DNA of 64,000 bases from Conexibacter woesei Iso977N (lineage in GTDB: Bacteria > Actinomycetota > Thermoleophilia > Solirubrobacterales > Solirubrobacteraceae): assembly GCF_000424625.1 (NCBI RefSeq), contig NZ_AUKG01000001.1, positions 434,001 to 498,000 on the forward strand, read 5' to 3'. The number at the start of each line of letters is the position of its first letter. Within the stretch, counting starts at the first letter, position 1. Both the position numbers and the translations under genes were made by a program. A model generated the notes under the pieces. It saw nothing but the letters and a program-made list of their open reading frames with translations, made no database searches and had not been told where the DNA came from. This document shows positions 1 through 64,000 of the stretch, one piece after another.

Positions 1-1638
1 GCCGTCGAAGTCGATGTCGAGGATCGGCAGGTCCTGGCGCGACAGCGCCATCAGCGCCGGGCCCTCGAGGTCCTCGAGGATCACGCGCCACGCCTCGGCG
101 GTCTCGTTGGCGTCGGCGGGCCGCAGCACGACGAGGCCCGGGATCGCACGCAGCGCGGCGAGGTGCTCGACCGGCTGATGGGTCGGGCCGTCGGCGCCGA
201 GGGCGATCGAGTCGTGCGTGTAGACCCACGCGACGCGCAGACCGGTCAGCGCGCTCAACCGGATCGAGCCGCGCATGTAGTCGGAGAACTGCAGGAACGT
301 CGAGCCGTACGGGCGCAGGATGCCGCCGTGGGCCGCGAGGCCGTTGACCGCGCCGCCCATGCCGTGCTCGCGCACGCCCCAGTAGACGTTGCGGCCCGCG
401 TGGCCGCGCGAGAAGCGCTCGTCCTCACCCGGGAACTCGGTCTTGGTCGACTCCGACAGGTCGGCCGCACCGCCGACCATCGTCGGGACGAACGGCGCCA
501 TCGCGGCCATCGCCTTCTGGCCGGCGACGCGCGTGGCGAGCTGCTCCTTGCCGCCCCAGTCGACCGAGCGCAGGACGTCCTTCAGGCCCGGCAGCGGCTT
601 GCCGCCGTACGAGCCGCCCTCCCACGCGAGGTCCCACGCCTTGCCGTCCTCGGCGTTGTCGCCCTTCCACGCGTCCAGGCGCTCCTGCCACTCGGCCTGC
701 AGCGCGGCACCGCGCTCGGCGTTCTTGGCGTACTCCTCGTAGACGCCGTCCGGGACCAGGAAGTGGGCGTCGGGATCCCAGCCCATGACCTCCTTGGTCG
801 CGCGGACCTCGTCCTCGCCGAGCGCCGCGCCGTGGGCCTTCGACGTGCCCTGCTTGTTGGGCGACGGGTAGCCGATGATCGACTTGACGACGATCAGCGA
901 CGGCTTGTCGGTCTGCCGCTGGCCCTCCCTGATCGCGGACTCCAGCGCGACCAGGTCGTTGGCGTCGTGGACCTCCAGGACGTGCCAGCCGTAGGCCTCG
1001 AAGCGCTGCGGCACGTTCTCGACGTCGAAGCTCAGGGACGTCGGGCCGTCGAGCGAGATCGAGTTGTCGTCGTAGAGGTAGACGAGCTTGCCGAGGCCGT
1101 ACTGGCCGGCGATCGACGCGGCCTCGGAGGCGACGCCCTCCATCAGGTCGCCGTCGGAGACGATCGCGTAGATGAAGTGGTCCATCACGTCGGACCCGTA
1201 CTTCTCGCGCAGGAACTCCTCGGCGAGCGCCATGCCGACGCCGTTGGCGAAGCCCTGGCCGAGCGGGCCGGTGGTGACCTCGACGCCCGGCGTGACGTGG
1301 ACGCGGTCGCGCTCCGGGTGACCTGGGGTCAGCGAGCCCCACTCGCGGAACTGCTTGAGCTCGTCCATCGGCAGGTCGTATCCGGCGAGATGCAGCGAGC
1401 TGTAGAGCAGCATCGAGCCATGACCCGCGGACAGGACGAAGCGGTCGCGGTCCGGCCAGTCCGGGTCCTTGGGGTTGTGGCGCATGACCCTCGCGTACAG
1501 GACGTACGCAGCAGGAGCCATGCCCATCGGGAGGCCCGGATGGCCGTTGTTCGCCTTCTGGATGGCGTCCATCGACAGCGTCCGGATCGTGTCGACGGCC
1601 AGCTGATCGATCGAAGTTGAGGAGGTGGCGGCTTCCAT
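1..1638 (-). CDS. tkt: Transketolase, 3' end cut by window edge
   Basis: Thiamine-diphosphate enzyme of the pentose phosphate pathway, moving two-carbon units between sugar phosphates in the cytoplasm. I translated the minus strand from ATG at 1638: 546 codons are open to base 1, so the C-terminal part lies outside. Family signatures are clear: [13 protein letters not shown] near residue 28, [13 protein letters not shown] near 70, [15 protein letters not shown] near 110, the ThDP/metal motif SDGDLMEG followed by DDN, and [13 protein letters not shown] in the second domain. A -10 hexamer TAGGTT ends 7 nt before the ATG, so the mRNA is probably leaderless. The SDR gene lies 30 bp upstream on the same strand. 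Identification is very safe; only the missing C-terminus cannot be judged. Confidence 0.95.
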
Positions 1639-1645
1639 GCAGGAC

Positions 1646-1651
1646 AACCTA
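1646..1651 (-). promoter_or_regulatory. Leaderless -10 element of transketolase
   Basis: TAGGTT on the minus strand, 7 nt before the ATG at 1638. Spacing equals the usual distance from -10 to transcription start, so the start codon is probably the first transcribed base. No Shine-Dalgarno site lies between. Confidence 0.55.
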
Positions 1652-1668
1652 CCCCCCGCGCGGCCCCG

Positions 1669-2553
1669 TTACGGGGTCAACTGCCTGGTTGGGTCACCGG
1701 CCTCGAGCGCCGGATCGGAGTGCGAGGCGCGCAGCTCGTAGGCCGCGCGCTTGCCCGGGTCGATCTGGGCGAGCACCTGGTCGGCCTTCAGCGCGCGGCT
1801 GAGTCCCTCGCGGCCGGAGCGCGGGAGCAGGTTCATCACCTTGGTGATGCCCGCGACCGAGCGCGGCACGAAGACGTCGAAGCGCGCCTCCTTGAGCGCG
1901 GCGACGATCTCGTCGGCGACGTCGGACGGCTCGACCTGCTTGACGCCGCGCGTCGGCGTCAGGCCGCTGGCCAGCTCGGTGTTGACGACGACCGGCATGA
2001 CGCAGGAGACCTCGATGCCGGTGCCGCGCAGCTCGGCGCGCAGCGCCTCGGTGACGCCGACGACGTAGTGCTTGGTCCCGCAGTAGGTGCCGCCACCCGG
2101 GAAGCCGCCCTTGCCGGCGGTCGAGGCGACGTTGACGACGTGGCCGCGGCCGCGGGCCAGGAAGCGCGGGACGATCTCCTTCATCCCGAACATCACGCCG
2201 TTGATGTTGATGTCGACCATGCGCTGGGTCGTGGCGTCGTCCTCGTCCCAGATCGTGTGGCCGACCTGCATGATCCCCGCGTTGTTGACCATGATGTCGA
2301 TCGGGCCGAGCTGCTCCTCGACGCCGTCGAGGAACGCCTTGACCGAGGCGCGCTGGGTGACGTCGAGCGGGAACGCGACGGTGCCGTGGCCGAGCTCGGC
2401 GGCGGTCCTCTCCGCGGTCGCGAGGTCGAGGTCGCCGATCGCGACCTTCATCCCCTCGCGCAGGAACGCCTCTGCGGTGGCACGGCCGATGCCGCGCGCG
2501 GCGCCCGTGATCGCGGCCACCTGGCCGGTGAGGATGCGTTGCTGCTTGGCCAT
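1669..2553 (-). CDS. SDR family NAD(P)-dependent oxidoreductase
   Basis: Classical short-chain dehydrogenase/reductase, 294 aa, cytoplasmic, substrate unknown. Visible motifs: cofactor glycine motif TGAARGIG (residues 16-23), NNAG (90-93), catalytic Ser144, Tyr157 and Lys161 in YCGTK. D41 directly after the second beta strand (AIGDLD) favours NAD over NADP, as known for this family. The start ATG has a good AGGAGGG Shine-Dalgarno site, unlike most single genes here. The stop codon sits in a small CCCCG-TAA-CGGGG hairpin. It is divergent from the GMC oxidoreductase, 100 bp away, and 30 bp upstream of transketolase. The C-terminal 60 residues resemble the long-tail SDRs of actinobacterial lipid metabolism, but no specific role can be assigned. 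Confidence 0.88.
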   Translation of the reverse strand: MAKQQRILTGQVAAITGAARGIGRATAEAFLREGMKVAIGDLDLATAERTAAELGHGTVAFPLDVTQRASVKAFLDGVEEQLGPIDIMVNNAGIMQVGHTIWDEDDATTQRMVDININGVMFGMKEIVPRFLARGRGHVVNVASTAGKGGFPGGGTYCGTKHYVVGVTEALRAELRGTGIEVSCVMPVVVNTELASGLTPTRGVKQVEPSDVADEIVAALKEARFDVFVPRSVAGITKVMNLLPRSGREGLSRALKADQVLAQIDPGKRAAYELRASHSDPALEAGDPTRQLTP

Positions 2554-2641
2554 CGGGACAGTCCCTCCTGAGCGGCGCCCTGCGTGCGCCAGAAAGTTGA
2601 CGGGGGCGTCACCCTAACACGCGGGGCTTGACCGCGCGAGG

Positions 2642-2647
2642 TAGGCT
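2642..2647 (+). promoter_or_regulatory. Leaderless -10 element of GMC oxidoreductase
   Basis: TAGGCT ending 6 nt before the GTG at 2654. A TTGACC upstream is only 8 bp from it, too close to be its -35 box. Confidence 0.5.
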
Positions 2648-2653
2648 GACACC

Positions 2654-4648
2654 GTGTCAACACCTCCAGCGGCCGTTGTCCTCTCCGAGCTGCAGCAGGC
2701 GACGCTGCAGCGGCTCGTCGACACCTTCGCGCCGGAGGTCGCGCGCGAGGACGACCCGACCGGGTTCTGGGCGCGCAGGGGCTCGGACCTCGGCGTGGAC
2801 GCGGCGATCGCGCAGCAGCTCGGGTCCGGCGCGGTGCCGGAGGACCAGGTCGAGGGCGTCCGGCAGTTGTTGGATGCCTTGGCCGCCCAGGGCTTCGACA
2901 ACGCGCCCCAGGAGGTCCGCGAGGCCATCCTGCACGGCTTCATGGACGCCGACCCGGCCGCGCTCGGCGGGCTGTCCGGCCTGCGCGCGCTGACGTTCCT
3001 GTTGTTCTACGCGATCCCGGATCCGGCGACGGGCAAGAACCCCAACTGGGAGGCGATCGGCTACCCGGGACCGCGCGCGGTGCCGCCGTCCCCCGAGGAC
3101 GCGCCGAAGACGATCCCGGTCACGCGGCCGTCGGGCGCGGGCGCCGACCTGGAGCTCGTGGCCGACGTCGTCGTCGTCGGTTCCGGCAGCGGCGGCGGCG
3201 TGATCGCGGGCAAGCTCGCGGGCGCGGGCAAGGACGTCGTCGTCCTCGAGGCGGGCGGCTACTACAACGAGTCCGACTTCAACCAGCTCGAGCTCTGGGC
3301 CTACCAGAACCTCTACCGCGCGGGCGGCCTGGCGCAGACCGCCGAGGGCCAGATCGCGCTGATGACCGGCGCCAACCTCGGCGGCGGCTCGACGGTCAAC
3401 TGGACCAACTGCCTGCGGACCTACGACTGGGTCCGCGAGGAGTGGGAGAACGTCCACGAGCTGGAGGGCCTCGCGGGCGCGGAGTACGACCGCCACCTCG
3501 ACGAGGTCAGCGCGCGGATCGGCGTGACCGACGCCTGCTCCGACGCCAACGGCCCGAATCAGCGCCTGCTCGACGGCGCGGCCAAGCTCGGCATCGACGG
3601 CCGCGTGATCACCCGCAACGCCGACCCCGACAGGTACGACGCCGACCTCGCGGGGCTGATGGGCTTCGGCGACGTCTCGGGCGCGAAGCTCGGGACACTG
3701 AAGACCTACCTGCAGGACGCCGCCGACGCGGGCGCGCGCTTCGTCGTCAACTGCCGCGTCGAGCGCGTGCTGGTGGAGAACGACCGCGCGACCGGCGTCG
3801 AAGGGACCTACGTGGACGCCGAGGGCGTCACGGCGCGGGTCACCGTCCGGGCGCCCACGGTCGTCGTCGCCGCGGGCGCGCTCGACACGCCGGCGCTGCT
3901 GCTGCGGTCCGGGATCGGCGGCCCGGCCGCGGGCGACTACCTGCGCCTGCACCCGGCGACCGCGGTCAACGGCATCTACGACGAGGGCCAGAAGGCGTGG
4001 TGGGGCGCGCCCCAGTCGGCGCTGTCGATGGAGTACAACAACCTCCAGGACGGCTACGGCTACCTGGTCGAGACGTCGCACGCGTCGCCGGGCGTGTCCG
4101 GATCCTCGGTGCCGTGGGAGACCGGCGAGCAGCACAAGGCCGACATGGCGCGGTCGTCGATCTCCTCCGCGCTCGTGTTCCTGATCCGCGACCGCGGGCA
4201 CGGGCGCGTGACGGTCGACGACGCCGGCAACCCGGTGCACCTGTACCCGTTCAGCGACGGCGTCGACCTGGCGAACTTCCGCCACGGGCTGCGCACGATG
4301 GCGCTGATGCACGAGGCCGCGGGCGCCCAGGAGATCGTGACGCTGCACCGCAAGCGGCTGCACTGGTCGCGCAGCAGCGGCGAGTCGATCGACGACTTCG
4401 CGGCGCGCGTGATCGCCGCGCCGCTGACGCCGTTCGAGCACGCGACGTTCTCGCTGCACCACATGGGCAGCGCGCGGATGGGCAAGGACCCCAAGACGTC
4501 GGTCGCCGGGCCGTTCGGCGAGCTGCACGACGTCGGCGGCGTCTGGATCGGCGACGCGTCCGCGTTCCCGACCGCTTCCGGGACCAACCCGATGTTGACG
4601 ACGATGGCGCTCGCGCACCGGACCGCGGAGGCCATCGCGGCGTCATAG
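2654..4648 (+). CDS. GMC oxidoreductase, long-chain alcohol oxidase type
   Basis: FAD-dependent glucose-methanol-choline family enzyme of 664 aa, predicted to oxidise an alcohol to an aldehyde. FAD-binding dinucleotide fold VVVGSGSGGG at residues 173-182 with ribose-binding Glu199. A mid-protein TGANLGGGSTVNW segment fits the GMC flavin loop. The C-terminal block HHMGSARMG (602-610), then DASAFPTASGTNP (ends 646), contains the His and Asn expected in the active site. The N-terminal 150 residues (helical, before the Rossmann fold) match the layout of long-chain fatty alcohol oxidases rather than choline dehydrogenases. GTG start chosen because it follows the -10 hexamer by 6 nt. Stands alone, divergent from the SDR gene, which may share a pathway. 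Substrate is inferred from architecture only. Confidence 0.88.
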   Translation: MSTPPAAVVLSELQQATLQRLVDTFAPEVAREDDPTGFWARRGSDLGVDAAIAQQLGSGAVPEDQVEGVRQLLDALAAQGFDNAPQEVREAILHGFMDADPAALGGLSGLRALTFLLFYAIPDPATGKNPNWEAIGYPGPRAVPPSPEDAPKTIPVTRPSGAGADLELVADVVVVGSGSGGGVIAGKLAGAGKDVVVLEAGGYYNESDFNQLELWAYQNLYRAGGLAQTAEGQIALMTGANLGGGSTVNWTNCLRTYDWVREEWENVHELEGLAGAEYDRHLDEVSARIGVTDACSDANGPNQRLLDGAAKLGIDGRVITRNADPDRYDADLAGLMGFGDVSGAKLGTLKTYLQDAADAGARFVVNCRVERVLVENDRATGVEGTYVDAEGVTARVTVRAPTVVVAAGALDTPALLLRSGIGGPAAGDYLRLHPATAVNGIYDEGQKAWWGAPQSALSMEYNNLQDGYGYLVETSHASPGVSGSSVPWETGEQHKADMARSSISSALVFLIRDRGHGRVTVDDAGNPVHLYPFSDGVDLANFRHGLRTMALMHEAAGAQEIVTLHRKRLHWSRSSGESIDDFAARVIAAPLTPFEHATFSLHHMGSARMGKDPKTSVAGPFGELHDVGGVWIGDASAFPTASGTNPMLTTMALAHRTAEAIAAS

Positions 4649-4686
4649 GCGTTGAGCCCGTTCTTCACACCGGCTTCATGACCGGT

Positions 4687-4699
4687 CAGGTCAGACCTG
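4687..4699. promoter_or_regulatory. Candidate PadR operator
   Basis: CAGGTC-A-GACCTG, a perfect 6-1-6 inverted repeat about 40 bp before the PadR-family gene, within a wider partly symmetric stretch. Position fits autoregulation. No experimental support and no second copy seen. Confidence 0.35.
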
Positions 4700-4739
4700 T
4701 GAAGATCTACGTATTCCGGTCCATCCGTCCAGGCCCAGG

Positions 4740-5258
4740 GTGCTGCGCCACGCGCTCCTCGGCCTGCTCGCCGACCGGCCGATGAGCGGCTACGAGCTCG
4801 CGCAGCGCTTCGAGGCGGCGGTCGGCGCGACCTGGTCGGCCGGGCACTCGCAGATCTACCCCGAGCTCAACCGGCTCGCCGACGAGGGGCTGATCGCCGC
4901 CGACGGCGAGCCCGGGCCGCGCGGGCGCAAGACCTACAGGATCACCGGCGACGGCAGGGACGCCGTGCGCGAGTGGCTGCGGGAGACCGAGCCCGACCGC
5001 ACGGTCCGCGACGAGGCGGCGCTGCGGACGTTCTTCCTGTGGTTGATGGATCCCGACGACGCCCGCGCGCACGTCGAGGCCGAGCTGCGCGCCGCCGAGG
5101 AGGCGCTGAGCACGCTGCGCGCGACCGCCGCGGCGCGCCGGCCCGCGACGCCGGCCGAGCGCTCGCAGCGGATCGGGCTGGAGATCGGCCTGCGCGAGGC
5201 CCAGGCACGAGCCGATTGGGCAGTGTGGGCGCTCGAAAGACTGTCCGAACACCGGTAG
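4740..5258 (+). CDS. PadR family transcriptional regulator
   Basis: Cytoplasmic winged-helix repressor, 172 aa. The N-terminal 85 residues carry the PadR winged helix (LRHALLGLLADRPMSGYELAQRF, then HSQIYPELNRLADEGLI and the wing GPRGRKTYRIT). The rest is the helical VirR-type dimerisation domain (residues 95-172). PadR proteins usually control a neighbouring stress, efflux or catabolic gene. Here the alpha/beta hydrolase starts 9 bp after the stop, though with its own -10 element. The GTG start is the only reasonable one in frame close to the conserved N-terminus. A 13-bp palindrome 40 bp upstream is a possible operator. Ligand unknown. Confidence 0.88.
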   Translation: MLRHALLGLLADRPMSGYELAQRFEAAVGATWSAGHSQIYPELNRLADEGLIAADGEPGPRGRKTYRITGDGRDAVREWLRETEPDRTVRDEAALRTFFLWLMDPDDARAHVEAELRAAEEALSTLRATAAARRPATPAERSQRIGLEIGLREAQARADWAVWALERLSEHR

Positions 5259-5261
5259 CGT
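5256..5261 (+). promoter_or_regulatory. Leaderless -10 element of alpha/beta hydrolase
   Basis: TAGCGT overlapping the PadR stop codon (the TAG at 5256-5258) and ending 6 nt before ATG 5268. Confidence 0.45.
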
Positions 5262-5267
5262 TCGTCC

Positions 5268-6098
5268 ATGCCGTCGTTCTTCGAGCATCAGGGTCGCCGC
5301 CTCGCCTACACCGCCTACGGCGACGGGCCGCGCACGGTCGTCCTGCTGCACGGGCTGCTGCTGTCGCAGAAGATGCACCGGCCGCTGGCGCGGGCGCTGG
5401 CCAAGCGCGGCAACCGCGTCGTGACGCTGGACCTGCTCGGCCACGGCCGCAGCGACCGGCCGCGCGACATGTCCGCCTACTCGATGCCGTTCTTCGGCGA
5501 GCAGGTGATCGCGCTGCTCGACCACCTCGGCGTGCGCGAGGCCGTGATCGCCGGGACGTCGCTGGGCGCCAACACGGCGCTGGAGGCCGCGGCCGCGCAC
5601 CCGGAGCGCGTGCGCGGGATGGTCCTGGAGATGCCGGTGCTCGACAACGCGCTGCTCGGCTGCGCGATCGCGTTCACGCCGCTGATGTGCGCGCTGACGT
5701 TCGGCGAGCCGGTGATGAAGACGGTCTCCGCGGTGACGCGCAGGATCCCGACGGGCCGCGTGTGGGGCGCCGACGTGCTGCTCGACACGGTCCGCCAACA
5801 GCCGGGGCCGAGCGCCGCCGTGCTGCAGGGGCTGTTCTTCGGGCGCGTCGCGCCGCACCGCGACGTCCGCAGGACGATCGACCGCCCGGCGCTCGTGATC
5901 GGCCACGACCACGACCCGGTCCACCCGTTCAGCGACTCCGGCGCGCTGGTCGACGAGCTGCCCGACGCGCGGCTGCTGCGGGCCGACTCGTTCCTGGAGC
6001 TGCGCATGACCCCGGAGCGGTTGACGGACGAGATCGGCGGCTTCATCGCCGAGTGCTGGAAGCCCGCCGCGCGCCGCCGCCGCGCCGTCGCCGCCTAG
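5268..6098 (+). CDS. Alpha/beta fold hydrolase
   Basis: 276 aa, no signal peptide, cytoplasmic. Alpha/beta hydrolase features: oxyanion-hole HGLLL (28-32), strand DLLGHGRSDRP, nucleophile elbow AGTSLGAN with Ser98, and an Asp-rich turn HDHDPVHPF near 210. The position that normally holds the catalytic His reads FLELRMTPERL, with no His; the His of DPVHPF is the only candidate nearby. Either the subfamily uses a different base or the protein is not a hydrolase in the strict sense. It follows the PadR regulator by 9 bp and may be its target. Substrate unknown. Confidence 0.82.
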   Translation: MPSFFEHQGRRLAYTAYGDGPRTVVLLHGLLLSQKMHRPLARALAKRGNRVVTLDLLGHGRSDRPRDMSAYSMPFFGEQVIALLDHLGVREAVIAGTSLGANTALEAAAAHPERVRGMVLEMPVLDNALLGCAIAFTPLMCALTFGEPVMKTVSAVTRRIPTGRVWGADVLLDTVRQQPGPSAAVLQGLFFGRVAPHRDVRRTIDRPALVIGHDHDPVHPFSDSGALVDELPDARLLRADSFLELRMTPERLTDEIGGFIAECWKPAARRRRAVAA

Positions 6099-6160
6099 AA
6101 GCTGGGAGATCCCTGAGCCGGAGCGGCAAGCGCTTTACGCGCAGTTCATCGAAGCACCGG

Positions 6161-6166
6161 TACTCT
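6161..6166 (+). promoter_or_regulatory. Leaderless -10 element of DUF3105 gene
   Basis: TACTCT ending 8 nt before ATG 6175, in a 76-bp gap after the hydrolase gene. Confidence 0.5.
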
Positions 6167-6174
6167 CCCGCGCG

Positions 6175-6900
6175 ATGTCGAGCCGCCAGGAGGAGAAGGA
6201 GCGCCGCCGCCGCGAGCGCGAAGAGCGCGAGCAGGCCGAGGCCAGCAAGGTCGCCAACAGGCGCCGCTTGCAATTGGTCGCCGGTGGCGTGATCGGCCTC
6301 GTGGCCATCGCGGCCGTCGTCGCGGCGATCGTGTCGGCCGCCGGTGGCGGTGGCGACAAGAGGTCGGGCGGCGCCCAGAGCGCCGGCAGCTACAGGGAAG
6401 TGGCCCTACCCGCGCGCAGGACCACCAACTTCGACGCCGCGGTCAAGGCCGCCAGGTGCTTCTACAAGCAGTACCCGAGCGAGGGCCGGACCCACCTCCC
6501 GTCCGACACCGCGACGAACAACACCTACAGGACGAACCCGCCGACCTCCGGCAACCACCGGCCGACTCCGGCCGAGGACGGCGTCTACGCGCCGGGCAAC
6601 ACGCCCGACAAGGAGAACTTCGTCCACACGCTGGAGCACGGCCGGATCGAGCTCCAGTACGCGCCGACCGCGCCCGCCGCGGTCCGCAACCAGCTCTACG
6701 CGCTCTTCAACGAGAAGAGCAAGGGCGTCTCCGCGTACCACATGATGTTGTTCGAGAACAACACCAACATGCCCTACGAGGTCGCCGCGACCGCCTGGAC
6801 CCAGCTGCTCGGCTGCAAGACGGTGAACGCGAACACGTGGGACGCGATCCGCGCCTTCCGCGACCGCTTCGTCGACAAGGGCCCGGAGCTGATCCCGTAG
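6175..6900 (+). CDS. DUF3105 membrane-anchored protein
   Basis: 241 aa, function unknown. Residues 1-36 are a highly charged Arg/Glu helix on the cytoplasmic side, 37-60 form one transmembrane segment (LQLVAGGVIGLVAIAAVVAA), then a short Gly/Ser linker and an extracytoplasmic DUF3105 domain. The family signature is plain: YRTNPPTSGNH followed by DGVYAP and VHTLEHGRIELQY, with conserved His residues that look suited to metal or substrate binding. Such proteins are widespread in Actinobacteria and have no assigned role. Two Cys (in RCFYK and LLGCKT) could form a disulfide outside the cell. Convergent with the ATP-grasp gene, 3 bp away, with a shared hairpin over both stop codons. Confidence 0.85.
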   Translation: MSSRQEEKERRRREREEREQAEASKVANRRRLQLVAGGVIGLVAIAAVVAAIVSAAGGGGDKRSGGAQSAGSYREVALPARRTTNFDAAVKAARCFYKQYPSEGRTHLPSDTATNNTYRTNPPTSGNHRPTPAEDGVYAPGNTPDKENFVHTLEHGRIELQYAPTAPAAVRNQLYALFNEKSKGVSAYHMMLFENNTNMPYEVAATAWTQLLGCKTVNANTWDAIRAFRDRFVDKGPELIP

Positions 6901-6908
6901 GGATCAGC
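6888..6908. terminator. Bidirectional terminator over two stop codons
   Basis: Perfect inverted repeat GCTGATCCC-GTA-GGGATCAGC. It contains the TAG of the DUF3105 gene and the TGA of the convergent ATP-grasp gene, so it can fold in either transcript. No U-tract on either side. Confidence 0.6.
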
Positions 6909-7914
6909 GGGGCGCAGGCGGGCCGGGCGGCGTGACGATGTCCCGCCCGGTCGGCTGCAGCTGCTCGTCGAGCTCCAGCTGCCAGAAGTAGCGGGTGAAG
7001 GTGCGGCCCGCGAGGAAGTCGCCGACGGCGGGCTCGACGGGCTCGCCGTTGGCCATCTGCGCGATCAGCTCCGGGTAGCTGCGCCCGGGCTTGGACGCGT
7101 AGATCGGCGCCGGGAACGCGCCGCCGAAGCGCGTGTTGACGTCGGTGATGCCGAGGCCGGTCTCGCTGTCGCGGAAGACCTGGACGGTCGCGGGGCCGCG
7201 GACGCCGAAGGCCTCCACGACGCGACGACCGAGGTCGATCAGCTCCGCGTCGGCGATCACGGTGCCCTTGATCGACTCGCCGCCGCGGGACTCCAGCATC
7301 GTGCGCGGGATCGCGTTGAGGCAGACGCCGTCGCGGTCGCTGAGGCAGTCGATGGAGAACTCCGGGCCGTCCATGAGGCGCTGGAGCATGACCGGCTCGT
7401 CGATGTAGTTGATGAAGAACTCGGCCTCGGCCTGGGTGCGGGCCGGGAAGATGTTGCGCGCGCCGGAGCCGTGGATCGGCTTGACCATCACGGGGTAGGA
7501 GTCCGGCGCCGGGCCGTCCGGGAGCGTGGTCGACGGCGACGGCAGGCCGTGCTGGAGGAGCAGCTCGTGGCAGGCGTACTTGTCGTAGGTGGCCTCGGCG
7601 ATGTGCGGGTCGGGGACCAGCGCCTGGGGCAGGCGGCCGTCGGCGCGGGCGTGGGCCAGGACGTCGATGTCGAGGTCGGTCAGCGGGACGATCGCGCCGA
7701 CGTCGTGTTGTTCGACAAGTCGTTGGAGGGCGGGGACGTAGTCGGGGTCCTTGATCATCGGGACCGACGTCCGGACGGTCGCGGCGTACTGCGCGGGCGA
7801 CAGCGGGTTGGGGTCGCACGCGACGAGGCGCGTGTGCTGGGCGAAGGCGCTGACGATGTCATAGCGCTTGCCCGTGCCCGTGAGCATGACGGCCTTGTTG
7901 GTGTGGTCGCTCAT
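6904..7914 (-). CDS. ATP-grasp family protein of polysaccharide cluster
   Basis: 336-aa cytoplasmic ATP-grasp enzyme, CarB-like fold, which should activate a carboxylate as acyl phosphate and couple it to an amine. Seen: N-terminal Rossmann-like part MLTGTGKRYDIVSAF, the ATP-grasp lysine region YPVMVKPIHGSGARNIF, and the Mg/ATP site ITDVNTRFGGAFPAPIYA. Start ATG 7914 shares an ATGA overlap with the sugar transferase stop, so the two are translationally coupled. The longer frame upstream is not used. Proteins of this kind recur in exopolysaccharide loci, where they may attach an amino acid or acyl group to a sugar; that role is inference. Confidence 0.82.
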   Translation of the reverse strand: MSDHTNKAVMLTGTGKRYDIVSAFAQHTRLVACDPNPLSPAQYAATVRTSVPMIKDPDYVPALQRLVEQHDVGAIVPLTDLDIDVLAHARADGRLPQALVPDPHIAEATYDKYACHELLLQHGLPSPSTTLPDGPAPDSYPVMVKPIHGSGARNIFPARTQAEAEFFINYIDEPVMLQRLMDGPEFSIDCLSDRDGVCLNAIPRTMLESRGGESIKGTVIADAELIDLGRRVVEAFGVRGPATVQVFRDSETGLGITDVNTRFGGAFPAPIYASKPGRSYPELIAQMANGEPVEPAVGDFLAGRTFTRYFWQLELDEQLQPTGRDIVTPPGPPAPR

Positions 7915-8513
7915 GATGGGTCCTGCCACCCTCCGGTCTCGCCCTTGTAGAGGCCGTGGCCGGTGACGAGCATCCGGGCGGTCAACCACAGGATCTTGAT
8001 GTCGAGGCGCGTCGTCCTGTGCTCGGCGTACCAGAGGTCCAGCTCGATGCGCTCGGGCCAGGGCAGCGACGCGCGCCCGTTGACCTGGGCCCAGCCGGTG
8101 ATGCCGGGCTTGAGCGCGAGGCGCCCGCGCTGGCGGTCGGTGTACTGCTCGACCTGGACCGGGACCGTGGGGCGCGGGCCGATGATCGACATCTCGCCCT
8201 TGAGCACGTTGACGAGGTTGGGCAGCTCGTCGATCGACGAGCGGCGCAGGAACGCGCCGACGTTCGTGATCCGCGAGTCGCCGTCGTCGACCGCGAGGCC
8301 GGCGCCCATCCTCTCGGCGCCGGAGACCATCGTGCGCAGCTTGAGGACGTCGAACGGCGCGCCGTCCTTGCCGACGCGGCGCTGGCGGTAGATCGGGTGG
8401 CCCTTGGACTCCAGGCGGATCGCCAGCAGCGCGCCGAGGACGATCGGGCTGGTGATCGCGAGGACGGTCGCGGAGACGAGGACGTCGAAGAGGCGGCGCA
8501 GGGGCTCGGGCAT
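7911..8513 (-). CDS. Undecaprenyl-phosphate sugar phosphotransferase
   Basis: Bacterial sugar transferase (PglC/WcaJ/EpsL superfamily), 200 aa, which moves a sugar-1-phosphate from a nucleotide sugar to undecaprenyl phosphate and starts a lipid-linked glycan at the inner face of the membrane. Single N-terminal membrane hairpin (residues 5-35, LFDVLVSATVLAITSPIVLGALL), catalytic core KLRTMVSGAE, DELPNLVNVLKGEMSIIGPRP and GITGWAQVNGR. Length fits the minimal monotopic (Lpp) class rather than the long polytopic class. It lies in a leftward operon: GT4, GT2, this gene (7 bp after GT2), ATP-grasp (ATGA overlap). It should provide the priming step for the glycan these genes build. Confidence 0.92.
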   Translation of the reverse strand: MPEPLRRLFDVLVSATVLAITSPIVLGALLAIRLESKGHPIYRQRRVGKDGAPFDVLKLRTMVSGAERMGAGLAVDDGDSRITNVGAFLRRSSIDELPNLVNVLKGEMSIIGPRPTVPVQVEQYTDRQRGRLALKPGITGWAQVNGRASLPWPERIELDLWYAEHRTTRLDIKILWLTARMLVTGHGLYKGETGGWQDPS

Positions 8514-8520
8514 CGGCGGT

Positions 8521-9618
8521 TCAGCGGGTCCCTTCCGGGGGCGACCAGCCGGCGGGCGTGCCCTCGCGGAGGTGGTCGTAGAGGCCGAGGGCGATCGAGC
8601 CCTGGGTCAGGATGTAGTACTTGGCCAGGAGCACCGGCTTGGCGCGGGTCGGCGCGAAGGCGGCGGCGAGGCCGAGGAGCTGTGCGCGCCGCAGCCACTT
8701 CGGCGCGGTGAGTAGTGCGATGACATGCAGCGCCGGGCCGAAGTAGCGCAGCCAGCGGTGGCTGGCGATCATCATGGTGTACTTGGCCGGCCAGCCGCGC
8801 GGGTCGAGCAGGCCGCCGTGCAGGACGATCGCCCAGGCGTGGGACATCATGCGGCGCTTGCGCGCGGCCTCGCCCTCGACGTCGGGGACCATGCGCTCGG
8901 TGGCATGTGCTTGTGGTTGCTCGACGCAGCGCCAGCCGGCGCGGACGAGCGTGAAGGGGAACTTGAGGTCGTGGCCCATGACGGGGTCGACCTCGACGTA
9001 GGCGTCGCGGCGCGTGGCGTAGATCGCGCCGTTGCCGGCGGTCACCGAGTGCAGCGCGGACTCGCGGGCGCGGAGGAACATCTCGTAGCGCCAGTAGACG
9101 CCCTCCTGGTTGGTGCCGCCGTCGGGGTTGATGAACGACACGCGGCCGCAGACGTAGCCGATGCGCGTGTCGGTCGCGAACGGCGCGACGAGCTTGCGCA
9201 GGGCGTCGTTCTCCCACAGCGCGTTGGCGTCGGAGAACGCGACGACGTCCGCCGTGCTGCGGCGCACGGCGGCGTCCTGCGCGGCGACCTTGCCGCCGCG
9301 CGGGAGGTCCAGGACGACGTCGGCGCCGGCGGCGCGCGCGGCGTCCTGGGTCCCGTCGGTGGAGCCGTCGCAGGCGACGACGACCTCGAGCTTGGCGCGC
9401 GGGTAGTCGAGCGCGAGCGCGTTGGCGACCTTCGCGGCGATGACGTCGCGCTCGGCGTGGGCGGCGACGATCAGCGCGACGGTCGGGAGGTCGTCGTCGC
9501 TCGCGGGGTCCGGCCAGCGCGGGTCGGCGTCGCGCTCGATCGCGGCGAGCGCCGCGCCGTAGCCGACCTGCGCCCACCCGAGCAACCCCGCCGCTGTCCA
9601 GAAGATCCCGCGCCTCAC
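8521..9618 (-). CDS. Membrane glycosyltransferase, family 2
   Basis: GT-A fold glycosyltransferase, about 365 aa, with an N-terminal membrane segment (FWTAAGLLGWAQVGYGAAL) and C-terminal membrane-associated helices, as in processive or polyisoprenyl-linked GT2 enzymes. Seen: VALIVAAHAERDVIAAKV, nucleotide-binding CDGSTDGT, SDAN in place of the usual DxD, and MGHDLKFP. I chose GTG 9618, 7 bp after the GT4 stop; GTG 9666, which overlaps the GT4 gene by 41 bp, is the alternative and would give 381 aa. Second gene of the 10.7-to-6.9 kb polysaccharide operon. Donor and acceptor sugars cannot be told. Confidence 0.82.
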   Translation of the reverse strand: MRRGIFWTAAGLLGWAQVGYGAALAAIERDADPRWPDPASDDDLPTVALIVAAHAERDVIAAKVANALALDYPRAKLEVVVACDGSTDGTQDAARAAGADVVLDLPRGGKVAAQDAAVRRSTADVVAFSDANALWENDALRKLVAPFATDTRIGYVCGRVSFINPDGGTNQEGVYWRYEMFLRARESALHSVTAGNGAIYATRRDAYVEVDPVMGHDLKFPFTLVRAGWRCVEQPQAHATERMVPDVEGEAARKRRMMSHAWAIVLHGGLLDPRGWPAKYTMMIASHRWLRYFGPALHVIALLTAPKWLRRAQLLGLAAAFAPTRAKPVLLAKYYILTQGSIALGLYDHLREGTPAGWSPPEGTR

Positions 9619-9625
9619 GAGCGGT

Positions 9626-10711
9626 TCAACGTAGCCGAAGCTCGTCGTAGAGCGCGACGTGCTCACGCGCGATCGCGTCCCAGGCGTAGGTCGTGCGCGC
9701 GGCCGCGCTCGCCTTGGCCGCCATCGCGGCGCGGGCCTGCGGATCGGCGATCAGCCGCGCCAGCTCGGCGTGGAGTGCCTCGGCGTCGCCGGGTGCGACG
9801 AGCGCGGCGGCGCCGGTCGCCGCGACCTCCGGGAAGCCGCCGACGGCGGAGAGCACGAGCGGGCGACCGAGCCCGAGCGCGGCGTAGAGGACGCCGGACT
9901 GGTCGATCTCCCGGTAGGGCAGCGCGACGACGTCGGCGCGCTTGAGCACGCCCGCCAGCTCGGCGTCGCTGACGAAGCGCGGGACGAGCCGGACACCCGG
10001 CGGCAGCTGCGCCGGCAGCGGCATCCGCGGCATGCCGACGATCCACAGCTCGGCGTCGAGGTCGTGCCAGGCGCGGAGGAGGACGTCGATCCCCTTGTAC
10101 GGGCGCAGCAGGCCGGTGAGCGCGACGACCGGCTTGTCGGTGTCGGGCAGCTCCGGGGGCAGCACGGCTTGCAGGTTCGCCAGGTGCGTGAACGCCCCGT
10201 GCGGGATGACCCGGACGCGCGCGCGGTCGATCCCCAGCTCGTCGGTGAGCCGCCGCGCACCGTGCTCGGAGTGCACGACGACACGATCGACGCGTTCATA
10301 GAGGCGTCGCTGCGCCCGCAGCTGCCCGGCACGCGGCTCGCGCGGGAGGACGTCATGGGCGGTCAAGACGGTCGGCACGTTCCTCGGGAGCAGGTGCACA
10401 TCGACCGGCTGCACCGTCAACCACTGGAAGTGCACGACATCCGCGCGCCTCGCGGCCACCCGCGCATACCCCACCATCTCCGGCCCATGCGCGGCGAGCT
10501 TCGCCACCAACCGCACCCTCGACCCCGGCGCCCCCACCACCCGCCGGTAGAACCGCTCCTCGATCCGGACGCCGGGCGCCTCCGGCACCTCGCCATACGC
10601 GAACCGCGACGTCACCAACGTCACCTCCACCCCCGCCGCCACCAGCGCAGCACTCAGCGCCCGGTCATACGGCGGGGTGAACGCACTCGGATCGACGACA
10701 TCGACGCGCAC
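9626..10711 (-). CDS. Glycosyltransferase family 4
   Basis: GT-B retaining glycosyltransferase of about 361 aa, cytoplasmic face. N-terminus VDVVDPSAFTPPYDRALSAAL opens the acceptor domain; the C-terminal donor domain shows VVALTGLLRPYKGIDVLLRAW, then ADVVALPYREIDQSGVLYAALGLGRPLVLS with the E-x7-E type region. First gene of the leftward polysaccharide operon. GTG 10711 gives the conserved N-terminus; GTG 10723 is possible. Divergent from a 99-aa gene with only 36 bp between starts. The sugar is unknown; the context is exopolysaccharide or capsule synthesis. Confidence 0.85.
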   Translation of the reverse strand: MRVDVVDPSAFTPPYDRALSAALVAAGVEVTLVTSRFAYGEVPEAPGVRIEERFYRRVVGAPGSRVRLVAKLAAHGPEMVGYARVAARRADVVHFQWLTVQPVDVHLLPRNVPTVLTAHDVLPREPRAGQLRAQRRLYERVDRVVVHSEHGARRLTDELGIDRARVRVIPHGAFTHLANLQAVLPPELPDTDKPVVALTGLLRPYKGIDVLLRAWHDLDAELWIVGMPRMPLPAQLPPGVRLVPRFVSDAELAGVLKRADVVALPYREIDQSGVLYAALGLGRPLVLSAVGGFPEVAATGAAALVAPGDAEALHAELARLIADPQARAAMAAKASAAARTTYAWDAIAREHVALYDELRLR

Positions 10712-10721
10712 AGCGCGCGCC

Positions 10722-10740
10722 ACGCTACTCGGTGTAGAAC
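10722..10740. promoter_or_regulatory. Back-to-back -10 elements of divergent genes
   Basis: Rightward TAGAAC (10735-10740) ends 7 nt before GTG 10748. Leftward TAGCGT (10727 to 10722) ends 10 nt before GTG 10711. The two promoters sit inside 36 bp, so RNA polymerase should not occupy both at once. Confidence 0.5.
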
Positions 10741-10747
10741 ACCAGCC

Positions 10748-11047
10748 GTGGACGTCGAGTTCATCAAGCTGGAGGGCCTCGTCACCATGGACGGGGACGA
10801 AGCGTCCGTGCAGTTCCGCCTGCACTACCTGCGCCCCGACGGCCTGTCGATCCTCAACGGCGGCCAGATGGGCTGGGAGCCCGGCTACGTCCCGCGGCCG
10901 GACGCGCTCGACCTCGTCGTCGCGACGTTCCTCTCCGACGCCAAGCTCGACCTGGCCAAGGCCGACGAGTGGCTGGACTCAGACGAGCCGCGCGACGGCC
11001 TCGTGCTCGTCTACGACGACGAAGCCCGCCGGCGGCTGAGTCCCTAG
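10748..11047 (+). CDS. Small acidic protein of unknown function
   Basis: 99 aa from GTG 10748, which follows a -10 hexamer by 7 nt; longer frames reading through this region are not used. No recognised domain. The sequence is acidic and looks like a compact alpha/beta protein: two beta-like stretches (VDVEFIKLEGLVTMDG, ASVQFRLHYLRPDG), a WEPGY turn, a hydrophobic helix (ALDLVVATFLSD) and a charged C-terminal helix. No signal peptide or membrane segment, so cytoplasmic. Divergent from the polysaccharide GT4 gene and convergent with the MFS exporter gene, with which it shares a CTAG at the stop codons. Codon use matches neighbours, so I consider it real. Confidence 0.7.
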   Translation: MDVEFIKLEGLVTMDGDEASVQFRLHYLRPDGLSILNGGQMGWEPGYVPRPDALDLVVATFLSDAKLDLAKADEWLDSDEPRDGLVLVYDDEARRRLSP

Positions 11048-11054
11048 GCCGCCG
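11030..11054. terminator. Bidirectional terminator hairpin
   Basis: CGGCGGC (11030-11036) pairs with GCCGCCG (11048-11054) across an 11-nt loop that holds the CTAG shared by both convergent stop codons. No U-tract. Confidence 0.45.
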
Positions 11055-12489
11055 CGGCGGCCAGCTCCTGCTCGTCGCGCGCTCGCATCGGCAGGCGGAA
11101 GATGAGCAGGAACGCGCCGGCCAGTGGGGCCAGGCAGGCCCAGGCGGTGATCTGGAGGGCCTCGGGCGGCAGGTGGTGCCTGAAGGCCGAGAAGAAGATC
11201 GTCCCCAGCACCGCGACGCCGAGCGAGGTCGAGAGCTGCTGGGTCGCCTCGAGCACGCCGGAGGCAGAGCCGACCTCGTCCATGTTGACGCTGCCGAGCA
11301 CGAAGCCGAACAGCTGGGCGAAGCTCGTGCCCGCCCCCGCGCCGACGAGCAGGAGCCCGGGCACGAGGTCCCAGGTCCCGGCGCTGTCGGCGCCGGTGAG
11401 GACCAGCGCGATGACGACGTTGCCGATGGCGATCAGCACGATCCCGATGTGCAGCAGGTGGCGGCCGAGGCGCTCGACCAGCGCGAAGGAGATCGTCATG
11501 CCGATCACGATCCCGATGACCATCGGCGTCAGCGTCAGGCCCGCGTGCAGCGGCGACCAGCCCTCGCCGAGCTGCCCGTAGAGCGAGACGCAGAGCAACA
11601 ACCCTGAGAACGCGCCGAAGAAGAACAGCACGACGGCGATCCCGCTGAGGTAGTCGCGGTTGCGCAGCAGCGAGGGCTCGATCAGCGCGTTCTCCTCGTG
11701 GCTGCGCTCATGGCGCATGAAGGCGTACAACAACCCGAGGCCGGCGGCGATCATCGCGAACGTCCACAGCGGCCAGCCGCTCTCCTGGCCCTGGATCAGC
11801 GGGTAGATGATGGCCAGCACCGCGAGGCCGACGAGGCCCACGCCGCCGAGGTCGAGCTTCAGCTGCGGGCGATGGGGGCTGTCGGGCAGCGACGGGATCG
11901 CGGCCGCCAGCGCGGCGATGCCGATCGGGACGTTGATCAGGAACACCAGGCGCCAGCCGACGTCCAGCCAGTTGGCGTCGATCAGCGCACCGGCGACGAT
12001 CGGGGCCAGCAGCAGCGGCACGCCGGTCGCCGGGCCGAGGAAGCCCATGGCCCTGTCGAACTCGGACTGGTTGGGGAAGACCTGCTTCAGGAAGCCGAAG
12101 CCCTGCGGGATCATCAGCGCGCCGAACGCGCCCTGGAGCGCGCGGCAGGCGATCAGGACCGGCATCGACGGCGCCGCGGCGCAGGCGGCCGAGAACAGCG
12201 TGAAGCCGGCGGAACCGATCAGGAAGACGCGGCGGCGGCCGAAGATGTCGCCCAGCCGGGCGCCCGCGATCAGCAGGACGGCGAACGCGAGCGTGTAGCC
12301 GGCGGCGATCCACTGCAGCGCCGAGGCGGAGCCGCCGAGGTCCTGGCGGACCGACGGGCCGGCGATGTTGGCGATCGTGGCGTCCATCGCGTCCATCACG
12401 TTGGCGGTCATCACGACGGCGAGCACGACCCAGCGCAGGCGGAAGGGCTGGTCGTCGGTGGTTGGGGAGGGAGAGGAGGAGAGGGTCAT
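11044..12489 (-). CDS. MFS drug exporter, DHA2 (14-TM) type
   Basis: Inner-membrane drug:H+ antiporter-like protein of 481 aa; length and hydrophobic pattern fit the 14-helix DHA2 group (EmrB/QacA). Seen: helix 1 with VVMTANVMDAMDATIANIAGPS (motif D1 region), motif A GARLGDIFGRRRVF, motif B CRALQGAFGALMIP, and motif C GFLGPATGVPLLLAPIVAGAL. ATG 12489 is chosen; a TTG start further upstream would fall inside the first operator. Divergent from a TetR gene, with two related operators between them, one on each promoter. The pair is a standard inducible efflux module: TetR represses exporter and itself until a ligand binds. Substrate not predictable. Confidence 0.9.
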   Translation of the reverse strand: MTLSSSPSPTTDDQPFRLRWVVLAVVMTANVMDAMDATIANIAGPSVRQDLGGSASALQWIAAGYTLAFAVLLIAGARLGDIFGRRRVFLIGSAGFTLFSAACAAAPSMPVLIACRALQGAFGALMIPQGFGFLKQVFPNQSEFDRAMGFLGPATGVPLLLAPIVAGALIDANWLDVGWRLVFLINVPIGIAALAAAIPSLPDSPHRPQLKLDLGGVGLVGLAVLAIIYPLIQGQESGWPLWTFAMIAAGLGLLYAFMRHERSHEENALIEPSLLRNRDYLSGIAVVLFFFGAFSGLLLCVSLYGQLGEGWSPLHAGLTLTPMVIGIVIGMTISFALVERLGRHLLHIGIVLIAIGNVVIALVLTGADSAGTWDLVPGLLLVGAGAGTSFAQLFGFVLGSVNMDEVGSASGVLEATQQLSTSLGVAVLGTIFFSAFRHHLPPEALQITAWACLAPLAGAFLLIFRLPMRARDEQELAAAAA

Positions 12490-12499
12490 GGTTGTTGGC

Positions 12500-12518
12500 T
12501 TACCGGTCGTCAAGTAAC
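12500..12518. promoter_or_regulatory. TetR operator copy 1 (exporter side)
   Basis: TTACCGGTCGTCAAGTAAC, with outer TTAC/GTAA symmetry; it covers the exporter promoter just upstream of ATG 12489. Shares the ACCGG-CGTCAAGTAAC core with the second copy 41 bp away. Confidence 0.6.
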
Positions 12519-12540
12519 TGGGAGGACCGCCACCATAGCG

Positions 12541-12564
12541 GTAATTGACCGGCCGTCAAGTAAC
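12541..12564. promoter_or_regulatory. TetR operator copy 2 (regulator side)
   Basis: Imperfect palindrome at 12541-12564: left arm GTAATTGAC, right arm GTCAAGTAAC, centre CGGCC. It overlaps the TAACCT -10 (12561-12566) of the tetR gene, as expected for autorepression. Confidence 0.65.
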
Positions 12565-12574
12565 CTGTCCGGAG

Positions 12575-13153
12575 ATGGCACGACCACGCGGCAGCCAGGG
12601 CATCGAGACGCGCGAGCGGATCCTCGACGTCGCGCAGGAGCTGTTCACACGCCAGGGCTACGACAAGACGTCGCTGCGCGACATCGCCGAGCGGCTGGAG
12701 ATCACCAAGGCGGCGCTCTACTACTACTTCGAGCGCAAGGAGGACATCCTCCTGGAGCTCCACCGCCGCCTGCAGGTGCTGGGGTCGGGCCTGCTCGACG
12801 CGCTCGAGGCGGCGCCCGACGGGCCTGCGCGCTACGCGATCTGGCCGCGCCTGGCGGAGGAGATGATCGACTTCATGGTGGACAACCGCGAGCTGATCCT
12901 CCTGCACGACCGCAACCGCAACGCGTTCGCCGGCATCGCCGCGCGGATCGCCGAGGAGGATCCGGGCATCGAGGCGCGCTTTGCGCGGATCATCGGCTCG
13001 GAAGCGATCCCGCTGCGCGAGCGGGTCCGGATGGCGGCCGTGGTCGGGACGATCACCGAGGTGTTCGCGGAGAGCGCGAACGCGTTCGCGGACGAGGACC
13101 CCGAGCAGATCGCCGCGCTGGTGCGCGAGGCGATCGGGGACCTGCTGCGCTGA
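12575..13153 (+). CDS. TetR family repressor
   Basis: 192-aa TetR/AcrR-type repressor. N-terminal helix-turn-helix: GIETRERILDVAQELFTRQGYDKTSLRDIAERLEI then TKAALYYYFERKEDIL (residues 8-60), which is the family consensus. The remaining helices form the ligand and dimer domain, unlike any subclass I can name. ATG 12575 lies 8 nt after the -10 TAACCT, which is itself in an operator, so autorepression and leaderless translation are both likely. An upstream TTG start would be within the operator. Probable target: the divergent MFS exporter. Confidence 0.92.
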   Translation: MARPRGSQGIETRERILDVAQELFTRQGYDKTSLRDIAERLEITKAALYYYFERKEDILLELHRRLQVLGSGLLDALEAAPDGPARYAIWPRLAEEMIDFMVDNRELILLHDRNRNAFAGIAARIAEEDPGIEARFARIIGSEAIPLRERVRMAAVVGTITEVFAESANAFADEDPEQIAALVREAIGDLLR

Positions 13154-13165
13154 CGGACCGCCAGT

Positions 13166-13189
13166 TCTGGGGAACCGCTGCGTTCCAGA
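13166..13189 (+). terminator. Hairpin after tetR gene
   Basis: TCTGG and AAC pair with GTT and CCAGA around a CGCTGC loop, with a two-base bulge, in the 40-bp gap between the tetR stop and the next ATG. Weak, no U-tract. Confidence 0.35.
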
Positions 13190-13193
13190 CCAC

Positions 13194-14657
13194 ATGTTCC
13201 GGGTCTGGGGAGTGCTCGCGGGTGTCGTCGTGCTGTTGGTCTTCGGGGCGGGGAGCGCTGCGGCGTTCGACCCCGTGACCGAGGCCACCAACTTCTCCAA
13301 GACGCTGGAGCGGCAGGCGACGTACCTCGACCCGCCGGTGCAGCTGCTGCTGCGGAGGGTGAGCCTGCAGAACGGGCTGGCGGCGACCGCGGCGCAGGCG
13401 AGGGATCCCGAGCGCGAGTTCGTCAGCGACCTGTGCTGGAACGGTGTGGACGGCTGCGCGGGCGACCCGCGGCTGTACGACTGGAAGAGCAAGGACTACG
13501 GGTTGGTCGAGCCGGTCCTGTTCACGGCGCGCAACGGCGCGACGCTGAGCGGGCACGTGTGGGCGACGCGGTCCGGGCCGGCGCAGCGGCCGGGCGTCGT
13601 GATCACCAACGGGTCGGTGCAGGCCGACGAGCAGATGTACTGGTACGCGGCGCAGGCGCTGGCCAAGGCGGGGTACGTGGTCCTGACGTTCGACCCGCAG
13701 GGGCAAGGGCAGTCGGACACCCTCGGCGAGGGCGCCGATGCCGGCGAGGGGACGCCGTCGCAGACCGACGGGCGGCCGTTCTTCGACGGGACGGTGGACG
13801 CGCTGGACTTCTTCCTGTCGACGAGGGCGAGGCCGTACGAGCCGCGGCCGTCGTGCGCGTCGGGGACGTCGCACGCGGCCAAGCAGGACCGGCGCGTGGC
13901 GGCGGGGCTCGACACGGGGTACAACCCGTTCGCGTCGCTCGTGGATGCTTCGCGGATCGGGCTCGCGGGGCACTCGTACGGCGCGGCGGGCGTGTCGTAC
14001 GTCGCGCAGTGGGACCCGCGGGTCAAGGCGGTCGTGGCGTGGGACAACCTCGGCGAGCCCGCCGCCTCGGGGGTGGCCGGCCCGGACGGCGCGTCGCTCG
14101 GTGAGGGATCGTGCGTGGACGCGTCGCAGCGCACGACGCCGCCGATCACGAAGCCCGGCCTCGGGATCTCCGCGGACTACGGCCTGCCGGCGACGCCGAA
14201 CCTGTCGCAGCCGGACCCGGACGGGAAGTCGGCGGCCTCGCACGCGTACACGGCGGCGGGCGTGGACTCGGGCGAGCTGATCATCCGCGGCGGCTCGCAC
14301 CTCGACTTCTCCTACATCCCGAACCCGGCGTTCGGCGCGTCGCTGCGCGGCCCGGACCTCGCGGCCTGGTACACGACGGCGTGGTTCGACAAGTACGTGA
14401 AGGGCGACGCGAGCGCCGACGCGCGGTTGCTCAGCGATCGCTGGCGGTCCGATCCCTTGGGCGCGGCCGTCGACCCGAGGCACGACCCGAACGACCTGTC
14501 GTTCTACTACCACTCGCGCCTGGCGATCCACCGCGCCGACGGGAGCGCCGTCGGCTGCGAGGACCTGCGGGACGGCTGCCCGGCGCTGACGTCGGATGAC
14601 GGAGCGGGCTCCGCGCCGTACTCCTACATCAAGACCGACACGTCACCCGACCGCTAG
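13194..14657 (+). CDS. Secreted alpha/beta hydrolase
   Basis: 487 aa with a Sec signal peptide (hydrophobic VLAGVVVLLVFGAG, AAA cleavage region near residue 24), so exported. Alpha/beta hydrolase core from about residue 105: cap-forming N-terminal segment, GVVITNGSVQ oxyanion region, FDPQGQGQSD, nucleophile elbow LAGHSYGAAG with Ser261, and a late His in GGSHLDF. Cys81, Cys88 and other Cys suggest disulfides, consistent with the cell exterior. Large insertions between strands distinguish it from simple esterases; a peptidase, esterase or lipase role is possible. Start ATG 13194 gives the complete signal peptide. It overlaps the convergent GNAT gene by 15 bp at the 3' end. Confidence 0.85.
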   Translation: MFRVWGVLAGVVVLLVFGAGSAAAFDPVTEATNFSKTLERQATYLDPPVQLLLRRVSLQNGLAATAAQARDPEREFVSDLCWNGVDGCAGDPRLYDWKSKDYGLVEPVLFTARNGATLSGHVWATRSGPAQRPGVVITNGSVQADEQMYWYAAQALAKAGYVVLTFDPQGQGQSDTLGEGADAGEGTPSQTDGRPFFDGTVDALDFFLSTRARPYEPRPSCASGTSHAAKQDRRVAAGLDTGYNPFASLVDASRIGLAGHSYGAAGVSYVAQWDPRVKAVVAWDNLGEPAASGVAGPDGASLGEGSCVDASQRTTPPITKPGLGISADYGLPATPNLSQPDPDGKSAASHAYTAAGVDSGELIIRGGSHLDFSYIPNPAFGASLRGPDLAAWYTTAWFDKYVKGDASADARLLSDRWRSDPLGAAVDPRHDPNDLSFYYHSRLAIHRADGSAVGCEDLRDGCPALTSDDGAGSAPYSYIKTDTSPDR

Positions 14658-15140
14658 CGCCCAGACGTTGCAGCGCATCCTGTGACCGGGCGGGTACTCG
14701 ACGTCGGCATCGCGTTCCAGGAGCGCGAACCCGGCGCGCTCGCAGACGCGGTTCGAGGCGACGTTCTCGACGTTCGGGAACGCGACGATCCTCGCCAAGC
14801 CGGCTTCCCTGGCCGCCACCTCGGCCCGCGCGACGGCAAGTCGCGTGCCCGCGCTCGCGAGCCCCCTGCCATGGAGGTCCTTCCTGACCGACCACCCCAT
14901 CTCCAGGACCACCTCCCCCCTCCACTCCGACTCCCAGAACCCGACCCACCCCGCACGCCGCCCATCCCCATCGACCACCACGAAGCACCACTCAGCGGCG
15001 ACATACCTCTCCTGCCGATCAGCAAGCTTCTCCGCCGTCTCCGGCCCCCCGAGATGCTCCATCTGCTCCGGATCGCCATTGAGCTCCACGAGCAACCCCG
15101 CATCCCGCTCCGCCCACCGCTCCAACCGCACATCACCCAT
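14643..15140 (-). CDS. GNAT acetyltransferase, RimJ/RimL-like
   Basis: 165-aa acetyl-CoA-dependent N-acetyltransferase. Acetyl-CoA pyrophosphate-binding motif VRKDLHGRGLASAGTRLAV (about residues 85-103; R/Q-x-x-G-x-G/A pattern as HGRGLA), then the VENVASNRVCERAGF block typical of the RimJ/RimL branch. Length is normal. The ATG follows a TAGGGT -10 by 6 nt. Divergent from acpS, 54 bp between start codons, and overlapping the secreted hydrolase tail by 15 bp. Target amine (protein N-terminus, antibiotic or small molecule) unknown. Confidence 0.85.
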   Translation of the reverse strand: MGDVRLERWAERDAGLLVELNGDPEQMEHLGGPETAEKLADRQERYVAAEWCFVVVDGDGRRAGWVGFWESEWRGEVVLEMGWSVRKDLHGRGLASAGTRLAVARAEVAAREAGLARIVAFPNVENVASNRVCERAGFALLERDADVEYPPGHRMRCNVWALAVG

Positions 15141-15146
15141 CCCCCG

Positions 15147-15152
15147 ACCCTA
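15147..15152 (-). promoter_or_regulatory. Leaderless -10 element of GNAT gene
   Basis: TAGGGT on the minus strand, 6 nt before ATG 15140. Confidence 0.5.
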
Positions 15153-15181
15153 CGCGGCACACCGGCAAACGCGGCGCGGGA

Positions 15182-15187
15182 TAGGGT
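15182..15187 (+). promoter_or_regulatory. Leaderless -10 element of acpS
   Basis: TAGGGT, 7 nt before ATG 15195; mirror image of the promoter of the divergent GNAT gene 30 bp away. Confidence 0.55.
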
Positions 15188-15194
15188 CCCGGGC

Positions 15195-15554
15195 ATGCGG
15201 GTGGGCATTGATCTGGTGAAGGTCGCGAGTGTTGCTGAGGCCGTGGAGGAGCATGGGCAGCGGTATCTGGATCGGGTCTACACCGCGCAGGAGCAGGCCG
15301 ATTGCCGGGGTGAGGCGTTGAAGCTCGCGGCGCGGTTCGCTGCCAAGGAGGCGGTGATGAAGGTCCTGGAGGTGAAGCGCGACGAGGCGGTCGCTTGGAC
15401 CGACATCGAGGTCATTCGGCAGACCGAGGGCGCTCCGAGGGTCGCGCTGCACGGCACCGCGGCGGAAGCCGCCAGGAGCGGCGGAATCTCCGACCTGGCG
15501 CTCTCCTTCACCCATGAGGACGAGTACGCGGCCGCTGTCGTCGTGGGGACATAG
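15195..15554 (+). CDS. acpS: Holo-[acyl-carrier-protein] synthase
   Basis: 119-aa AcpS-type 4'-phosphopantetheinyl transferase: transfers phosphopantetheine from CoA to a carrier-protein serine. Signature N-terminus MRVGIDLVKV with metal-binding Asp6, and RFAAKEAVMKVL with Glu52; C-terminal LSFTHEDEYAAAVVV is the usual AcpS end. Length is standard. It is the first gene of the rightward cluster; the next gene, 50 bp on, is a carrier protein, so this enzyme is well placed to load it. It may also serve fatty acid synthesis, since I see no other acpS in the window. A leaderless -10 precedes the ATG. Confidence 0.92.
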   Translation: MRVGIDLVKVASVAEAVEEHGQRYLDRVYTAQEQADCRGEALKLAARFAAKEAVMKVLEVKRDEAVAWTDIEVIRQTEGAPRVALHGTAAEAARSGGISDLALSFTHEDEYAAAVVVGT

Positions 15555-15577
15555 GCAGGCGGCCTTGCATCCACCGG

Positions 15578-15605
15578 TCAAGATCTCCACCGAGAGCACC
15601 GATAA
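15578..15605 (+). promoter_or_regulatory. Sigma-28-like promoter of carrier-protein operon
   Basis: TCAA (15578-15581), 16-nt spacer, ACCGATAA (15598-15605): the same layout as the flagellin promoter. Transcription should start near 15612, 1-2 nt before GTG 15614, as at the other copies of this motif that lie 7-9 nt from a start codon. Inference from sequence only. Confidence 0.5.
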
Positions 15606-15865
15606 TGACGGACGTGTCTTTTCCCGAAGTCCGTGAGATCGTCAAGGAGCACGGCCGCCTCGCGGCCGACGTGGAGACGCTCGCCGATGGCGACTCCCTC
15701 TACGAGGCGGGCATGACCTCGCATGCGAGCGTCAACGTGATGCTCGCGCTCGAGGACGCCTTCGACGTCGAGTTCCCCGACGAGATGCTGAAGCGCTCCG
15801 TCTTCGAGTCGGTCGCGTCGATCGCCGCCGCCCTGCAGCAGCTCGACGCGCCGCTCGTGGCATGA
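15605..15865 (+). CDS. Acyl-carrier-like protein for aminoacyl groups
   Basis: 86-aa stand-alone carrier protein. The phosphopantetheine serine is Ser39 in EAGMTSHASVNVMLALEDAF; canonical ACPs have DSL here, this one has TSH, which marks the special carrier proteins served by amino acid:carrier-protein ligases rather than fatty acid ACP. The protein is acidic and helical, with FPDEMLKRSVFESVASIAAAL as helices III-IV. If transcribed from the sigma-28-like promoter, translation would begin at GTG 15614 instead of ATG 15605. The stop overlaps the next start (ATGA). Expected to be pantetheinylated by AcpS and aminoacylated by the ligase three genes along. Confidence 0.88.
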   Translation: MTDVSFPEVREIVKEHGRLAADVETLADGDSLYEAGMTSHASVNVMLALEDAFDVEFPDEMLKRSVFESVASIAAALQQLDAPLVA

Positions 15866-17025
15866 CCGTCGACACGGACCGCGACGCCGCCTTCCTGGCC
15901 GGCATCGCCCAGATCGCCGACGAGATCGCGGCCGCCAACGCCGACGACGTCGACCGCAACGCCCGCTTCCCGCAGGAGACCTTCGCCGCGCTGCGCGAGC
16001 AGCGCGCGCTCTCCGCGCTCGTCCCCGCCGAGTACGGCGGCGCCGGCGTCTCCTTCGACGCCGTCGCCCAGGCCTGCTTCGAGCTCGGCCGCCGCTGCGG
16101 CGCCTCGGCGATGGTGTACGCCATGCACCAGATCCAGGTCGCGACGATCGTGCGCCACCTGGACGGCTCGCCGTGGTTCGAGGACTACCTGCGCGACCTC
16201 GTCGTCTCGCAGCGCCTGATCGCCTCGGTCACCTCCGAGGTCGGCACCGGCGGCGACATGAGCCGCTCGGTCGCGGCGCTCACGCCCGGCGACGGCGGCA
16301 TGGCGTCCTTCGAGAAGCAGGCCCCCACCGTCTCCTACGGCGCCTACGCCGACGACCTCCTCGTCACGCTGCGCGCCCACCCGGACGCCGACGCCCAGGT
16401 GCTCGTGCTCGCCGCCAAGGACCAGACGACGCTCGAGCCCACCGGCACGTGGGACCCGCTCGGCATGCGCGGCACGTGCTCGCCCGGCTACGTCGTCCGC
16501 GCGACCGTCCCCACCGAGCAGGTGCTCGGCCAGCCCTTCCCGGCGATCTCGACCGAGTCGATGGTCCCGATCAGCCACCTGCTGTGGTCGCACATCTGGC
16601 TCGGGATCGCCACCGACGCCTTCGACCGCGCCCGCGCCTTCGTCCGCGCCGCCGCCAAGCGCGCGCCCGGCCAACCGGTCCCGGCCGCGGTCAAGCTCAG
16701 CCACGTCATGACGCAGCTGTCGCTGTTGCGCGCCGAGGTCCACTCGTCGCTCGACATGTGGAACGGCGCCGCCGACGACCGCGAGAAGCTCTCCACGATG
16801 GCCTTCGCGTTGCGCATGAACAACCTGAAGCTCGCCGCCTCCGAGCAGGCGCCGGTCGTCTGTCAGCAGGCGATGGGCGTGTGCGGGATCGTCGGCTTCA
16901 AGAACGACACCCCGTTCAGCATCGGGCGCCACCTGCGCGACTCGATGTCGGCGTCGCTGATGGTCGCCAACGAGCGCATCCACCAGACGAACGCGCAGCT
17001 CCTGCTGATCGCCAAGGAGGTCTAG
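15862..17025 (+). CDS. Acyl-CoA dehydrogenase-like flavoprotein
   Basis: 387-aa FAD-dependent acyl-CoA dehydrogenase family protein: N-terminal helical domain (ARFPQETFAALREQRALSALVPAEYGGAGVS), middle beta domain (LIASVTSEVGTGGDMSRS; WDPLGMRGTCSPGYVV), and C-terminal helical domain (QAMGVCGIVGFKNDTPFSIGRHLRDSMSASLMVANERI). ATGA overlap with the carrier-protein gene implies a shared substrate. By analogy with prolyl-carrier dehydrogenases of pyrrole biosynthesis, it may oxidise the aminoacyl thioester on the carrier protein; this is inference. The usual catalytic Glu before the C-terminal R-D pair is not obvious, so the chemistry could differ from beta-oxidation. Confidence 0.82.
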   Translation: MTVDTDRDAAFLAGIAQIADEIAAANADDVDRNARFPQETFAALREQRALSALVPAEYGGAGVSFDAVAQACFELGRRCGASAMVYAMHQIQVATIVRHLDGSPWFEDYLRDLVVSQRLIASVTSEVGTGGDMSRSVAALTPGDGGMASFEKQAPTVSYGAYADDLLVTLRAHPDADAQVLVLAAKDQTTLEPTGTWDPLGMRGTCSPGYVVRATVPTEQVLGQPFPAISTESMVPISHLLWSHIWLGIATDAFDRARAFVRAAAKRAPGQPVPAAVKLSHVMTQLSLLRAEVHSSLDMWNGAADDREKLSTMAFALRMNNLKLAASEQAPVVCQQAMGVCGIVGFKNDTPFSIGRHLRDSMSASLMVANERIHQTNAQLLLIAKEV

Positions 17026-17031
17026 GCGCAC

Positions 17032-17976
17032 ATGGCGGCGTACCGCGAGGCGTCTGAGTCCCAGGCGCAGTTGTTGGAGGCCTTGGTCGAGGCCGGGCAC
17101 CTGATCCCGTCCGGCGTCCCCGGCGTGTACGGGCGCGGGTCGGACTACGAGGCCGTCCGGCTGGCCTTCGACGCCTACGTGACGCGGGCGGCGCTCGCCG
17201 CCGGTGAGACTCCGGAAGTGCTCCGCTTCCCCCCGGTCCTGCCGCGCAGGCAGATCGAGGACCTCGGCTACCTGGAGAACTTCCCGCACCTCGCGGGCTC
17301 CGTGTTCGCCTTCGAGGGCAGCGAGGGCCAGGCCCGCGCGATGGCCGAGGTGGCCGGGCAGCACGGCGACTGGTCCGAGCACCAGCACCCGTCCGACCTC
17401 TGCCTGACGCCGGCCGTCTGCTACCCGGTCTACCCCGCGGTCGCGCGGCGCGGCACGCTGCCGGCCGGCGGCGTGACGATCGACCCGGGCGCGTCCTACG
17501 CGTTCCGCCACGAGCCGTCCGGCGACCCCGCGCGCCTGCAGATGTTCCACATGCGCGAGCTGGTCCGGATCGCCGAGCCCGAGACCGTGCAGACGTGGCG
17601 TGACAGCTGGCGCGACCGCGCGCTGGCGTTGTTGGTGGACCTGGGTCTGGACGCGCGCTTCGACGTCGCCAACGACCCGTTCTTCGGCCGCGCCGGCCGG
17701 ATGATGGCCGCCTCACAGCGCGACCAGGCGCTGAAGTTCGAGATCCTGGTGGACATCACCGATCCGGAGCCGACGGCGATCGCGTCCTTCAACTACCACC
17801 AGGACCACTTCTCCGGCCTGTACGGGATCGAGACCGCCGACGGCGGGACCGCGCACACCGCGTGCCTCGGCTTCGGCCACGAGCGGATCGTCCTGGCGCT
17901 GCTGAAGACCCACGGCCTCGACGTCGCGGCCTGGCCGGGTGAGGTTCGCTCGCTGCTCTGGGACTCCGTAGGGTGA
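17032..17976 (+). CDS. Amino acid:[carrier protein] ligase (SerRS-like)
   Basis: 314 aa. Homologue of the catalytic core of atypical (methanogen-type) seryl-tRNA synthetase without the tRNA-binding domain; characterised relatives (e.g. Bradyrhizobium Bll0957) adenylate glycine or alanine and load it on a carrier protein. Seen: class II motif 2 FRHEPSGDPARLQMFHMRE with Arg159 and Glu161; motif 3 LGFGHERIVLALL with Arg285; predicted zinc ligands Cys130, Glu176, Cys278, the trio known from this family. No tRNA-binding arm and the length argue against a tRNA synthetase. Starts 6 bp after the dehydrogenase; GTGA overlap with the next gene. Identification is strong; the exact amino acid is not readable. 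Confidence 0.9.
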   Translation: MAAYREASESQAQLLEALVEAGHLIPSGVPGVYGRGSDYEAVRLAFDAYVTRAALAAGETPEVLRFPPVLPRRQIEDLGYLENFPHLAGSVFAFEGSEGQARAMAEVAGQHGDWSEHQHPSDLCLTPAVCYPVYPAVARRGTLPAGGVTIDPGASYAFRHEPSGDPARLQMFHMRELVRIAEPETVQTWRDSWRDRALALLVDLGLDARFDVANDPFFGRAGRMMAASQRDQALKFEILVDITDPEPTAIASFNYHQDHFSGLYGIETADGGTAHTACLGFGHERIVLALLKTHGLDVAAWPGEVRSLLWDSVG

Positions 17977-18911
17977 GCGCCGTGGACACGGGTGCCGAGG
18001 TCTACGTCCCGCACGCCGTCCACCGGCCGGGCCGGACCTACGTCGAGACCAACTGCTACACCGACGTCCTGATCGAGCTGGTCCACGCGCGCGGCTACGA
18101 GCCGCTGGCGATGTTGGGGATCAACGCGCGGATGGACTTCGAGGGCGACCAGTGGACGTTCTTCAAGCCGGCCCCGGGCGACCTCGAGCTCCTGTACGGC
18201 ATCGACATCCACGAGATGCAGCCCTACCGGGCGATCCCGGACCAGATCGCCGAGCAGCTGGCCGCGGGGCGGTCGATGATCGTCGAGCTGGACGCGTGGT
18301 GGCTGCCGGACACGGCGGCGACGTCGTACCGGTCCGAGCACGTCAAGACGTCGGTGGCGGCGGACGCGATCGACCGCGAGGCGGGGTGGCTGCGCTACTT
18401 CCACAACGCGGGCCGGTACGAGCTCTCGGGCGAGGACTACGCGGGCGTGTTCGCGAGCGCCGTCGCGCACCTGCCGCCGTACACGGAGCTGGTGCGCTTC
18501 GACGCGGGCCCGGCACTGCGGGGCGACGAGCTGCTCGACGCCGCGCGCGCGTGCCTGGCCGGGCACCTGCGCAAGCGGCCGGTGACCAACCCGTTCACGC
18601 GCTTCGGCGCGGCGCTGGCGGTGTCGCTCCCGGACCTGCTGGCGGGCGAGCCGCAGCGCTACCACGAGTACGCGTTCGCGACGGTCCGGATGGTCGGGAG
18701 CGCCTTCGAGCTGCTCGCCGCGCACGTGCGCTGGCTGCTCGGCCCGGACGGCGAGGAGATCGCGTCTGCGATGGATGAGATCGTGAGCGGCTCGATGATG
18801 TTGTCGCTGAAGCTCGCACGCCGGAAGGTCTTCGATCCCGCGCCGGTCGTCGGGAACCTCGCCGCGGCGTGGGAGCGCGCCGTCGGCGGGCTGGATGCCG
18901 CGCTGGCCTGA
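17973..18911 (+). CDS. DUF1839 protein, possible aminoacyl transferase
   Basis: 312 aa, cytoplasmic, uncharacterised. Conserved blocks: YVETNCYTDVLIELVHARGYEP (Cys28), DFEGDQWTFFKP (55-66), LELLYGIDIHEM, VELDAWWLPDT, YRSEHVKTS (His123), LRYFHNAGRY (His144). The TNC motif followed by an Asp-rich strand and a His recalls the BtrH N-terminal fold, in which a Cys enzyme moves an aminoacyl group from carrier protein to an aminoglycoside; I suggest, but cannot prove, a similar transfer here. GTG start overlaps the ligase stop (GTGA), and the 3' end overlaps the glycosidase start by 17 bp, so its expression is tied to both. Confidence 0.78.
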   Translation: MSAVDTGAEVYVPHAVHRPGRTYVETNCYTDVLIELVHARGYEPLAMLGINARMDFEGDQWTFFKPAPGDLELLYGIDIHEMQPYRAIPDQIAEQLAAGRSMIVELDAWWLPDTAATSYRSEHVKTSVAADAIDREAGWLRYFHNAGRYELSGEDYAGVFASAVAHLPPYTELVRFDAGPALRGDELLDAARACLAGHLRKRPVTNPFTRFGAALAVSLPDLLAGEPQRYHEYAFATVRMVGSAFELLAAHVRWLLGPDGEEIASAMDEIVSGSMMLSLKLARRKVFDPAPVVGNLAAAWERAVGGLDAALA

Positions 18912-21153
18912 GCATGGCGGGCTGACGGCCCGGCGGCTGGAGGGGTTCGCGCACGTCGAGGGCGGCGTGCCGAGCGACGACGCGGCGGCGACGTTCGTGC
19001 TGTCGTTCGACGCCGAGGCCGCGGCGCCGGGCGAGACGGTGGAGTTGGTCTTCGACGGCGTCGCCACCGTGTGGGAGGCGACGCTGAACGACGAGCTCGT
19101 CGCGGCGGGGACGTCGATGTTCGCTTCGCAGCGCGTGGACGTCGGCGGGTTGCTGCGTGACGGCGGGAACGTCCTGACGATCCGCTGCCGCGCCCTTGTT
19201 GATGTCCTTGCCGAGCAGCCGAAGCGGCCGCGGCAGCGGTGGCGGACCAAGGTGGTGGAGAACGCGGGCGCGCTGCGGTTCGTCCGGACGTCGGTGCTCG
19301 GCCGCGCGCCGGGGTTCGCCCCGGGGCCGCCGGTCGTGGGGCCGTGGCGGCCGGTGTGGCTCGTGCGGCGGCGGGGCGTTTTGCAAGTTGATGACATCGT
19401 GTTGCGACCGCGGGTCGAGGGCGACGACGGCGTGCTGGCCGTCTCGGCGCCGGGCGTCGAGGGCGAGGTGGTCGTCGGGAACATCGCGGCGCCGCTCGTC
19501 GACGGCCGCGCGGAGGTCCGGATCCCGGACGTCGCGCTCTGGTGGCCGCACACCCACGGGACGCCCGCGTTGCACGACGTGGTCCTGCGGGTCGACGGCG
19601 CCGAGGTCGGCGTCGGGCGCACGGGGTTCCGGACGCTCGGCGACGACGCGGCGCGGTGCGTGGTCAATGGCATCGACATGTTCGCGCGAGGCGTCGTCTG
19701 GACGCCGGTCCCGGAGGGCGAGGCGCGCGCGACGCTGGAGCTGCTGCGCGACGCGGGGATCAACATGGTGCGGATCCCGGGGATCGGGGTCTACGAGGAC
19801 GTCGCGTTCCACGACCTGTGCGACGAGTTGGGGTTGTTGGTCTGGCAGGACTTCATGTTCGCCAACATGGACTACCCGGTCGAGGATCCCGCGTTCGCCG
19901 AGCAGGTTGTCCGTGAAGCGCGCGAGGTGCTGGCCCGGATCGGCGGGCGGCCGTCGCTGGCGGTGCTGTGCGGGGGTTCCGAGATCGAGCAGCAGGCGGC
20001 GATGTTCGGCGTCGACCCGGCGCTCGCGCGCGGCGCGTTGTTGGAGGAGTTGCTCCCGGGTTGCGCGCGGGAGGCGGGCGTGGGCGACGTCCCTTACGTG
20101 ACCAACGCGCCGAGTGGCGGCGCGATGCCGTTCCACCCGCGCGAGGGCGTCGCGAACTGGTTCGGCGTCGGCGGCTACCGGCGGCCGCTGAGCGACGTCC
20201 GGACGGCGGGCGTCCGGTTCGCCTCGGAGTGCCTGGCGTTCGCCAACGTGCCGGGCGACGTCGAGGACCATGACGTGGGCGTGATGCGCGACGTCGGGTC
20301 CGACTGGGACTTCGCCGACGTGCGCGACCACTACCTGCGGGAGCTGTGGGGCGTCGAGCGCTCGCACCCGCGCTACTGGGAGCTGGCGCGGCAGATGACC
20401 GGCGAGTTGATGGCCTACGTCTTCGGCGACTGGCGGCGCGCGGGGTCGGGCTGCGGCGGCGGGCTGATCCTGTGGTCGCGCGACCTGCGCCCGGGGTCCG
20501 GGTGGGGTGTTCTTGATGTGGATGGCCGGGCGAAGGTCGCGCTGCGCCGCCTGGCGCCGGTGCTGCAGCCGCGGGCGGTGTGGTTCACCGACGAGGGGCT
20601 CAACGGGCTCGACGTGCACGTGGCGAACGACGCGGCCGAGCCGCTGCACGCGGTGGTGGACGTCGTGGTCCTGGCGGGCGGCGCGCAGGTCCTGGCGGAG
20701 GGGTCGGAGGAGATCGTCGTCGCGCCGCACGGCGTGGAGCGGCTGAGCGTCGAGGGCGTGCTGAGGCGGTTCCTCGACGTCTCGTACGCCTACCGGTTCG
20801 GGCCGGCGCCGCACGACACGGTCGTGGCGACGCTGCGCAGCGGCGACGCGGTCCTCGCGCAGGCGGTGCACTTCCCGGTCGGGCCGCCGCTGGTCGCGGA
20901 GGCGTTCGGGCTGGAGGCGGAGTGGCGCGACGGCGTCGTCGCGCTGCGCGCCGAGCGCGTCGCGTGGGGCGTCCGGATCGACGTCCCGGGGTGGGTCCCG
21001 GAGGACGACGCGTTCACGCTGGTCCCGGGGTCGCCGCGGATCGTGCGGATGCGACCTGTCGACGGTGACAGGTCGGTGTTCCGGGGCGGCTGCGTGAGGG
21101 CCCTGAACCTCATCGGTGAGCCACCGGTCGGGGCGCCGGATCTGGCACCCTGA
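18895..21153 (+). CDS. Glycoside hydrolase family 2-like protein
   Basis: 752 aa with beta-mannosidase/GH2 architecture: N-terminal sugar-binding beta domain (about 1-130), immunoglobulin-like domain (to 260), TIM barrel (VVNGIDMFARGVVWTP; GINMVRIPGIGVYED; LVWQDFMFANMDYP), then C-terminal beta domains. Candidate acid/base Glu in LCGGSEIEQQ (GH2 usually has NE) and nucleophile Glu in RFASECLAFAN. No signal peptide, so it works in the cytoplasm, which is unusual for a degradative mannosidase and suggests trimming or transfer on an intracellular glycoside. Start ATG 18895 overlaps the DUF1839 stop by 17 bp. The GT2 gene follows after 6 bp. Activity unproven. Confidence 0.8.
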   Translation: MPRWPEHGGLTARRLEGFAHVEGGVPSDDAAATFVLSFDAEAAAPGETVELVFDGVATVWEATLNDELVAAGTSMFASQRVDVGGLLRDGGNVLTIRCRALVDVLAEQPKRPRQRWRTKVVENAGALRFVRTSVLGRAPGFAPGPPVVGPWRPVWLVRRRGVLQVDDIVLRPRVEGDDGVLAVSAPGVEGEVVVGNIAAPLVDGRAEVRIPDVALWWPHTHGTPALHDVVLRVDGAEVGVGRTGFRTLGDDAARCVVNGIDMFARGVVWTPVPEGEARATLELLRDAGINMVRIPGIGVYEDVAFHDLCDELGLLVWQDFMFANMDYPVEDPAFAEQVVREAREVLARIGGRPSLAVLCGGSEIEQQAAMFGVDPALARGALLEELLPGCAREAGVGDVPYVTNAPSGGAMPFHPREGVANWFGVGGYRRPLSDVRTAGVRFASECLAFANVPGDVEDHDVGVMRDVGSDWDFADVRDHYLRELWGVERSHPRYWELARQMTGELMAYVFGDWRRAGSGCGGGLILWSRDLRPGSGWGVLDVDGRAKVALRRLAPVLQPRAVWFTDEGLNGLDVHVANDAAEPLHAVVDVVVLAGGAQVLAEGSEEIVVAPHGVERLSVEGVLRRFLDVSYAYRFGPAPHDTVVATLRSGDAVLAQAVHFPVGPPLVAEAFGLEAEWRDGVVALRAERVAWGVRIDVPGWVPEDDAFTLVPGSPRIVRMRPVDGDRSVFRGGCVRALNLIGEPPVGAPDLAP

Positions 21154-21159
21154 CGCGCC

Positions 21160-22098
21160 GTGGCTGTCGAGGTCTCCTATTGCGTCGTCAACACGCAGCA
21201 GCGCGAGCTGCTCGTGCGTTGCCTGGATGCGATCGCGGCGGAGCGGGCGGCGCTGCCGTTCGAGGCCGAGGTGCTGGTGCTCGACAACGCGTCGACCGAC
21301 GGGAGCGCGGGCGCTGCGAGGCGGCATCCGACGGTGACCGAGGTCGTGGCGCTCGATCAGCGGCGCGGGAAGGGCGAGAACGACTCGCACCTGCTGCAAC
21401 GGTCGCGCGGGCGGTTCTGCTTGTTGTTGAACGAGGACAGCGAGCTGAAGCCGGGGGCGACGCTGAAGCTGCACGCGGCGCTGACCGGTGCGGAGCGCGC
21501 GGGTGCCGCGGGCGCGAAGCTGCTGCGCCCGGACGGGCGGGTGCAGCCGTCGGCGTGGCGGTTCCCGACGCCGGCGACCGCCGTGGTTGGCGCGTTGTTC
21601 CTGCACAAGCGGCTGACGGTGCAGTCGCGCGGCCGGAGGACGCGGCGGGTCGACTGGGCGCAGTCGGCGGCGCTGCTGGTCCGGCGGGACGCGGCGAGGG
21701 AGATCGGGTGGTTCGACCCGCAGTTCTTCGTGTACTCGGACGAGGTCGACTTCTGCAAGCGGCTCGCCGACGCCGGGTGGTCGACGCTGTGGGTGCCGGG
21801 CGCCGAGGCGTTCCACCACGAGCAGTTGTCGACCGGCGCGGTTCCGGAGCGGCGGATCGTCGAGCTGTCGCGCAACCGCGATCGGTACATGCGCAAGCAC
21901 CACTCCGCCGGCGCGGCGTTCGTGGTGCGGGTGCTGACGGCGTGGACGTACGCGGTCCGGGCGCTGGTCGCGACGGTCGCGCCCGGCCACGACCCGAAGC
22001 GCTACTGGAAGCACGTGACCGCGACGCTGCGCCCATCGCGCGGCGAGGGCCTGCGCGAGGCCGCGCACGAGTTCAACCGCGGCGGCCCGACGCTGTAA
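21160..22098 (+). CDS. Glycosyltransferase family 2, WbbL-like
   Basis: 312-aa GT-A glycosyltransferase related to rhamnosyltransferases. Seen: VSYCVVNTQQRELLVRCLDAI, LVLDNASTDGSAGAAR, LLLNEDSELKPGAT (DxD position as NEDSE), SAALLVRRDAAREIGWFDPQFFVYSDEVDFCKRL (acceptor/catalytic loop), HHEQLSTG. C-terminal amphipathic helices may dock on the membrane. Last gene of the rightward operon, 6 bp after the glycosidase, and followed by a hairpin. It supplies the glycan arm of the aminoacyl-carrier cluster; donor and acceptor unknown. GTG start gives the correct N-terminus. Confidence 0.87.
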   Translation: MAVEVSYCVVNTQQRELLVRCLDAIAAERAALPFEAEVLVLDNASTDGSAGAARRHPTVTEVVALDQRRGKGENDSHLLQRSRGRFCLLLNEDSELKPGATLKLHAALTGAERAGAAGAKLLRPDGRVQPSAWRFPTPATAVVGALFLHKRLTVQSRGRRTRRVDWAQSAALLVRRDAAREIGWFDPQFFVYSDEVDFCKRLADAGWSTLWVPGAEAFHHEQLSTGAVPERRIVELSRNRDRYMRKHHSAGAAFVVRVLTAWTYAVRALVATVAPGHDPKRYWKHVTATLRPSRGEGLREAAHEFNRGGPTL

Positions 22099-22133
22099 GG
22101 CACGCAGCACACCGGAACTCGAAGCTTCCGGCC

Positions 22134-22151
22134 GCTCCGCAATTTCGGAGC
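22134..22151 (+). terminator. Terminator of carrier-protein operon
   Basis: GCTCCG-CAATTT-CGGAGC, perfect 6-bp stem 36 bp after the GT2 stop, flanked by GAAGCTT/AGCTTC that can extend it. The surrounding 80 bp are notably AT-richer than the genes. Confidence 0.55.
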
Positions 22152-22320
22152 TTCACCATCCTCAATTTCGGTTCGGGGCCGGACGAATGTCCGATGCGCC
22201 TCGACGCCACACGGGGTTTGACCAGGCGTACAGTCGCCTCACGCTGCGCGATGGATCGGCACGCACGCCAGATCCACTCGGGGATGAGGTTCAGCGCGGC
22301 GCACGCCGGACCCGACCGAC
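22152..22320. other. Intergenic stretch, no gene seen
   Basis: Between the GT2 operon terminator and the hairpin after the methyltransferase gene. It contains short frames that lack codon bias and conserved content. A TTTGACC and a TACAGT are present but only 5 bp apart, so not a normal promoter. I see no RNA gene. Confidence 0.5.
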
Positions 22321-22350
22321 CCGTGGCGCCTCGTGGCCGAGACGCCACGG
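22321..22350 (-). terminator. Terminator of methyltransferase gene
   Basis: CCGTGGCG (22321-22328) pairs perfectly with CGCCACGG (22343-22350); an inner CTCG/CGAG pair closes a TGGC loop. It lies 20 bp past the methyltransferase stop. No U-tract. Confidence 0.6.
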
Positions 22351-22370
22351 GCCGCAGGGCCTGGCGCGCC

Positions 22371-23258
22371 TCACTTGCGCGCGAGCAGCTGGAACTGCAG
22401 GCCCCGGCCGAGGTGGCCGTGGAGCTGGCTCCAGTAGGCGACGACGCCGACGTCGCGGAAGCCGGCGGCCCGCATCCGGTCGACCAGGTCCCAGCCGTGG
22501 TCGTAGAAGGTGAGCGAGCCCCTCTCCTGGTCGAGCGGGTTGCCGTGGTAGTTGGGCTCCTCGAGGTGGATGACCTCGCCGCCGGGCCCGAGCTCGGCAC
22601 GCTTGACCGTGGTCGGCTGGTCGGGCGTGAACGGCACCGAGAGCAGGAGGACGCCGTCGCGGCGCAGCACGCGGACGCACTCGGCGAGCGCACGGTCGAT
22701 GTCGGCGACATGCTCGAACACGTCGCAAGAGACGATCGTCCCGTAGCTGTCGTCGGCGAACGAGAGGTTCAGCGCGTCCTCGTGGCGAAGCCCCTGGACG
22801 ATCGTGCCGCCCGGGATGTCGTGGCCGAGGTACTCGCTCCCGGTCACCTCGGGCAGCGTCGCCTTCGCCCAGGTGTAGAACCCGGTGACGGTCTCGAACA
22901 GGTAGTACGGCGGCGCGCCCAGACGCCGCAGCAGCTCGCCCGTGAAGCGCTGGCGGTTGTTGAGGCCGCAGTTGCGGCAGTGCAGGCGCTCGCGGTAGTT
23001 CGGCGTCCCGCCCCAGGCCGACACCCAGTCGCAGAACATCGGCGTGAGGCGCCGGCAGATGTGGCAGAACCCGGGCACGACCCAGCGCTCGACGTCGCGG
23101 TACAGCTCGGCGAGCTGCAGCTCGTAGGCGAGGCGGAGGTCCCAGCCCGGGCGCAGCGGATCGAGCTCCGCGTGCTCCTCGATGACGGCGAGCACGGCGC
23201 CGTCGTCGACGAGCCCGCCGAGCGGAAGGTCCCAGATGTCGTCGTCCGAGCCGGCCAT
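22371..23258 (-). CDS. SAM-dependent methyltransferase with Cys-rich motif
   Basis: 295-aa class I methyltransferase. Residues 65-97 hold CHIC and CRNC (Cys65, 68, 94, 97), a zinc-ribbon-like pair often seen in methyltransferases of polysaccharide loci. The SAM domain follows: EYLGHDIPGGTIVQGL, DALNLSFADDSYGTIVSCDVFEHV (the acidic cofactor and post-II motifs), then VRVLRRDGVLLLSVPF. Cytoplasmic. TAGGCT ends 9 nt before ATG 23258. Its left neighbour ends the carrier-protein operon, its right neighbour is the flippase gene (40 bp upstream on the same strand), so a sugar O-methylation role in glycan assembly is likely but unproved. Confidence 0.84.
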   Translation of the reverse strand: MAGSDDDIWDLPLGGLVDDGAVLAVIEEHAELDPLRPGWDLRLAYELQLAELYRDVERWVVPGFCHICRRLTPMFCDWVSAWGGTPNYRERLHCRNCGLNNRQRFTGELLRRLGAPPYYLFETVTGFYTWAKATLPEVTGSEYLGHDIPGGTIVQGLRHEDALNLSFADDSYGTIVSCDVFEHVADIDRALAECVRVLRRDGVLLLSVPFTPDQPTTVKRAELGPGGEVIHLEEPNYHGNPLDQERGSLTFYDHGWDLVDRMRAAGFRDVGVVAYWSQLHGHLGRGLQFQLLARK

Positions 23259-23298
23259 CGCGGCCTCAGCCTAGACCGTGCAGGAGAGGGGCGCCGCC

Positions 23299-24744
23299 TC
23301 AGGCCGGCTGGTGGCGGAGCTCTTGGAGGCGGCGGAGCTCGGGGATGGTGATGACGCGGGTGAGGACGAGCGCGGGGGGTGCGAGGCAGAGGAGGGCGAA
23401 GCGGGTTGCGAGGCCGAGGGCTCCGTGGGTCGGCAGGAGCAGCTCGCCCGCCAGGCCGATCGTCGTGAGGGTGATGACCGCCGATGCGAGGCGGGGCCAC
23501 TCGAAGGGGACCGAGAAGAGGTCGCGGGTCAACATGTACAACACGAAGACGATCACGACGTAGGCGCCACAGAGGGCGATGCCCGCGCCGGCGATCCCGA
23601 GGGGGTCCACGAGCGTCACCAACAGGATGACGTTCACCACGAGGCCGGCCAGCGTCGCGGGGAAGTTGCGGCTGGTGACCTTCGCCCGGCCCGCGACGGT
23701 GATCAACACCAGCACCAACCCGTAGAGCGCCCAGCCCAGCGCCACCCAGGGGAGCGCGGCGGAGGCCCCGTAGTACGACGGGTCGTCGGCCAGCGCGCGG
23801 ACCGCCCACCGGCCCACCAGCAGCACGCCGCACACCACGACGCCCGTGACCGCGACGTAGAGCGTCGTCACGCGGGCGTAGAGGCGCGCCGCCTGCGCCT
23901 CGTCGGTCACGCTGTACGCCAACGGCGGCCACGCCGCCTGGAACCCGCGCACCGCGACGATCACGACCGTCGACAGCTTCGCCGCGAAGCCGTAGCGCCC
24001 GGCGGCGTCCGCGGAGTCGTGGTGCAGGATGTAGGTCCGGTCGACCACGTTGAGCGCGAAGGCCGCCGCGTCGGCGGGCACGGTCGGCCCGCCGAAGCGC
24101 AGCAGCGCCACCGTCCGCCGCGGGGGCCGGAACGAGACGCGGTCGCGCAGCAGGACCCAGAGGACGAGCAGGATCACGGTCGACGCGCCGTAGTTGCCCA
24201 GCACGTAGCCGCGGGCGCCCTTGTCGAGGATGACCACCAACAACACCGTCAGCCCGACGGTGAGCAAGATGTTCAACACAGCGCAGATGGCGTAGGTCTT
24301 GAGCCGCTCCTCGACGCGCAGCAGCGCGTTGGCCACCTCGAGGTTCGTGAACGCCCACAGCCCGAAGATCCCCGACGCCATCAGCGACGCGTCCTCGTGC
24401 GCGAGGATCAGTCGCGACAACGGCGCGGCGAACACCAACAGGATCAGCGCGACCACGGTGGACGCGTACAACGTCCACGACGTCACCGTCCGCGCCAGAT
24501 CGACGCGCCGCGCGTGGTCCTCGTCGTCGAACCAGAACCGGACGAACGCCTCGCCGATCCCGAACCGCAGCAGGATCGACGTGAAGATGATCGCCGTCAG
24601 CAGGTTCTCGGCGTAGCCGTAGTCCGCGGTCGAGAGGTACCTCGTGTACAGCGGAAGCGTGACGATCGCCAGCAGCGCCGAGAGGATGCTCGGCGCCTGG
24701 TAGACGAAGGTGCTCGCGAGGAGACGCCGGAACAACGAGGCCAT
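23299..24744 (-). CDS. Lipid-linked oligosaccharide flippase (Wzx-like)
   Basis: 481 aa, 12-14 hydrophobic segments, polysaccharide biosynthesis/MOP superfamily. Starts with FRRLLASTFVYQAPSILSALLAIVTLPLYTRYLSTADYG, the typical first-helix pattern of Wzx and MurJ-like flippases, and has R/K at the helix ends. It should move undecaprenyl-linked repeat units across the inner membrane. ATG 24744 gives the conserved N-terminus; an upstream in-frame ATG adds a 20-residue tail that overlaps the divergent gene start and seems unused. TAGCGT lies 11 nt upstream. Shares the region with O-antigen ligase and several glycosyltransferases, a Wzx/Wzy-type set. Confidence 0.88.
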   Translation of the reverse strand: MASLFRRLLASTFVYQAPSILSALLAIVTLPLYTRYLSTADYGYAENLLTAIIFTSILLRFGIGEAFVRFWFDDEDHARRVDLARTVTSWTLYASTVVALILLVFAAPLSRLILAHEDASLMASGIFGLWAFTNLEVANALLRVEERLKTYAICAVLNILLTVGLTVLLVVILDKGARGYVLGNYGASTVILLVLWVLLRDRVSFRPPRRTVALLRFGGPTVPADAAAFALNVVDRTYILHHDSADAAGRYGFAAKLSTVVIVAVRGFQAAWPPLAYSVTDEAQAARLYARVTTLYVAVTGVVVCGVLLVGRWAVRALADDPSYYGASAALPWVALGWALYGLVLVLITVAGRAKVTSRNFPATLAGLVVNVILLVTLVDPLGIAGAGIALCGAYVVIVFVLYMLTRDLFSVPFEWPRLASAVITLTTIGLAGELLLPTHGALGLATRFALLCLAPPALVLTRVITIPELRRLQELRHQPA

Positions 24745-24796
24745 TGCGCGACGAGACGCTAGCGATGGCGCGCGGGCTACGCTCCGCTGCTCCGCC

Positions 24797-25861
24797 ATGT
24801 CGACGCCGCCCCACGAGCAACTCCGCCCGCTCGCCCTCCTCCTGCTCCCGCGGGCACTGGAGGGCTTCATCCTGCGCGATCAGGCCCAGGATCTCCTCCG
24901 CGCGCAGGCGGTCGTCGCCGTCGACCCACCCCGGATCCCGTACGGCGCGCTGCTGCGCCTTCCCCACGCCGTCGGCGCGAGCCTCGCCGGCAGGACCGCC
25001 AAGCGCCTGCTGAAGGTCCTGCACCGCAACGGCGACCGCGCGAAGGTCGTCGTGATCTTCCACCCCGTCCAGGTCCTGCTCGCCAACGCGATCCTCCAGC
25101 GCGAGCCCGACTGCGAGCTCTGGTACGGCCGCTGGGACCGCTACGAGCACGCCTACGACGCGGGCCCCGCGCGCCGCGAGCGCCTCGCCGAGCTGCACGA
25201 CGCCGCCGCGCACCTCTCCTCGCTGACGTTCGTGGCCTCCAACGAGCTCAAGCGCCTCGAGGAGGAGGCCGGCCGCGAGGCCGAGCTGGTCCCGCTCGCC
25301 GCCGACGACTTCCCGGCGCCGGACCCGTCGGGCCACGTGATCGCCGTGTCGCTCGGCCACCTCGGCTGGCGCACCGACTGGACCCTCCTGCGCCAGGTCG
25401 GCGAGCGCCTGGGCAGCAGGCTCACGCTGCTGCTGATCGGCGCCTGGCACGACGACGAGATGAAGGGCGACGAGGACTACGCCTGGTGCCGCAAGCACCC
25501 CGGCTTCGTCTGGCTCGGCGCGCGCAGCGACGAGGAGGCCGCGCGGCTGATCCTGTGCGCCGACGTCGGGATCGTCCCGTTCAAGGTCGAGCCGTTCAAC
25601 GACGCCGGCCTCCCCTACCGGATCCTCAAGTACGCGCGCCTCGGGCGCCGGACCGTCTCGCTCGACCTCGCGGGCGTCAAGACGTGGTCCAACGCCGTGA
25701 CGACGACGCGCGGCTCCGAGGGCTTCGCCGACGCGCTGCTGGAGCAGGCGGGACGGCGCACCGCGCCGGACCTGGAGCTACGCGAGTGGGCGCTGGAGCA
25801 GACCGCGCACGACCAGAACGCACCGCTGTGGGAGCGCCTCCGGGCGCTCGGCATCACCTAG
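24797..25861 (+). CDS. Glycosyltransferase-like protein (GT-B)
   Basis: 354 aa, GT-B glycosyltransferase without strong family motifs, comparable to TuaH-type proteins. N-terminal part: VVAVDPPRIPYGALLRLP, YGRWDRYEHAYDAGPARRERLAEL, then FVASNELKRLEEEAG (start of the linker). C-terminal donor domain: VIAVSLGHLGWRTDWTLL, LILCADVGIVPFKVEPFNDAGLPYRILKYARLGRRTVS, the Glu-Pro-Phe-Asn-Asp-Ala pattern of group 1 transferases. Divergent from the flippase, and its last 8 bp overlap the 3' end of the convergent mannosyltransferase-like gene. A TACGCT lies 13 nt before the ATG. Sugar unknown. Confidence 0.78.
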   Translation: MSTPPHEQLRPLALLLLPRALEGFILRDQAQDLLRAQAVVAVDPPRIPYGALLRLPHAVGASLAGRTAKRLLKVLHRNGDRAKVVVIFHPVQVLLANAILQREPDCELWYGRWDRYEHAYDAGPARRERLAELHDAAAHLSSLTFVASNELKRLEEEAGREAELVPLAADDFPAPDPSGHVIAVSLGHLGWRTDWTLLRQVGERLGSRLTLLLIGAWHDDEMKGDEDYAWCRKHPGFVWLGARSDEEAARLILCADVGIVPFKVEPFNDAGLPYRILKYARLGRRTVSLDLAGVKTWSNAVTTTRGSEGFADALLEQAGRRTAPDLELREWALEQTAHDQNAPLWERLRALGIT

Positions 25862-27266
25862 CGGGCGGGCAGGCGATGTAGGCGGTGAAGCCGCCGCGCA
25901 TGTCGCCGCGGAGGAACCCGTCCGGCGGCGCGTTGGTCTTCGGCGAGGCGCCGTCGGCGAAGCCGTAGCGGCGCAGGAGCTTCTCGCCGACGAGCAGCAG
26001 CGCGACGCCGTGGTCGCGCTGGACGGCCGAGCGGGAGCCGACCTGCTTCTGGGTCGCGTCGAGGATCCAGCGCGTGTCGGGCACCAGGCGGTAGTTCGGC
26101 AGCGTCACCGGGCCGCAGGCGCGCCCGGCCCGGACCGTCGGCGAGTGCAGGACGGCGGCGAGGTCGTCGTGCGTGGAGCGGATGAAGCGCAGCTCGGTCG
26201 CGAGCTTGCCGAACGCGTCGGCGCGGACGATCACGAACGCCAGGCCGGCGACGACGGCGACCGCCAGCAGCGCGCGGCTCCGAGTGACGATGTAGCCCGC
26301 GGGCAGGCAGAGCGCGACCGCCGGGACCGTGAGGTACCGCGGCAGGACCGAGAGGCCCGCGGCCGAGGTCGCCAGGAACGTGATCGACCCTGCGAGGAAC
26401 AGCGCGATCGGGACGTGCGCGGCGCGGAAGTCGCGCTGCCTGAACGACCACACGGTGCCCGCGATCGCCGCCAGCGCGACGGGCAGGCGCGCGGTGTCGG
26501 CGAGGAACGACACGAAGTCGCCGGGGACCTTGCTGAAGGACTGCGAGCGGTTGAGCTCGTCGGCGAGGTCGGAGGTCGAGTGCAGCGAGAACAGCGGGTC
26601 GCCGGTGACGATCGCGTCGACCAGGCACCACAGCAGCGGCGCGGCGACGACGAGCGGGACGAGCTTCCAGAGCGGCCTGCGGTCCGGCCAGCAGAGCCAG
26701 AGCCAGTAGGCGCCGCCGAGCAGCCACGCCTCGGGCCGGAGCAGGCCGGCGAGGATCAGCAGCGCCCAGACCGGGCCGGTGCCGGCGCGCGCGCCGGCGT
26801 CTCCCCCGCGCACGGTGCGCTCGGCCTCGAGCGCGCCGGCCCACAACACGAGCGCCAGGAACGGCTCGTCGACGTAGGCGCGCGCGGCGTAGAGCAACAG
26901 CGCGAACGACGAGCCCGCCAGGAACGCGGCCATCGCGCCCGCGCGGCGGTCCCAGATCGCGGTGCCCAGGCGGTACACGGCGTAGGTGAAGGCGACGTGG
27001 CAGAGGCAGGTGAAGAGCACCAACAACCGGTCGGCGCTCTCCCCCACCAGGCCGAACAGCGCGGTGATCACCAGGTACAGCGGGTGCTGCGTCGGCGCCT
27101 GGTAGGCCTGGAACGTCGGCAGGTGGCCGCGGACGATCTCGCGCCCCCAGTCCAGCGCGTAGTAGGCGTCGTAGTTGGGGTACGTGGGCACGAGCGCCCA
27201 GAAGAGCACCGCCGCCACGACCGCGGCGCCGACGACGTACAGCTCGATGCGCCGATCGCGCGTCAT
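25854..27266 (-). CDS. Polyprenyl-sugar glycosyltransferase (GT39/ArnT-like)
   Basis: 470 aa integral membrane protein with about 10-12 helices and an external C-terminal domain. N-terminal loop after the first helix: NYDAYYALDWGREIVRGHLPTFQAYQAPTQHPLYL, with the acidic pair expected of GT-C enzymes (ArnT/PMT family) that use polyprenyl-phosphate sugars outside the membrane. C-terminal soluble part about 110 residues with Cys residues (RACGPVTLP, YIACPPAR). ATG 27266 overlaps the stop of the O-antigen ligase gene (ATGA), so the two are coupled. It could add a branch sugar to the polymer or glycosylate an exported protein. Acceptor unknown. Confidence 0.82.
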   Translation of the reverse strand: MTRDRRIELYVVGAAVVAAVLFWALVPTYPNYDAYYALDWGREIVRGHLPTFQAYQAPTQHPLYLVITALFGLVGESADRLLVLFTCLCHVAFTYAVYRLGTAIWDRRAGAMAAFLAGSSFALLLYAARAYVDEPFLALVLWAGALEAERTVRGGDAGARAGTGPVWALLILAGLLRPEAWLLGGAYWLWLCWPDRRPLWKLVPLVVAAPLLWCLVDAIVTGDPLFSLHSTSDLADELNRSQSFSKVPGDFVSFLADTARLPVALAAIAGTVWSFRQRDFRAAHVPIALFLAGSITFLATSAAGLSVLPRYLTVPAVALCLPAGYIVTRSRALLAVAVVAGLAFVIVRADAFGKLATELRFIRSTHDDLAAVLHSPTVRAGRACGPVTLPNYRLVPDTRWILDATQKQVGSRSAVQRDHGVALLLVGEKLLRRYGFADGASPKTNAPPDGFLRGDMRGGFTAYIACPPAR

Positions 27267-28753
27267 GCGGTGGCGGGCACCGGCGGCGCCTCGGGCCGCC
27301 GCCGCCTCCGCGGCACCAGCGACAGCGCCAGGCCCGTGCCGAGCAGCGCCCACGTCAGCGGATCCTCGAGGAACGACGCGTAGCTCCACGTGTGCAGCAC
27401 CAGCGCGATGAACGCCGCGGCGATCGCCGCCCGGACGGGATCGCCGCGGACGCCGCGCAGCAGCGCCAGGAACGCCGCCACCAGCAGCCAGATGTACACC
27501 AACAAGCCCGGAAGGCCCTGCTCGGCGGCGACCGTGATCGGGATCGTGTGCGACGCGCTCACGGCCTTCTCGGCCGACGAGCCCCTCTCGGCGTGGCGGT
27601 AGGCCCGCGAGAACGCGCCCGACCCGTAGCCCTTCAGCGGCTTGTCGCCGAACAGGTTGATCCCGCCCTTGAGCAGGTCGTAACGGCCGGAGGTCGCCGT
27701 GTCGGCGCCCTTGGACGAGTTCAGGTCCAGCCGGATCGACGACGGCGCGGCGACGATGAAGATCGCGCCGACGACCAGCGCGGCAACCCCTACGCCTACG
27801 GCCCACCGCGGCGACCAGCGCGCGCCCGCCAGGACCAACAGCCCCAACAACAGCGCGGCGAACGACGACTGCGACAGCGTCAGGACGAGCCCCGCCATCA
27901 GCACCGCGAGCACGAGCGTGACCGTCCAGATGTCGCGCGGCCGCGACGCCCAGATCAGCACCGCGGCCAGCCCGATCATCACGATCGCCAGGAAGCGCCC
28001 GTAGATGTTGGGGTCGAAGAACAGCGAGTTGACGCGGAAGTACGACTCGAACTGGTTGGACGCGATGACCTTCGGGTTCAGGAACAGGTGCCGCGTCGCG
28101 TACTCCACGAACCCGATGCACGCGAAGGCCAGCGCCAACACGGACAACACGGTCAGCACCTGCACCATCAGCTTGCGCGACCACGTGATCCGGGCGAGCA
28201 GCGCGAACAGCAACGCGAACGGGACGTAGAAGAAGACCGCGTTCTCCAGCGCCTTGTCGAAGTCCTTGGAGTACCACGCCTGCAAGGCGTACAACACGAT
28301 CGTCCCGGCGAGCAACCACTCCAACATCGTCGCGGGCCGTTCGCGCTCGTCGCCGCGCTCGCCGGCGATCCGCGGGATCGCGTAGGCCAGCGCGCCCGCG
28401 CCGACGACGACGTACAGCGGCACCAGCAGGTTCGACGTCGAGCCGCCGGAGGAGATCGGGATCCGGAACGGGATCGCCGCCGCGGCGCAGAGCGGGAAGG
28501 CCGACGGCGTGCGGTCGAACCACACGGCCAGCGCGGCCAGCGCGGCAAGACCGAGCACAACGCCCACGACCGCCAGCGACGGGTGGTCGCGCAGCGGCCG
28601 CACCTGCTCGGTGTCCCAGATGTCGGAGATCAGCAGGATCGGCGCCAGCACGAGCGCGCCGAGCGTCGACCACGCGCGCAGGCGGGCGCGCGGCGCCACG
28701 ATGGCGCCGGCGGCGAACAGGGCGGCGAGGATCAGTGGGAGAGGAGCGTCCAC
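27263..28753 (-). CDS. O-antigen ligase/polymerase family protein
   Basis: 496 aa, about 12 membrane segments, Wzy_C/WaaL superfamily: polymerises or ligates lipid-linked glycans on the outer face of the membrane. Key loop near residue 380-420: GINLFGDKPLKGYGSGAFSRAYRH and SASHTIPITVAAEQGLPGLLVYIWLLV, the HxxxLxxxxExGxxG signature (here SHTIPITVAAEQGLPG). GTG 28753 overlaps the preceding gene's stop by 22 bp; start confirmed by first helix LPLILAALFAAGAIV. Coupled to the downstream GT-C gene by ATGA. In a Gram-positive organism it most likely acts as a polymerase or attaches glycan to the wall. Confidence 0.87.
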   Translation of the reverse strand: MDAPLPLILAALFAAGAIVAPRARLRAWSTLGALVLAPILLISDIWDTEQVRPLRDHPSLAVVGVVLGLAALAALAVWFDRTPSAFPLCAAAAIPFRIPISSGGSTSNLLVPLYVVVGAGALAYAIPRIAGERGDERERPATMLEWLLAGTIVLYALQAWYSKDFDKALENAVFFYVPFALLFALLARITWSRKLMVQVLTVLSVLALAFACIGFVEYATRHLFLNPKVIASNQFESYFRVNSLFFDPNIYGRFLAIVMIGLAAVLIWASRPRDIWTVTLVLAVLMAGLVLTLSQSSFAALLLGLLVLAGARWSPRWAVGVGVAALVVGAIFIVAAPSSIRLDLNSSKGADTATSGRYDLLKGGINLFGDKPLKGYGSGAFSRAYRHAERGSSAEKAVSASHTIPITVAAEQGLPGLLVYIWLLVAAFLALLRGVRGDPVRAAIAAAFIALVLHTWSYASFLEDPLTWALLGTGLALSLVPRRRRRPEAPPVPATA

Positions 28754-30639
28754 ATCCGTGCCATCAACGCGGTGGTGGCGGGGTCGGTGTTGGCGGAGAG
28801 GCGCTGCGAGAAGCCCGGGAAGCCGGGCCGGATCACGAGGCCGCTGCCGAAGCGCACGGCGACGACGACGGTCTTCGACCCGTTCGCCTCGTCGGTCACC
28901 GCCGACGACGCGGGCTTGGCGTAGGCGTCGCCCTCGCGTGCCGTCGGCTCCCAGGACGTGACGCCCTTCAGGACCCCGCCGGAGTTCTTGAACAGGTCGA
29001 TCGTCTTGTCATCGTCGAAGACGGTCAAGTCGGTGGTCTTGGTCGTCACCGCGCCGATCCGCGCGCCGAACAGGTCGACCGCGCGCTCGGGCGTCGGCCT
29101 GGCCAGGCGGCCCTTGCGGTCGAGCGCGACCGAGCGCCGCAGCGCATCGGTCCCGGTCGAGACGACCGTGCCCCCGCCGCGCGCGAACGCGCGCAGCGAC
29201 GCCCGGACCTTCGCCGGCAGCCAGCGCGCGTCGCCCGGGATCAGGACACCGTGATGGCCGGCCAGCGCCGGGCCCTTCCCGGCGGCGAGCGCCAGGTCGG
29301 TCGTGACGTCGTAGTTGTGGTGGTTGCGATCGAGCCACTGCAGCAGCGGCGCCTCGGTGTCGACGAAGTCGGCCGGCAGCCCGTCGCCCGCCCAGATCCG
29401 GACCGGCCGGACCGGGCCACCGAGGTCGAGCGTGTTGGGCGCGCCGTCGCCGTCGTCGTCGCCGGTGTTCTCGCCCTGCCAGGTCGTGTAGGGCAGGACC
29501 ACCAGGACGCCCTTGGGCCTGGCGGCGGTGCCGGCGACCGACTGCCTGGACTGGACCGGCAGGACCACGCGCGTCTGGCGCGTCGCGGTGTGCGCGGTGA
29601 AGACGTAGACGCCCGACGTGCCGGCCGGCGCCGTGAAGTGCACGTTCGGCGTCGTCTTGGGGTTGGTCGAGTGCGCGCGCACCGCGGTCTGCCCGACGCG
29701 GTGCACGTTCCAGGTGTAGCGCTGGGTCCGCGCGTCGACCTGGACCTCGACCTTCTGGCCGGACGGGACCGCGGTCGCAGGCGTCTGGGCGCCGAGGTAG
29801 CGGACGGTCACGCCGCCGTGGCCGGGCAGCCTGCCGCGATCGAGGATCGGCAGGCCCCTGGCGTCCAGCGGCACCGACGTCCCGCGGTTGCCCGCCGGGT
29901 CGCGCCACTGCAACACCACCAGGTAGGTCCCGGGCGAGACCTTGCGGCCGGCCTCGTTGGTCCCGTCCCAGGCCCACTCGACCGCGCCCTGCCTGATGTC
30001 GTCGGTCCGGACCAGCCGCGGCGTCCCCGGCGCGGTCTTGTAGACCTGCGCGGTCGCGTTGCGCTGGGCGGGCAGGAAGTGGACCTGCGCGGGCGCGTCG
30101 CCCTGCGCGGGCAGCAGCTCCGGCCCGTAGGCCTTGCTCGGCCCGATCGACCGCACCCGCGGCTTGGGCGGCGTCGTGTCGAGCAGGATCGTGCGCTGCG
30201 AGATCACGGTCCGGCCCAGGTGCGCGAGCGTGATCGCGACGCGGTAGCGCCCGTCGGGCAGCAGCTGGCCGTTGCCGTCGCGGCCGTCCCACACGATCGA
30301 CGGCTTGACGAAGCTGTAGGCCTTGAGGTGCTTGTCATACACCTTGCGAACCTGGTCGCCGTCGGCGTTGAGGATGTGGACCGTGACGTCGTCGGCCCTC
30401 TTGAGGCGGAACGTGATCCGGGCGCGCTCGCGGCGGCCGTCGCCGTTGGGCGAGAACGCGGGCGGGTCGCCCTTCTGGTGCACGCCGGTGTCGATCTGCA
30501 GGCCCTGGACGACCGACGGCGCGTTCTTGAGTCGCTGAGCGATGAAGAACGCTGCGAACGTCGCGACGACGAGCACGCCGAAGACGACCACGGCCGCGCG
30601 CCGCGTGGGCGCGGGAGTCGCCGGGGGTGCCGCGCTCAC
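28732..30639 (-). CDS. Membrane-anchored FlgD-Ig domain protein
   Basis: 635 aa. One N-terminal membrane segment (VVVFGVLVVATFAAFFIAQ, residues 16-34), rest outside. First outer domain is a FlgD-type Ig repeat (FSPNGDGRRERARITFRL, WDGRDGNGQLLPDGRYRVAI), repeated once (WDGTNEAGRKVSPGTYLVVLQW). Residues 340-610 have an Asp/Asn-rich PYTTWQGENTGDDDGDGAPNTLD calcium-loop-like stretch and a glutamine-amidotransferase-like fold related to the large subunit C-terminus of N,N-dimethylformamidase (FARGGGTVVSTGTDALRRSV). Function not known; likely an envelope carbohydrate-binding or scaffold protein. GTGA overlap with the preceding phosphatase gene and overlap with the ligase gene put it in the glycan operon. 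Confidence 0.75.
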   Translation of the reverse strand: MSAAPPATPAPTRRAAVVVFGVLVVATFAAFFIAQRLKNAPSVVQGLQIDTGVHQKGDPPAFSPNGDGRRERARITFRLKRADDVTVHILNADGDQVRKVYDKHLKAYSFVKPSIVWDGRDGNGQLLPDGRYRVAITLAHLGRTVISQRTILLDTTPPKPRVRSIGPSKAYGPELLPAQGDAPAQVHFLPAQRNATAQVYKTAPGTPRLVRTDDIRQGAVEWAWDGTNEAGRKVSPGTYLVVLQWRDPAGNRGTSVPLDARGLPILDRGRLPGHGGVTVRYLGAQTPATAVPSGQKVEVQVDARTQRYTWNVHRVGQTAVRAHSTNPKTTPNVHFTAPAGTSGVYVFTAHTATRQTRVVLPVQSRQSVAGTAARPKGVLVVLPYTTWQGENTGDDDGDGAPNTLDLGGPVRPVRIWAGDGLPADFVDTEAPLLQWLDRNHHNYDVTTDLALAAGKGPALAGHHGVLIPGDARWLPAKVRASLRAFARGGGTVVSTGTDALRRSVALDRKGRLARPTPERAVDLFGARIGAVTTKTTDLTVFDDDKTIDLFKNSGGVLKGVTSWEPTAREGDAYAKPASSAVTDEANGSKTVVVAVRFGSGLVIRPGFPGFSQRLSANTDPATTALMARMWTLLSH

Positions 30640-31214
30640 GGAAGCTCCACCAGCGCGGCGTTCGGGATCGCGGCGCTGCGGTGCGCGTCGTCCTCGTAGA
30701 GCGCGGCGAGCGCGAGCCGGATCGAGCCGCGGTGGCTGACGACCAGCGCGGGGCGCGGGCCGAGCTTGGCGGCGTCGATGCCCTCCAGGACGCGCAGCTG
30801 CTGGTGGACGAACGACTCGCCGCCGGGGAACGCGAAGTCCGGGTCGGCGCGCATGTAGGCGGCGAACAGCTCGGGCTCGTCGCGCTGCACGTCGGCGAAC
30901 ATCCGGTCGGTCCAGTCGCCGCAGTCGGTCTCGGCGAAGCGCGCGTCCTCGATCGGGTGGTGGCCGATCGCGGCGCCGACGATCTCGGCGGTCTCGCGGG
31001 CGCGCAGCAGCGGCGAGCAGATCAACGTCGCCCACTCCCGCTGCGCCGCGACCGCCGCCAGCTCGTGGGCCTGCTCGCGGCCGCGGGCGTTCAGCGGCAC
31101 CGCGAGGTGGCCCTGGAAGCGCCTGGCCGCGTTGTAGTCGGTCTCGCCATGCCGGGCGAGGAACACGCCGTGGGCGAACGGAACCTGAGCCCCCGCGAAG
31201 CGTTCCGCGCTCAC
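30636..31214 (-). CDS. Histidine phosphatase family protein
   Basis: 192-aa phosphoglycerate-mutase-like phosphatase. FLARHGETDYNAARRFQG carries the catalytic His of the RHG motif; LICSPLLRARETAEIVG and the late VVSHRGSIRLAL hold the second Arg and (here) SHR in place of SHG. Cytoplasmic. GTG start overlaps the ComA-like stop (GTGA), and its own stop overlaps the next gene's GTG, so it is tightly coupled on both sides. In the ComA pathway phosphosulfolactate is next dephosphorylated; this enzyme is positioned to do that in place of ComB, which I do not see. That pairing is inference; cofactor-type phosphatase or mutase roles are possible. Confidence 0.82.
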   Translation of the reverse strand: MSAERFAGAQVPFAHGVFLARHGETDYNAARRFQGHLAVPLNARGREQAHELAAVAAQREWATLICSPLLRARETAEIVGAAIGHHPIEDARFAETDCGDWTDRMFADVQRDEPELFAAYMRADPDFAFPGGESFVHQQLRVLEGIDAAKLGPRPALVVSHRGSIRLALAALYEDDAHRSAAIPNAALVELP

Positions 31215-31963
31215 AGGTCGGCCTCGACCGTGTCCGAACGCAATCCCAATCTGAGCGTCTCCAGCGACAGGACGTCGGCGGGCGCGATGTTGCCGAGGTT
31301 GACCTCGCGGCCGAAGCGCTTGAGGAACCAGACCTGCTGCTCCTTGCGCGGCGCCTCGAAGATCAGCGACGCCACGTCGACCGCGTGGGCGATCTCGTCG
31401 ATCAGGCCCATCCGGACCTCGCCGTCGCCGCGGAAGATCCCGACGGTCCCGGACTCGCGCGCCTCGGCGATGACCTTCCACGCCCCGGCGGCCAGCTCGG
31501 CCTCGATCTCCTCGACCCAGCGGTACGGGGCCATGATCTTCTCGTCGTCCTTGGAGCCCACCTCGGAGAAGACCGTGAAGTCGCGCGCGAGTCGCGCGAT
31601 GATCTCGCGCTTGCGCTCCGGCTCCAGCGCGATCGTGCCGTCGGAGACCTCGACGTGGGCGATGCCGAGCTCCCTGCACCAGGCGACGAGGCCCTCGAGG
31701 CGGCCGTCGCGCAGGGCGACCTCGGTGAGCGTGCCGCCGAGGACGACCGGGATGTCGTGGGCGCGGAAGCGCGCGAGCTTGGCCTCCAGGTTCTGGGTGA
31801 CCAGCGCGGTGCCCCAGCCGAGCTTGACGATGTCGACGGCGTCGCCGCAGACCTCCATCAGCGCGTCGACCTCGCCACACGACAGGCCCTTGTCCAGGAC
31901 GTGCGTGAGCCCACGGTCGCGCGGCTTGGGGCTGCGCTCGGGGAGATCGAGGAAGCCGGCCAA
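31211..31963 (-). CDS. Phosphosulfolactate synthase family (ComA-like)
   Basis: 250 aa TIM-barrel of the ComA family, whose archetype adds sulfite to phosphoenolpyruvate to give (2R)-3-phosphosulfolactate. Conserved blocks: SPKPRDRGLTHVLDKGLS, DIVKLGWGTALVTQNLEAKLARF, PVVLGGTLTEVALRDGRLEGL, HVEVSDGTIAL, FTVFSEVGSKDDEKIMAP and VIAEARESGTVGIFRGDGEVR. Relatives include plant HSA32, so activity should not be assumed. Start is TTG 31963, 28 bp after the LytR_C gene stop; no better codon is near. Followed by a phosphatase with GTGA overlap. Its presence inside a glycan cluster hints at an acidic substituent such as a sulfolactyl group, a speculative idea. Confidence 0.82.
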   Translation of the reverse strand: MAGFLDLPERSPKPRDRGLTHVLDKGLSCGEVDALMEVCGDAVDIVKLGWGTALVTQNLEAKLARFRAHDIPVVLGGTLTEVALRDGRLEGLVAWCRELGIAHVEVSDGTIALEPERKREIIARLARDFTVFSEVGSKDDEKIMAPYRWVEEIEAELAAGAWKVIAEARESGTVGIFRGDGEVRMGLIDEIAHAVDVASLIFEAPRKEQQVWFLKRFGREVNLGNIAPADVLSLETLRLGLRSDTVEADL

Positions 31964-31991
31964 CGGTCTTCGCCAGACGCCGCCGCGGCGG

Positions 31992-33089
31992 CTACGGCGT
32001 CGTCGTCGTTCCGGTCGGGGCGGCCGGCGTCTGGTTCTGGTCGGACCCGACCGTCACGACCACCACCGCGCTCTCGCCGGCGATCGTCTTCGACCCGGGC
32101 GACAGCGCCTGGATCGAGTCCGAGCCGACGTCGATCGCCTTGGCGACCGCGTCGCCCTCGGCGCGGTGGCCGGGCGCGAACTCGACGAGCGTCGCCGAGC
32201 GGTCCTGGGTCGCGGCGTTGGTGACGGTCCCGATCTTGAACCTGGTGTTCTGGAGCCGGTTGGCGACGCCGCGGGCCAGGCCGGGGACGGTCGTGCCGTT
32301 GAGGACCGAGACCTCGTAGGTGCCGGGCTTGGGCGCGGCGGCGGGCGGGGTCGAATTCCTCGGCGCCCTCGTCCTGCTGGTCCTGGGGGTCGACGTGGCG
32401 CCGGGCAGCGTGCTCGACGCCTGCGTGCCCCTGTCGTCGCTGCCGCCGAGGACGCCGGTGACCAGGACGACGATGACGATCAGGACCACGACGACCGCCG
32501 CGATCGCGCCGCCGACGGCGAGGCGCGAGCGGCCCTCGTCCTCGTCGCGGTCGTCCGGGCCGTAGTTGGTGCGGGTCGTGCCCGGCGGCGTGCCGCCCGG
32601 GGTGCCGGTGCCCGGCGGGACGCGCAGCGGCTCGCCCGGCCTGGCGGCCGGCGGCGACTGCGCGGCGCCGTTGGCGGCGGGCTGCACTGTGGTCTGCTGG
32701 CCGGGCGGCGTGGCGGTCGCCGCGCCCGCGGCAGTCGCTGCGGCGGCGGCCGGCGCGGCTGCGCCCGCGGCCTGGCCGGCGGGCGTCGCGGCGGCGGGAA
32801 CCGCTCCGGGCGCTCCGGGCCTGACCGGCTGCGTCTGCGGGACGCCGGGCTGGGCGGGCCGCTGCGGCTGCGCGATGACGCGCTGCTGCGCGGCGGCGGT
32901 CGCACGGTCCTGGACGTCGGCCGCGCGCTCGGGCGCACGGCCCGCCCATTCGCGCAGGCGCTTGACTTCGCGCGCTTGCGCGAAGTAGAGGAGCGAGAGG
33001 ATCGCGAGGCCGAGCACCGACGCGAAGCCGGCGTACGCCCCGTACTGATCGATCTTGTCGGAGACCGAAAGGGCCAGGATCGACGACAT
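31992..33089 (-). CDS. LytR C-terminal domain membrane protein
   Basis: 365 aa. Two membrane segments: residues 14-31 (AYAGFASVLGLAILSLLYF) with a charged helix after it, and about 205-228 (LAVGGAIAAVVVVLIVIVVLVTGVL). Between them lies a 130-residue Pro/Ala/Gln/Thr-rich low-complexity linker on the cytoplasmic side. After the second segment comes a Thr/Pro linker and a LytR_C (VanZ-like envelope) domain: YEVSVLNGTTVPGLARGVANRLQN ending IAGESAVVVVTVG. The domain occurs at the end of LCP ligases, here without the LCP domain. ATG 33089 follows TAGCAT by 10 nt. Role probably in envelope glycan attachment; uncertain. Confidence 0.78.
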   Translation of the reverse strand: MSSILALSVSDKIDQYGAYAGFASVLGLAILSLLYFAQAREVKRLREWAGRAPERAADVQDRATAAAQQRVIAQPQRPAQPGVPQTQPVRPGAPGAVPAAATPAGQAAGAAAPAAAAATAAGAATATPPGQQTTVQPAANGAAQSPPAARPGEPLRVPPGTGTPGGTPPGTTRTNYGPDDRDEDEGRSRLAVGGAIAAVVVVLIVIVVLVTGVLGGSDDRGTQASSTLPGATSTPRTSRTRAPRNSTPPAAAPKPGTYEVSVLNGTTVPGLARGVANRLQNTRFKIGTVTNAATQDRSATLVEFAPGHRAEGDAVAKAIDVGSDSIQALSPGSKTIAGESAVVVVTVGSDQNQTPAAPTGTTTTP

Positions 33090-33102
33090 GCAGGGCGCCA
33101 TG

Positions 33103-35136
33103 CTAGAGAACGGCGCGGTCCGGACCGCCGCCGGTGCCATCCTGCAAGCCCGTACCCAGGGACGGCGCGGCGCGGTCCGGACCGCCGCTCGTCTCATCCT
33201 GCACGTCCTCGACCACGGTCGCGGGGACGCTCAGCGAGCGCAGCTCGGACAGCTCGGAGACCTTCGCGGCCAGTGCCGCGGCGTCGCCTTCGAGGACCAG
33301 CAGGCCCACCTCGTCGAACATCGTCTCGACCACCGTCGGGTCCAGCCGGTCGCGCTCAGCGCGCAGGATCTTCTCGGCCGGCGTGGGCTGCGTGCGCTCG
33401 TAGGGGTTGAACAGCTCCTCGTAGAGCTTCTCCCCCGGGCGGCGGCCCACCTCCTCGATCACGATGTCCTCGCCCGGGCGCAGGCCCGACAGCTCGATCA
33501 TCGCCTCGGCCAGCTGCCAGATCCCGACCGGCTCGCCCATCTCCAGCACGAAGATCTCGCCGCCGCCGGAGCCCAGCGAGGCGGCGCGGATGACGAGCTG
33601 GACGGCCTCCGGGATCGTCATGAAGTAGCGCGTCATGCGCTTGTCGGTGACCGTCACCGGGCCGCCGAGCGCGATCTGGCGGCGGAAGATCGGGACGACC
33701 GAGCCCGACGAGCCGAGCACGTTGCCGAAGCGGACGATCGCGTAGCGCGTGTTCGGCCACTTGTCCTGCGCGGCCTCGACGGCGTACTCGGCCAGCGCCT
33801 TCGACGCGCCCATGACCGTCGAGGGGTCGACGGCCTTGTCGGTCGAGACCTGCACGAAGCGGCGGACGTCGTGCTCGCCCGCGATCCGCGCCAGCAGGCG
33901 CGTGGCGAGCGCGTTGTTGCGCACGGCCTCGACGGGGTTGAGCTCCATCAGGCCCACGTGCTTGTAGGCCGCGGCGTGGAAGACGACGGTCGGGCGGTGC
34001 TCGGAGAAGACCTCGCGCATCCGCTCGCCCTCCTTGCAGTCGGCGAGCACGACGGCCAGCGACGACGGGTGGACGTGGCGGTCGTCCTCCAGCTCGCGCT
34101 GGATGCGGAAGAGGTTGTCCTCGGCGTGGTCGAGCAGGATCAGCTTGCGCGGCGCGACGCGCGAGATCTGGCGGCAGAGCTCGGAGCCGATCGAGCCGCC
34201 CGCGCCGGTGACCATGACGATCTCGTTCTGCAGGTAGCGGCCGACGCGGTCCAGCTCCATCCGGATCGGCTCGCGGCCGAGGATGTCCTCGACCTCGACG
34301 GGGCGCGCCTGGCGGACGACGTTGCCGCCGCCGGTCTTGAGCAGCTCGAAGACGGTCGGCAGCGTCCGGACCTGGATGCCGCGCGCGCGGCAGGCCGAGA
34401 CGACGGCGGCGCGCAGCGTGCCGGGGGCCGAGGGGATCGCGATCGTGACCTCGTCGGGCTCGGCCTCGTCGAGGATCCGGGCCAGCTCGCTCGTGCGGCC
34501 CAGGACGCGGACGCCCTCGACGCGCATGCGGTGCTTGGTCGGGTCGTCGTCGACGAAGCCGACCGGGCTGAGGCCGAGGTCCGGGTTGCGCAGGATCTCG
34601 CGCAGGACCAGGCGGCCGCCGTCGCCGGCGCCGACGATCAGCACGCGGCGGGCGCCGGGGCGGGCCCTGAAGCCCGACAGCGGGCGCTCGTAGAAGGTCC
34701 GGGCGACGAAGCGGCTGCCGCCGACGAGGACGAGGCTGAGCAGGAAGAACGACCCGAGGACGCCTGTCGGGACCGACAGCGTGACGTCGCCGTGGGAGCC
34801 GGAGCGGACGATCACCGGGTGCGTCAGCGCGTTGAAGGCCGGGACGAACAGCGTCGCGACGATCACGGCCTGCAGGATGTTCACGTAGTCGCGCTGGCCG
34901 ACGTAGCGCCAGAACTTCTCGTAGAGCCCGAAGAGCGTGAAGATCAGCAGCGATGCGGCGACGACGTACGGGATCGTGTCGGCCAGCAGGTTCGCGTAGT
35001 CGTCCGGGACCCCGCCGTCGAAGCGGAGACGGAAGGCGAGCAGGTAGGCCAGCGCCACCAGCGCCGCATCGATGCCGAGCTGCGGCAGCGAGTGGCGGTG
35101 GATGGGAAGCCCAGCCGAGCGAAAGGGCCGGCGCAT
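33103..35136 (-). CDS. CapD/FlaA1-like NDP-sugar 4,6-dehydratase
   Basis: 677 aa. Four N-terminal membrane helices (residues about 12-125), a Rossmann-like sensor domain (VLIVGAGDGGRLVLREILRN), then an extended SDR catalytic domain: VMVTGAGGSIGSELCRQ, FHAAAYKHVGLMELNP, VSTDKAVDPSTVMGASKALAEY. The usual SDR Tyr is Met (MGASK), as in UDP-GlcNAc C6 dehydratases PglF/FlaA1. It makes 4-keto-6-deoxy-hexosamine precursors for bacillosamine-like or flagellin-type sugars. ATG 35136 follows TACAAT, a perfect -10, by 7 nt. The last 35 codons contain a 19-residue duplication (QD-T-GGPDRA). A DegT aminotransferase 3 kb to the right could act on its product. Confidence 0.9.
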   Translation of the reverse strand: MRRPFRSAGLPIHRHSLPQLGIDAALVALAYLLAFRLRFDGGVPDDYANLLADTIPYVVAASLLIFTLFGLYEKFWRYVGQRDYVNILQAVIVATLFVPAFNALTHPVIVRSGSHGDVTLSVPTGVLGSFFLLSLVLVGGSRFVARTFYERPLSGFRARPGARRVLIVGAGDGGRLVLREILRNPDLGLSPVGFVDDDPTKHRMRVEGVRVLGRTSELARILDEAEPDEVTIAIPSAPGTLRAAVVSACRARGIQVRTLPTVFELLKTGGGNVVRQARPVEVEDILGREPIRMELDRVGRYLQNEIVMVTGAGGSIGSELCRQISRVAPRKLILLDHAEDNLFRIQRELEDDRHVHPSSLAVVLADCKEGERMREVFSEHRPTVVFHAAAYKHVGLMELNPVEAVRNNALATRLLARIAGEHDVRRFVQVSTDKAVDPSTVMGASKALAEYAVEAAQDKWPNTRYAIVRFGNVLGSSGSVVPIFRRQIALGGPVTVTDKRMTRYFMTIPEAVQLVIRAASLGSGGGEIFVLEMGEPVGIWQLAEAMIELSGLRPGEDIVIEEVGRRPGEKLYEELFNPYERTQPTPAEKILRAERDRLDPTVVETMFDEVGLLVLEGDAAALAAKVSELSELRSLSVPATVVEDVQDETSGGPDRAAPSLGTGLQDGTGGGPDRAVL
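33115..33185. repeat. Tandem duplicated palindrome in gene 3' end
   Basis: GCGGTCCGGACCGC, a perfect 14-bp palindrome, occurs at 33115-33128 and 33172-33185, exactly 57 bp apart (19 codons), with similar flanks. In the dehydratase it encodes two copies of a GGPDRA peptide at the very C-terminus. Recent tandem duplication is likely; each copy can also form a hairpin in mRNA. Confidence 0.75.
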
Positions 35137-35143
35137 CCGGGGC

Positions 35144-35149
35144 ATTGTA
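35144..35149 (-). promoter_or_regulatory. Leaderless -10 element of CapD-like gene
   Basis: TACAAT on the minus strand, 7 nt before ATG 35136. This makes the upstream ATG 35145, which overlaps the hexamer, unlikely as start. Confidence 0.6.
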
Positions 35150-35164
35150 GGACGCCAGGCGGCC

Positions 35165-35192
35165 TCAAGACGCCGCTGAGAGCGACCGATCA
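35165..35192 (+). promoter_or_regulatory. Sigma-28-like promoter of Gfo/Idh/MocA gene
   Basis: TCAA (35165-35168), 16-nt spacer, ACCGATCA (35185-35192), identical in its -10 to the promoters of two glycosyltransferase genes. It ends 9 nt before ATG 35202. Confidence 0.6.
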
Positions 35193-35201
35193 CCGGGTTT
35201 G

Positions 35202-36188
35202 ATGGTGAGAGCGATCATCCTCGGCGCCGGCCCGGCCGGCGAGCGCCATGGGCGCGCCTTGCGCGCGCTCGCTGATCGCTGCCTGCTCGCGGGTGTCTAC
35301 GACCCGGACCCGGAGGCCGCCAAGACGCTGGCCATGACGCTCGGGATCCCGTGGCTGGAGGCGATCGAGCCGGCGTTCGTCGAGGCGCACGTCGCGGTGG
35401 TGGCCGGTCGTGTGGACCTGCGCCCGCGGTTGGCGCGTGCTGCTTTGGAGGCGGGGCTCGACGTGCTGGTCGAGCCGCCGCTGGCGCCGGATGTGGATGC
35501 GGCGCATGGGCTTTTGAGCGCGATCGTGCGCGCGCCGCGCCGGCCGGTCGCGATGGTCGCCTTCGACGAGCACTACGACCCGGCGATGCGCGAGCTGCGC
35601 GCGCTGGTCGCCGATCACCAGGTCCTTTCGGTCCACGCCGAGCGCGCCGAGCCGGGCGGGACGTCCGGGCCGGTCGCCGAGCTGGACGTCGTCAGCGAGC
35701 TGATGGTCCAGGACCTCCAGTTCGTGATGGCGTTGCGCGACGAGCCGATCGCCGCGACCCAGGCCGCGGGGCGCCGCGTCAGGCGCGGCGGCCCGATCGA
35801 CCATGCCCAGGCGCTGCTGGTGATGGAGGACGACATGATCGCCTCGCTGGTCGCGTCGCGCGGCGGTGTGTCGCGGGTGCGACGGCTGCTGGTCACCACG
35901 ACGCAGGCGGAGATCCGGGTGGACCTGGAGACCCGCGTCCTGGAGGCGGTCCGGTCGACGCAGACGATCGGGCGCCACGAGCAGGTCCTGCAGCGCATCA
36001 CCCTTCCCCACGAAGACGCCTGCGTCGCCCAGGCCGCGGCGTTCCTGCGCTACGTCGAGCGCCGCACGGCGCCGGAGCTCGGCATCGGCCACGCGATCGC
36101 GTGCCAGGAAGCCGCCCAGGCGATCCTGAAGCGCATCGAGCTGATCGCGCACCGGCCGGCGATGCGCAAGGGGCCGCAGGCGGCGTAG
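35202..36188 (+). CDS. Gfo/Idh/MocA family oxidoreductase
   Basis: 328-aa NAD(P)-dependent sugar oxidoreductase. N-terminal Rossmann fold VRAIILGAGPAGERHGRALRAL, acidic DPDPEAA after the second strand, and the EPPLAPD segment that replaces the usual EKP of this family. The C-terminal alpha/beta domain covers about 125-310 (FDEHYDPAMRELRALV; GPVAELDVVSELMVQDLQFVMAL). The usual catalytic Lys of EKP is absent, which questions normal dehydrogenase chemistry. ATG 35202 (or GTG 35205) fits the promoter upstream. Divergent from the CapD-like dehydratase; both could modify the same nucleotide sugar, but the promoter types differ (flagellar here, housekeeping there). Confidence 0.83.
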   Translation: MVRAIILGAGPAGERHGRALRALADRCLLAGVYDPDPEAAKTLAMTLGIPWLEAIEPAFVEAHVAVVAGRVDLRPRLARAALEAGLDVLVEPPLAPDVDAAHGLLSAIVRAPRRPVAMVAFDEHYDPAMRELRALVADHQVLSVHAERAEPGGTSGPVAELDVVSELMVQDLQFVMALRDEPIAATQAAGRRVRRGGPIDHAQALLVMEDDMIASLVASRGGVSRVRRLLVTTTQAEIRVDLETRVLEAVRSTQTIGRHEQVLQRITLPHEDACVAQAAAFLRYVERRTAPELGIGHAIACQEAAQAILKRIELIAHRPAMRKGPQAA

Positions 36189-36493
36189 CTGGCGCTCCGT
36201 TCTTCGGGACGGGGCGTTGGTGGGTCGGCGACGATCGTCTGGTCGTCCCCGTCGCTCCGCCTCGACGCGGCTCGTCCTGGCGCTGCTTGGCGTCGTGCCT
36301 CCGGCGGGCGCTCGGGGCGGCGCAGGTGTTGTGGCACCGATGGCCGCGCTCCGGCTGCGCTCCGTGTTCGACCACCGCGATCATCGCCGCAGCCCGCATG
36401 CCCGGCCCATCCCACCGCTCTCCCCGAGCCTCGCTGCCACCCCGCTGCGTCGATGGGATCCACGAGACGGCGGGTTGGGGCGCGGAGCCCAAC

Positions 36494-36540
36494 GTCAACG
36501 GTGCACAGTGGTTCGCATAGAACCCAAATGCACCGTTGAC
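36494..36540. repeat. 47-nt nested inverted repeat
   Basis: GTCAACGGTGCA (36494-36505) pairs perfectly with TGCACCGTTGAC (36529-36540); inside, GGTTC (36510-36514) pairs with GAACC (36520-36524) over a GCATA loop. Twelve plus five base pairs with matching 4-nt internal loops. Could be a terminator without U-tract, an operator, or an element end. Confidence 0.75.
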
Positions 36541-36721
36541 CGAGATCGCTCAGCGGGCGACGCCCGGGGAGACCCCCGGCGCTCCGCCCCGCCACCGGCG
36601 ATCACCCCGTCGATGAGCCGAGCCACCGCTTCAGCCGACCAGCCCCAGACGGTCGCGCGACCTGGCCGCCGAGCTGCCTCAGCAGCGATCGCGGAGAGCG
36701 CGAAGGGCTGGCCTGCCAGTG

Positions 36722-37039
36722 GCGACAACGCACCGGTTACCGAACGTTGGCGGGACCGCTGCCGCCAACCGCCTCGCGACGGTGGCGGGACCCGGGGCGA
36801 TCGGGCGCGTCTGCCGAAGGGGTGCGGAGAGTGCGACGGGTTGCGGCGCCAGAAGCGACGACGCTCCGGTTGCGAGACGACGGCGGAACCGCTGCCGCCG
36901 ACCGCCCCGCAACGATGGCGCGACCGAGGCGACCACTCGCGTGTACCGAGAGACGGCGGAGAGCGATGACGCTCCGGTCGAGAAGCGATGGCGGAGTCGC
37001 TGCCGCCGACCGCCCCGCGATGGTGGCGCGGCCGGGGCG
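36722..37039. repeat. Three degenerate 77-78 bp direct repeats
   Basis: Units at 36722-36799, 36855-36931 and 36963-37039, each beginning GCGAYRACGC and containing a CGCTGCCGCC core followed by CCGC--CGC and ending GGGGCG or GAGGCG. Unit starts are 133 and 108 bp apart; a shared GCGGAGAG lies 20-40 bp before each. Hairpin-prone GGCGG/CCGCC arms occur in each unit. Confidence 0.7.
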
Positions 37040-37049
37040 GATGGTGCGT

Positions 37050-38054
37050 CTAGCGGGGGGCCAGAGGGGCCAGCGCCAGGGCCAGGAGGTCGCGGGGGTT
37101 GCGGCGGGTGCGGTCCTGGGTGATGCCGGGGGTGCGCTTGGTGATGGAGATGGCGGCGGCCGAGGTGAGTTGGTGGAGGCGGTTCTCGGCGATGAGGCGT
37201 TCGTCGACGGCGCCGAGGCGGCCTTCGAAGGTGGTGAAGACCGGGGTGCCGAGGGCGACGGCTTCGCGGTTCATGGTGCCGCCGGCGGACACGACGAGGT
37301 CGGAGTAGGCGATCAGGGATTGGGCGTCGATCGCCTGCTCGGGGACGATGAAGCCGCCGGTCCTCGCCAGCTCGGCGCGTTGTGCGTCGACTCGGGGCAG
37401 GACGACGGTCTGGGCCTGCTCGCGGAGGGTGAGGAGGACGTCGGCGAAGAGGTCGTTCTCGAAGCGGTGGTAGAGGCTCACGCTCGGCGGCGTGCGGACC
37501 ACCGCGATCGGCTGCGAGGGGTCCAGCGACAGCTCGTCCAGCACCGCCGGGTCCGGCTCGAAGTCGGAGAGGTAGTACTCCTCCTTGAGCCCCTCGTAGC
37601 GCTGCAACTTGCCCTTGGCGCCGTACGGGTACAGCCGCTCCGGCGGGATCGCCTCCGGGACGACGACCGCCGCGCACAGGCGGCAGTTGACGTTGTGCTG
37701 GACCTTGGCCCACTCGTAGTCGAACATCGTCGCGGCCGGGACCCGCAGCAGCTTGGCGGCGACCGAGATGTCGTTGGATCCGTGACCGATCGCGATGTCG
37801 AAGTGCTTCTTCCGAGCGTACTTGTACAACTCGAACGAGCGATCGGCCAACCCAATCGCCTTGGCCCCAAGCCTCGCCCCGCGGTGCCGGCCGATGACGT
37901 CGCAGTCGATCCCGAAGCGCTCGCACAACGCCACCGTCTGCGCGAAGTCGCGCGCGGTCACGGAGACCTCGTGCCCGTCCTCCTGCAGCGCCCGGATCAG
38001 CGGCCGCAGGACCAGCACGTGCGGCGAGTTGGTGAGGTCGAACCAGGCGCGCAC
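37050..38054 (-). CDS. DUF354 glycosyltransferase-like protein
   Basis: 334 aa, DUF354 family (GT-B fold, related to WecB/MurG-type enzymes). Seen: VRAWFDLTNSPHVLVLRPLIRALQEDGHEV, DIAIGHGSNDISVAAKLL, RLYPYGAKGKLQRYEGLKEEYYLSDFEP, and the donor-side YSDLVVSAGGTMNREAVALGTPVFTTF, where the GGTMNREA loop is conserved. Often found beside DegT aminotransferases in cell-surface loci. GTG 38054 lies 2 bp after the aminotransferase stop. No membrane segment. Probably transfers a sugar or acts as an NDP-sugar epimerase-like enzyme; which one cannot be told. Confidence 0.82.
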   Translation of the reverse strand: MRAWFDLTNSPHVLVLRPLIRALQEDGHEVSVTARDFAQTVALCERFGIDCDVIGRHRGARLGAKAIGLADRSFELYKYARKKHFDIAIGHGSNDISVAAKLLRVPAATMFDYEWAKVQHNVNCRLCAAVVVPEAIPPERLYPYGAKGKLQRYEGLKEEYYLSDFEPDPAVLDELSLDPSQPIAVVRTPPSVSLYHRFENDLFADVLLTLREQAQTVVLPRVDAQRAELARTGGFIVPEQAIDAQSLIAYSDLVVSAGGTMNREAVALGTPVFTTFEGRLGAVDERLIAENRLHQLTSAAAISITKRTPGITQDRTRRNPRDLLALALAPLAPR

Positions 38055-38056
38055 GC

Positions 38057-39148
38057 TCAGGCCGCCGCGGAGACGCCGGCGCGGACCGCTTCGGCGACCT
38101 CGGCGATCTGCTCGTCGCGCAGCGCGGCGGACATCGGGATCGCGAGGTGCGTGCGGGCGGCCTCGTCGGTCCCGGGCAGCGGGACGCGCGGCGCGTAGGG
38201 CGCCATCGGCGGCTGTGCGTGCACGGGCGTCCGGTAGTAGGCGCGTGCGCCGATCCCGGCGTCCGCCAGCGACGCGGCGAGCGCGTCGGCCGCCGCGTGG
38301 CGGATCACGTAGAGGTGCCACGCCGGCCGCGAGCCCGGCGTGGGCACCGGGACCTTCACCACGCCGTCGAGCAGCTCGGCGTACCTGTCCCCCGCCTCCG
38401 CGCGCGCGGCCGCCCACCTGTCCAGCTGCGGCAGCTGCACGCGCAGGATCGCGGCCTGCAGCTCGTCGAGCCGGCTGTTGTAGCCGATGTCGACGTAGTC
38501 GACCTTGTCCTCGGAGCCGTGGAAGCGCAGCGTCCGGACCCGCTCGGCCAGCGCCGCGTCGCGGCACGTGATCGCGCCGCCGTCGCCCATCGCGCCCAGG
38601 TTCTTCGACGGGTAGAACGAGAACGTCGCGATCGTCCCCAAAGCACCAGGCCGCCCGGCCGGCGACGTCGAGCCCGCGGCCTGCGCCGCATCCTCCAGGA
38701 CCGGGACGCCGAGCGCCTCGATCTCCGCCACCGGCGCGACGTTGCCGAACAGGTGGACGACGATGACCGCCTTGGTCTTCTCCGTCATCACCGCCTTCAC
38801 GCTGTCGACCGTCACGCACATCGTGTCCGGGTCGACATCGCAGAACACCGGCACCGCGCCCGTCGGCGGGATCGCCTCGGCGCTGGCCCAGAACGTGAAC
38901 GACGGCACGATCACCTCGTCCCCCGGCCCCACGCCCAGAGCGCGCAGCGCGACCGTGATCGCCTCGGTCCCGTTGGCGACGCCGACCGCATGCTGCGCGC
39001 CGACGTAGGCGGCGAACTCGGTCTCGAACGCCGCCACCTCCGGCCCGAGCACGAAGTGCCCGGAGTCGAGCACGCGGTGGACCGCGGCGCGGATGTCCGC
39101 GCGCAGCGGGGCCTGCGACGCGAGGGGGTCGAAGAGCGGGACCGGCAC
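38057..39148 (-). CDS. DegT/DnrJ/EryC1 sugar aminotransferase
   Basis: PLP-dependent aminotransferase that converts a keto-sugar nucleotide to an amino sugar. 363 aa from GTG 39148; GTG 39154 is within 2 nt of the -10 and so unlikely. Seen: FDPLASQAPLRADIRAAVHRVLDSGHFVLGPEV, VGVANGTEAITVALRALGVGPGDEVIVPSFTF, DAAQAAGS (Asp binding PLP) and catalytic Lys182 in FSFYPSKNLGAMGDGGA. Likely partner of the CapD-like dehydratase, giving a 4-amino-4,6-dideoxy sugar. Followed 2 bp later by the DUF354 gene. An amino sugar of this kind would be a good acceptor for an aminoacyl group from the carrier-protein operon (inference). Confidence 0.92.
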   Translation of the reverse strand: MPVPLFDPLASQAPLRADIRAAVHRVLDSGHFVLGPEVAAFETEFAAYVGAQHAVGVANGTEAITVALRALGVGPGDEVIVPSFTFWASAEAIPPTGAVPVFCDVDPDTMCVTVDSVKAVMTEKTKAVIVVHLFGNVAPVAEIEALGVPVLEDAAQAAGSTSPAGRPGALGTIATFSFYPSKNLGAMGDGGAITCRDAALAERVRTLRFHGSEDKVDYVDIGYNSRLDELQAAILRVQLPQLDRWAAARAEAGDRYAELLDGVVKVPVPTPGSRPAWHLYVIRHAAADALAASLADAGIGARAYYRTPVHAQPPMAPYAPRVPLPGTDEAARTHLAIPMSAALRDEQIAEVAEAVRAGVSAAA

Positions 39149-39156
39149 GGTCACGC

Positions 39157-39162
39157 AGCCTA
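39157..39162 (-). promoter_or_regulatory. Leaderless -10 element of DegT gene
   Basis: TAGGCT on the minus strand, 8 nt before GTG 39148; only 2 nt before GTG 39154, which decides the start. Confidence 0.5.
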
Positions 39163-39193
39163 GCCCGCCGCGCGGAGCCGACGGCCCGGGCGC

Positions 39194-40414
39194 CTACGCG
39201 GGCGCGACCAGCGCGTCGCGGTTGGCGCGGGCGCCGTCGTCGGCGGGGTCGACGAAGAGCGCGAGCTCCAGGCACTCGGCCGCGCGGGGGAACGCTTCGA
39301 GGGCGTGGTACACGACGCCGAGGTCGTTCCAGACGCCGGGCAGGCTCGGCGCCACCGCGGTCGCCGTCTCGATCAGCCGGGCGGCGCCGATGGCGTCTCC
39401 GGCCTCGAAGCGGGCCACGCCGGCGGCATGCAGCGTTCTGGCCTCGACGTCCAGCCCGAGCCTGCGCAGGCCGGCGTCGAGGTCATTCAGGACGTCGGGG
39501 CGCTGCTGGTCCCGAGCGAGCTGCCACAGGATCACGCGGAGCTCCCGGCACTGCGGGAACCGGCGCACGACCTCGGCGAGGCGCTCGATCGGCACGCGCC
39601 GCCACTGCGACAGGCCCAACCCGTCGCGGTAGAGGCCGTTGAGCGACTCCCCGAACTCCGCCTCCGTGAGGCCGAGGTGCAGGACGTCGTCGTAGAGCTT
39701 CGTGAAGTGCAGCGTGAGGTACTCGTGCGCGACATCGGCCCAGCCGATGTCGGTGCAGCCCAGGACGCCATGCTCGCCCGCGACCACGCACGGCCCCTGC
39801 AGGCCGGCGCGGAAGAACCAGAGGAGCGGCAGGTACGCGTTCTCCGCCGTCGTGGCCGCGTGCGCGTCGCGCAGCGCGTCGGCGCGGACGATCGACGCCG
39901 ACAGGAACGTCAGGTACTGGTGCTGGTCGCGCCACAGCGCGCCCGGATCCGGGTGGACCTGGGCCGCGCCGGTGACCGGCGTCCAGTGCGTGACGACGCC
40001 GTCGGCCGCGGCGCTGAGGTACGGGTGGAACAGCCATGCGGGACGGTGCTCGCGCAGCAGCGCGGCCGTCCGCTCGATCGCGCCCGGCAGCGGCACGTCG
40101 TCGTCGCCGAAGCACCACAGGTACTCGGCATCCGGCGCGTGCTCCATCAGCCAATGGCCGTTGGCGAACGGTCCGATGTTCTCGGGCTGGCGATGCACGC
40201 GCAGCCATGGCAGCCGCACGCTCGCAGCCGCCAGGATCTCCGGCGTCGCGTCCGGCGACGCGTTGTCGGCGACCTGGACGATGATGTCGTCGCGATCGCC
40301 GATCTCGCGCTCGAGCGCCTCGAGCAGGCGCTCCAGCAGCGGTGCCCGGTCGTACGTCGGGACCAGCAGGCCGAGCAGCGCTCGCTGCGCCGTGGCGGGA
40401 GAGGGAGCGTCCAC
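39194..40414 (-). CDS. Glycosyltransferase family 2 with TPR-like tail
   Basis: 406 aa. Residues 14-115 are a GT-A domain (LLVPTYDRAPLLERLLEALE, VQVADNASPDATPEIL, ENIGPFANGHWL, CFGDDDVPLPGAIE with the D-D-D metal site). Middle region has HPYLSAA and WFFRAGLQGP acceptor-side helices. From about 320 to the end lie helical repeats (LIETATAVAPSLPGVWNDLGVVYHALEAFPRAAECLELALFVDP), a TPR-like pair known for binding protein partners. Preceded by TCAA-N15-ACCGATCA ending 7 nt before the GTG, a sigma-28-like promoter. I infer a flagellar-regulon glycosyltransferase, possibly acting on flagellin. Confidence 0.84.
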   Translation of the reverse strand: MDAPSPATAQRALLGLLVPTYDRAPLLERLLEALEREIGDRDDIIVQVADNASPDATPEILAAASVRLPWLRVHRQPENIGPFANGHWLMEHAPDAEYLWCFGDDDVPLPGAIERTAALLREHRPAWLFHPYLSAAADGVVTHWTPVTGAAQVHPDPGALWRDQHQYLTFLSASIVRADALRDAHAATTAENAYLPLLWFFRAGLQGPCVVAGEHGVLGCTDIGWADVAHEYLTLHFTKLYDDVLHLGLTEAEFGESLNGLYRDGLGLSQWRRVPIERLAEVVRRFPQCRELRVILWQLARDQQRPDVLNDLDAGLRRLGLDVEARTLHAAGVARFEAGDAIGAARLIETATAVAPSLPGVWNDLGVVYHALEAFPRAAECLELALFVDPADDGARANRDALVAPA

Positions 40415-40421
40415 ATCATGG

Positions 40422-40448
40422 TGATCGGTCCTGCGCCGGGTCGCTTGA
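40422..40448 (-). promoter_or_regulatory. Sigma-28-like promoter of GT2-TPR gene
   Basis: Minus strand: TCAA (40448-40445), 15-nt spacer, ACCGATCA (40429-40422), 7 nt before GTG 40414. The 12-mer GGTGATCGGTCC here (plus strand) recurs at 43554-43565 before another glycosyltransferase. Confidence 0.6.
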
Positions 40449-40507
40449 GCGTTCAGGTACGTGCGCGGTCGGCCGGCCGCTGCCGAACGCGGCAGCAGGC
40501 GAGGCGG

Positions 40508-43500
40508 CTACGCCGCCGCGACGGCGGGCCGCGCGAGCACGCCGGCGAGCTGCTCCGGCCGGACGGCGAGCGCCAGGTCGCCGAGCCGGGCACCGTCCTC
40601 GCCGGCGAGGATCAGGCAGGCGACCAGCTCGCCGAGGCCGTCTGCCGCGCCGGTCTTGCGCGGCGACGGGACGTCGGCAGCGGCGATCGCCTCGACCGCC
40701 TCCTCCACGCTGAGGGATCCCGCGAGCGGGAGGTGGTGGAGCAGCCGCCGCGCCGCCTCGCCGGCGTGCGCCAGCAGCTGCGCGCGATCGGGCCGCTCCA
40801 GATGCCGAGGGCGCTCGAGCCCGACCGTGTAGGAGCGGCGCGTCAGGAAGTCGTCGTTCAGGCGCGCGGCCGGGATCAGGTGGCCCACAGCGCCCGCGAT
40901 CACGTAGCGCGTCGCGCCGAGGCCGCGGCGCTGGACCTGCCAGGCGACCGAGACCTCCTCGCCGCCGATGCGGGCGTCAGGGCCCACGCCGAGCTCCGGA
41001 TCGAAGCCGCCGGCGGCGAGCAGGACCGAGCGCCTGGCGCCCCAGTTGCCGCCATAGACGATCTTGGGCGCCACCAGCGACAGGTCGGCGTCGCCGTGGT
41101 CGAGGACGCCGTAGAAGGGCTCGAGCCGCGGCGCGGGCCAAGCGGGATCGCGCTCCTGCGGCCACAGCCCGACGATCGGTCCGCCGGCGATCGCGACGCC
41201 GTCGCGGGCGAGCTCGCGCGCCAGCGCGGCGGCCCAGCCGGGTGCGATCCGCGCGTCGTCGTCGAGGTAGATCAACAGCTCGTGCGATGCCGCGTGGGCG
41301 CCGGTGTTGCGGGCGATCGACAGCCCGGCGCGCGGCTCGTCGACCACGCGCACCGCCGGATGGCGCTCGGCGAGCGCGGCGAGGACGTCCGGCGTCGCGT
41401 CGGTCGAGCCGTTGTCGACCACCACGATCTCCGCGACCCCCTGTCCGACGACCTGCTCGACGCAGCCTTCGATGATGTCCGCCCGGTCGCGCGTGCAGAT
41501 GATCACCGAGCAGTCGGGCATGGCGGCGCGATCGACGGCCGCTCCGGCCACGGCCACGACAGGACCCCGGTCCGAGACCCAGCCGGCGAGCTGGCGCTCG
41601 GCGTGCCCCTCGCGCGACGGCCAGTGCGGCGGCATCGCGCGCCACGTCTCGCGCCGCGCGGCCAGCGCGTCGAACGGCAGCGCAGCGGGACGTTCGCCGC
41701 CGCCCAGCGGCCAGAGCGCGCCGGCGGGGTCGACCGACAACCCGAGCGCACCGTCGACCGCCGGGCCGGCGAGGGCGGCGCCGGCCTCGACGGCGTCGAT
41801 CAACGGCGCGGCGAATCCGGCACGCGGGAGCGCGTGCGGCTCGAGGACGATCAAGATGTCCGCCTCGGTCGCGTTGACCGCGCGCAGCTGGGCGAGGCGG
41901 CGGCCGGCGCCCCGCGGCAGCGCGACGTGGCGCACTCCGGCGGGCACCGGGTCGGCCGACAGCGCGAGCAGCTCTGCGTCCGCGCCGGCCCCCGAGGCGA
42001 GCAGCGCCTCGAGCTGGAGCCGGGCGGCGTCCGGGTCGTCGGGCAGGTGGACGGCAACGGCGGCACGCGGTGCTCCCGCCGCGGCGGCCGGCGCGCGTGC
42101 CGGCTCGGGGAGGGCCGGCGTGTCGACCAGGACGGCGCCGCGGGGCGCTGGCGCGTCTCGCCGCCAAGGCGTCACGGCGACGTCGGGGATCGCCTCGGGG
42201 TCGCGCCCCATGGCGGCGAGCGCCGCGAGCAGGCGCCCGAGCAGCGCCTCGGCGTCGTCGTCGACCGGGAACACGAGCGAGGTGGGCGCGTCGGTCGGGA
42301 AGCGCCCCACGTAGTCCTCCAACAACGCGCGCAGCCCGTCGTCGTCGAGGTCGTGCGGCGCGATGTAGCGCTCCGGCACCGAGGCGGTCAGCCCGCGCAG
42401 CGCGCGGCGCGCCACGGCCGGCGACAGCCGCGCCTCCAGGCCGGCGCGCCCGGCCGCGCCGATCGCGCGCCACAGCGCGTCGTCGCAGTGCAGGGCGACG
42501 ATCGCGTCCGCCAGCCCCTGCGGATCGTCGACCACGAGCGCGTGCTCGCCGTCGACGAGGCCCATGCCCTCGGCGCCGATCGTCGTCGTGACGACCGGGA
42601 CGCCGTGCGCCATCGCCTCGCCGATCTTGCCCTTCACGCCGGCGCCGTAGCGCAGCGGGGCGACCGAGACGCGCGCGGCCTCCAGCAGCGGCGCGATCGC
42701 CGGAACCCAGCCGGTGACCTCCACGCCGTCGCCGGCCAGCGCGCGGACCTCGGGCGGCGGCGCGCCCCCGGCCAGCGTCAGCCGCGCTTCGGGGAGGACG
42801 GCGCGCACGCGCGGCCAGACCTCGCCGACCAGGAACAGCGCCGCGTCGACGTTCGGCGCGTGGCGGAAGTTGCCGACGAACAGCGCGCCTTCGCGCGCCT
42901 GCGGCCCCGGGCCCTCGGGCTCCTCGGGATGGACGAGGGAGATGACCGCGACCGGGACCTCGGGCGCCAGCGCGCGCAGCGCCGCGGCGTCGTCCTCGCT
43001 GACGGCGATCAGCCCGTCGGCGGCGCCGTAGGCGGCGGCCTCGCGGTCGCGCGTGCGGACCGCGGCGTCGGCCAGCGCGGGGCTCGCCGCGACCTCGGCC
43101 GCGCGCGCCTCGCGCACCCAGTGGACGTCGACCGTGTCGACCAGCAGCCGCGCGCCCGGCGCCCAGCGGCGCAACAGCGGCAGGTAGGCCTCGGCGACGT
43201 CGAAGAACGAGAGCCAGACCACGTCCGGCCGGACGTCGCGCAGCAGCCCTTCCAGGTCCAGCTCCGGCCGGCCCGCGCGCTGCGCGAGCGGCGAGCGGAC
43301 CGGATCGCCGAGCGTCACCCGGACGCCCATGGCCTCCAGCGCCAGCGCCGCGTCGTGCTGGCCGTCCTCCGCGCCGTCGCGCGCCACGAGCGTCACGTCG
43401 TGCCCCTCGGCGCGCAGCAGCTCGATCAGCCGCAGCTGGCGCAGCGACCCGGCGTCGCGATCGCCCGGCGGGGCGATCTTGCTGATCATGAGGATCGAGC

Positions 43501-43546
43501 ACGGCGCGGCCGCGCCCGTGCGGGGCGATGGCGATGGGAGGGACAT
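40508..43546 (-). CDS. Giant GT4-GT2 fusion glycosyltransferase
   Basis: 1012 aa from ATG 43546. Residues about 20-375: GT-B group 1 domain (ILMISKIAPPGDRDAGSLRQLRL, GALFVGNFRHAPNVDAALFLVGEVWP, APLRYGAGVKGKIGEAMAHGVPVVTTTIGAEGM). Residues 400-680: Ala-rich, probably a second inactive GT-A-like module. Residues 690-930: canonical GT2 (MPDCSVIICTRDRADIIEGCVEQVV, VVDNGSTDATPDVL, LIYLDDDARIAPGW with DDD). No membrane segment. Preceded by TCAA-N16-ACCGATCA. Its size and multi-module plan resemble flagellin-glycosylation enzymes that build a glycan stepwise on protein. Divergent from another fused glycosyltransferase. Confidence 0.85.
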   Translation of the reverse strand: MSLPSPSPRTGAAAPCSILMISKIAPPGDRDAGSLRQLRLIELLRAEGHDVTLVARDGAEDGQHDAALALEAMGVRVTLGDPVRSPLAQRAGRPELDLEGLLRDVRPDVVWLSFFDVAEAYLPLLRRWAPGARLLVDTVDVHWVREARAAEVAASPALADAAVRTRDREAAAYGAADGLIAVSEDDAAALRALAPEVPVAVISLVHPEEPEGPGPQAREGALFVGNFRHAPNVDAALFLVGEVWPRVRAVLPEARLTLAGGAPPPEVRALAGDGVEVTGWVPAIAPLLEAARVSVAPLRYGAGVKGKIGEAMAHGVPVVTTTIGAEGMGLVDGEHALVVDDPQGLADAIVALHCDDALWRAIGAAGRAGLEARLSPAVARRALRGLTASVPERYIAPHDLDDDGLRALLEDYVGRFPTDAPTSLVFPVDDDAEALLGRLLAALAAMGRDPEAIPDVAVTPWRRDAPAPRGAVLVDTPALPEPARAPAAAAGAPRAAVAVHLPDDPDAARLQLEALLASGAGADAELLALSADPVPAGVRHVALPRGAGRRLAQLRAVNATEADILIVLEPHALPRAGFAAPLIDAVEAGAALAGPAVDGALGLSVDPAGALWPLGGGERPAALPFDALAARRETWRAMPPHWPSREGHAERQLAGWVSDRGPVVAVAGAAVDRAAMPDCSVIICTRDRADIIEGCVEQVVGQGVAEIVVVDNGSTDATPDVLAALAERHPAVRVVDEPRAGLSIARNTGAHAASHELLIYLDDDARIAPGWAAALARELARDGVAIAGGPIVGLWPQERDPAWPAPRLEPFYGVLDHGDADLSLVAPKIVYGGNWGARRSVLLAAGGFDPELGVGPDARIGGEEVSVAWQVQRRGLGATRYVIAGAVGHLIPAARLNDDFLTRRSYTVGLERPRHLERPDRAQLLAHAGEAARRLLHHLPLAGSLSVEEAVEAIAAADVPSPRKTGAADGLGELVACLILAGEDGARLGDLALAVRPEQLAGVLARPAVAAA

Positions 43547-43555
43547 CACTCCGGG

Positions 43556-43583
43556 TGATCGGTCCCCTCCGCGCACGCCTTGA
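43556..43583 (-). promoter_or_regulatory. Sigma-28-like promoter of GT4-GT2 fusion gene
   Basis: Minus strand: TCAA (43583-43580), 16-nt spacer, ACCGATCA (43563-43556), 9 nt before ATG 43546. An ATCAC/GTGAT hairpin overlaps the -10 and the start. Confidence 0.6.
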
Positions 43584-43627
43584 GGCGCGCCCGCGCAGGG
43601 GGACAGCGCGCGCGTGGACACGCGTCC

Positions 43628-43655
43628 TCAAGAGCGCTCGGCCGGATGCCGACCA
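43628..43655 (+). promoter_or_regulatory. Sigma-28-like promoter of GT2-CgeB-type gene
   Basis: TCAA (43628-43631), 16-nt spacer, GCCGACCA (43648-43655), 8 nt before ATG 43664. One mismatch (C for T) in the -10. It excludes ATG 43646 as start, since that codon lies inside the spacer. Confidence 0.5.
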
Positions 43656-43663
43656 CCGGAGGG

Positions 43664-46012
43664 ATGTCCTCCCTCCCACTCGTGAGCGTGGTCGTCGCCA
43701 CGTACAACCACGAGCGCTTCGTCGCGCTCGCGCTCGACAGCGTCCTCGCTCAGGAGCCGTGCGGCGGCGAGGTCGAGATCGTCGTGATCGACGACGGCTC
43801 CACCGATGGGACACCGGACGTCCTGGCCCGCTACGGCGACCGCATCCGGGTCGTTCGCCAGGAGAACGCCGGCCACCTCGGCGCCTTCAACCGCGGGCTG
43901 GCCGAGGCACGCGGCACCTACATCGCGCTGCTCGACGGCGACGACGAGTGGGTGCCGAGCAAGCTGCGCCGCCAGGTCGCGATGCTCGAAGCCGACCCGG
44001 GGCTCGGGCTCGTCTACGGCGACGCGGTGCTGATCGACGGCGACGGCCAGGAGATCCACCCGTCCTACCAGGCCTACAACGGCGTGGAGTTCCGCTCCGG
44101 CCACCTCGCCGCCTTCGGCTACCTCATGTGCCACAACATGGCGCAGACCTCGACGATCATCGTCCGGTCCTCGCTGCGCGAGCACTACGCCCCGATCCCC
44201 GACTGGGGCCGCGCCCAGGATTGGTGGATCGCCGTGCAGGTCGCGCGGCGGACCGCGGTCGCGCCGGTCGGCGGCCACGTCGTCCGCTATCGCAAGCACG
44301 ACGACAACCTCGCGCTCGGGCGCGGGCCGCGCCGGTTCGCCGAGCTGCGCGCCAAGGAGATCCCGCTGCGACGCTGGATGTTCTCCCAGGCGCGCGAGAT
44401 CGACGTCGCGATGGAGGACATGGTCGGCGCCCTCTACGCGTTCCACCACTGCGTCGCCGTCGCGTCCCGGGATCTCGGCATCCCCGCCGCGGAGCTGGCG
44501 CCCGATCACGTCGAGCGCGCGAACGCGGCGAACGAGCGGCTGGCCGACGCGGTCGCCGCCGAGCGCCGCGGCGACGACGAGCGCGCCATCCGCGAGGCGC
44601 TCGCGGTCCTGGCCGACTTCCCGCGCGACGCGCACGCGGGCGCGGTGCTGGAGCGGAGCTCGCGGCGCCTGATGCGGGCCCAGCCCATCGTCGAGGAGCG
44701 CCCCGACGAGAGCGCCTGGCCCCTGGAGGAGGCGCGGTCGTTCGTGACCGTCGCCGCCGTCGAGGAGCTGGCCGCCCACCCCGAGCTGCTCACCACCTAC
44801 GCCGAGGCCTTCGACGCCGGCGCGGACGCCACCCTGGCCGTGCACCTGCCCGACGACGCGAGCGTCGCGGTGCTGCTGGGCGCGCTGGAGGCGGCGGGCG
44901 TCTCGGCCGAGGACGGCCCCGACCTGCTCGCCCTGCAGCATCCGCACGCCGAGCCGCTGGAGGCCGCGCTGGCGCGCCACGCCCACGCGGTCCTGAGCGC
45001 CGGGCCGGTGCCCGCCCGCTTCGAGGGCCGCCCGCACGCGGCCGACGCGCCGTCGCTGCGCGCGCTGGCGCGCGAGCGCTGGGAGGTCGAGCCGCTCGAC
45101 ATCGCGATCAAGATCTGCCCGCCCAACTGGATCGGCGCCGAGCACTGGGGCGACACGCACTTCGGGCGCGCCGTCGCCGACGAGCTGCGCCGCCGCGGCC
45201 ACCGCCCGCGCCTGGAGGTCGTCCGCGAGTGGGACACCGACGCGCCGGCCGACGTCGCGCTGCACCTGCGCGGGCTGTGGCAGTACGTGCCGCGCCCGGG
45301 TCAGGTCAACCTGCTGTGGGTGATCAGCCACCCCGAGCTCGTGACGGGCGGCGAGTGTGACCGCTACGACCACGTCTTCGTCGCCTCGGCACCCGACGCC
45401 GAGCGGCTGTCCAAGTTGACCTCCACACCGGTCAGCGTGCTGGAGCAAGCGACGGATCCGGCCGTGTTCTTCCCCGAGCGCGACGACGCGCTGGCCCACG
45501 AGGTCACGTTCGTCGGCAACTCGCGCGGTGTGCTGCGCCGCTCGCTCGCTGGGCTGCTGCCCACCGAGCGCGACGTCGCCGTCTGGGGCAAGGACTGGGA
45601 CCGCCTGATCGACACGCGGCACGTGATCGGCGAGTACCTGCCCAACGACGAGGTCCGCCGCGCCTACGCAAGCGCGGGCGTGCTGCTCAACGACCACTGG
45701 GACGACATGCGCGAGCAGGGCTACATCTCCAACCGCGTCTTCGACGCGTTGGCCGCAGGCGCCGTCCTGCTCAGCGACGACGTGCCCGGGCTGGCCGAGC
45801 GCTTCGGCGACGCGGTCGCCACCTACGCGAGCGACGAGGACCTGCGCGTCGCGGTGGACCGCCTGCTCGCCGACCCCGAGGCCGCCGCGGCGATGGCCCG
45901 CCGGGGTCGCGCGCTGATCCTCGCGGAGCACACGTTCGGCCACCGTGTGGACACGATCCTGGCGCATGCGACCGAGCTGCGCGCGGCACCGGTCCTGGCG
46001 CTCGCCGCCTAG
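43664..46012 (+). CDS. Giant GT2 plus CgeB-like glycosyltransferase
   Basis: 782 aa from ATG 43664. Residues 1-220: GT2 (PLVSVVVATYNHERFVALALDSVL, VVIDDGSTDGTPDVLARY, YIALLDGDDEWVPSKLRRQ). Middle: helices and an Ala-rich linker with an HLPDDASVAVLLGALEAAGV module also seen (as HLPDDPDAARLQLEALLA) in the divergent fusion, so both derive from a common module. Residues 500-782: CgeB-type GT-B domain (VNLLWVISHPELVTGGECDRYDHVFVAS, EVTFVGNSRGVLRRSLAGLLP, VLLNDHWDDMREQGYISNRVFDALAAGAVLLSDDVPGL). CgeB-like proteins glycosylate spore or flagellar surface proteins. Sigma-28-like promoter upstream. Probable flagellin or filament glycosyltransferase; the sugar is unknown. Confidence 0.84.
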   Translation: MSSLPLVSVVVATYNHERFVALALDSVLAQEPCGGEVEIVVIDDGSTDGTPDVLARYGDRIRVVRQENAGHLGAFNRGLAEARGTYIALLDGDDEWVPSKLRRQVAMLEADPGLGLVYGDAVLIDGDGQEIHPSYQAYNGVEFRSGHLAAFGYLMCHNMAQTSTIIVRSSLREHYAPIPDWGRAQDWWIAVQVARRTAVAPVGGHVVRYRKHDDNLALGRGPRRFAELRAKEIPLRRWMFSQAREIDVAMEDMVGALYAFHHCVAVASRDLGIPAAELAPDHVERANAANERLADAVAAERRGDDERAIREALAVLADFPRDAHAGAVLERSSRRLMRAQPIVEERPDESAWPLEEARSFVTVAAVEELAAHPELLTTYAEAFDAGADATLAVHLPDDASVAVLLGALEAAGVSAEDGPDLLALQHPHAEPLEAALARHAHAVLSAGPVPARFEGRPHAADAPSLRALARERWEVEPLDIAIKICPPNWIGAEHWGDTHFGRAVADELRRRGHRPRLEVVREWDTDAPADVALHLRGLWQYVPRPGQVNLLWVISHPELVTGGECDRYDHVFVASAPDAERLSKLTSTPVSVLEQATDPAVFFPERDDALAHEVTFVGNSRGVLRRSLAGLLPTERDVAVWGKDWDRLIDTRHVIGEYLPNDEVRRAYASAGVLLNDHWDDMREQGYISNRVFDALAAGAVLLSDDVPGLAERFGDAVATYASDEDLRVAVDRLLADPEAAAAMARRGRALILAEHTFGHRVDTILAHATELRAAPVLALAA

Positions 46013-46067
46013 CCGGCGCGGAGGATCCTCTCCGGCGACGTTCAGGCCCCGCTCAGGTCGGGTCCCC

Positions 46068-46073
46068 TACGCT
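46068..46073 (+). promoter_or_regulatory. Leaderless -10 element of dedA-uppP-purM operon
   Basis: TACGCT ending 8 nt before ATG 46082. Confidence 0.5.
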
Positions 46074-46081
46074 GTCGGGCG

Positions 46082-46744
46082 ATGCCGATCGCCGCGCTGC
46101 TCGTCCTCGCGTCCGTCACCGAGAAGCTCGCCGACTTCGCCACCAGGGTCGTCGGCGATCTCGGCCTGCCCGGGATCTTCCTGCTGATGGTGCCCGAGAG
46201 CGCGCTGATCCCGATCCCGTCGGAGGCCACGATGCTCTTCGCCGGGTTCAACGTCAGCGAGGGCAAGTACTCGCTGTTCGCGGCCGTCGCGACCGGCGTG
46301 GTCGCCAACGTGATCGGCTCGTCGATCGCCTACGCGATCGGCTACTACGGCCGCCTGGAGCTGCTGGAGCGCCACAGGGTCTTCCACGTCAAGCCCGAGC
46401 ACCTGGCGCTGACCGAGCGCTGGTTCGAGCGCTGGGGCTCGGCCGCGGTGTTCTTCTCGCGGATGCTGCCGATCGTCCGGACGTTCATCTCGCTGCCCGC
46501 GGGCGCGGCCCGGATGCCGTTCGGGCGCTTCATCGTGCTGACGTTCGCCGGCTGCGTGCCGTGGATCCTGGGGCTGACGCTCGTCGGCAAGGCCGCGCGC
46601 GACAACTGGACCGACTGGAAGGACCGGCTGCACTACGTCGACTACGCGGTCGCGGTGCTGATCGTCCTGGCCGTCGTCTACTTCGGCCAGCGCTGGTGGC
46701 GCGCACGCCGCGCGCGGCGCCTCGCAGCGGCCGATGCGGCCTAG
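46082..46744 (+). CDS. DedA family membrane protein
   Basis: 220 aa, 4-6 helices plus a re-entrant loop. Conserved DedA blocks: LGLPGIFLLMVPESALIPIPSEATMLFAGF (membrane-embedded E and P), GYYGRLELLERHRVFHVKPEHLALTERWFERWGSAAVFFSRMLPIVRTFISLPAGAARMPFGRF, with the Arg-Arg/Gly-Ala pattern of the family. Bacterial DedA proteins include UptA, an undecaprenyl-phosphate flippase, so this is a good candidate for recycling the lipid carrier. It overlaps uppP by 11 bp, which strengthens that reading. C-terminus WWRARRARRL is basic and cytoplasmic. Confidence 0.9.
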   Translation: MPIAALLVLASVTEKLADFATRVVGDLGLPGIFLLMVPESALIPIPSEATMLFAGFNVSEGKYSLFAAVATGVVANVIGSSIAYAIGYYGRLELLERHRVFHVKPEHLALTERWFERWGSAAVFFSRMLPIVRTFISLPAGAARMPFGRFIVLTFAGCVPWILGLTLVGKAARDNWTDWKDRLHYVDYAVAVLIVLAVVYFGQRWWRARRARRLAAADAA

Positions 46745-47504
46745 CGGCCCGGGACTTCCTGTCGCACACGCCGTGGCGCTGGGCGCGCTGCACGGCCCGG
46801 CGGAGCTGGTGCCGGTCTCGTCGAGCGCGCACGTCGCGCTGATCCCGCAGCTGCTCGGATGGCCGAGCGCGGAGCTCGACGATGACGTCCGCAAGGCGTT
46901 CGAGGTCATGCTGCACGCGGGGACGCTCGGCGGGTTGTTGGTGCTGATCCCACGCCCGTCGCTCGCGTGGGCCGTCGTCGCCACGGCGCCCGCCGCGGTC
47001 CTCGGGTTCACGCTGGAGAAGCCGATCGAACGGCGCCTCGGCGGGACGCGGGCGACGGCGGCCGGGCTGCTGCTGGGCTCGGCGGTGCTGGTGACCGCCG
47101 ACCGACATGGTGGAGAACGCCCCGCCGCCGACGCGACGCTCTTCGACGCGCTCTGGCTCGGCCTCGCGCAGGCGTGCGCGCTGTGGCCGGGCGTGTCACG
47201 CCTCGGGCTGACGGTGGCCGCCGCGCGGCTGCGCGGGTTCTCGCGCGAAGCGGCGTTCGACCTCGGGCGCCGCGCGGGCCTGCCGGTGATCGCCGGCGCC
47301 ACCGGGCTGAAGGTCGTGCGGCTGGCCCAGCGCCCGCCTGCGCGCGAAGTCCGGACCGCGTTCGCCGCCGGGATGGCCGCAGCCTTGGTCTCGACGCTCG
47401 CGGCGGCGCCGCTGCGCCGCGCGACGTCGATCGCCGCACCCGCCGCCGAGCGCGTCGCGCTGGCCGCCGCCGCCCTGACGCGTCTGCGACGATCCCCAGC
47501 ATGA
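46734..47504 (+). CDS. uppP: Undecaprenyl-diphosphatase
   Basis: 256 aa, about 8 helices, BacA/UppP family: dephosphorylates undecaprenyl diphosphate to regenerate the carrier for peptidoglycan and glycan synthesis. Seen: ALGALHGPAELVPVSSSAHVALIPQLLGW (the (E/Q)-x-x-PxSS-x-H motif) and LAQACALWPGVSRLGLTVAAARLRGFSREAAF (the second PGxSR motif). Start ATG overlaps the dedA 3' end by 11 bp, and its stop overlaps the purM start (ATGA). The pair dedA-uppP would couple phosphatase and flippase steps of lipid-carrier recycling; the wide envelope-glycan setting needs much carrier. Confidence 0.9.
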   Translation: MRPSGPGLPVAHAVALGALHGPAELVPVSSSAHVALIPQLLGWPSAELDDDVRKAFEVMLHAGTLGGLLVLIPRPSLAWAVVATAPAAVLGFTLEKPIERRLGGTRATAAGLLLGSAVLVTADRHGGERPAADATLFDALWLGLAQACALWPGVSRLGLTVAAARLRGFSREAAFDLGRRAGLPVIAGATGLKVVRLAQRPPAREVRTAFAAGMAAALVSTLAAAPLRRATSIAAPAAERVALAAAALTRLRRSPA

Positions 47505-48556
47505 GCGATGCTTACGCCGCCGCCGGCGTGGACACGGATCAGGCCGACGCGGGCGTCGGGGCGCTCGTCGCGGTCCTGAAGACGATCGAGACCGGCAGCC
47601 CGTCGCGCTCGGTCGTCCCGTCCGGCCACTACGCGTCGGTGCTGAAGGTCAGCGACGACCTCGGGATCGCGATCGCGACCGACGGCGTCGGCAGCAAGCT
47701 CGTCGTCGCCGAGGAGGCCGACCGGCTGGAGACCGTCGGGATCGACTGCGTCGCGATGAACGTCAACGACCTGATCTGCGTCGGCGCCGAGCCGATCGCC
47801 CTTGTTGATTACCTTGCGGTCGAGCAGGTCGACGCCGGGCGCCTGGCGCGCATCGGCCAGGGCCTGAAGGTCGGCGCCGAGGCCGCGGGCACCGAGGTGC
47901 CGGGCGGCGAGCTGGCCGTCCTGCCCGAGCTGATCCGCGGCCACCCGTCGCCGCACGGCTTCGACCTCTGCGCTACCGCGATCGGCACCGTCAGGTTGGA
48001 CGACCTGGTCCTCGGCGACCGCATCGCCCCCGGCGACGCGCTGATCGGCGTGCCCTCGTCCGGGCTGCACTCCAACGGCTACACCCTGGCCCGCCGCGCG
48101 CTGCAGGTCGATGGCGGCCTGACGCTCGACGACACGCCGGAGGAGCTGGGCGGCGCGTCGGTCGCCGACGCGCTGCTGGAGCCGACGGTCATCTACGTCC
48201 GCGCGGTCCTGGAGTTGTTGAAGTCCTCGGTCGACGTCCGCGGCCTGGCCCACATCACCGGTGGCGGGTTGAACAACATCCTGCGCCTCGGCCGCGGCTA
48301 CGAGATCAGCGACCCGCTGCCGAGCCCGCCGGTCTTCGACCTCGTCGCGCGCCTCGGCGACGTCCCCGTCGCCGAGATGTGGGAGGTCTTCAACATGGGC
48401 TGCGGCTTCATCGCGATCGTGCCGGAGGCCGACGCCGACGAGGCCGCGCGGATCCTCGCCTCGCACCACGAGGGCGCACGGCGGATCGGCACCGTGACCG
48501 ACCGGGACGGGACCGTCACGGTCCCGGGTCTGGGGCTCACCTTCCCGTTGCGCTGA
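47501..48556 (+). CDS. purM: Phosphoribosylformylglycinamidine cyclo-ligase
   Basis: 351 aa, AIR synthetase, fifth step of de novo purine synthesis, ATP-dependent cyclisation in the cytoplasm. Seen: YAAAGVDTDQADAGVGAL, IATDGVGSKLVVAEEADRLETVGIDCVAMNVNDLICVGAEPIALVDYLAVEQVD, PGDALIGVPSSGLHSNGYTLARRAL, AHITGGGLNNILRL and VFNMGCGFIAIV, all PurM signatures. ATGA overlap with uppP implies co-translation, an odd functional partner. Its 3' end overlaps the convergent glycosyltransferase gene by 20 bp. The identification is very safe. Confidence 0.96.
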   Translation: MSDAYAAAGVDTDQADAGVGALVAVLKTIETGSPSRSVVPSGHYASVLKVSDDLGIAIATDGVGSKLVVAEEADRLETVGIDCVAMNVNDLICVGAEPIALVDYLAVEQVDAGRLARIGQGLKVGAEAAGTEVPGGELAVLPELIRGHPSPHGFDLCATAIGTVRLDDLVLGDRIAPGDALIGVPSSGLHSNGYTLARRALQVDGGLTLDDTPEELGGASVADALLEPTVIYVRAVLELLKSSVDVRGLAHITGGGLNNILRLGRGYEISDPLPSPPVFDLVARLGDVPVAEMWEVFNMGCGFIAIVPEADADEAARILASHHEGARRIGTVTDRDGTVTVPGLGLTFPLR

Positions 48557-51500
48557 CCGCGGGCGCGGTCGCCAGGAACGCGGCGATGGCGCCTGCGTCG
48601 GGCGCGACGACGGCGTTGCCGGCCGCGCGGGCGCGGCGGGCGTGGCCCTCGGAGGCGCCGTGCAGCGGCACGAACGCGTCGGTCGCCGCCGCCAGCGCGG
48701 CGTCGCGCCCGGGCGTGGCGTGCAGGAACCGCACCTCGATGTCGGCGCACGCGTCGAGATCGGCGCCGGCCGCGGCGGCCGCCGCGACGATGTGCCCCTC
48801 GACGCCGGCGGCATCGCCGTCCTGGCCGGGATCGGCGACGAGCACGAGGGTCGCGGGGGTGCCGCTCGGCGCGGCCTGCGCCCACGCGGCCAGCAGGTCG
48901 GCGAGCCGGTCGGTCCCGCGGTAGGCCGGGACCGCCAGCAGCCGCAGCCGATCGTCGTCGTCCTCCAGCCCGAGGTCGACGTCCGGCGTCCGGGCGATGC
49001 GCGCGGGGCGCTCGCTGAGCGCCTTCAGGCGCTCCGCGTAGCGGGCCGACACCGCGTCCCAGCCGAGCTGCGCGGCGGCGGCGCGGCCGGCGACACCGCG
49101 GCGCGCGCGCTCCTCAGCGGACGTCTCGGCGACCTCGCGCAGCAGGCGCGTCAGGTCGGCGGCGTCGGGCTCCAGCATCCAGCCGTCGCCGGCCAGCGCC
49201 ATCCCGGAGATCTGACGGCCGGGGATCAGCGCGCGCTGCGAGGCGATCCGCCAGCCCGCCTCCGGCGGGCAGAACTCGTCGGTCGGACCGCCGCCGGTGA
49301 GCAGCACGGGGCGCCCGCAGGCCATCGCCTCCAGCACCGGCATCGCGAAGCCCTCGCCGCGATAGGGGTGCACGAGGACGTCACAGGCGCGGTAGAGCGC
49401 GGAGACCTCCGCATCGCTCAGCGTCTCGGTGAGGTGCACGACGCGCGGCCCGTCCGGATCGGCGGCCAGGCGCTGCAGCTCGGCCCGGTCGCCACCGCGG
49501 TAGACGCCCTCGGCGCCGAAGTCCTTGACGATCAGCGTGACGTCGTCGGCGCGCGTGAACGCCGCCTGCCAGGCACCGAGCAGGACGTCGATGCCCTTAC
49601 GGCCGATCGCGCCGCCGACGAAGAGGAACCGGGTGCCGGGCGCGCGGTCGCCGAGGTCGTAGGCCGGGCCCTCGGGCGCGAAGGCGTCGAGGTCGACGCC
49701 GTTGGGCACGACCGCGACGCGATCGGCCTCCACGCCGGAGCTGACGTACATCTCGCGCACGTGCTCGGATGGCACCCACAGCTCGTCGACCACGGTGTTC
49801 AGCGGGCCGACCCACGCCTCGGGGACCGCGCCGAACTCCCAGGGCTGGATCAGCGCGAGGTGGCCCGAGGCGGGCGGCCGGAGGTCCGGCGGCCACTGGT
49901 GGCGCACCTCGACGTCGGCCGCGTGCGGCAGCGGCGAGGACGCGACCGGGCGATCGGTCGCCGCGGCGCGGACGGTCAGCTCGGGGTCGCCGGCCAGGCC
50001 GGCCACGACGCTGCGGTTGATGCGGGCCAGCGACGTCGGTGCGTCGTGCTCGCCGACCCACGACACCGCCAGCGGCGGCTCGTCGTGCACGCGCGACGGG
50101 CGTGCGCCGCCGTAGTAGGCCTCGAGCTCGTCGACGTAGGCCGCGAAGCCGCGCGGGGCGGCGATGTTGGATTGCAGGCGCTCCAGCAGCCCGGCCTCGC
50201 CGGCCAGGCGCTCCAGCGCGACGGTCAGCTGCGCCTGGTCGCCGCCGTCGAAGGCGAGGCCGTCGACCCCGTCCTCGATCGCGTCGGCCAGGCCGCCCAT
50301 CCGCGGGGAGAGCAGCGGCACCCGCGCGGCGAGGCACTCGCCCGCGACCAGCGGGGCGCAGTCCCACCACAGCGACGGCAGGGCGGCCGCGTCGACGCGC
50401 GCCAGCAGGTCCGGCAGCTCGGTCGGCTCGAACTTCCCGTGCAGCTCGACCAGGCCGCGCCGGTCCAAGCGGCGCAGCTCGTGCGCCATGCGGTCCGGGA
50501 TCTCGCCGTGGACGTGGACACGGATCTCGGCGGCGACCGCCTGCGCCGCGGCGACGAGCAGCTGCGCGCCCTTGTGCGGGTAGACGGAGCCGAAGAACCC
50601 GACATGTAGCACTTGGTCGTCGAGGCGGCCCGGCACGCGGTCGCGCCCGACGCGCTCCCACGCTTCGTCCTCGGCCGGCACGCACTGGCGCACGACGTCG
50701 AGCGCCGCGGCCGGGTAGCCCTGGTCGACCAGCGTGCGCCGCACCCCGTGCGAGACGGTCAGGCAGGCGCCGATCGCGCGCGAGAAGGCCTCGCGGATCC
50801 CGGCGAGCCGGGCCTGGTGGCCGCCGACGTCGTGGCTGCCGACGCACGCGGCGCAGTCGCCACCCGCGTCGCCGGGCCCGCCGCACAGGCTCTGATCGCC
50901 GCGCAGCAGGTACGCGCGCGGGCAGGCCAGCCAGTAGTTGTGGGTGGTGAAGTACGACGGGATCCCCCGCGCCGCGGCGGCGTCCAGCAGCGCGGCACCG
51001 AGGTTGTGCAGGTTGTGGAAGTGGATGACGTCGGGCCGCTCGCGATCGAGCAGGTCGGCGAACGCCGCCGTGATCGGCGGGTCGTCGAGCTCGCGCTCCG
51101 GCGCGCCGAGGTCGAGCAGGCCGTGCGCGCGGTTGTGCACGCCGACGAGGCGGACGCCGTCCTCCTCCCACTCGCGGATCGCGTAGGGGACGCCTGACGG
51201 GTCGGGCGCGACGGCGGCGTGGAAGACGACGACGTCCCAGCCGCGGCGGACGAGCTCCTTGGCGGCGAAGCGCGGGAGCATCGTCCCGCCACCGGAGTCG
51301 TTCCACCCGAAGGCGGTCATCACGAGCTTGCCCTTGTCGCGCCTGGGCGCGGGGGCCACGGGGAGCGCGGCGGCGCGGCGCTGCAGCTCGGAGGCCACGC
51401 GCGGCAGGGCCGGCGTGCGAGCCGCCGCGACGCCGGCCAGCAGCTCCAGCGCCCGGCGCCGGGCCGCGTCGGGATGCAGGATCGGCCAGTCGAGCTCCGG

Positions 51501-51971
51501 GACGAGGTCACGCAGCGTGACGTCGCCGCCGTCCAGCGCAGCCAGCAGCGCGGCGCCCTGACCGGCGGCGTCCTGGCCGGCGCGCGCGTCGGCCGCGGCG
51601 GAGGTGCGAACGACCGGCTCGCCCTCGACGTGGTGCACGGGCGCCACGGCGGCGGCGCGCAGGATGAAGTTGTAGGGGTCGTCCAGCGCGCTGCGCCCGA
51701 GCGCGTCGAGCACGTCGCGGCGGACCAGGAACGATCCGGCGGCCACGGCCCGCTCGCCACGCCAGGCCCGGCGGATCAGCGCGGGCCCGGTCGCACGTGC
51801 GCCCGCGCGGCGGCCGCGCTCGCGACCCTCGTCGTCGACCAGCAGCGCGTCGCCGTGGACGAGGCCGGCGCCGGGATGCGCGGCGGCCGCGGCGAGGAGC
51901 CGCTGAAGGCCGTCGGCGGTCCAGGCGTCGCCCGGCGCGAGGACGACGACCGGCTCAGCCGAGGCGGACAA
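48537..51971 (-). CDS. Giant multi-domain glycosyltransferase, tandem GT4
   Basis: 1144 aa from TTG 51971, the only reasonable start; it overlaps the CHAP amidase stop by 17 bp, so it is read from the same mRNA. Residues 1-190 look like the C-terminal half of a GT2 (VVVLAPGDAWTADGL, GLVHGDALLVDDEG, GSFLVRRDVLDALG); the nucleotide-binding half and DxD are missing. Then two GT-B modules: about 215-600 (MTAFGWNDSGGGTMLPRFAAKELVRRGW, FFGSVYPHKGAQLLVAAA, LPSLWWDCAPLVAGECLAARVPLLS) and about 640-985 (RFLFVGGAIGRKGIDVLLGAW, DVLVHPYRGEGFAMPVLEAMACGRPVLL). The C-terminal 150 residues are an Ala/Asp-rich module. Its place after a flagellar amidase and beside flagellin suggests filament glycosylation. 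Confidence 0.83.
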   Translation of the reverse strand: MSASAEPVVVLAPGDAWTADGLQRLLAAAAAHPGAGLVHGDALLVDDEGRERGRRAGARATGPALIRRAWRGERAVAAGSFLVRRDVLDALGRSALDDPYNFILRAAAVAPVHHVEGEPVVRTSAAADARAGQDAAGQGAALLAALDGGDVTLRDLVPELDWPILHPDAARRRALELLAGVAAARTPALPRVASELQRRAAALPVAPAPRRDKGKLVMTAFGWNDSGGGTMLPRFAAKELVRRGWDVVVFHAAVAPDPSGVPYAIREWEEDGVRLVGVHNRAHGLLDLGAPERELDDPPITAAFADLLDRERPDVIHFHNLHNLGAALLDAAAARGIPSYFTTHNYWLACPRAYLLRGDQSLCGGPGDAGGDCAACVGSHDVGGHQARLAGIREAFSRAIGACLTVSHGVRRTLVDQGYPAAALDVVRQCVPAEDEAWERVGRDRVPGRLDDQVLHVGFFGSVYPHKGAQLLVAAAQAVAAEIRVHVHGEIPDRMAHELRRLDRRGLVELHGKFEPTELPDLLARVDAAALPSLWWDCAPLVAGECLAARVPLLSPRMGGLADAIEDGVDGLAFDGGDQAQLTVALERLAGEAGLLERLQSNIAAPRGFAAYVDELEAYYGGARPSRVHDEPPLAVSWVGEHDAPTSLARINRSVVAGLAGDPELTVRAAATDRPVASSPLPHAADVEVRHQWPPDLRPPASGHLALIQPWEFGAVPEAWVGPLNTVVDELWVPSEHVREMYVSSGVEADRVAVVPNGVDLDAFAPEGPAYDLGDRAPGTRFLFVGGAIGRKGIDVLLGAWQAAFTRADDVTLIVKDFGAEGVYRGGDRAELQRLAADPDGPRVVHLTETLSDAEVSALYRACDVLVHPYRGEGFAMPVLEAMACGRPVLLTGGGPTDEFCPPEAGWRIASQRALIPGRQISGMALAGDGWMLEPDAADLTRLLREVAETSAEERARRGVAGRAAAAQLGWDAVSARYAERLKALSERPARIARTPDVDLGLEDDDDRLRLLAVPAYRGTDRLADLLAAWAQAAPSGTPATLVLVADPGQDGDAAGVEGHIVAAAAAAGADLDACADIEVRFLHATPGRDAALAAATDAFVPLHGASEGHARRARAAGNAVVAPDAGAIAAFLATAPAVSATGR

Positions 51972-52623
51972 AGCCCGTCGCCCCGTCGCCGGTGCTGTCG
52001 TGCACCCGCCGCGTGACCATGTTGGAGGAGTTGCCCTCGACCGTGTGGATCTTGCCGTCGGAGTCGACGGACTCGACCATGCCGACGTGCTCGCCGCCCC
52101 AGACGATCAGGTCGCCGGGCTGCGGCGCCTGGCCGGCGGCGGCGGGCGTGAAGCGCCCGGTGCGCTGCGCCCAGGACGACAGCGCCGAGACCGAGCCGAA
52201 GCCCTGCCCGGCCTCGCCGACCGGCGCGCCGGCCTGCTTGGCGGCCCAGGAGACGAAGTACGCGCACCACGGGCCGATCCCGCTGCCGGCGGTGGCCGTG
52301 CGGTACTCGGCGATCCGCGGCGAGTCGTTGGAGCCGGGCGGCTGCTCGGTCTGGCCGATCTCGCCCTCGGCGACCTGCAGGGCGCGCTGGCCCGCGGTCT
52401 GCCCGGTCGTGTCCGTCGCGGTTGCCGCGCCGGACACGCCTGAGCTGAAGCTGGTGCCGGTCGCTGCGGTGCCCGAGGCACCGGTGACGCCGGCGGATGA
52501 TGTTGCGTCCTGCAGCGTGGAGGCGAACGCGGTCGACGACGTGCCCGTCGTCGAAGGTTCGGTCTGCGGCAGCAGTCCCTGCTGCAGCTGGGTGATCCGC
52601 GCCATCACGGTCTCCACGCTCAT
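51955..52623 (-). CDS. CHAP-domain flagellar peptidoglycan hydrolase
   Basis: 222 aa. The N-terminus VMARITQLQQGLLP is the short R-I-x-x-I/L-Q motif of actinobacterial flagellar-locus wall hydrolases. Then a 60-residue Thr/Ser/Ala linker and a CHAP amidase domain: GIGPWCAYFVSWAAKQAG (catalytic Cys), PGDLIVWGGEHVGMVESVD (catalytic His) and HTVEGNSSNMVTRRVH. No classical signal peptide, so export through the flagellar apparatus is likely. Inferred role: opens the wall for the rod, in place of FlgJ. Promoter TGAA-N15-GCCGACAA lies 9 nt upstream; a GGGGA adjoins the ATG. Confidence 0.82.
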   Translation of the reverse strand: MSVETVMARITQLQQGLLPQTEPSTTGTSSTAFASTLQDATSSAGVTGASGTAATGTSFSSGVSGAATATDTTGQTAGQRALQVAEGEIGQTEQPPGSNDSPRIAEYRTATAGSGIGPWCAYFVSWAAKQAGAPVGEAGQGFGSVSALSSWAQRTGRFTPAAAGQAPQPGDLIVWGGEHVGMVESVDSDGKIHTVEGNSSNMVTRRVHDSTGDGATGFVRLG

Positions 52624-52632
52624 TCCCCACAG

Positions 52633-52659
52633 TTGTCGGCGGGCTTCGCGTGTTCTTCA
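52633..52659 (-). promoter_or_regulatory. Sigma-28-like promoter of CHAP amidase operon
   Basis: Minus strand: TGAA (52659-52656; one mismatch from TCAA), 15-nt spacer, GCCGACAA (52640-52633), 9 nt before ATG 52623. Confidence 0.45.
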
Positions 52660-52684
52660 ACGGCGTCCGTCAGCTCCCGAACGA

Positions 52685-52714
52685 AAGCGGGGCGGCCTGG
52701 TGGCCGCCCCGCTT
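52685..52714 (-). terminator. Strong terminator after flagellin
   Basis: AAGCGGGGCGGCC pairs perfectly with GGCCGCCCCGCTT (13-bp stem, 4-nt loop), 33 bp past the flagellin stop, followed on the minus strand by CTTTCGTT. The best intrinsic terminator in the window. Confidence 0.85.
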
Positions 52715-52747
52715 GTCGCCGGAGATCCGACGAAAGGTGCTTCAGTC

Positions 52748-53557
52748 CTAGCCGAGGAGGCGCAAGACGCTCTGCGGGGCCTGGTTGGCCTGGCTGAGCA
52801 TCGCGGTGCCTGCCTGGGACAGGATCTGGTTCTTCGTGAGCGAGACCATCTCGTCCGCCATGTCCACGTCGCGGATCCGCGACTCCGCCGAGGTCAGGTT
52901 CTCCTGGTAGGAGGCCGCGACCGACAGCGAGTGGTCCAGGCGGTTCTGCACGGCACCGAACGTCGCGCGAGCGGTCGAGACGGCGGTGATCGCCGTGTCG
53001 ATCTCGGAGATGTCGGTGGTGCCGCTGGTGGACAGCGACGCGTACGACGAGCCGACGGTCGTCGACAGGTTGACCAGGTCGACCGAGATCTGCTGGCCGT
53101 CGTTGGCGCCCACCTGGAACGAGACCGTCGAGGTGCTGCCGTCGAGCAGGTTGATGCCGTTGAAGGACGCCGAGGAACCGATGCGGGTGATCTCGGACGC
53201 CAGCTGGTTCACCTCGTTCTGGATCGACGTGCGGGCGTTGTTGTCGAGCGAGCCGTTCTTGTACTGGACGGCGAGCTCACGGACGCGCTGCAGCATGCTG
53301 TGCACCTCGTCGAGGTTGCCCTCGGCGGTCTGCACCATCGACTGGCCGTCCTGGATGTTCTTCTGGGCCTGCCCCAGACCACGGATCTGCGACCGCATGG
53401 ACTCGGAGATGCCGAGGCCGGCCGCGTCGTCCGACGCCGAGTTGATGCGGTAGCCCGAGCTGAGGCGCTGCATCGACTTGGAAATGGAAGCCGAGGTCTT
53501 GGACAGCGAGTTGTAGCTGTTCATCGCCTCGACGTTGTGCGTGATGCGAAGGGACAT
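52748..53557 (-). CDS. fliC: Flagellin, minimal D0-D1 form
   Basis: 269 aa; the filament subunit. N-terminal D0/D1: SLRITHNVEAMNSYNSLSKTSASISKSMQRLSSGYRINSASDDAAGLGISESMRSQIRGL; C-terminal D1/D0: ATFGAVQNRLDHSLSVAASYQENLTSAESRIRDVDMADEMVSLTKNQILSQAGTAMLSQANQAPQSVLRLLG. Between them only about 90 residues, rich in Ser/Thr/Asn (STSTVSFQVGANDG, LSTTVGSSYASLSTSGTT), so there is no folded D2/D3 and many O-glycosylation sites. Start ATG 53557 has an AAGGAG Shine-Dalgarno site 8 nt upstream, unlike most genes here. Promoter at 53660-53687, leader about 95 nt with a hairpin. The glycosyltransferases nearby probably act on it (inference). Confidence 0.95.
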   Translation of the reverse strand: MSLRITHNVEAMNSYNSLSKTSASISKSMQRLSSGYRINSASDDAAGLGISESMRSQIRGLGQAQKNIQDGQSMVQTAEGNLDEVHSMLQRVRELAVQYKNGSLDNNARTSIQNEVNQLASEITRIGSSASFNGINLLDGSTSTVSFQVGANDGQQISVDLVNLSTTVGSSYASLSTSGTTDISEIDTAITAVSTARATFGAVQNRLDHSLSVAASYQENLTSAESRIRDVDMADEMVSLTKNQILSQAGTAMLSQANQAPQSVLRLLG

Positions 53558-53594
53558 TCGTCGATCTCCTTGATGACGTTTGTGTTGGGGTCCC

Positions 53595-53615
53595 GGAGCG
53601 ACTCCATGTCGCTCC
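53595..53615 (-). promoter_or_regulatory. Flagellin leader hairpin with GGA loop
   Basis: In the mRNA: GGAGCGAC-AUGGA-GUCGCUCC, perfect 8-bp stem and 5-nt loop. A GGA in a hairpin loop plus the AAGGAG Shine-Dalgarno 25-30 nt downstream is the two-site pattern known for CsrA control of Bacillus hag. CsrA/FliW genes are not in this window, so the regulator is inferred. Confidence 0.55.
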
Positions 53616-53659
53616 TTCCTACGGTGCAAGCCACCGGGATATGTGCGGCGCTAGACCGG

Positions 53660-53687
53660 TGATCGGCGGCCCATAACCCCCGCTTGA
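53660..53687 (-). promoter_or_regulatory. Sigma-28-like promoter of flagellin
   Basis: Minus strand: TCAA (53687-53684), 16-nt spacer, GCCGATCA (53667-53660). The -10 matches the FliA consensus GCCGATAA in 7 of 8. A small CCCC/GGGG hairpin overlaps the -35 and may end the upstream operon. Confidence 0.75.
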
Positions 53688-53720
53688 GGGGTGTCCAGTG
53701 TCCGATGGACGCCTGTCGGT

Positions 53721-53921
53721 CTAGACGCGGACGTCGATGTGCGGCAGCCCGTCGTCGGGCGGCGGCGGGAGGTCCGGAACGACCGGCGGGCGCCGCTTGC
53801 GGCGCCCGTCAGGCTGCTCTCGCTGCTTGTCGGTCGAGCTCTCGACGCGCCGCACACCGGAGATGGACTCGGGCACGGCGGCGCGCCGTGGACCGACCGG
53901 GTTGATGGGGTCCAACGGCAC
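53721..53921 (-). CDS. Small basic protein of flagellar operon
   Basis: 66 aa from GTG 53921, 16 bp after the previous gene, with GAGG 7 nt upstream. No known domain. N-terminus PLDPINPVGPRR, then a basic stretch QPDGRRKRRPPV and a Pro/Asp tail ending DDGLPHIDVRV, a terminal motif (HIDV or RIDV) that I have seen on small proteins of flagellar loci. No signal or membrane segment. Likely soluble and flexible, perhaps a chaperone or export partner of flagellin, whose gene follows; unproved. Last gene before the flagellin promoter. Confidence 0.6.
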   Translation of the reverse strand: MPLDPINPVGPRRAAVPESISGVRRVESSTDKQREQPDGRRKRRPPVVPDLPPPPDDGLPHIDVRV

Positions 53922-53937
53922 GGCTCAGCCTCGCTTC

Positions 53938-54378
53938 CTAGCCCTGAGGTATCGGCGTGGGGACCGCCGGCTGCCCGGCGGCCTGCTGGGCGGCCGCCGC
54001 GGCGGCCTCTGCTTCGGCGATCTGGCGCTCGCGCTCGGCGGCCTGCGCTTCGGCCATCGCGATGAGCTTGGTCCGGAGCTGCTCGAGCTCGGCCAGCGCG
54101 AGGTGGCGCCAGACGGTCTGGGCGATCGCCCAGGCGACGACGTAGCCGACGACGCCGGCGACGCAGGCGCGCTCGATCGCGTCCGGCCACGGCAGCGCGG
54201 CGCTGCCGCGGGAGATCTTGAGGACGAGCGCGAAGGCGATCAGCCCGCCCCAGCCCTTGGCGATGCCGATGTGGCGGCGCGCCTTCGGGTGGGCCGACAG
54301 GCGGATGCCGTCGCCCGTGGGCAGCGCGGCGGCGGCGTCGGCCGGAGTCATGACCTCGGTGGGGACGTCGGCGGCCAT
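53938..54378 (-). CDS. Two-helix membrane protein with coiled-coil tail
   Basis: 146 aa, unknown family. Residues 38-60 and 80-98 are hydrophobic (GLIAFALVL; ACVAGVVGYVVAWAIAQTVW), the rest cytoplasmic. From 100 on a long Glu/Ala/Gln coiled coil (LAELEQLRTKLIAMAEAQAAERERQIAEAEAAAAAAQQ). ATG 54378 shares one base with the PilZ-domain stop (TGATG). Sits between pilZ and the small protein in the flagellar operon, so a link to flagellar export or the motor is plausible. Nothing more can be said. Confidence 0.72.
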   Translation of the reverse strand: MAADVPTEVMTPADAAAALPTGDGIRLSAHPKARRHIGIAKGWGGLIAFALVLKISRGSAALPWPDAIERACVAGVVGYVVAWAIAQTVWRHLALAELEQLRTKLIAMAEAQAAERERQIAEAEAAAAAAQQAAGQPAVPTPIPQG

Positions 54379-55034
54379 CAGGCGATCCTCCGGCGCTGCT
54401 CGCGGGACATCTCGAAGGCGAGGTGCTGCATGCGGATGCACTCCGGCTCGGCGATCTCGGTGAACTGCAGGCCGACGCGGTCGCCGGTCTCCAGGCGGAC
54501 GACGCGGCCGAAGCCGGTGACCGGCACGCTGCCGTCGCCCAGATCGAGCGAGAACTGCAGCAGCTCGCCCGGGTGCGGGCAGTGCATGCCCTTCACGAGC
54601 ATGCCGCCGCCGGACAGGTCGATCGCGTGGGCGTGCGTGGTCACACCATCCGCATCGGCGCCGATCGGCGTCAACGTGAGGGCCAGGTCCACCGTCGCAC
54701 GCACGTACTCGCGGCGGCGCAGGAGCTGCGGGCTGCCGCGGTGGGCGAAGCGCACGGTCTCCTTGCTCGCGTAGTCGCTGCCGTAGCCGCGCCCGTTGCC
54801 GCGGCGGTGCTGGGGCACGTCGAGGCGGCCGTGCATGCGGGCGACGCCGTCGTCGTTGATGAACTCGATCGTCAGCGCGGAGCGCTCGAGGATCGGCTGC
54901 GGCGTGTTGGGCTGCTCGATCAGCGCGAGGTCGTAGAACCCGGGGCCCTCCGTGGTGACGCGCACGAGCACCTGCTCGGTCTGCGGGACCGACAGCAGCA
55001 GCTCGTCGCCGACGGAGGGCATCAACCGGCTCAT
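54378..55034 (-). CDS. PilZ-domain c-di-GMP receptor, YcgR-like
   Basis: 218 aa. N-terminal YcgR/flagellar-brake-like beta domain (residues 5-100, DELLLSVPQTEQVLVRV ... TVRFAHRGSPQL), then a PilZ domain: RRREYVR (106-112) and DLSGGG (139-144), the two cyclic-di-GMP binding motifs, then VGLQFTEI. Expected to slow or stop the motor when c-di-GMP is bound. It overlaps flhF (ATGA) and the next gene (TGATG), and stands where flhG (ylxH) lies in most flagellar operons. Strong identification of domains, role by analogy. Confidence 0.9.
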   Translation of the reverse strand: MSRLMPSVGDELLLSVPQTEQVLVRVTTEGPGFYDLALIEQPNTPQPILERSALTIEFINDDGVARMHGRLDVPQHRRGNGRGYGSDYASKETVRFAHRGSPQLLRRREYVRATVDLALTLTPIGADADGVTTHAHAIDLSGGGMLVKGMHCPHPGELLQFSLDLGDGSVPVTGFGRVVRLETGDRVGLQFTEIAEPECIRMQHLAFEMSREQRRRIA

Positions 55035-56569
55035 GGCACGAGGTCCCGCGCGAGCTCGGTCGCGTTGGCCGGCTTGAGCCCCGCCTCGACCGCCTGGCCG
55101 CGGGCCAGGTAGGAGAGCGGGAGGCCGGAGTCGATCGCCAGGCCGATGACGGTCCCGAGCATCTCCGTCTCGTCGGTGTGCGTCAGGACCAGCGCGCCGA
55201 CGCCCAGCTCGCGCACGCCGGAGACGAGCTCCTGCGCGGCGGCGGGGCCGATCGTCGCCGGGACCGCGAGGTGCAGCTCGTCGGGCGCGAGCGAGTCCAG
55301 CTCGGTCCCGAGCGCGCGCAGCTCGCCGGTGGAGCGCGGGCTGACGCCCGGCGTGTCGACGATCACGAGGCCGGTGGAGCGCAGCTCCGCCAGCAGGCCG
55401 GCGCCCTCCGCGCCGGACTCGATCGCGTGCAGGGCGACGCCGTACGGCGCCAGCAGGCGGCGCAGCTCCGCGCCGCCGTCGGGCGAGCGCAGGGCGACGA
55501 CGGTGACGGCCAGGACGCCATGGCGCGCGTGCGCGGCCGCGAGGCGCGCGACGCAGCGGGTCTTGCCGGCGCCGCCGGGCCCGACGAAGCCGACGACGCC
55601 GGGGCCGCGGCGCAGCGGATGCATCGGGATCCGGCGCGCGAGCGCGTCGGTGACGAGGTCCTTGGGGTCGCTGGCGGGCAGCAGCGGCGCGAGGCCCGCG
55701 ATCGCCTCGTCGGCGATCGCCTCGGCCAGGCCCTGGCGCAGGCCGCGGGCGACGAGCCGCTCGGCGGCGACGATCGCCGCGGGCGGCAGGCCGTGGACCG
55801 GCGCGGGCGCCGGTGAGATGACGGCCGCGACCGGCTCGGCGAGGGCGATCGGCTCGGGCTCGGGCTCGGGAACGACGGGCTCGGGCTCCGGCTCGGGGAC
55901 GACCGGCGGATCCCACGCGGCGGCGGGCTCCTCGGCGATCGCCTCGGGCGCCACGCCCAGGTAGTCGAACATCCCGGTGGGCTGCTCCTCGGCGACGGGC
56001 TCCTCCGGAGCGACGACCTCGTCGTCATCCTCCTCGTCGCCGTAGATCTCCTCCCACTCGTCGTCGTCGAGCACTTCGGGCTCGCGCTCCAGCTCGGGCT
56101 CCGGCGCGACGGGCGCGGGCGCGGGCTCCGGCTCAGCAGCGACGGGCTCCGGCTCGGGCTCGGCGGCGGGCGCCAGCCCGGCGTTGAACAGCGCCGCGAG
56201 GTTCTGGGACGCCGCGGGCGGCGGCGTCGGGAAGAGGTCGTCGACGGTCACGTCGGCGCTGCCGGGCAGCGCGTCGATCTCGGGCGACGTGGCCGGTCGC
56301 GCGCGCTCCTGCGCGTCGGCGAGCTGCTGGGCGAACGCCGCGGCGACGCCCGGCTCCTCGGGCATCTGCGGCGGGACGAACGCAGCACCCGGACGCACCT
56401 CGACCTCGATCTCGCGCTTGGCGAAGAACCCGCCGACGCCGCCGCTGGTCGTCTCGCGCCGCGACACGATGACCGCGTCGTCGCCCAGCTCCTGCCGGAT
56501 GCGCGGGACCAGCTCCTCCAGCGAGCGTCCGCGATAGGTGTAGGTGTTGTCCTGGTGCTCTGGTGCCAT
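55031..56569 (-). CDS. flhF: Flagellar GTPase FlhF
   Basis: 512 aa, SRP-type GTPase that directs the site or number of flagella. N-terminal B-domain start YTYRGRSLEELVPRIRQELGDDAVIVSRRETTSGGVGGFFAKREIEVEVRP is typical; then a 190-residue Pro/Glu-rich acidic linker. NG domain: G1 VGPGGAGKTR (330-338), G3 DTPG (405-408; usually DTAG) and G4 THTDET (463-468), where the normal TKLDET Lys is His. Nucleotide specificity could therefore be changed. TGATG junction with flhA, ATGA with pilZ. Usual next gene flhG is absent from this operon. Confidence 0.9.
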   Translation of the reverse strand: MAPEHQDNTYTYRGRSLEELVPRIRQELGDDAVIVSRRETTSGGVGGFFAKREIEVEVRPGAAFVPPQMPEEPGVAAAFAQQLADAQERARPATSPEIDALPGSADVTVDDLFPTPPPAASQNLAALFNAGLAPAAEPEPEPVAAEPEPAPAPVAPEPELEREPEVLDDDEWEEIYGDEEDDDEVVAPEEPVAEEQPTGMFDYLGVAPEAIAEEPAAAWDPPVVPEPEPEPVVPEPEPEPIALAEPVAAVISPAPAPVHGLPPAAIVAAERLVARGLRQGLAEAIADEAIAGLAPLLPASDPKDLVTDALARRIPMHPLRRGPGVVGFVGPGGAGKTRCVARLAAAHARHGVLAVTVVALRSPDGGAELRRLLAPYGVALHAIESGAEGAGLLAELRSTGLVIVDTPGVSPRSTGELRALGTELDSLAPDELHLAVPATIGPAAAQELVSGVRELGVGALVLTHTDETEMLGTVIGLAIDSGLPLSYLARGQAVEAGLKPANATELARDLVP

Positions 56570-58635
56570 CAGGCGGTCACGACTCCGATGGTCTCAACGC
56601 CGATGCCCGGCGCGATCTCGTTGTAGGCGCAGACCGAGAGCTGGGGCAGCGCCTGCTCGCACAGCCGCCGCAAGTGGCGACGCACGCGAGAGGAGCAGAT
56701 CAGCACCGGCCGCCGGCCGCGCGTGACGGCCTGCTCGACATGGTTCGACAACTGGTGCACCAAAGCCTGCGCGCGGTTGGGATCCATCGCGAGGTACTCG
56801 CCGTCGGGCGTCTGGGCGATCGCGTCCGACACCTCCTGCTCCAGGCCCGGGTCGAGCGTGATCGCGCGCAGCGTGCGCTCCGCGTCGAGGTACGGGGAGA
56901 CGATCGTGCGGCCCAGCGCCTGGCGGGCGTACTCGGCCAGCAGCTCCGGGTCGCGCGTGACGCGCGCACGGTCGCCCGCGGCCTCGACGACCGCGCCGAG
57001 GTCGCGGATCGAGACGCCCTCGCGCAAGAGCGCTTGCAGGACGCGCTGCAGCTCGCCGACCGACAGCAGGTCGGGGACGACCTCCTCGACGACGGCCGAG
57101 TTGTGCTCCTTGAGGCTGTCCAGCAGCGTGCGCACGTCCTGACGGGTGAGCAGGTCCGCGGTGTGCCGGCGGATCGTCTCGGTCAGGTGGGTGACGACGA
57201 CCGACTCCGCGTCGACCACGGTGTACCCGAGCGCCTCGGCCTCCGCGCGCTGGGCGTCCGTGATCCAGACCGCGGCCATGCCGTAGGCCGGGTCCTGGGT
57301 CGGGATGCCGTCGAGGTGGCCGAACGCGTCGCCCGGGTCGAGCGCCAGCTGGTGGCCGGCCATGATCTGGCCGCGCGCGACCTCGGTGCCGCGCACCTTG
57401 ACCGAGTACTCGTGGCTCTGGAGCCCGACCTCGTCGTGGATCCGGACCGACGGGATGATCGTGCCGACCTCGGCCGCGATCTGGCGGCGCACGGCGGACA
57501 CGCGCTGCAGCAGCGAGCCGCCGGCGGAGCCGTCGACCAGCGGGACCAGGCCGAAGCCGATGCACAGCTCGAGCGGGTCGAGGTTGAGCGCGTCCTGGAC
57601 CTGGTCGCGCGGCGAGGCGGCCGGCGCGGGCAGCGCGGCGGCGTCGGCGGCGGTGGTCGCGGCCAGGAGCTCCTCGGCGGCCGCCGTCCTCTGCAGGCGC
57701 CGGCCGGCGTAGATGAACAGGCCGCCGATGATCAGGAACGGGATCTTCGGCAGGCCCGGGATCAGCGCGAAGAAGCAGATGACGACGCCCGCGACCATCG
57801 GGGCGCGCTTCTGCTTGGAGATCTGGCCGACGACCTGGTTGCCGAGGTCGCGCTCGTCGCCCGAGCGGGTGACGATGATGCCGGTGGCGACCGAGATCAG
57901 CAGCGCCGGGATCTGCGCGCAGAGGCCGTCACCGACGCTCAGCAGCGAGAAGTGGTGGATGGCGTCGCTGAACGAGAGGTGCTGCATCAGCACACCGACG
58001 ACGATGCCGCCGATGAGGTTGATCATCGTGATGACCACGCCGGCCATCGCGTCGCCCTTGACGAACTTCGAGGCACCGTCCATCGCGCCGTAGAAGTCCG
58101 CCTCCTGCGAGATCTCCTTGCGGCGCCTGCGCGCCTCCTCCTCGGTGATCTGCCCGGCGTTGAGGTCGGCGTCGATCGCCATCTGCTTGCCCGGCATGGC
58201 GTCCAACGTGAAGCGCGCGCCGACCTCGGCCACGCGGCCGGCACCGGCCGTGACGACCATGAACTGGATGACCACGAGGATCAGGAAGATCACGAGGCCG
58301 ACGACGATGTTGCCGCCGATGACGAACTCGCCGAACGCCTTGACGACGCCGCCCGCGTCGCCGTGCAGCAGGATCAGGCGGGTGACCGAGATGTTGATGG
58401 CCAACCGGAACATCGTCGTGATCAGCAGCAGCGACGGGAAGACCGAGAAGTCGATCGCCTTCTCCACGTAGAGCGTCGTGATGACGATCGCCAGCCCGCA
58501 GCTGATGTTCAGCGTGATCATCAGGTCCAGCAGCATCGGCGGCAGCGGGACGATCAACATCACGACGACAAGCACGACCACGCCGGCGGCGATCAAGTCG
58601 GTGTACTTGCCCATCTTCTGCATCATGTTGGTCAT
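56569..58635 (-). CDS. flhA: Flagellar export gate FlhA
   Basis: 688 aa. Eight N-terminal helices from DLIAAGVVVLVVVMLIVPLPP, FHIPEP signature at 141-160 (RFTLDAMPGKQMAIDADLNA), conserved GDAMAGVVITMINLIGGIVVGV; the C-terminal cytoplasmic domain (about 340-688) forms the nonameric ring that receives chaperone-substrate complexes (DPLELCIGFGLVPLVDG). Core of the type III export apparatus in the inner membrane. Start ATG 58635 has AGAGGAAC upstream, 15 bp after flhB. Strong identification. Confidence 0.97.
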   Translation of the reverse strand: MTNMMQKMGKYTDLIAAGVVVLVVVMLIVPLPPMLLDLMITLNISCGLAIVITTLYVEKAIDFSVFPSLLLITTMFRLAINISVTRLILLHGDAGGVVKAFGEFVIGGNIVVGLVIFLILVVIQFMVVTAGAGRVAEVGARFTLDAMPGKQMAIDADLNAGQITEEEARRRRKEISQEADFYGAMDGASKFVKGDAMAGVVITMINLIGGIVVGVLMQHLSFSDAIHHFSLLSVGDGLCAQIPALLISVATGIIVTRSGDERDLGNQVVGQISKQKRAPMVAGVVICFFALIPGLPKIPFLIIGGLFIYAGRRLQRTAAAEELLAATTAADAAALPAPAASPRDQVQDALNLDPLELCIGFGLVPLVDGSAGGSLLQRVSAVRRQIAAEVGTIIPSVRIHDEVGLQSHEYSVKVRGTEVARGQIMAGHQLALDPGDAFGHLDGIPTQDPAYGMAAVWITDAQRAEAEALGYTVVDAESVVVTHLTETIRRHTADLLTRQDVRTLLDSLKEHNSAVVEEVVPDLLSVGELQRVLQALLREGVSIRDLGAVVEAAGDRARVTRDPELLAEYARQALGRTIVSPYLDAERTLRAITLDPGLEQEVSDAIAQTPDGEYLAMDPNRAQALVHQLSNHVEQAVTRGRRPVLICSSRVRRHLRRLCEQALPQLSVCAYNEIAPGIGVETIGVVTA

Positions 58636-58650
58636 GCTCTACGGGTTCCT

Positions 58651-59715
58651 CTAGGCGAGACGGCGACGGCCGGCCACGCGGTAGACGTAGGCGAGGATCT
58701 GGGCCACGGCGTGGAACAGGTCCTCGGGGATCATCTGGCCGACTTCGACCGTGTCATGCAGCGAGCGCGCCAGCGGGGGGTCCGGAACGATCGGCACTTC
58801 CGCATCGGCGGCGATCTCGCGGATCTTGAGCGCCATCAGGTCCTGGCCCTTTGCGATGACCGTGGGGGCCGCGGACCTGCCGTCGTACTTGAGCGCGACG
58901 GAGAAGTGGGTGGGGTTGGTGACGATGACGTCCGCGGTCGGGACGTCGGCCATCATGCGGGCGCGGGCCTGGTCGCGCTGGCGGCGGCGGATCGCGCCCT
59001 TGACCTCGGCGGGGAGGTCCTGGCCCTTGCTCTCGTCCTTGACCTCCTGCTTGCTCATCTTGAGCCCGGTCTCGTGATGGCGGCGCTGGTAGATGTAGTC
59101 GATGACGCCGATCAGCAGGTAGGCCAAGGTCGCGCGGATCGCGATCCCCCTGACCAGCGAGGCGATCGAGCTGCCGAGCTGCAGCGGCGAGACGCCGACC
59201 ATCGCGGCGTACTCGGTCAGGTGCGGCAGCAGCGCGGTCAGCACCGCGACGGTGATGACCGTGACCTTCGCGAGGTTCTTGATCAGCTCGACGAGGCCTT
59301 CCCTGCCGACGATCCGCTTGATCCCGCTCTTCGGGCTCAGCCGCCTGAAGTTGGGCTTCAGCGCCTTGGTCTTGGGCCGGACGCCGACCTGCAGGAGGTT
59401 GACGACGATCGCGGTCACCGCGCAGACGCCGACGACCGGCGCCAGGCACAGCAGGACGTTCTTGCCGTTGGTGATCAGCAGGGCGCCGATCGTGCCCCTG
59501 GTGACCGGGTCGTGGTGGCCGCCGGCCAGCAGCGAGGTCGAGAGGCCGGAGGCGAGGCGGTCGACCATCGAGTGGCCGGTGATGCCGATCGTGAAGAGGG
59601 CGGCGAGCAGCGTCACGGCGCCGGAGAGGTCGGTGGACTTCGCGACCTGGCCGGTCCTGCGCGCCTCCTCACGGCGCTTGGGTGTTGCTGCTTCTGTCTT
59701 GTCGGGATCGGCCAT
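58651..59715 (-). CDS. flhB: Flagellar export switch protein FlhB
   Basis: 354 aa. DKTEAATPKRREEARRTGQVAKSTDL start, four helices (about 35-210), then the cytoplasmic domain with the autocleavage site NPTH (267-270) and ALKYD. It switches the export apparatus from rod/hook to filament substrates. Start ATG 59715 has AGGGGGTGA upstream. Lies 13 bp after fliR and 15 bp before flhA. Standard length. Confidence 0.97.
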   Translation of the reverse strand: MADPDKTEAATPKRREEARRTGQVAKSTDLSGAVTLLAALFTIGITGHSMVDRLASGLSTSLLAGGHHDPVTRGTIGALLITNGKNVLLCLAPVVGVCAVTAIVVNLLQVGVRPKTKALKPNFRRLSPKSGIKRIVGREGLVELIKNLAKVTVITVAVLTALLPHLTEYAAMVGVSPLQLGSSIASLVRGIAIRATLAYLLIGVIDYIYQRRHHETGLKMSKQEVKDESKGQDLPAEVKGAIRRRQRDQARARMMADVPTADVIVTNPTHFSVALKYDGRSAAPTVIAKGQDLMALKIREIAADAEVPIVPDPPLARSLHDTVEVGQMIPEDLFHAVAQILAYVYRVAGRRRLA

Positions 59716-59728
59716 CGCTGCTCACCCC

Positions 59729-60532
59729 CTAGCCGAGCCTGATGCTCTGGAGGGCGGTGCCGACGTCGGTCTGTAGCTCGGTGCCGAGCCAGTTGGCGAC
59801 GAACGGCATCGAGGCCCCGACCAGCAGCAGCCCGAGGATCACCTTGGCGGGGACCGCGACCTGGAAGGCGTTCAGCGTCGGGACGACGCGGGTGACCATG
59901 CCGAAGGCGGCATCGGTGAGGATCAGCGCGATCAGCACCGGGCCGGCGACCTCGAACGCGCTCGTGAAGACCTGGGTGAACGCGTGCGACGCGCCCGCCA
60001 CGATGTGGCTCATCGACGGGTACTGCGCGAGCCCGACGACGTCGTAGGTGCGCGCGAGGCCCTTGATGACCCACGCGTCGCCGCCGATCGCGATGAAGAC
60101 CATCAGGCCGATCATCGAGTAGGCGGTGCTGAGGATCGCCGACTGGTTGCCGTTGACCGGGTCGACGAGCGACCCGTAGGAGAAGCCGATCGTCGTGTCC
60201 AGGAACGAGCCCGCGACGGCCAGCGCCGCGAAGGTCGCGGCCAGCGCGTAGGCGAACGCGCCGCCGACCAGCAGCTCCTTGGCGATCAGCGTGAAGATCG
60301 AGGCGACGTCGGTCGGCAGCGACGTGTCGGCGCCGACGACCGGCGACAGGCCGATGGCCAGGCCGACCGCGACGACGCTGCGCACGCGCGCCGGGACCAT
60401 CTTGGAGGAGAACAGCGGGGCCAGCAGGAACAGCGGCGAGATCCGGCTCAACACCAGGAAGAACGCAAGCACGTGCTGCTCGCCGAACTGGTCGAGCAGG
60501 ACCTGCGCCGAGTTGTTGAGCTGCGGGCCCAC
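59729..60532 (-). CDS. fliR: Flagellar export protein FliR
   Basis: 267 aa, six helices, part of the FliPQR export gate. Seen: LAFFLVLSRISPLFLLAPLFSSKMVPARVRSVVAVGLAIGL (the conserved R-I/F-S-P-x-x region), LAATFAALAVAGSFLDTTIGFSYGSLVDPVNGNQSAILSTAYSMIGLMVFIAIGG and the C-terminal FQVAVPAKVILGLLL. GTG start directly abuts the fliQ stop codon (TAG-GTG), indicating coupling. Confidence 0.95.
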   Translation of the reverse strand: MGPQLNNSAQVLLDQFGEQHVLAFFLVLSRISPLFLLAPLFSSKMVPARVRSVVAVGLAIGLSPVVGADTSLPTDVASIFTLIAKELLVGGAFAYALAATFAALAVAGSFLDTTIGFSYGSLVDPVNGNQSAILSTAYSMIGLMVFIAIGGDAWVIKGLARTYDVVGLAQYPSMSHIVAGASHAFTQVFTSAFEVAGPVLIALILTDAAFGMVTRVVPTLNAFQVAVPAKVILGLLLVGASMPFVANWLGTELQTDVGTALQSIRLG

Positions 60533-60802
60533 CTACCCGACCATGTTCGGGATCGACGTCCACAGCTCGGCCGTGTAGGACATCAGCTGGTTGAGCATCC
60601 ACGGGCCGCCGATGACGAGCACCGCCGCCATCGCCAGGACCTTCGGGATGAACGACAGCGTCTGCTCCTGGATGGAGGTGACGGCCTGGACGATCGAGAT
60701 CAGCACGCCGACGACGAGGCCGACGCCGAGCAGCGGGATCGAGAGCTTCAGCGCCAGGCTCATGGCCTGCGTGGCCAGCTGGACGACGGTATCCGTGGTC
60801 AT
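60533..60802 (-). CDS. fliQ: Flagellar export protein FliQ
   Basis: 89 aa, two helices: QLATQAMSLALKLSIPLLGVGLVVGVLISIVQAVTSIQEQTLSFIPKVLAMAAVLVIGGPWML. The QAVTSIQEQTLSFIPK segment is the family signature. Gate component, stoichiometry four per FliP5Q4R1. 12 bp after fliP, no gap to fliR. Confidence 0.97.
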   Translation of the reverse strand: MTTDTVVQLATQAMSLALKLSIPLLGVGLVVGVLISIVQAVTSIQEQTLSFIPKVLAMAAVLVIGGPWMLNQLMSYTAELWTSIPNMVG

Positions 60803-60814
60803 GATCGATCAGCC

Positions 60815-61492
60815 TCAGTGGAAGCTCTGGACGAGCGAGCGGAGGATCAAGTCCCAGCCGTCGACGAGGACGAAGAGCAGGATCTTGAAGGGCAGGCTGA
60901 TGAACGCCGGTGGCAGCATCATCATGCCCATGGACATGAGGGTGGAGCTCACCACCAGGTCGATCACCAGGAACGGCAGGAAGATCAGGAAGCCGATCTG
61001 GAACGCGGTCTTGAGCTCCGAGATGATGAACGCGGGGATCAGGACGTAGGTCGGGACGTCGGCGCGCGTCTTGGGGCGCTTCTCGTGCGAGAGGTTCACG
61101 AACAGCGCGAGGTCCTTGGTCCGCGTCTGCTTGAACATGAACTCGCGCAGCGGCTTCTGCCCGCGGTCCAGCGCCTCGGTCTGCGTGATCTGGTGCCTGC
61201 TCAGCGGATCGATCGCGGTCGTCTTGATCTGCTTGAACGTCGGCATCATCACGAACGCCGTGAGGAACAGCGCGATGCCGACCAGGACCTGGTTCGGCGG
61301 CGCCGTCGGCGTGCCGAGGCCGGTCCGGATGAAGCCCAGGACGACCAGGATGCGCGTGAAGCCGGTGACGCAGAAGAGCAGGGCCGGGACGAGCGTGACC
61401 GCGCCGACGAGGATCAGCATCGAGACGGCGTTGTTGCCGTCGGTGCTCAGCGGCGACGCGGCCTGCGTGGCGGCGGTGATCGCGGAGAGCAT
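60815..61492 (-). CDS. fliP: Flagellar export protein FliP
   Basis: 225 aa, four helices; no cleavable signal peptide of the usual type. Seen: LVPALLFCVTGFTRILVVLGFIRTGLGTPTAPPNQVLVGIALFLTAFVMMP, REFMFKQTRTKDLALF, and PAFIISELKTAFQIGFLIFLPFLVIDLVVSSTLMSMGMMMLPP, the FliP/SctR signature. ATG directly abuts the fliO stop (TAG-ATG). Core gate protein. Confidence 0.97.
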   Translation of the reverse strand: MLSAITAATQAASPLSTDGNNAVSMLILVGAVTLVPALLFCVTGFTRILVVLGFIRTGLGTPTAPPNQVLVGIALFLTAFVMMPTFKQIKTTAIDPLSRHQITQTEALDRGQKPLREFMFKQTRTKDLALFVNLSHEKRPKTRADVPTYVLIPAFIISELKTAFQIGFLIFLPFLVIDLVVSSTLMSMGMMMLPPAFISLPFKILLFVLVDGWDLILRSLVQSFH

Positions 61493-62074
61493 CTAGCGGG
61501 CCGTCCGCGCGCGCAGGGTGTCGATGGCGCCGACGAGCAGGAACTTGGCCTTGCCGCCCGCCGTGGTCGGGACCTCGCGGGCCTCGCCCTCGATCAGGTC
61601 GCCGACGGTCAGCTGCGGCTGCTCGATCAGGCCGAGGCCCAGGGCCTCGTCCTCGGTGTAGGTGCGGATCGGCGTGATGCCGTGCTCGGCGGCGCCGACG
61701 AGCACGAGCTCGCGGCCGGCGCGGATCAGGTGCACCGAGCGGTTGGGGCCGAGCGGCAGCGACGCTTCCGTGGTCAGGCCCGTGCCCGACGCGGTGACGC
61801 CGTCGCTGGACGACGACCTCTTCATCTGACGCAGGACCCAGGTCAGGCCGTAGATGACGGCGACCACGACGGCCAGGCCGATGAAGGTGCGAGCCAGGCT
61901 GCCGCCTGAGCCGCCGACATGCGCGGCCTGCGCCGAGGAGTCGGACGGGAGGCTGAGCGGCGTGTTCTCGCCGAGGTCCTTGCCGGTGCCGGCCGCGAAG
62001 ACCGCAGCAGGCGCCAGGAGGACGCAGAGGTATGCGGCCGCGCACGCGGCCGTGAGGAGACGAAGTGGCTTCAC
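61493..62074 (-). CDS. fliO: Flagellar assembly protein FliO
   Basis: 193 aa, GTG start. N-terminal signal-like helix (LLTAACAAAYLCVLLAPAAVFAA), periplasmic-side linker, second helix (FIGLAVVVAVIYGLTWVLRQMKRS), then a cytoplasmic beta domain: LPLGPNRSVHLIRAGRELVLVGAAEHGITPIRTY, the FliO signature. Scaffold for FliP assembly. First gene of a sub-operon, since a sigma-28-like promoter lies at 62118-62144 and a terminator-like hairpin separates it from fliN. Confidence 0.9.
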   Translation of the reverse strand: MKPLRLLTAACAAAYLCVLLAPAAVFAAGTGKDLGENTPLSLPSDSSAQAAHVGGSGGSLARTFIGLAVVVAVIYGLTWVLRQMKRSSSSDGVTASGTGLTTEASLPLGPNRSVHLIRAGRELVLVGAAEHGITPIRTYTEDEALGLGLIEQPQLTVGDLIEGEAREVPTTAGGKAKFLLVGAIDTLRARTAR

Positions 62075-62117
62075 TGGAGGGACTCGGTAGGTCGGGAGGG
62101 ACGACCAGCCAGTCCTT

Positions 62118-62144
62118 AGATCGGCCTGTGCGTAGCGGACTTGA
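62118..62144 (-). promoter_or_regulatory. Sigma-28-like promoter of fliOPQR-flhBA operon
   Basis: Minus strand: TCAA (62144-62141), 15-nt spacer, GCCGATCT (62125-62118). Predicted leader about 35 nt to GTG 62074. Having a late-type promoter before export-gate genes is unusual, since these are normally made first. Confidence 0.6.
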
Positions 62145-62155
62145 GGGCGGTGTCT

Positions 62156-62194
62156 GGACGACCGTTCGACTGGTTCGCAGCCGAACGGTGGTCC
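62156..62194 (-). terminator. Hairpin between fliN and fliO
   Basis: GGAC-G-ACCGTTCG (62156-62168) pairs with CGAACGGT-G-GTCC (62182-62194), 12 pairs with one mismatch, loop 13 nt. Lies 11 bp past the fliN stop and just before the fliO promoter, so it probably separates the two transcription units. Confidence 0.65.
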
Positions 62195-62204
62195 TCATGC
62201 CCGA

Positions 62205-62588
62205 TCAGCCCGCTGGGAGCTCGGCGGGCGGGAAGTCGCCCGCCCCGAGGGCTTCCGGCTGGAAGTCCTCCACGGCCTGCGGCGCGGCCTTGACGGCGCC
62301 GTTGACCTCGGTGATGCGCAGCCCGAACTGCTCGTCGATGACGACGACCTCGCCGCGGGCGATCGGGCGGCCGTTGACCAGCAGGTCGACGGGCTTGTCG
62401 GCGAGGCGGTCGAGCGTGACCACCGAGCCCTGGCCGAGCGACATCGTCTCGCCCAGCGACATGCGGGTGCGGCCGACCTCGACCGTCAGCTCGACGGTCA
62501 CCTCGGTCAGGCGCGTGAGGTCCGCGTCGCCGGCGATGGCGCCTTCGGCGCCCGCGTCGGGGAGCGGCGTGAACTCGACGTCGGTCAT
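62205..62588 (-). CDS. fliN: Flagellar switch protein FliN
   Basis: 127 aa with a SpoA/FliN domain: LTEVTVELTVEVGRTRMSLGETMSLGQGSVVTLDRLADKPVDLLVNGRPIARGEVVVIDEQFGLRITEV (residues about 25-100), the complete domain. Acidic N-terminal extension, short Pro-rich tail. Forms part of the C-ring and binds FliH for export. 13 bp after fliL. No FliM in the window; it may be beyond the right edge. Confidence 0.95.
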   Translation of the reverse strand: MTDVEFTPLPDAGAEGAIAGDADLTRLTEVTVELTVEVGRTRMSLGETMSLGQGSVVTLDRLADKPVDLLVNGRPIARGEVVVIDEQFGLRITEVNGAVKAAPQAVEDFQPEALGAGDFPPAELPAG

Positions 62589-62601
62589 CGTCCAGATCTC
62601 C

Positions 62602-63060
62602 TTACTGCACCGCGAGGTCCGTCAGCATGACGTCCTCGACCTTGATGTCGGTCTCCTTCTGCAGCCGCCGCAGGATCAGCTTCTGCAGCCTGGCCCGCTG
62701 CTTCTCGTGCACGAGGTGCGACGAGGGCTCGTCGGTGATCGTGTCGGTGATGATCGCGCGGGCGACGGCCTCCTGCGGGAGCGTGCCGTAGCCGGTCGGC
62801 GGGGTCCCCGCCTCCTTCTCGCCGGACGCCTTCATCGCGGCCTTGACGGCCTCGGCGAGGTAGCCCTCCTTGAGGACCAGCGCGGCGTCGAGCTTGGCGA
62901 ACTTGCCACCCGACAGGTTGATCAGGAAGTCCTTGGGCATGATGTACACCTCGCCCGCGACCCTGGGCTTGGGCACGACCGGCTTGGGGGCCAGGACGAA
63001 CTTGTAGACGCCGCCGGCGACGAGCAGCAGCACGGGGATCAGGATCTTGATGTTCTTCAT
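62602..63060 (-). CDS. fliL: Flagellar basal-body protein FliL
   Basis: 152 aa. N-terminal membrane helix (ILIPVLLLVAGGVYKFVL, residues 6-23), then the extracytoplasmic domain: EVYIMPKDFLINLSGGKFAKLDAALVLKE and a C-terminal LQKLILRRLQKETDIKVEDVMLTDLAVQ, the FliL end. Supports the stator. ATG overlaps the motB stop (ATGA). Confidence 0.93.
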   Translation of the reverse strand: MKNIKILIPVLLLVAGGVYKFVLAPKPVVPKPRVAGEVYIMPKDFLINLSGGKFAKLDAALVLKEGYLAEAVKAAMKASGEKEAGTPPTGYGTLPQEAVARAIITDTITDEPSSHLVHEKQRARLQKLILRRLQKETDIKVEDVMLTDLAVQ

Positions 63061-63995
63061 GGGGACGAGCTCGGGGCGAAGTTCGGCTTGATGGACGGGA
63101 TCTTGGAAGACGAGGTGTCGGACGTCGCCGAGCTGGAGCTGGCGTTGGCGGCCGTCACCGAGGTGATGCGGGGCACGAGGATCTCGACGCGCCGGTTCAG
63201 CGAGCGTCCGCTGTCGGTCGCGTTGGACGCGATCGGGGCGTACTCGCCGCGACCGGCGGCGGTCATCCTCACCGGCGAGATGCCGTCGTGCGTGAAGGTG
63301 CGGAAGATCGACTCGGCGCGCGCCGAGGACAGCGACAGGTTGTCCTCGAACTGGCCGGAGTGGATCGGCTGGTCGTCGGTGTTGCCCGACACGATCAGCT
63401 GGTGGCTCTGCGCCGTGGTGTGGAGCAGGTCGGCCACGTCCTTGAGCAGCGGCAGCGACTGGGGCGTCGGCGTCGCCGACCCGGACGAGAACAGCAGCTT
63501 GTCGGTCAGCAGGCGGATCAGCAGGCCCTGGTCGGTGACCGAGACCTTGACCTTGCCGCTGATGCCCCTGGCCGCGGCGACGTGGTCGAGCCTCTGCTTG
63601 AGCTGCTTGAAGGCCTGCTCCTCGGCGTTGCCCGCCGCCTTGGCGGCGGCCGCGGCCGTGGCGGCCTTGTTCTTGGCCACCGCCTGGTCCTTGGGCGAGC
63701 CGACGTAGGGCTGCAGGCTCGACTCCTTCGGGGACTGCGAAGGCGTCTTGATGTTCTCGACGCCGCCGCCCTCCTTGATCGACTGGCCGCCCGGCAGGAT
63801 CTTGCCCGAGAAGGCGTCCTGCAGCGAGTGCTGGAGCGACTCCAGCTTGGACTTGTTGACCGAGGAGATCGAGAACAGCACCATGAAGAGCGCGACGAGC
63901 AGCGTCATCAGGTCGGCGTACGTCACCAGCCAGCGCTCGTCGGGATGCTCCCCGTGGTCGCCGCCACGTTTGCCCCTCTTGCCGTGCCCGCTCAT
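63057..63995 (-). CDS. motB: Flagellar motor stator protein MotB
   Basis: 312 aa. Helix with the proton-binding Asp28 in RWLVTYADLMTLLVALFMVLFSISS; plug/linker region with QDAFSGKILPGG; Ala/Lys-rich coiled segment; C-terminal OmpA/MotB peptidoglycan-binding domain: LLIRLLTDKLLFSSGSATPTPQSLPLLKDVADLL, IVSGNTDDQPIHSGQFEDNLSLSSARAESIFRTF, YAPIASNATDSGRSLNRRVEILVPR. Asp in the helix suggests H+ or Na+ use; not decidable. ATG 63995 is 5 bases from the edge; motA is expected just outside. Confidence 0.97.
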   Translation of the reverse strand: MSGHGKRGKRGGDHGEHPDERWLVTYADLMTLLVALFMVLFSISSVNKSKLESLQHSLQDAFSGKILPGGQSIKEGGGVENIKTPSQSPKESSLQPYVGSPKDQAVAKNKAATAAAAAKAAGNAEEQAFKQLKQRLDHVAAARGISGKVKVSVTDQGLLIRLLTDKLLFSSGSATPTPQSLPLLKDVADLLHTTAQSHQLIVSGNTDDQPIHSGQFEDNLSLSSARAESIFRTFTHDGISPVRMTAAGRGEYAPIASNATDSGRSLNRRVEILVPRITSVTAANASSSSATSDTSSSKIPSIKPNFAPSSSP

Positions 63996-64000
63996 AGACC

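What the first reader, a model, noticed from the sequence alone, without database searches (positions are those of the whole stretch)
15195..22098. Seven-gene aminoacyl-carrier-protein operon with a glycan arm
AcpS, a stand-alone carrier protein, an acyl-CoA-dehydrogenase-like flavoprotein, an amino acid:carrier-protein ligase, DUF1839, an intracellular GH2-like glycosidase and a GT2 lie on one strand with gaps or overlaps of -17 to 50 bp. Known: such ligases charge carrier proteins with Gly or Ala. The fate of that thioester is, as far as I know, not described. Inference: the amino acid is oxidised or kept on the carrier, then moved by DUF1839 to a sugar handled by the glycosidase and GT2.
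Basis: partly seen in the sequence, partly recalled or inferred. Interest (0 to 1): 0.87.

Follow-up and report, generated by a model that had tools for sequence, protein, structure and literature searches.

The report
Carrier-protein amino-acid-to-sugar cassette
A widespread but untested set of bacterial genes probably loads an amino acid onto a carrier protein, oxidises it and attaches it to an amino sugar; this was predicted from gene order in 2010, and the fold match and active-site residues found here turn it into a specific bench-testable hypothesis.

Summary
In detail: seven co-directional genes at 15195-22098, gaps -17 to +50 bp. ACP-ACAD-ligase-DUF1839-GH2 is a real conserved unit (34 other loci with DUF1839 in Actinobacteriota and alpha-/beta-proteobacteria; actinobacterial copies often add AcpS). 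The GT2 is not part of it (0 of 34 have an adjacent homologue). The usual extra gene is a two-domain alpha/beta hydrolase, which in this genome lies unlinked elsewhere. New support: the DUF1839 model matches CcbD (Z 20), which moves an aminoacyl group from a carrier protein via cysteine to an amino sugar; Cys28-(Thr/Ser)126-His144 is conserved. The GH2 keeps both catalytic Glu but carries SE instead of NE. The 'acyl-CoA dehydrogenase' lacks both usual Glu bases, so ordinary alpha,beta-desaturation is unlikely. Best reading: Gly/Ala is charged on the ACP, oxidised at or near nitrogen, passed by DUF1839 to an amino-sugar amine; the GH2 then acts on that substituted sugar. Amino acid, oxidation product and acceptor are untested.

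The parts
15195..15554 (+). AcpS-type phosphopantetheinyl transferase (makes holo-ACP)
   Evidence: PF01648 1.1e-16, TIGR00556 6.6e-25; an AcpS homologue lies at or near the cassette in many actinobacterial loci and in none of the proteobacterial ones
15605..15865 (+). stand-alone carrier protein, attachment Ser39 (GMTSH)
   Evidence: PRK07081 110 bits; Ser39 in 37/37 relatives
15862..17025 (+). acyl-CoA-dehydrogenase-fold flavoprotein without either usual catalytic Glu (V368, L241)
17032..17976 (+). amino acid:carrier-protein ligase (class II aaRS-like, no tRNA-binding domain)
   Evidence: PRK07080 403 bits; PDB Bll0957 (4h2w, 3mey) E 6e-81; C130/E176/C278 and R159/E161/R285 in 38/38
17973..18911 (+). 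DUF1839: predicted CcbD-like cysteine N-acyltransferase, triad C28-(T/S)126-H144
   Evidence: PF08893 4e-91; AF2 pLDDT 88.8; CcbD Z 20.2 over 284 of 312; C28 34/35, T/S126 37/37, H144 37/37; papain-like with swapped triad per PMC10318531
18895..21153 (+). cytosolic GH2 glycosidase, group II/beta-mannosidase-like, SE acid/base motif (S362-E363), nucleophile E445; N-terminus shorter than relatives
21160..22098 (+). GT2 glycosyltransferase: co-directional, 6 bp behind GH2, but not part of the conserved unit
   Evidence: PF00535 3.6e-10; the only homologue among other loci is a distant 410-aa protein on the far side of L024

Best explanation
The conserved core (ACP, ACAD-like flavoprotein, aa:CP ligase, DUF1839, GH2; AcpS added in many Actinobacteria) makes an N-acyl amino sugar. 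AcpS makes holo-ACP and the ligase loads a small amino acid (Gly or Ala by analogy; inferred). The flavoprotein oxidises the carrier-bound aminoacyl group, not by the Glu-driven alpha,beta-desaturation of normal acyl-CoA dehydrogenases but at the C-N bond or by N-oxygenation (inferred). DUF1839 takes the acyl group onto Cys28 and passes it to the amine of an amino sugar, as CcbD does (inferred from fold, conserved residues and gene context). The cytosolic GH2, with a pocket altered near C2, then cleaves or transfers the resulting (N-acyl)amino-sugar beta-glycoside (weakest step). The GT2 of this genome is a local addition. Shown here: gene set, conservation, co-evolution, predicted fold, residue conservation. 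Inferred: every chemical step.
For: Conserved unit in 34 other loci with DUF1839 across Actinobacteriota and alpha-/beta-proteobacteria. In a sample of 396 Actinobacteriota genomes, all three with DUF1839 also have the ligase close by, while the ligase also occurs without DUF1839. In L055 DUF1839-GH2 form one pair and ACP-ACAD-LIG another, facing each other, so DUF1839 and GH2 belong together. Distances co-vary, r 0.84-0.93. DUF1839 model: CcbD Z 20.2, AziU3 18.6, CtaG 18.2; the next row is Z 8.2. C28 starts helix 28-39, T126 is on strand 125-134 and H144 ends strand 139-144, as expected for a papain-like triad. CcbD loads carrier-bound proline on Cys and gives it to the amine of a thiooctose (PMC12945683). 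GH2: SE in 29 of 31 readable sequences, and P/G/S/A/T where beta-mannosidases have Trp and glucosaminidases Glu, the kind of change linked to C2-modified or substituted sugars (PMC12243196). No signal-peptide-like N-termini in GH2 or DUF1839, against exported controls.
Against: No substrate or product is known. No amino-sugar biosynthesis gene travels with the cassette, and on proteobacterial plasmids the neighbours are mostly unrelated to glycans, so the acceptor must be a housekeeping compound and might not be a sugar. DUF1839 has (T/S)-His where CcbD has His-Glu, so the chemistry may differ. At least two Rhizobium plasmid copies lack an intact GH2. One cassette (L036) has Arg in place of the catalytic Cys.
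Confidence: 0.5

Rival explanations
1. The cassette makes a small diffusible metabolite: DUF1839 joins the oxidised aminoacyl group to a non-sugar amine, and the GH2 removes a sugar from a glycosylated precursor or product.
For: Cassettes on rhizobial, Azospirillum and Burkholderiaceae plasmids sit in unrelated surroundings as self-contained units; the fold relatives CtaG and AziU3 come from natural-product pathways without a sugar amine as acceptor (pathway facts recalled).
Against: GH2 is in the core and co-evolves with DUF1839; many actinobacterial copies lie near glycosyltransferases and other glycan genes; CcbD, the top fold match, uses a sugar amine.
Confidence: 0.2
2. The product is a decorated cell-surface polysaccharide (Gly/Ala-type amides on EPS or LPS), as proposed in PMC2922099. 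This is a sub-case of the best explanation that fixes the destination.
For: Window neighbours include a flippase (23299-24744), an O-antigen-ligase-family protein (27266-28753) and a nucleotide-sugar dehydratase-type protein (33106-35145); other loci have GT1/GT4, GT2, UDP-GlcNAc 2-epimerase and GH26-like neighbours; the hydrolase partner resembles exosortase/EPS-associated hydrolases 1 and 2.
Against: Most proteobacterial copies show no such neighbours; DUF1839 and GH2 are predicted cytosolic; flank enrichment was not tested against random genomic windows.
Confidence: 0.3
3. DUF1839 is a thioesterase or hydrolase, so the system is an amino-acid oxidation route and the GH2 is incidental.
For: Papain-like folds are commonly hydrolytic; two ligase loci without DUF1839 carry the alpha/beta hydrolase instead (L057, L058), so release may be by hydrolysis there.
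Against: Whole-length match only to carrier-protein-linked biosynthetic enzymes (Z 17-20 against 8.2 for the next row); GH2 stays beside DUF1839 even where the ligase module is detached (L055).
Confidence: 0.12

Closest known systems
Neighbourhood predicted in PMC2922099 (Biol Direct 2010, note added in proof; Atu2574 etc.)
   Same: Same gene set in words: SerRS-like ligase, ACP, redox enzyme, conserved uncharacterised protein, glycosidase; same proposal of amide ligation to an amino sugar after oxidation
   Different: Prediction from gene context only; the main text gives no fold, residue or co-evolution analysis of these genes. That Atu2574 is DUF1839 is inferred here from position.
Lincosamide synthetase (CcbC/LmbC, carrier protein, CcbD/LmbD)
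   Same: Carrier-bound amino acid passed via the Cys of a CcbD-fold enzyme to an amino-sugar amine; fold match Z 20
   Different: Uses an NRPS-type adenylation enzyme, not an aaRS-like ligase; no ACAD-like enzyme or GH2 in the condensation step; Cys-His-Glu against Cys-(Thr/Ser)-His; about 13% identity
Bradyrhizobium aa:CP ligases (Bll0957) with their carrier proteins
   Same: Ligase and ACP are family members; conserved motif-2/3 and proposed zinc residues
   Different: Only charging is known; downstream fate listed as unknown (PMC9437257)
Dlt D-alanylation of teichoic acids
   Same: Amino acid loaded on a carrier protein and moved to a glycopolymer
   Different: DltA is an adenylation-domain enzyme, DltB a membrane acyltransferase, and an ester is formed outside the cell (recalled); no such genes are in this cassette
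Butirosin BtrH acyltransferase
   Same: Papain-like ACP:aminoglycoside acyltransferase (PMC10318531)
   Different: Different Pfam family; no direct comparison made here

Membership tests
amino acid:carrier-protein ligase (PRK07080) | Score above the curated family cut-off and no tRNA-binding domain | tested here: met
   403 bits against 357; 314 aa against about 520 for methanogen-type SerRS
amino acid:carrier-protein ligase (PRK07080) | Class II motif 2/3 residues and Cys-Glu-Cys zinc ligands (ligand identity recalled) | tested here: met
   R159/E161/R285 and C130/E176/C278 in 38/38
amino acid:carrier-protein ligase (PRK07080) | Aminoacylates the partner ACP with Gly or Ala | not testable with these tools
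   needs biochemistry
CcbD/LmbD-type carrier-protein-dependent amide synthase | Same fold over the full length | tested here: met
   Z 20.2, rmsd 3.2, 284 of 312 residues, model pLDDT 88.8
CcbD/LmbD-type carrier-protein-dependent amide synthase | Catalytic Cys at the N-terminus of the first long helix | tested here: met
   C28 begins H28-39; C in 34 of 35 sequences that cover it
CcbD/LmbD-type carrier-protein-dependent amide synthase | Cys-His-Glu triad | tested here: not met
   (T/S)126 and H144 conserved instead, the swapped order described in PMC10318531; hence 'works like', not 'is a member'
CcbD/LmbD-type carrier-protein-dependent amide synthase | Amide formation with an amino sugar | not testable with these tools
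   needs biochemistry
Glycoside hydrolase family 2 | Two catalytic Glu (acid/base, nucleophile) | tested here: met
   E363 in 31/31 and E445 in 30/30 sequences with a residue there; L038, cut short near an IS, aligns poorly
GH2 beta-mannosidase subfamily (GH2_13) | NE motif and Trp near C2/C3 | tested here: not met
   SE in 29 of 31 (one TE, one misaligned); P/G/S/A/T at the aligned loop-2 position, never Trp, although beta-mannosidases are the best PDB matches
GH2_14 (SE motif, Gly in loop 2) | SE with Gly at the His position | tested here: inconclusive
   SE met; loop-2 residue is Gly in 6 and Pro in 20 of 30; no GH2_14 sequence was available for comparison
acyl-CoA dehydrogenase (catalytic) | Glu base at the MCAD-376 or IVD-254 position (positions recalled) | tested here: not met
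   V/I/L at 368 in 38/38; L/T/F/Y/V at 241 in 37/37; positions inferred from sequence alignment, and the C-terminus of the model is low confidence
Flavin monooxygenases of the ACAD fold (DszC, TdsC, MsuC, nitrososynthases) | Closer to these than to dehydrogenases | tested here: inconclusive
   Best PDB sequence matches of the middle region are DszC/TdsC, but whole-structure Z values are tied with dehydrogenases, 34-36

The most novel reading that the evidence does not exclude
A cytosolic pathway, spread by horizontal transfer across Actinobacteriota and Proteobacteria, makes a new class of sugar amide in which a carrier-bound glycine or alanine is oxidised at nitrogen or the C-N bond by a Glu-less ACAD-fold enzyme, transferred by a swapped-triad CcbD-like enzyme, and released or relocated by a GH2 specialised for N-substituted amino sugars.
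Probability: 0.2. Interest if true: 0.8.

Novelty: new member of a known kind. Interest (0 to 1): 0.57.

Why it matters
The role of aa:CP ligases has been open since their discovery in 2010 and was still listed as unknown in 2022. If DUF1839 is a CcbD-like amide synthase, the ligases feed a compact amino-sugar acylation pathway found in plant-associated and soil bacteria, and one in vitro reaction (ligase, ACP, DUF1839, amino-sugar panel) would test it. It would also give a natural set of stand-alone carrier-protein N-acyltransferases.

Tried and rejected
GT2 as a core gene: rejected, no adjacent homologue elsewhere. DUF1839 in viral contigs: none found. Sequence search of DUF1839 against PDB: no credible hit (the best, 8pjx, 9e-4, is a short local match to a protein named SAKe6FR). 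The original ligase paper (PMC2930448) is not held. ACAD subtype by structure comparison: undecided, Z tied. Flank enrichment for glycan genes was tallied but not tested against a control. Large gaps for L034, L035 and some others come from my gene caller choosing late starts; the PLSDB annotation gives tight spacing there.
Full report
WHAT IS THERE. Seven + strand ORFs run from 15195 to 22098 with gaps 50, -4, 6, -4, -17 and 6 bp, bounded by opposite-strand genes. Family searches confirm AcpS, a PRK07081-type carrier protein, an acyl-CoA-dehydrogenase-fold protein, an amino acid--[acyl-carrier-protein] ligase (403 bits), DUF1839 (4e-91), a GH2 and a GT2. The window lies in a 5.7-Mb genome with a single DUF1839; genomes of the same GTDB family include Patulibacter minatonensis.

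CONSERVATION. DUF1839 is rare: beside the window's own genome, 2 of 198 genomes of the class and 2 of 395 of the phylum had a match. In that phylum sample all three genomes with DUF1839, the window's included, have the ligase close by, while strong ligase hits also occur without DUF1839. A scan of GTDB genomes gave 21 loci, from Solirubrobacterales, Frankiales and other actinobacterial MAGs (one labelled Burkholderiales, one Chlamydiae, possibly mis-binned). Plasmid records gave hits to the ligase (87 records), DUF1839 (59) and this kind of GH2 (49 over 80% of its length) in Rhizobium, Azospirillum, Mycetohabitans, Caballeronia, Burkholderia, Cupriavidus, Shinella and Methylobacterium. The order ACP-ACAD-LIG-DUF1839-GH2 is nearly fixed. 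Pairwise distances of the four larger proteins correlate at 0.84-0.93, no permutation of 200 reaching the value, as expected if the set is inherited and transferred together; shared ancestry of the hosts also contributes.

WHAT BELONGS AND WHAT DOES NOT. The GT2 has no adjacent homologue at any other locus. The common extra gene is a protein of about 600 aa whose halves resemble exosortase-A-associated hydrolases 2 and 1; the window lacks it, but the genome has a near-full-length copy at C1:1642712-1644472 (39%) and a partial relative at C1:1235865. Control loci show modules: L055 has DUF1839-GH2 facing ACP-ACAD-LIG; L058 has ACP-ACAD-LIG-hydrolase; L057 has LIG-ACP-AcpS-hydrolase; L059 has the ligase alone. 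So charging, oxidation and transfer are separable, and DUF1839 goes with GH2.

DUF1839. An AlphaFold2 model (pLDDT 88.8) matches CcbD (Z 20.2, 284 residues), AziU3 (18.6) and CtaG (18.2); the next match is Z 8.2 (Foldseek agrees). CcbD moves carrier-bound proline onto its Cys and then to the amine of a thiooctose (PMC12945683). The family was called papain-like with a Cys-(Thr/Ser)-His triad in PMC10318531. Here Cys28 is kept in 34 of 35, Thr/Ser126 in 37 of 37 and His144 in 37 of 37, and the model puts them at a helix start, on a strand and at a strand end. CcbD has Cys-His-Glu, so DUF1839 is CcbD-like, not filed as a CcbD family member.

GH2. Profile hits in PDB are beta-mannosidases (3e-63). 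Both catalytic Glu are kept, but the Asn before the acid/base is Ser (SE 29, TE 1, one misaligned), and the loop-2 residue is small (P 20, G 6, S 2, A 1, T 1). PMC12243196 links Ser at this place to C2 amination in glucosaminidases (SD) and to a wider pocket for substituted sugars in GH2_14 (SE + Gly). There is no signal-peptide-like N-terminus. The window copy is N-terminally shortened; whether it is active is unknown.

ACAD-LIKE PROTEIN. The usual Glu of MCAD (376) is V/I/L in 38 of 38, and the isovaleryl-type Glu position is L/T/F/Y/V in 37 of 37 (canonical positions recalled, alignment anchored on the RD motif). The middle region is closest in PDB to DszC/TdsC monooxygenases, but whole-structure Z values are tied between oxygenases and dehydrogenases, including ColB1, titled as a carrier-tethered cysteine dehydrogenase. 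Since glycine has no beta-carbon, a base-free C-N oxidation or N-oxygenation is the more natural guess (inference).

LITERATURE AND NOVELTY. PMC2922099 (2010) described this neighbourhood in a note added in proof and predicted monooxygenation of the aminoacyl group and amide ligation to a cell-surface amino sugar. PMC9437257 (2022) says the biological role of the ligases is unknown. A full-text search for DUF1839 found one paper. The papers searched are open-licence only, so a functional study in a subscription journal may have been missed.

Noticed in passing
L005:11942-12631: In Patulibacter minatonensis AcpS and the carrier protein are read in one uninterrupted frame (229 aa), a possible PPTase-ACP fusion (an internal ATG start is also possible).
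   Followed up: partly
L036:9955-10875: Cupriavidus campinensis DUF1839 has Arg for the catalytic Cys and other changed motif residues: degenerate or divergent.
   Followed up: partly
L038:9968-11032: Rhizobium leguminosarum CC283b: the GH2 reading frame is cut short next to an IS5 transposase (10619-11599).
   Followed up: partly
L057:8612-12194: Ligase, ACP, AcpS and the alpha/beta hydrolase without ACAD, DUF1839 or GH2: an alternative system using the same charging module.
   Followed up: partly
L056:4144-5736: A second ligase-ACP-AcpS set about 8 kb from the full cassette in the same genome.
   Followed up: no
L012:15367-19031; also L018:15353-16453: GH26-like proteins lie downstream of the cassette in several MAGs, three in tandem in L012.
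   Followed up: no
L020:10911-11756; L004:5277-6113; L006:2381-3256; L019:6474-7232: Related methyltransferases recur next to the cassette, and once inside it between DUF1839 and GH2.
   Followed up: no
window 31214-31963: ComA-family (phosphosulfolactate synthase) gene next to a histidine phosphatase (30639-31214) beside a polysaccharide cluster.
   Followed up: no
L063:8650-10479: The window genome's unlinked two-domain hydrolase lies near GT4 and GHL15-like genes.
   Followed up: partly

Follow-up and report, generated by a model that had tools for sequence, protein, structure and literature searches.

The carrier-protein locus

In the window, the 64,000-nucleotide stretch of DNA analysed here from the soil actinobacterium Conexibacter woesei Iso977N, a holo-ACP synthase gene (acpS) is followed on the same strand by a carrier-protein gene and several enzyme genes, with a promoter-like motif lying between acpS and the carrier-protein gene. 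The features are as follows.

15195 to 15554, + strand: holo-ACP synthase (AcpS; PF01648, TIGR00516 above cut-off)
15577 to 15605, + strand: predicted sigma-28-class promoter of the carrier-protein operon (-35 GTCAAG, 15-nt spacer, -10 ACCGATAA; invariant in 5 congeners; 17.1 bits)
15614 to 15865, + strand: carrier protein of the PRK07081 family (NF005480, 110 bits, cut-off 72; GTG 15614 preferred over ATG 15605)
15862 to 17025, + strand: acyl-CoA-dehydrogenase-like flavoenzyme (PF02771; adjoins the ligase in 79 of 80 related loci)
17032 to 17976, + strand: amino acid:[carrier protein] ligase, class II aaRS-like (NF005479, 403 bits, cut-off 357; PDB 4h2w/3mey, Bll0957)
17973 to 18911, + strand: DUF1839 protein, a predicted papain-like transferase (PF08893, 306 bits; PMC10318531)
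18895 to 21153, + strand: GH2-type glycosidase-like protein (PF22666; in 73 of 80 related loci)
21160 to 22098, + strand: GT2 glycosyltransferase (PF00535)

Judged by its sequence family and by the neighbouring carrier protein (NF005479 and NF005480, both above their cut-offs), the ligase clearly belongs to the amino acid:[carrier protein] ligases, a family whose biological role is stated to be unknown (PMC9437257). Together with the carrier protein, the flavoenzyme, DUF1839 and the GH2-type protein, it forms a conserved cassette found in 73 to 80 of 80 related loci, which belong mostly to Actinobacteria and Proteobacteria.

A probable sigma-28-class promoter upstream of the operon

The preliminary description had noted a TCAA-N16 motif before the carrier-protein gene, and the letters bear this out: the 28 bases at 15578-15605 are TCAAGATCTCCACCGAGAGCACCGATAA, exactly TCAA-N16-ACCGATAA. 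The last A of the -10 box is also the A of an in-frame ATG at 15605, with GTG 15614 located 8 nt further on. CCGATAA occurs once in the window for 1.09 occurrences expected by chance, so that the box alone means little, and its exact count was discarded as uninformative. The two-box pattern TMAA-N14-17-CCGATAW has only two occurrences in the 5.7-Mb genome. A reversed-pattern control of this genome search returned nearly zero; since reversal creates rarer words, the control is probably not a fair one, and a matrix background and conservation were used instead.

Five species of the genus carry the operon, and every one of them has TCAAG and CACCGATAAT unchanged, with 14-15 nt from TCAAG to ACCGATAA, while the spacer and flanks diverge. 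All 12 motif columns are unchanged, but only 8 of the 47 remaining intergenic columns are (Fisher p 1e-7; five species). The spacer is 15 nt long in four of the five operon sites, as in the genus's own flagellin promoters. Since both boxes are kept in all five congeners with changing spacer and flanks, we consider the reality of the motif settled.

In many genera of the family, flagellin promoters read CTCAAG-N14-GCCGATNA, where N is any base. A matrix was built from 25 flagellin promoter sites, all outside this genus, and applied to the fetched regions. Its top-ranked sites belong to flagellar genes (flagellin, FlgF/G-type rod, CheW and others) and to four glycan transcription units of the window. 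With this matrix, scores of 14.7-17.8 bits are obtained for the operon sites in the five species. The background contains 8 positions of at least 14.7 bits among 300,000, which gives a chance of about 0.002 for a site of such score in a given 60-nt stretch; a single score is thus modest evidence, and it is the five-species conservation that carries the argument. Hit fractions in a control set of 545 gene regions understate the contrast, because this set is contaminated by true flagellar sites.

Promoters of the sigma-28 class are recognised here by a -35 TMAAG and a -10 SCCGATNA 14-15 nt apart, an arrangement seen in GTCAAG-N15-ACCGATAA; the first -10 base is A instead of G, likewise at several glycan-island sites. 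The boxes are conserved around a variable spacer in 5/5 congeners with the operon, and the genome encodes cognate sigma factors, with FliA_WhiG matches above cut-off at C1:523282 and C2:1255933. Compared with flagellar sites, the operon sites have G or A, not C, before TCAAG, have ACCGATAAT, not GCCGATCA, and score lower. Overall, the site at 15577-15605 is very probably a sigma-28-class promoter.

Start codon and predicted near-leaderless message

ATG 15605 is absent from all four other congeners, which have ATC there instead, and a start codon 7-9 nt past the -10 box is kept in the five species. GTG 15614, the start proposed in the preliminary description, is therefore the most likely one, and ATG 15605 was rejected as the carrier-protein start. 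FliA promoters have their transcription start about 7 nt past the -10 box, so the message is predicted to begin at about 15612; a near-leaderless carrier-protein message from GTG 15614 is a reasonable prediction. Start codons of the glycan island genes likewise lie 2-9 nt past the -10 box. The flagellin leader is about 100 nt long; the flagellin message would not be leaderless, and that of the carrier protein would be.

Sites of the same class before flagellin and glycan genes

Six sites are found in the window, before the carrier-protein operon, flagellin and four glycan transcription units, most of them with like sites in congeners. The features beyond the operon are the following.

35164 to 35192, + strand: predicted sigma-28-class promoter CTCAAG-N15-ACCGATCA before the Gfo/Idh/MocA oxidoreductase gene (ATG 35202; 19.2 bits; kept in two congeners)
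35202 to 36188, + strand: Gfo/Idh/MocA oxidoreductase (PF01408)
38057 to 40414, - strand: GT2-TPR glycosyltransferase (39194-40414), then PseC-like DegT aminotransferase (38057-39154) (PF00535, PF01041; TIGR03588 219 bits, below cut-off)
40422 to 40449, - strand: predicted sigma-28-class promoter CTCAAG-N14-ACCGATCA before the GT2-TPR gene and the DegT aminotransferase gene (19.9 bits)
40508 to 43549, - strand: two-domain glycosyltransferase (GT1 + GT2)
43556 to 43584, - strand: predicted sigma-28-class promoter CTCAAG-N15-ACCGATCA before the GT1 + GT2 gene (19.2 bits; like sites before glycosyltransferases in G030 and G045)
43627 to 43655, + strand: predicted divergent sigma-28-class promoter CTCAAG-N15-GCCGACCA before the glycosyltransferase gene (ATG 43664; 18.0 bits)
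43664 to 46012, + strand: glycosyltransferase (PF00535, PF13524)
52748 to 53557, - strand: flagellin (PF00669, PF00700)
53660 to 53688, - strand: predicted flagellin promoter CTCAAG-N15-GCCGATCA (24.3 bits; kept in congeners)

The same motif had been claimed to precede flagellin; it does so as a variant, TCAA-N16-GCCGATCA at 53687-53660 (- strand), about 100 nt before ATG 53557, and not as an identical sequence. The strict motif clusters between the operon and the flagellar genes, both end sites excluded (binomial p ~1e-4 in each of three genomes). The window also contains a dehydratase and the PseC-like DegT aminotransferase, both below their family cut-offs.

Three further observations concern this neighbourhood. 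A pair of divergent sigma-28-class promoters at 43556-43655, separated by about 40 bp, faces two large, oppositely oriented glycosyltransferase genes, each of which has its start codon just past the -10 box. A CHAP-domain/TIGR02594-like protein is encoded at 51955-52623 (- strand), directly downstream of flagellin. In the flagellar cluster, a GT2 glycosyltransferase with TPR repeats adjoins fliA (L014 2408-4906, - strand) and is a candidate flagellin glycosyltransferase.

Distribution of the operon and its site in the family

Among 101 genomes of the family, 20 encode the ligase, including five from this genus; two flagellate congeners (G008 and G059) lack it. Flagellin was matched in 16/20 genomes with the ligase and in 40/81 of the others (p 0.02), a co-occurrence that is confounded by kinship. 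The gene is not confined to genomes where flagella are found: a flagellin match is absent in 4 of the 20 ligase genomes, all of genus g2 and 73-93% complete, which indicates that the cassette chemistry is not specific to flagella. No sigma-28-class site was found before the operon in these four g2 genomes, and three of them have a probable carrier-protein start that overlaps or directly adjoins the acpS end. A strong site is also absent in several flagellate relatives that have the operon (G019, G044, G096 and G042), and no convincing one was found in the proteobacterial loci fetched. In G095 (genus g25), GTCAAG-N15-GCCGATTA stands further upstream of the carrier protein (21.5 bits). A CTTAAG-N15-GGCGAAAA motif, or one similar to it, recurs at a constant distance in several soil MAGs, a finding that is no more than suggestive. 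Separately, four soil MAGs (L169, L172, L177 and L178) show CTTAAGGTTT-N-GGCGA at a fixed distance upstream of the carrier protein, possibly a divergent promoter of the same class.

Candidate sigma factors and alternative readings

Of the two cognate sigma factors, FliA lies in the flagellar cluster (C1:523282). The second, at C2:1255933, matches FliA_WhiG with 287 bits, and its best PDB matches (301 bits) are 6pfj/6pfv, which we take to be Streptomyces WhiG. Most of the family's genomes contain WhiG-type matches of comparable strength, whether or not flagellin is found in them. WhiG has flagellar promoter specificity in common with FliA; in Rubrobacter, mapped WhiG-type promoters lie before type IV pilus genes that are predicted WhiG targets, and RsiG homologues are known in Thermoleophilia (PMC8325347). 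In Conexibacter, PilD, PilM and prepilin-like genes, named from their sequences, also carry the motif. The promoter class by itself therefore does not mean flagella and, given a WhiG homologue of the same expected specificity, does not identify the reader. The proposed tie to the flagellar regulon stands as far as the promoter is of the sigma-28 class and has sites of its class before flagellin and four glycan units; the part that named FliA as the reader is not established, owing to the WhiG homologue and the pilus genes, and the flagellar regulon would be one of two live readings.

According to the other, WhiG, held by a c-di-GMP-dependent anti-sigma factor (RsiG), would read the promoter, and the cassette would belong to a type IV pilus or surface-attachment programme, not a flagellar one. 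This reading has a real, if lesser, chance of being correct. Besides the distribution of WhiG and its pilus targets given above, it draws on the PilD sites of four congeners, GTCAAG/ATCAAG-N15-GCCGATCA, which resemble the operon's GTCAAG/ATCAAG-N15. Immediately before TCAAG, almost all flagellar and glycan sites have C, and the operon and PilD sites have G or A, a comparison that was hand-compiled, unblinded and made on non-independent orthologues, and is taken as suggestive, not as proof. However, the operon sits in a flagellar/glycan neighbourhood where the glycan genes have CTCAAG sites, the PilM sites are CTCAAG as well, the g2 genomes have a WhiG homologue and the operon yet no site, and RsiG was not found in the neighbourhood of the sigma gene, where it was searched. 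A versus C in CCGATNA was tried as a WhiG/FliA separator and rejected, because any base can stand at this position in the family's flagellin promoters. Overall, we hold the chances of FliA rather than WhiG being the main reader of the operon promoter to be about even.

Other sites were noted in passing. Sigma-28-class sites of genes that resemble type IV pilus genes (PilD, PilM, prepilin) of the genus lie at L324 8924 and 8092, L325 8569 and 7736, L319 1720-3048 and L321 488-2972, and the PilM sites have a conserved GACGAACA-type -10. A TCAAT-N-GCCGATAA site precedes an HDOD-LuxR gene (L018 10649-10676; G000 C2:1306648) with a CGTCCA word kept inside the spacer, where a second factor perhaps binds; sites resembling it occur in genomes with and without flagellin.

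It is improbable that the boxes form a housekeeping (sigma-70) promoter, with GATAAT as -10, a poor -35 and an incidental flagellar resemblance. GATAAT does match TATAAT at 5/6 positions with TCAAGA 17 nt upstream, and some relatives have TTGCAG-N18-GATACT at the position of the operon promoter, but a consensus scan found no sigma-70 site, the conserved TCAAG and the CACC before GATAAT are needed by a sigma-28 promoter and not by a sigma-70 one, and the flagellin promoters of the genus have a matching spacer and -35. A chance match, in which transcription of the operon would come from acpS and translation would begin at ATG 15605, GAGAG 15592-15596 serving as ribosome site, is very improbable: the acpS end lies 50 nt before this ATG with no terminator found between, and CCGATAA alone is at chance frequency, but both boxes are invariant in five species and the ATG is missing from the other four.

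Discussion

The best overall explanation, to which we give a probability of roughly 60%, is that a sigma-28-class (FliA/WhiG) promoter ties the cassette to a surface-appendage programme. Through a near-leaderless message that begins around 15612-15614, the promoter would drive the carrier protein, flavoenzyme, amino acid:[carrier protein] ligase, DUF1839, GH2 and GT2 genes, perhaps in addition to transcription continuing from acpS. In this genus, the cassette would thereby join the surface-appendage programme together with a glycan island under the same promoters.

All the steps that follow the promoter are what we infer from the genes. The carrier protein would be charged with an amino acid by the ligase, the flavoenzyme may oxidise this amino acid, and DUF1839 could transfer it to the amino group of a sugar destined for the filament glycan; the nearby dehydratase and DegT aminotransferase could make such an amino sugar. 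Ligation of an amino acid to a cell-surface amino sugar was predicted earlier (PMC2922099), DUF1839 has been classed with papain-like enzymes and given a suggested role in glycan processing (PMC10318531), and genes for carrier proteins and DegT aminotransferases are found in the flagellin glycosylation islands of other bacteria (PMC4875605, PMC7874193). Given these predictions, the amino-sugar enzymes and the parallels with glycosylation islands, the most economical target for this genus would be a glycan of a filament or pilus. Amino-acid decoration of the filament glycan is plausible and fits the earlier prediction; that the product actually resides on a flagellar or pilus glycan is put forward tentatively. 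The pathway in full, in which an aaRS-derived amino acid:[carrier protein] system under sigma-28-class control, with near-leaderless messages, places an (oxidised) amino acid onto an amino sugar of flagellin or pilin glycan, is more doubtful still.

What is new here is the conserved putative sigma-28-class promoter of the cassette and the extension of the same class to nearby glycan genes; no paper linking the ligase family to flagella was found in the literature searched. The promoter offers a regulatory clue to the timing of cassette expression and suggests filament or pilus glycans as the target class. If the full pathway is true, it would be the first biological role for the ligase family, and the aminoacylated filament glycan would be of a kind that we have not seen described.

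The operon site resembles known sigma-28 (FliA/WhiG) promoters, TAAA / GCCGATAA, in box letters, spacing and distance to the start. The consensus -35 is TAAA, whereas it is TCAAG in the family of Conexibacter; the operon -10 begins with A, and the start codon falls at the expected transcription start. The Rubrobacter WhiG-type promoters were mapped by 5'-end capture (PMC8325347), whereas the operon site is a sequence-based prediction. The Bradyrhizobium Bll0957 system (PDB 3mey/4h2w) has the same ligase, carrier protein, flavoenzyme, DUF1839 and GH2 in one cassette; Conexibacter differs in the adjacent acpS and in the sigma-28-class promoter before the carrier protein. The Conexibacter flagellin glycosylation island is a candidate, based on gene content and common promoters. 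It has glycosyltransferases, a DegT aminotransferase, a Gfo/Idh oxidoreductase and a carrier protein near flagellin, as do the islands of Enterobacteriaceae and Aeromonas (PMC4875605, PMC7874193). In the latter, the carrier proteins go with fatty-acid-type or LuxE enzymes, whereas in Conexibacter the aaRS-like ligase would load an amino acid.

Follow-up and report, generated by a model that had tools for sequence, protein, structure and literature searches.

What the four glycosyltransferase (GT) genes lying between a flagellar and a polysaccharide gene cluster act upon is the question raised by this locus. The window, i.e. the whole 64-kb stretch of DNA analysed, is part of a 5.7-Mb Thermoleophilia genome and contained flagellar genes at 52.7-64 kb and polysaccharide-type genes at 7-36 kb; the GT genes occupied positions 39194-51971 between these clusters, downstream of the gene for a 269-aa flagellin. 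They had been put forward in the initial annotation as candidate flagellin modifiers. This proposal was supported by a strong genomic tie to the flagellum (promoter motifs, position, co-occurrence with flagellin, and a GT4 domain found at flagellar loci elsewhere), from which we infer a sugar on flagellin itself. At a probability of roughly 0.78, the region would be a flagellin-glycosylation island whose enzymes assemble an O-linked oligosaccharide on flagellin before it leaves the cytoplasm.

Gene content of the region

The main features of the region are as follows.

33103..35145, minus strand: CapD-type membrane NDP-sugar dehydratase, a conserved neighbour (PF02719, 356 bits)
35202..36188, plus strand: Gfo/Idh/MocA oxidoreductase, possibly a sugar-nucleotide dehydrogenase (PF01408, 53.1 bits)
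37050..38054, minus strand: DUF354 protein with weak GT4-like similarity
38057..39154, minus strand: DegT/PseC-type sugar aminotransferase (Pfam DegT, 360 bits; TIGR03588, 219 bits, under the cut-off of 423.5)
39194..40414, minus strand: GT2-TPR gene, 406 aa (Pfam Glycos_transf_2, 50.6 bits; TPR_9, 26.5 bits, cut-off 35)
40508..43546, minus strand: fusion of GT4, a middle module and GT2, 1012 aa from ATG 43546 or 993 aa from 43489 (Pfam)
43664..46012, plus strand: fusion of GT2, a helical part and CgeB/Glyco_trans_1_2, 782 aa (Pfam; AlphaFold model)
48537..51971, minus strand: remnant GT2, GT4, GT4 and a C-terminal module, 1144 aa from TTG (Pfam; orthologue alignment)
48942..50021, minus strand: second GT4 domain, at residues 651-1010 of the 1144-aa protein and with a QPWEFG signature, whose relatives are associated with flagellar loci in several phyla
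51955..52623, minus strand: CHAP-domain protein whose place between the flagellin and GT genes is conserved (Pfam CHAP, 52.9 bits)
52748..53557, minus strand: flagellin, 269 aa, D0/D1 only (Flagellin_N, 157 bits; Flagellin_C, 98 bits)

The four GT genes lie where, and on the strands on which, they had initially been placed, and all four frames are open. Pfam also returned the domain combinations described for them, i.e. GT2 with TPR, GT4 with GT2, GT2 with Glyco_trans_1_2 (CgeB-type) and GT4 with GT4, the TPR of the first being weak and below its cut-off; the label CgeB for the 782-aa protein is that of the first description, Glyco_trans_1_2 being the Pfam name. The epithet "giant" does not suit the 406-aa GT2-TPR protein. 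As for the statement that the GTs flank the flagellin locus, they do lie beside flagellin, with three of them contiguous and the fourth set apart by the genes for DedA, a UppP-like protein and PurM, which together with the DegT aminotransferase and the DUF354 protein complete the block. The GT2-TPR gene heads a run that continues with the DegT and DUF354 genes, and its product possessed the motifs ADNASPDAT and FGDDD and a C-terminal TPR at residues 344-399. Sugar-nucleotide genes of the island comprised the DegT and Gfo/Idh genes, and no complete pathway was recognised there. GC content was no lower in the island than in its surroundings.

The flagellar cluster of the window encoded flagellin, a conserved 146-aa protein, PilZ, FlhF, FlhA, FlhB, FliR, FliQ, FliP, FliO, FliN, FliL and a MotB-like protein (all names except flagellin were assigned by eye from the translations). 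On its other side, the region adjoins an exopolysaccharide-type cluster. The flagellin had been described as a short protein with a Ser/Thr-rich middle and neither D2 nor D3, which was borne out by Pfam (D0/D1 only) and by the composition of residues 140-205, where 23 of 66 residues are Ser or Thr compared to 16 of 66 in the second flagellin of the genome. From this composition, the Ser/Thr-rich middle is probably the sugar acceptor.

The flagellin-side slot in related genomes

Flagellin was present in 26 of 61 related genomes, and flagellin neighbourhoods were annotated by similarity to genes of the window. One gene order recurred, mostly in the family of the window genome: FlhB-FlhA-FlhF-PilZ-flagellin-CHAP-[variable]-PurM-UppP-DedA-DegT-DUF354-(Gfo)-CapD. 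Many of the flagellated genomes that were inspected had GTs in the variable slot, in sets that differed between genomes. It contained GT2-GT4-GT4 proteins in G004 (at least 1197 aa) and G001 (1263 aa), a GT4-GT2 fusion in G002 that is 58% identical to the window protein across its whole length, a GT-methyltransferase fusion in G008 and a TPR-GT2-TPR protein in G024, while a CHAP-PurM contig of G016 carried a 906-aa GT2-CgeB protein, part of which is 53% identical to that of the window. Content varied even among close relatives, as the window genome, G001, G002 and G004 all differ. In G006, a flagellated member of the same genus, the slot was devoid of any GT, so these enzymes are dispensable for a flagellum. 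Two genomes (G017 and G015) possessed PseB and PseG above the curated cut-offs, on the flagellin stretch or within about 25 kb; G017 encoded nine flagellins as well as NeuB/PseI-type and DegT genes. An alignment with the GT2 genes that precede flagellin in relatives (22-30% identity) gave no support for their being orthologues of the GT2-TPR protein.

Relatives of three of the four proteins co-occurred with flagellin. At E<=1e-40, with some matches spanning one domain only, the 1144-aa protein had relatives in 8 of the 61 genomes, all flagellated, the GT2-CgeB protein in 13 (12 flagellated) and the GT4-GT2 protein in 7 (6 flagellated). The GT2-TPR protein had no match at E<=1e-12 in 60 relatives. 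A homologue was found in a Thermoleophilia MAG (L152:1751-2944; phmmer 6e-104), with GT2 and TPR assigned by Pfam and the TPR there above the cut-off. Its gene is followed immediately by those of a GT2/GT4 fusion and of a GT2-GT4-GT4 protein, so that a trio of the four GTs can move as a set. No flagellar gene was found in this 18-kb locus.

A GT4 domain found at flagellar loci across phyla

A scan with the alignment of the 1144-aa family over a collection of named genomes returned 68 loci for the second GT4 domain, 38 of which had flagellar-specific genes. Without the eight near full-length Thermoleophilia/Actinomycetota loci (L145-L152), the proportion was 33 of 60 among the more distant loci, which had been retrieved solely through their GT similarity, and 26 of 36 where the flank was at least 8 kb. 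By comparison, flagellar genes were found at one of 40 random loci, which were 15-kb regions at fixed round coordinates in flagellated relatives rather than in the distant phyla, and at none of 20 generic GT2 loci, hand-picked from flagellated genomes with long contigs to the omission of short or unknown contigs and of 1144-aa family loci. The flagellar genes counted exclude MotA, CheA and FliI, and all flagellar seeds came from the window genome, so distant flagellar genes may be missed in these counts.

By their record titles, most of the positive loci belonged to Verrucomicrobiota, the others to Ignavibacteria/Melioribacteraceae, Anaerolineae, Latescibacteria, Handelsmanbacteria, Acidimicrobiia and other Actinobacteria. 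Open frames with the domain had a median length of 1789 codons and reached 4254 aa, some being cut by contig ends, and the six frames inspected showed varied combinations of GT4, GT2, Glyco_trans_1_2, TPR and methyltransferase domains. In a phylum sample of 396 genomes, the domain occurred in four, three of them among the 60 flagellin-bearing genomes; the fourth (G382) had no flagellin match.

The flagellar genes nearest to these frames were FliC, FlgL, FliW, FliD or FliS, often less than 1 kb away. As FlgL/FliW or FliD/FliS rather than FliC are nearest at several distant loci, the acceptor might be another flagellar protein, either hook-associated (FlgK/FlgL) or the cap (FliD). We consider this improbable for the present genome: in the window as in its relatives, FliC is the flagellar neighbour of the GTs, and FlgL of the genome is about 42 kb from the flagellin of the window.

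A putative promoter motif common to flagellin and glycosyltransferase genes

The motif TCAAG-N15/16-CCGA(T/C)CA, of the FliA/WhiG type, had five perfect copies in the 64-kb window (mean of 0.05, and never five, in 100 dinucleotide shuffles), preceding flagellin, the Gfo/Idh oxidoreductase gene and the GT2-TPR, GT4-GT2 and GT2-CgeB genes. The pattern was first recognised by eye in the gaps upstream of flagellin and the GT genes, and the counts came afterwards. Finding it at these genes is therefore no independent evidence; such evidence comes from the remaining sites of the genome, from the relatives and from the reversed pattern used as control. The canonical motif TAAA-N14-16-GCCGATA had no match in the window. 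The sites are as follows.

35165..35192, plus strand: motif of the Gfo/Idh gene
40422..40448, minus strand: motif upstream of GT2-TPR, with 7 nt to the GTG start
43556..43583, minus strand: motif upstream of GT4-GT2, with 9 nt to the ATG at 43546
43628..43655, plus strand: motif upstream of GT2-CgeB, with 8 nt to the ATG at 43664
52633..52659, minus strand: two-mismatch copy TGAAG-N15-CCGACAA before the CHAP-GT pair, 9 nt upstream of the CHAP gene
53660..53687, minus strand: motif of flagellin, TCAAG-N16-CCGATCA

Each GT gene had been said to stand under, or in an operon with, a sigma-28-like promoter. A perfect motif was indeed present at three of the four, and the gene for the 1144-aa protein had only the two-mismatch copy upstream of the CHAP gene that overlaps it. 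The GT4-GT2 gene was present as described; its start, earlier read as 43621, is revised to the ATG at 43546 that follows the motif. As the start codon lies 7-9 nt past the motif in the GT2-TPR, GT4-GT2, GT2-CgeB and Gfo/Idh genes, transcription from these sites would give leaderless mRNAs.

Genome-wide, 24 perfect sites were found, compared to one for the reversed pattern. Ten were inside predicted genes and 14 outside, the latter preceding four genes of the island (the three GTs and Gfo/Idh), flagellin, a flagellar hook/rod-type protein, PilT, a prepilin-peptidase-like protein (without NCBIfam match), HD-domain, GGDEF, RTX-repeat, lipoprotein-like and 150-aa proteins, and a threonine-synthase-like gene (the hook/rod-type, prepilin-peptidase-like, lipoprotein-like, 150-aa and threonine-synthase-like names were given by eye). 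The flagellar cluster also contained a gene for a FliA/WhiG sigma factor (TIGR02479, 212 bits, cut-off 190). Among the relatives, the motif with at most one mismatch preceded 9 of the 25 GT genes located no more than 14 kb from flagellin, GTs being labelled by similarity to the window seeds plus six genes by hand, and 26 of 801 other genes. As this second class still includes flagellar genes and GTs without a label, the contrast is if anything understated; genes whose start is cut by the end of a stretch were omitted from this count. The reversed motif preceded none of the 25 and two of the 801. The Fisher tests applied to the motif and to the co-occurrence ignore relatedness among genomes. 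The CHAP genes of several relatives likewise had a motif copy with 0-1 mismatch. At the sequence level, the motif common to flagellin and the GT genes suggests that they may be co-regulated, through what would be a working promoter.

The GTs could instead make the adjacent exopolysaccharide (7-36 kb) and neighbour flagellin by chance, since their block is bordered on one side by the flagellar cluster and on the other by a polysaccharide cluster that includes WcaJ-like, Wzx-like, CapD-like and GT genes (names partly by eye). This is unlikely, as the motif, perfect at three of the four island GTs, was found with at most one mismatch at none of the four exopolysaccharide-side GT genes of the window, the flagellin-side slot is conserved, the GTs co-occur with flagellin, and the GT4 domain lies beside flagellar genes in other phyla.

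The motif also precedes type IV pilus genes, so the regulon is not purely flagellar. In Rubrobacter, WhiG is described as controlling type IV pili, and probably c-di-GMP enzymes too, via a flagellar-type consensus (excerpt of PMC8325347), and the motif-bearing set found here looks like that WhiG set with flagellin and GTs added. Type IV pilin, alone or together with flagellin, might accordingly be the protein that the GTs glycosylate, given the same motif at PilT and the prepilin-peptidase-like gene and the pilus control reported for Rubrobacter WhiG. Little weight is given to this possibility: the GT genes are found by flagellin and not by pilus genes, their relatives co-occur with flagellin, and the GT4 domain of other phyla lies by FliC, FlgL, FliW, FliD or FliS. 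Glycosylation of flagellin remains the preferred reading.

Truncation of the 1144-aa protein

The 1144-aa protein had been read as a tandem GT4. It does possess two GT4 domains, and alignment with the orthologues in G001, G002, G004 and G005, which have a whole GT2 at the front, showed it to be a truncated GT2-GT4-GT4 enzyme: only the C-terminal half of a GT2 domain is left at its N terminus (~150 residues), and about 80 to 120 GT2 residues are missing, as is the promoter of the gene, present in G002, G004 and G005. The CHAP gene, whose end overlaps the start of the GT gene, runs straight into the GT2 remnant, the CHAP protein itself being intact. This truncation probably leaves the strain one active GT domain short of the number in its relatives. 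The loss of half a GT2 could also mean that the island is decaying and its pathway partly inactive. Such decay has a low probability, considering that the remaining ~1000 residues are 55-71% identical to the orthologues, that D-x-D-type motifs are kept in the three other GT2 domains of the island and E-x7-E in the second GT4 domain, and that all four frames are open.

Proposed pathway

For the preferred reading, we infer flagellin as acceptor, the enzyme order, the sugars and a working promoter. A FliA/WhiG-type sigma factor would turn on flagellin and the GT genes together. One cytoplasmic enzyme, at a guess the GT2-TPR protein with its TPR docking on flagellin, would add the first sugar to Ser/Thr of the central part of flagellin, and the GT4-GT2, GT2-CgeB and GT4-GT4 proteins would extend the chain, one sugar per domain. 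The adjacent DegT aminotransferase, Gfo/Idh oxidoreductase and CapD-type dehydratase may supply unusual amino sugars, and the decorated flagellin would then be exported and assembled. We propose this stepwise O-linked chain, built before export, by analogy with the Clostridioides difficile GTs, GmaR and FlmG, in so far as the partial texts of those sources describe them. The AlphaFold model of the GT2-CgeB protein (9 sequences; pLDDT 79, pTM 0.47) matched only GT2-type glycosyltransferase folds among the 50 PDB matches listed, which do not indicate an acceptor, and PDB sequence searches likewise gave no pointer to one.

Beyond this genome, the second GT4 domain may mark an unnamed cross-phylum family of giant modular GTs dedicated to the flagellum, which would work like an assembly line and put together an entire oligosaccharide on flagellar proteins, with GT2, GT4, CgeB-type, TPR and methyltransferase modules on one chain of about 400 to over 4000 aa. 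The Thermoleophilia island would be a split version of it, under a WhiG/FliA regulon common to type IV pili and c-di-GMP enzymes. Gene position argues for this broader view, which we advance tentatively, at slightly under even odds. The domain would provide a sequence marker by which GTs tied to the flagellum could be sought in little-studied phyla, for example Verrucomicrobiota.

Comparison with known systems

The initial impression that such a GT set is undescribed held among open-access PMC papers: no earlier report of flagellin glycosylation in Actinomycetota, nor of a family of giant flagellar GTs, Verrucomicrobiota included, was found among the matches listed, and the word "glycosyl" is absent from a survey of actinobacterial flagella (PMC10746217). 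Flagellin O-glycosylation in Gram-positives covered seven genera as of May 2026, according to an excerpt of PMC13317340. The co-regulated Thermoleophilia island, if confirmed as such, would extend it to Actinomycetota. To our knowledge, those seven genera are all Bacillota, and none belongs to Actinomycetota.

The parallel had first been drawn with Gram-negative systems; in some features, nearer parallels are Listeria GmaR and the GTs that C. difficile encodes downstream of fliC, judging from excerpts (PMC9638930, PMC5207246). GmaR, with a GT domain followed by TPR, glycosylates flagellin, and Caulobacter FlmG is a modular flagellin GT that binds flagellin via TPR; the TPR parts of both have been proposed or shown to bind flagellin (excerpts of PMC9638930 and PMC7591256). 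The 406-aa protein of the window may have a GmaR-type combination of GT2 and TPR, its GT2 scoring above the cut-off and its TPR below, and the PDB chain of GmaR (22ao) matched the GT2 of the GT2-CgeB protein (E=7e-4). As described in the same excerpts, GmaR has 637 residues and an antirepressor domain, for which the 406-aa window protein, with its TPR at residues 344-399, has no room; FlmG has an N-terminal TPR and a GT-B catalytic part, whereas the window protein has GT2 first and a weak TPR last. No known site-selecting flagellin GT (Maf, FlmG) was recognisable in the genome. The MptE-like domain of Maf (PF01973) had no match there and was above the cut-off in one of 61 genomes (G015), in a search whose four positive controls were all archaeal, so that its sensitivity for bacterial Maf is unproven.

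In C. difficile type B, GT1-GT3, encoded directly downstream of fliC, assemble an O-linked oligosaccharide stepwise (excerpt of PMC5207246). From that description, they share with the present GTs the place directly downstream of the flagellin gene, and differ in gene content and fusions. Flagellin glycosylation islands with variable GT and sugar-nucleotide genes at the flagellin locus are already known from Enterobacteriaceae, Geobacillus and the hypervariable region of Clostridium (excerpts of PMC4875605, PMC5109656 and PMC13317340). As far as those excerpts describe them, they resemble the present region in their GT genes (GT2/GT4 in Geobacillus), in content that differs between close relatives, and in the Pse genes of some. 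Unlike them, the region described here belongs to Actinomycetota, encodes fused multi-domain GTs without an MptE-like/Maf match, has several genes that look leaderless, each with its own FliA/WhiG-type motif, and shows a GC content not below that of its surroundings; among the matches listed from open-access papers, an Actinomycetota case appears to be new.

Genes carrying the FliA/WhiG-type motif

Perfect copies of the FliA/WhiG-type motif (TCAAG-N15/16-CCGA(T/C)CA) also preceded the following genes:

L061, L064, L068, L074, L075 (motif at 1501): HD-domain, RTX-repeat, GGDEF, prepilin-peptidase-like and PilT genes

In four of these five genes, the start codon lay 9-11 nt past the motif, a distance which suggests a leaderless FliA/WhiG regulon that unites flagella, pili and c-di-GMP. 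A TCAAG-N-CCGATA match was also present in the following region, ending immediately at the start of the carrier protein gene, and its spacing is too short for a usual promoter:

15578-18911: genes encoding a carrier protein and an amino acid:[carrier protein] ligase (NF005480 and NF005479, both over cut-offs)

Glycosyltransferase genes and their neighbours

The CapD-type dehydratase gene, a conserved neighbour of the glycosyltransferase (GT) block, was adjoined by the following gene, with a phosphoglycerate-mutase-like gene coming next:

31211-31963: a gene resembling that of phosphosulfolactate synthase (ComA; 250.6 bits against TIGR03849, below the cut-off of 280)

CapD followed by similar genes was also read by eye in the loci of four related genomes (G001, G002, G006 and G008). 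In G002, two overlapping frames of 716 and 582 aa (L081:6119-9804) together made up the GT2-GT4-GT4 protein, the split reflecting either a frameshift or a sequencing error. A Thermoleophilia MAG possessed contiguous GT2-TPR, GT2/GT4 fusion and GT2-GT4-GT4 genes (L152:1751-9197), and no flagellar genes were found within this 18-kb locus. The related genome G017 (L099, L100) harbored a tandem row of nine flagellin genes, neighboured by PseB, PseG, NeuB-type and cytidylyltransferase-like genes.

Base composition of the GT block

Across the GT block (38001-52000, 2-kb windows), GC was 0.736-0.770, higher than in most of the remaining window sequence. In this the block differs from the flagellin glycosylation islands of Enterobacteriaceae, for which a lower GC is reported (PMC4875605).
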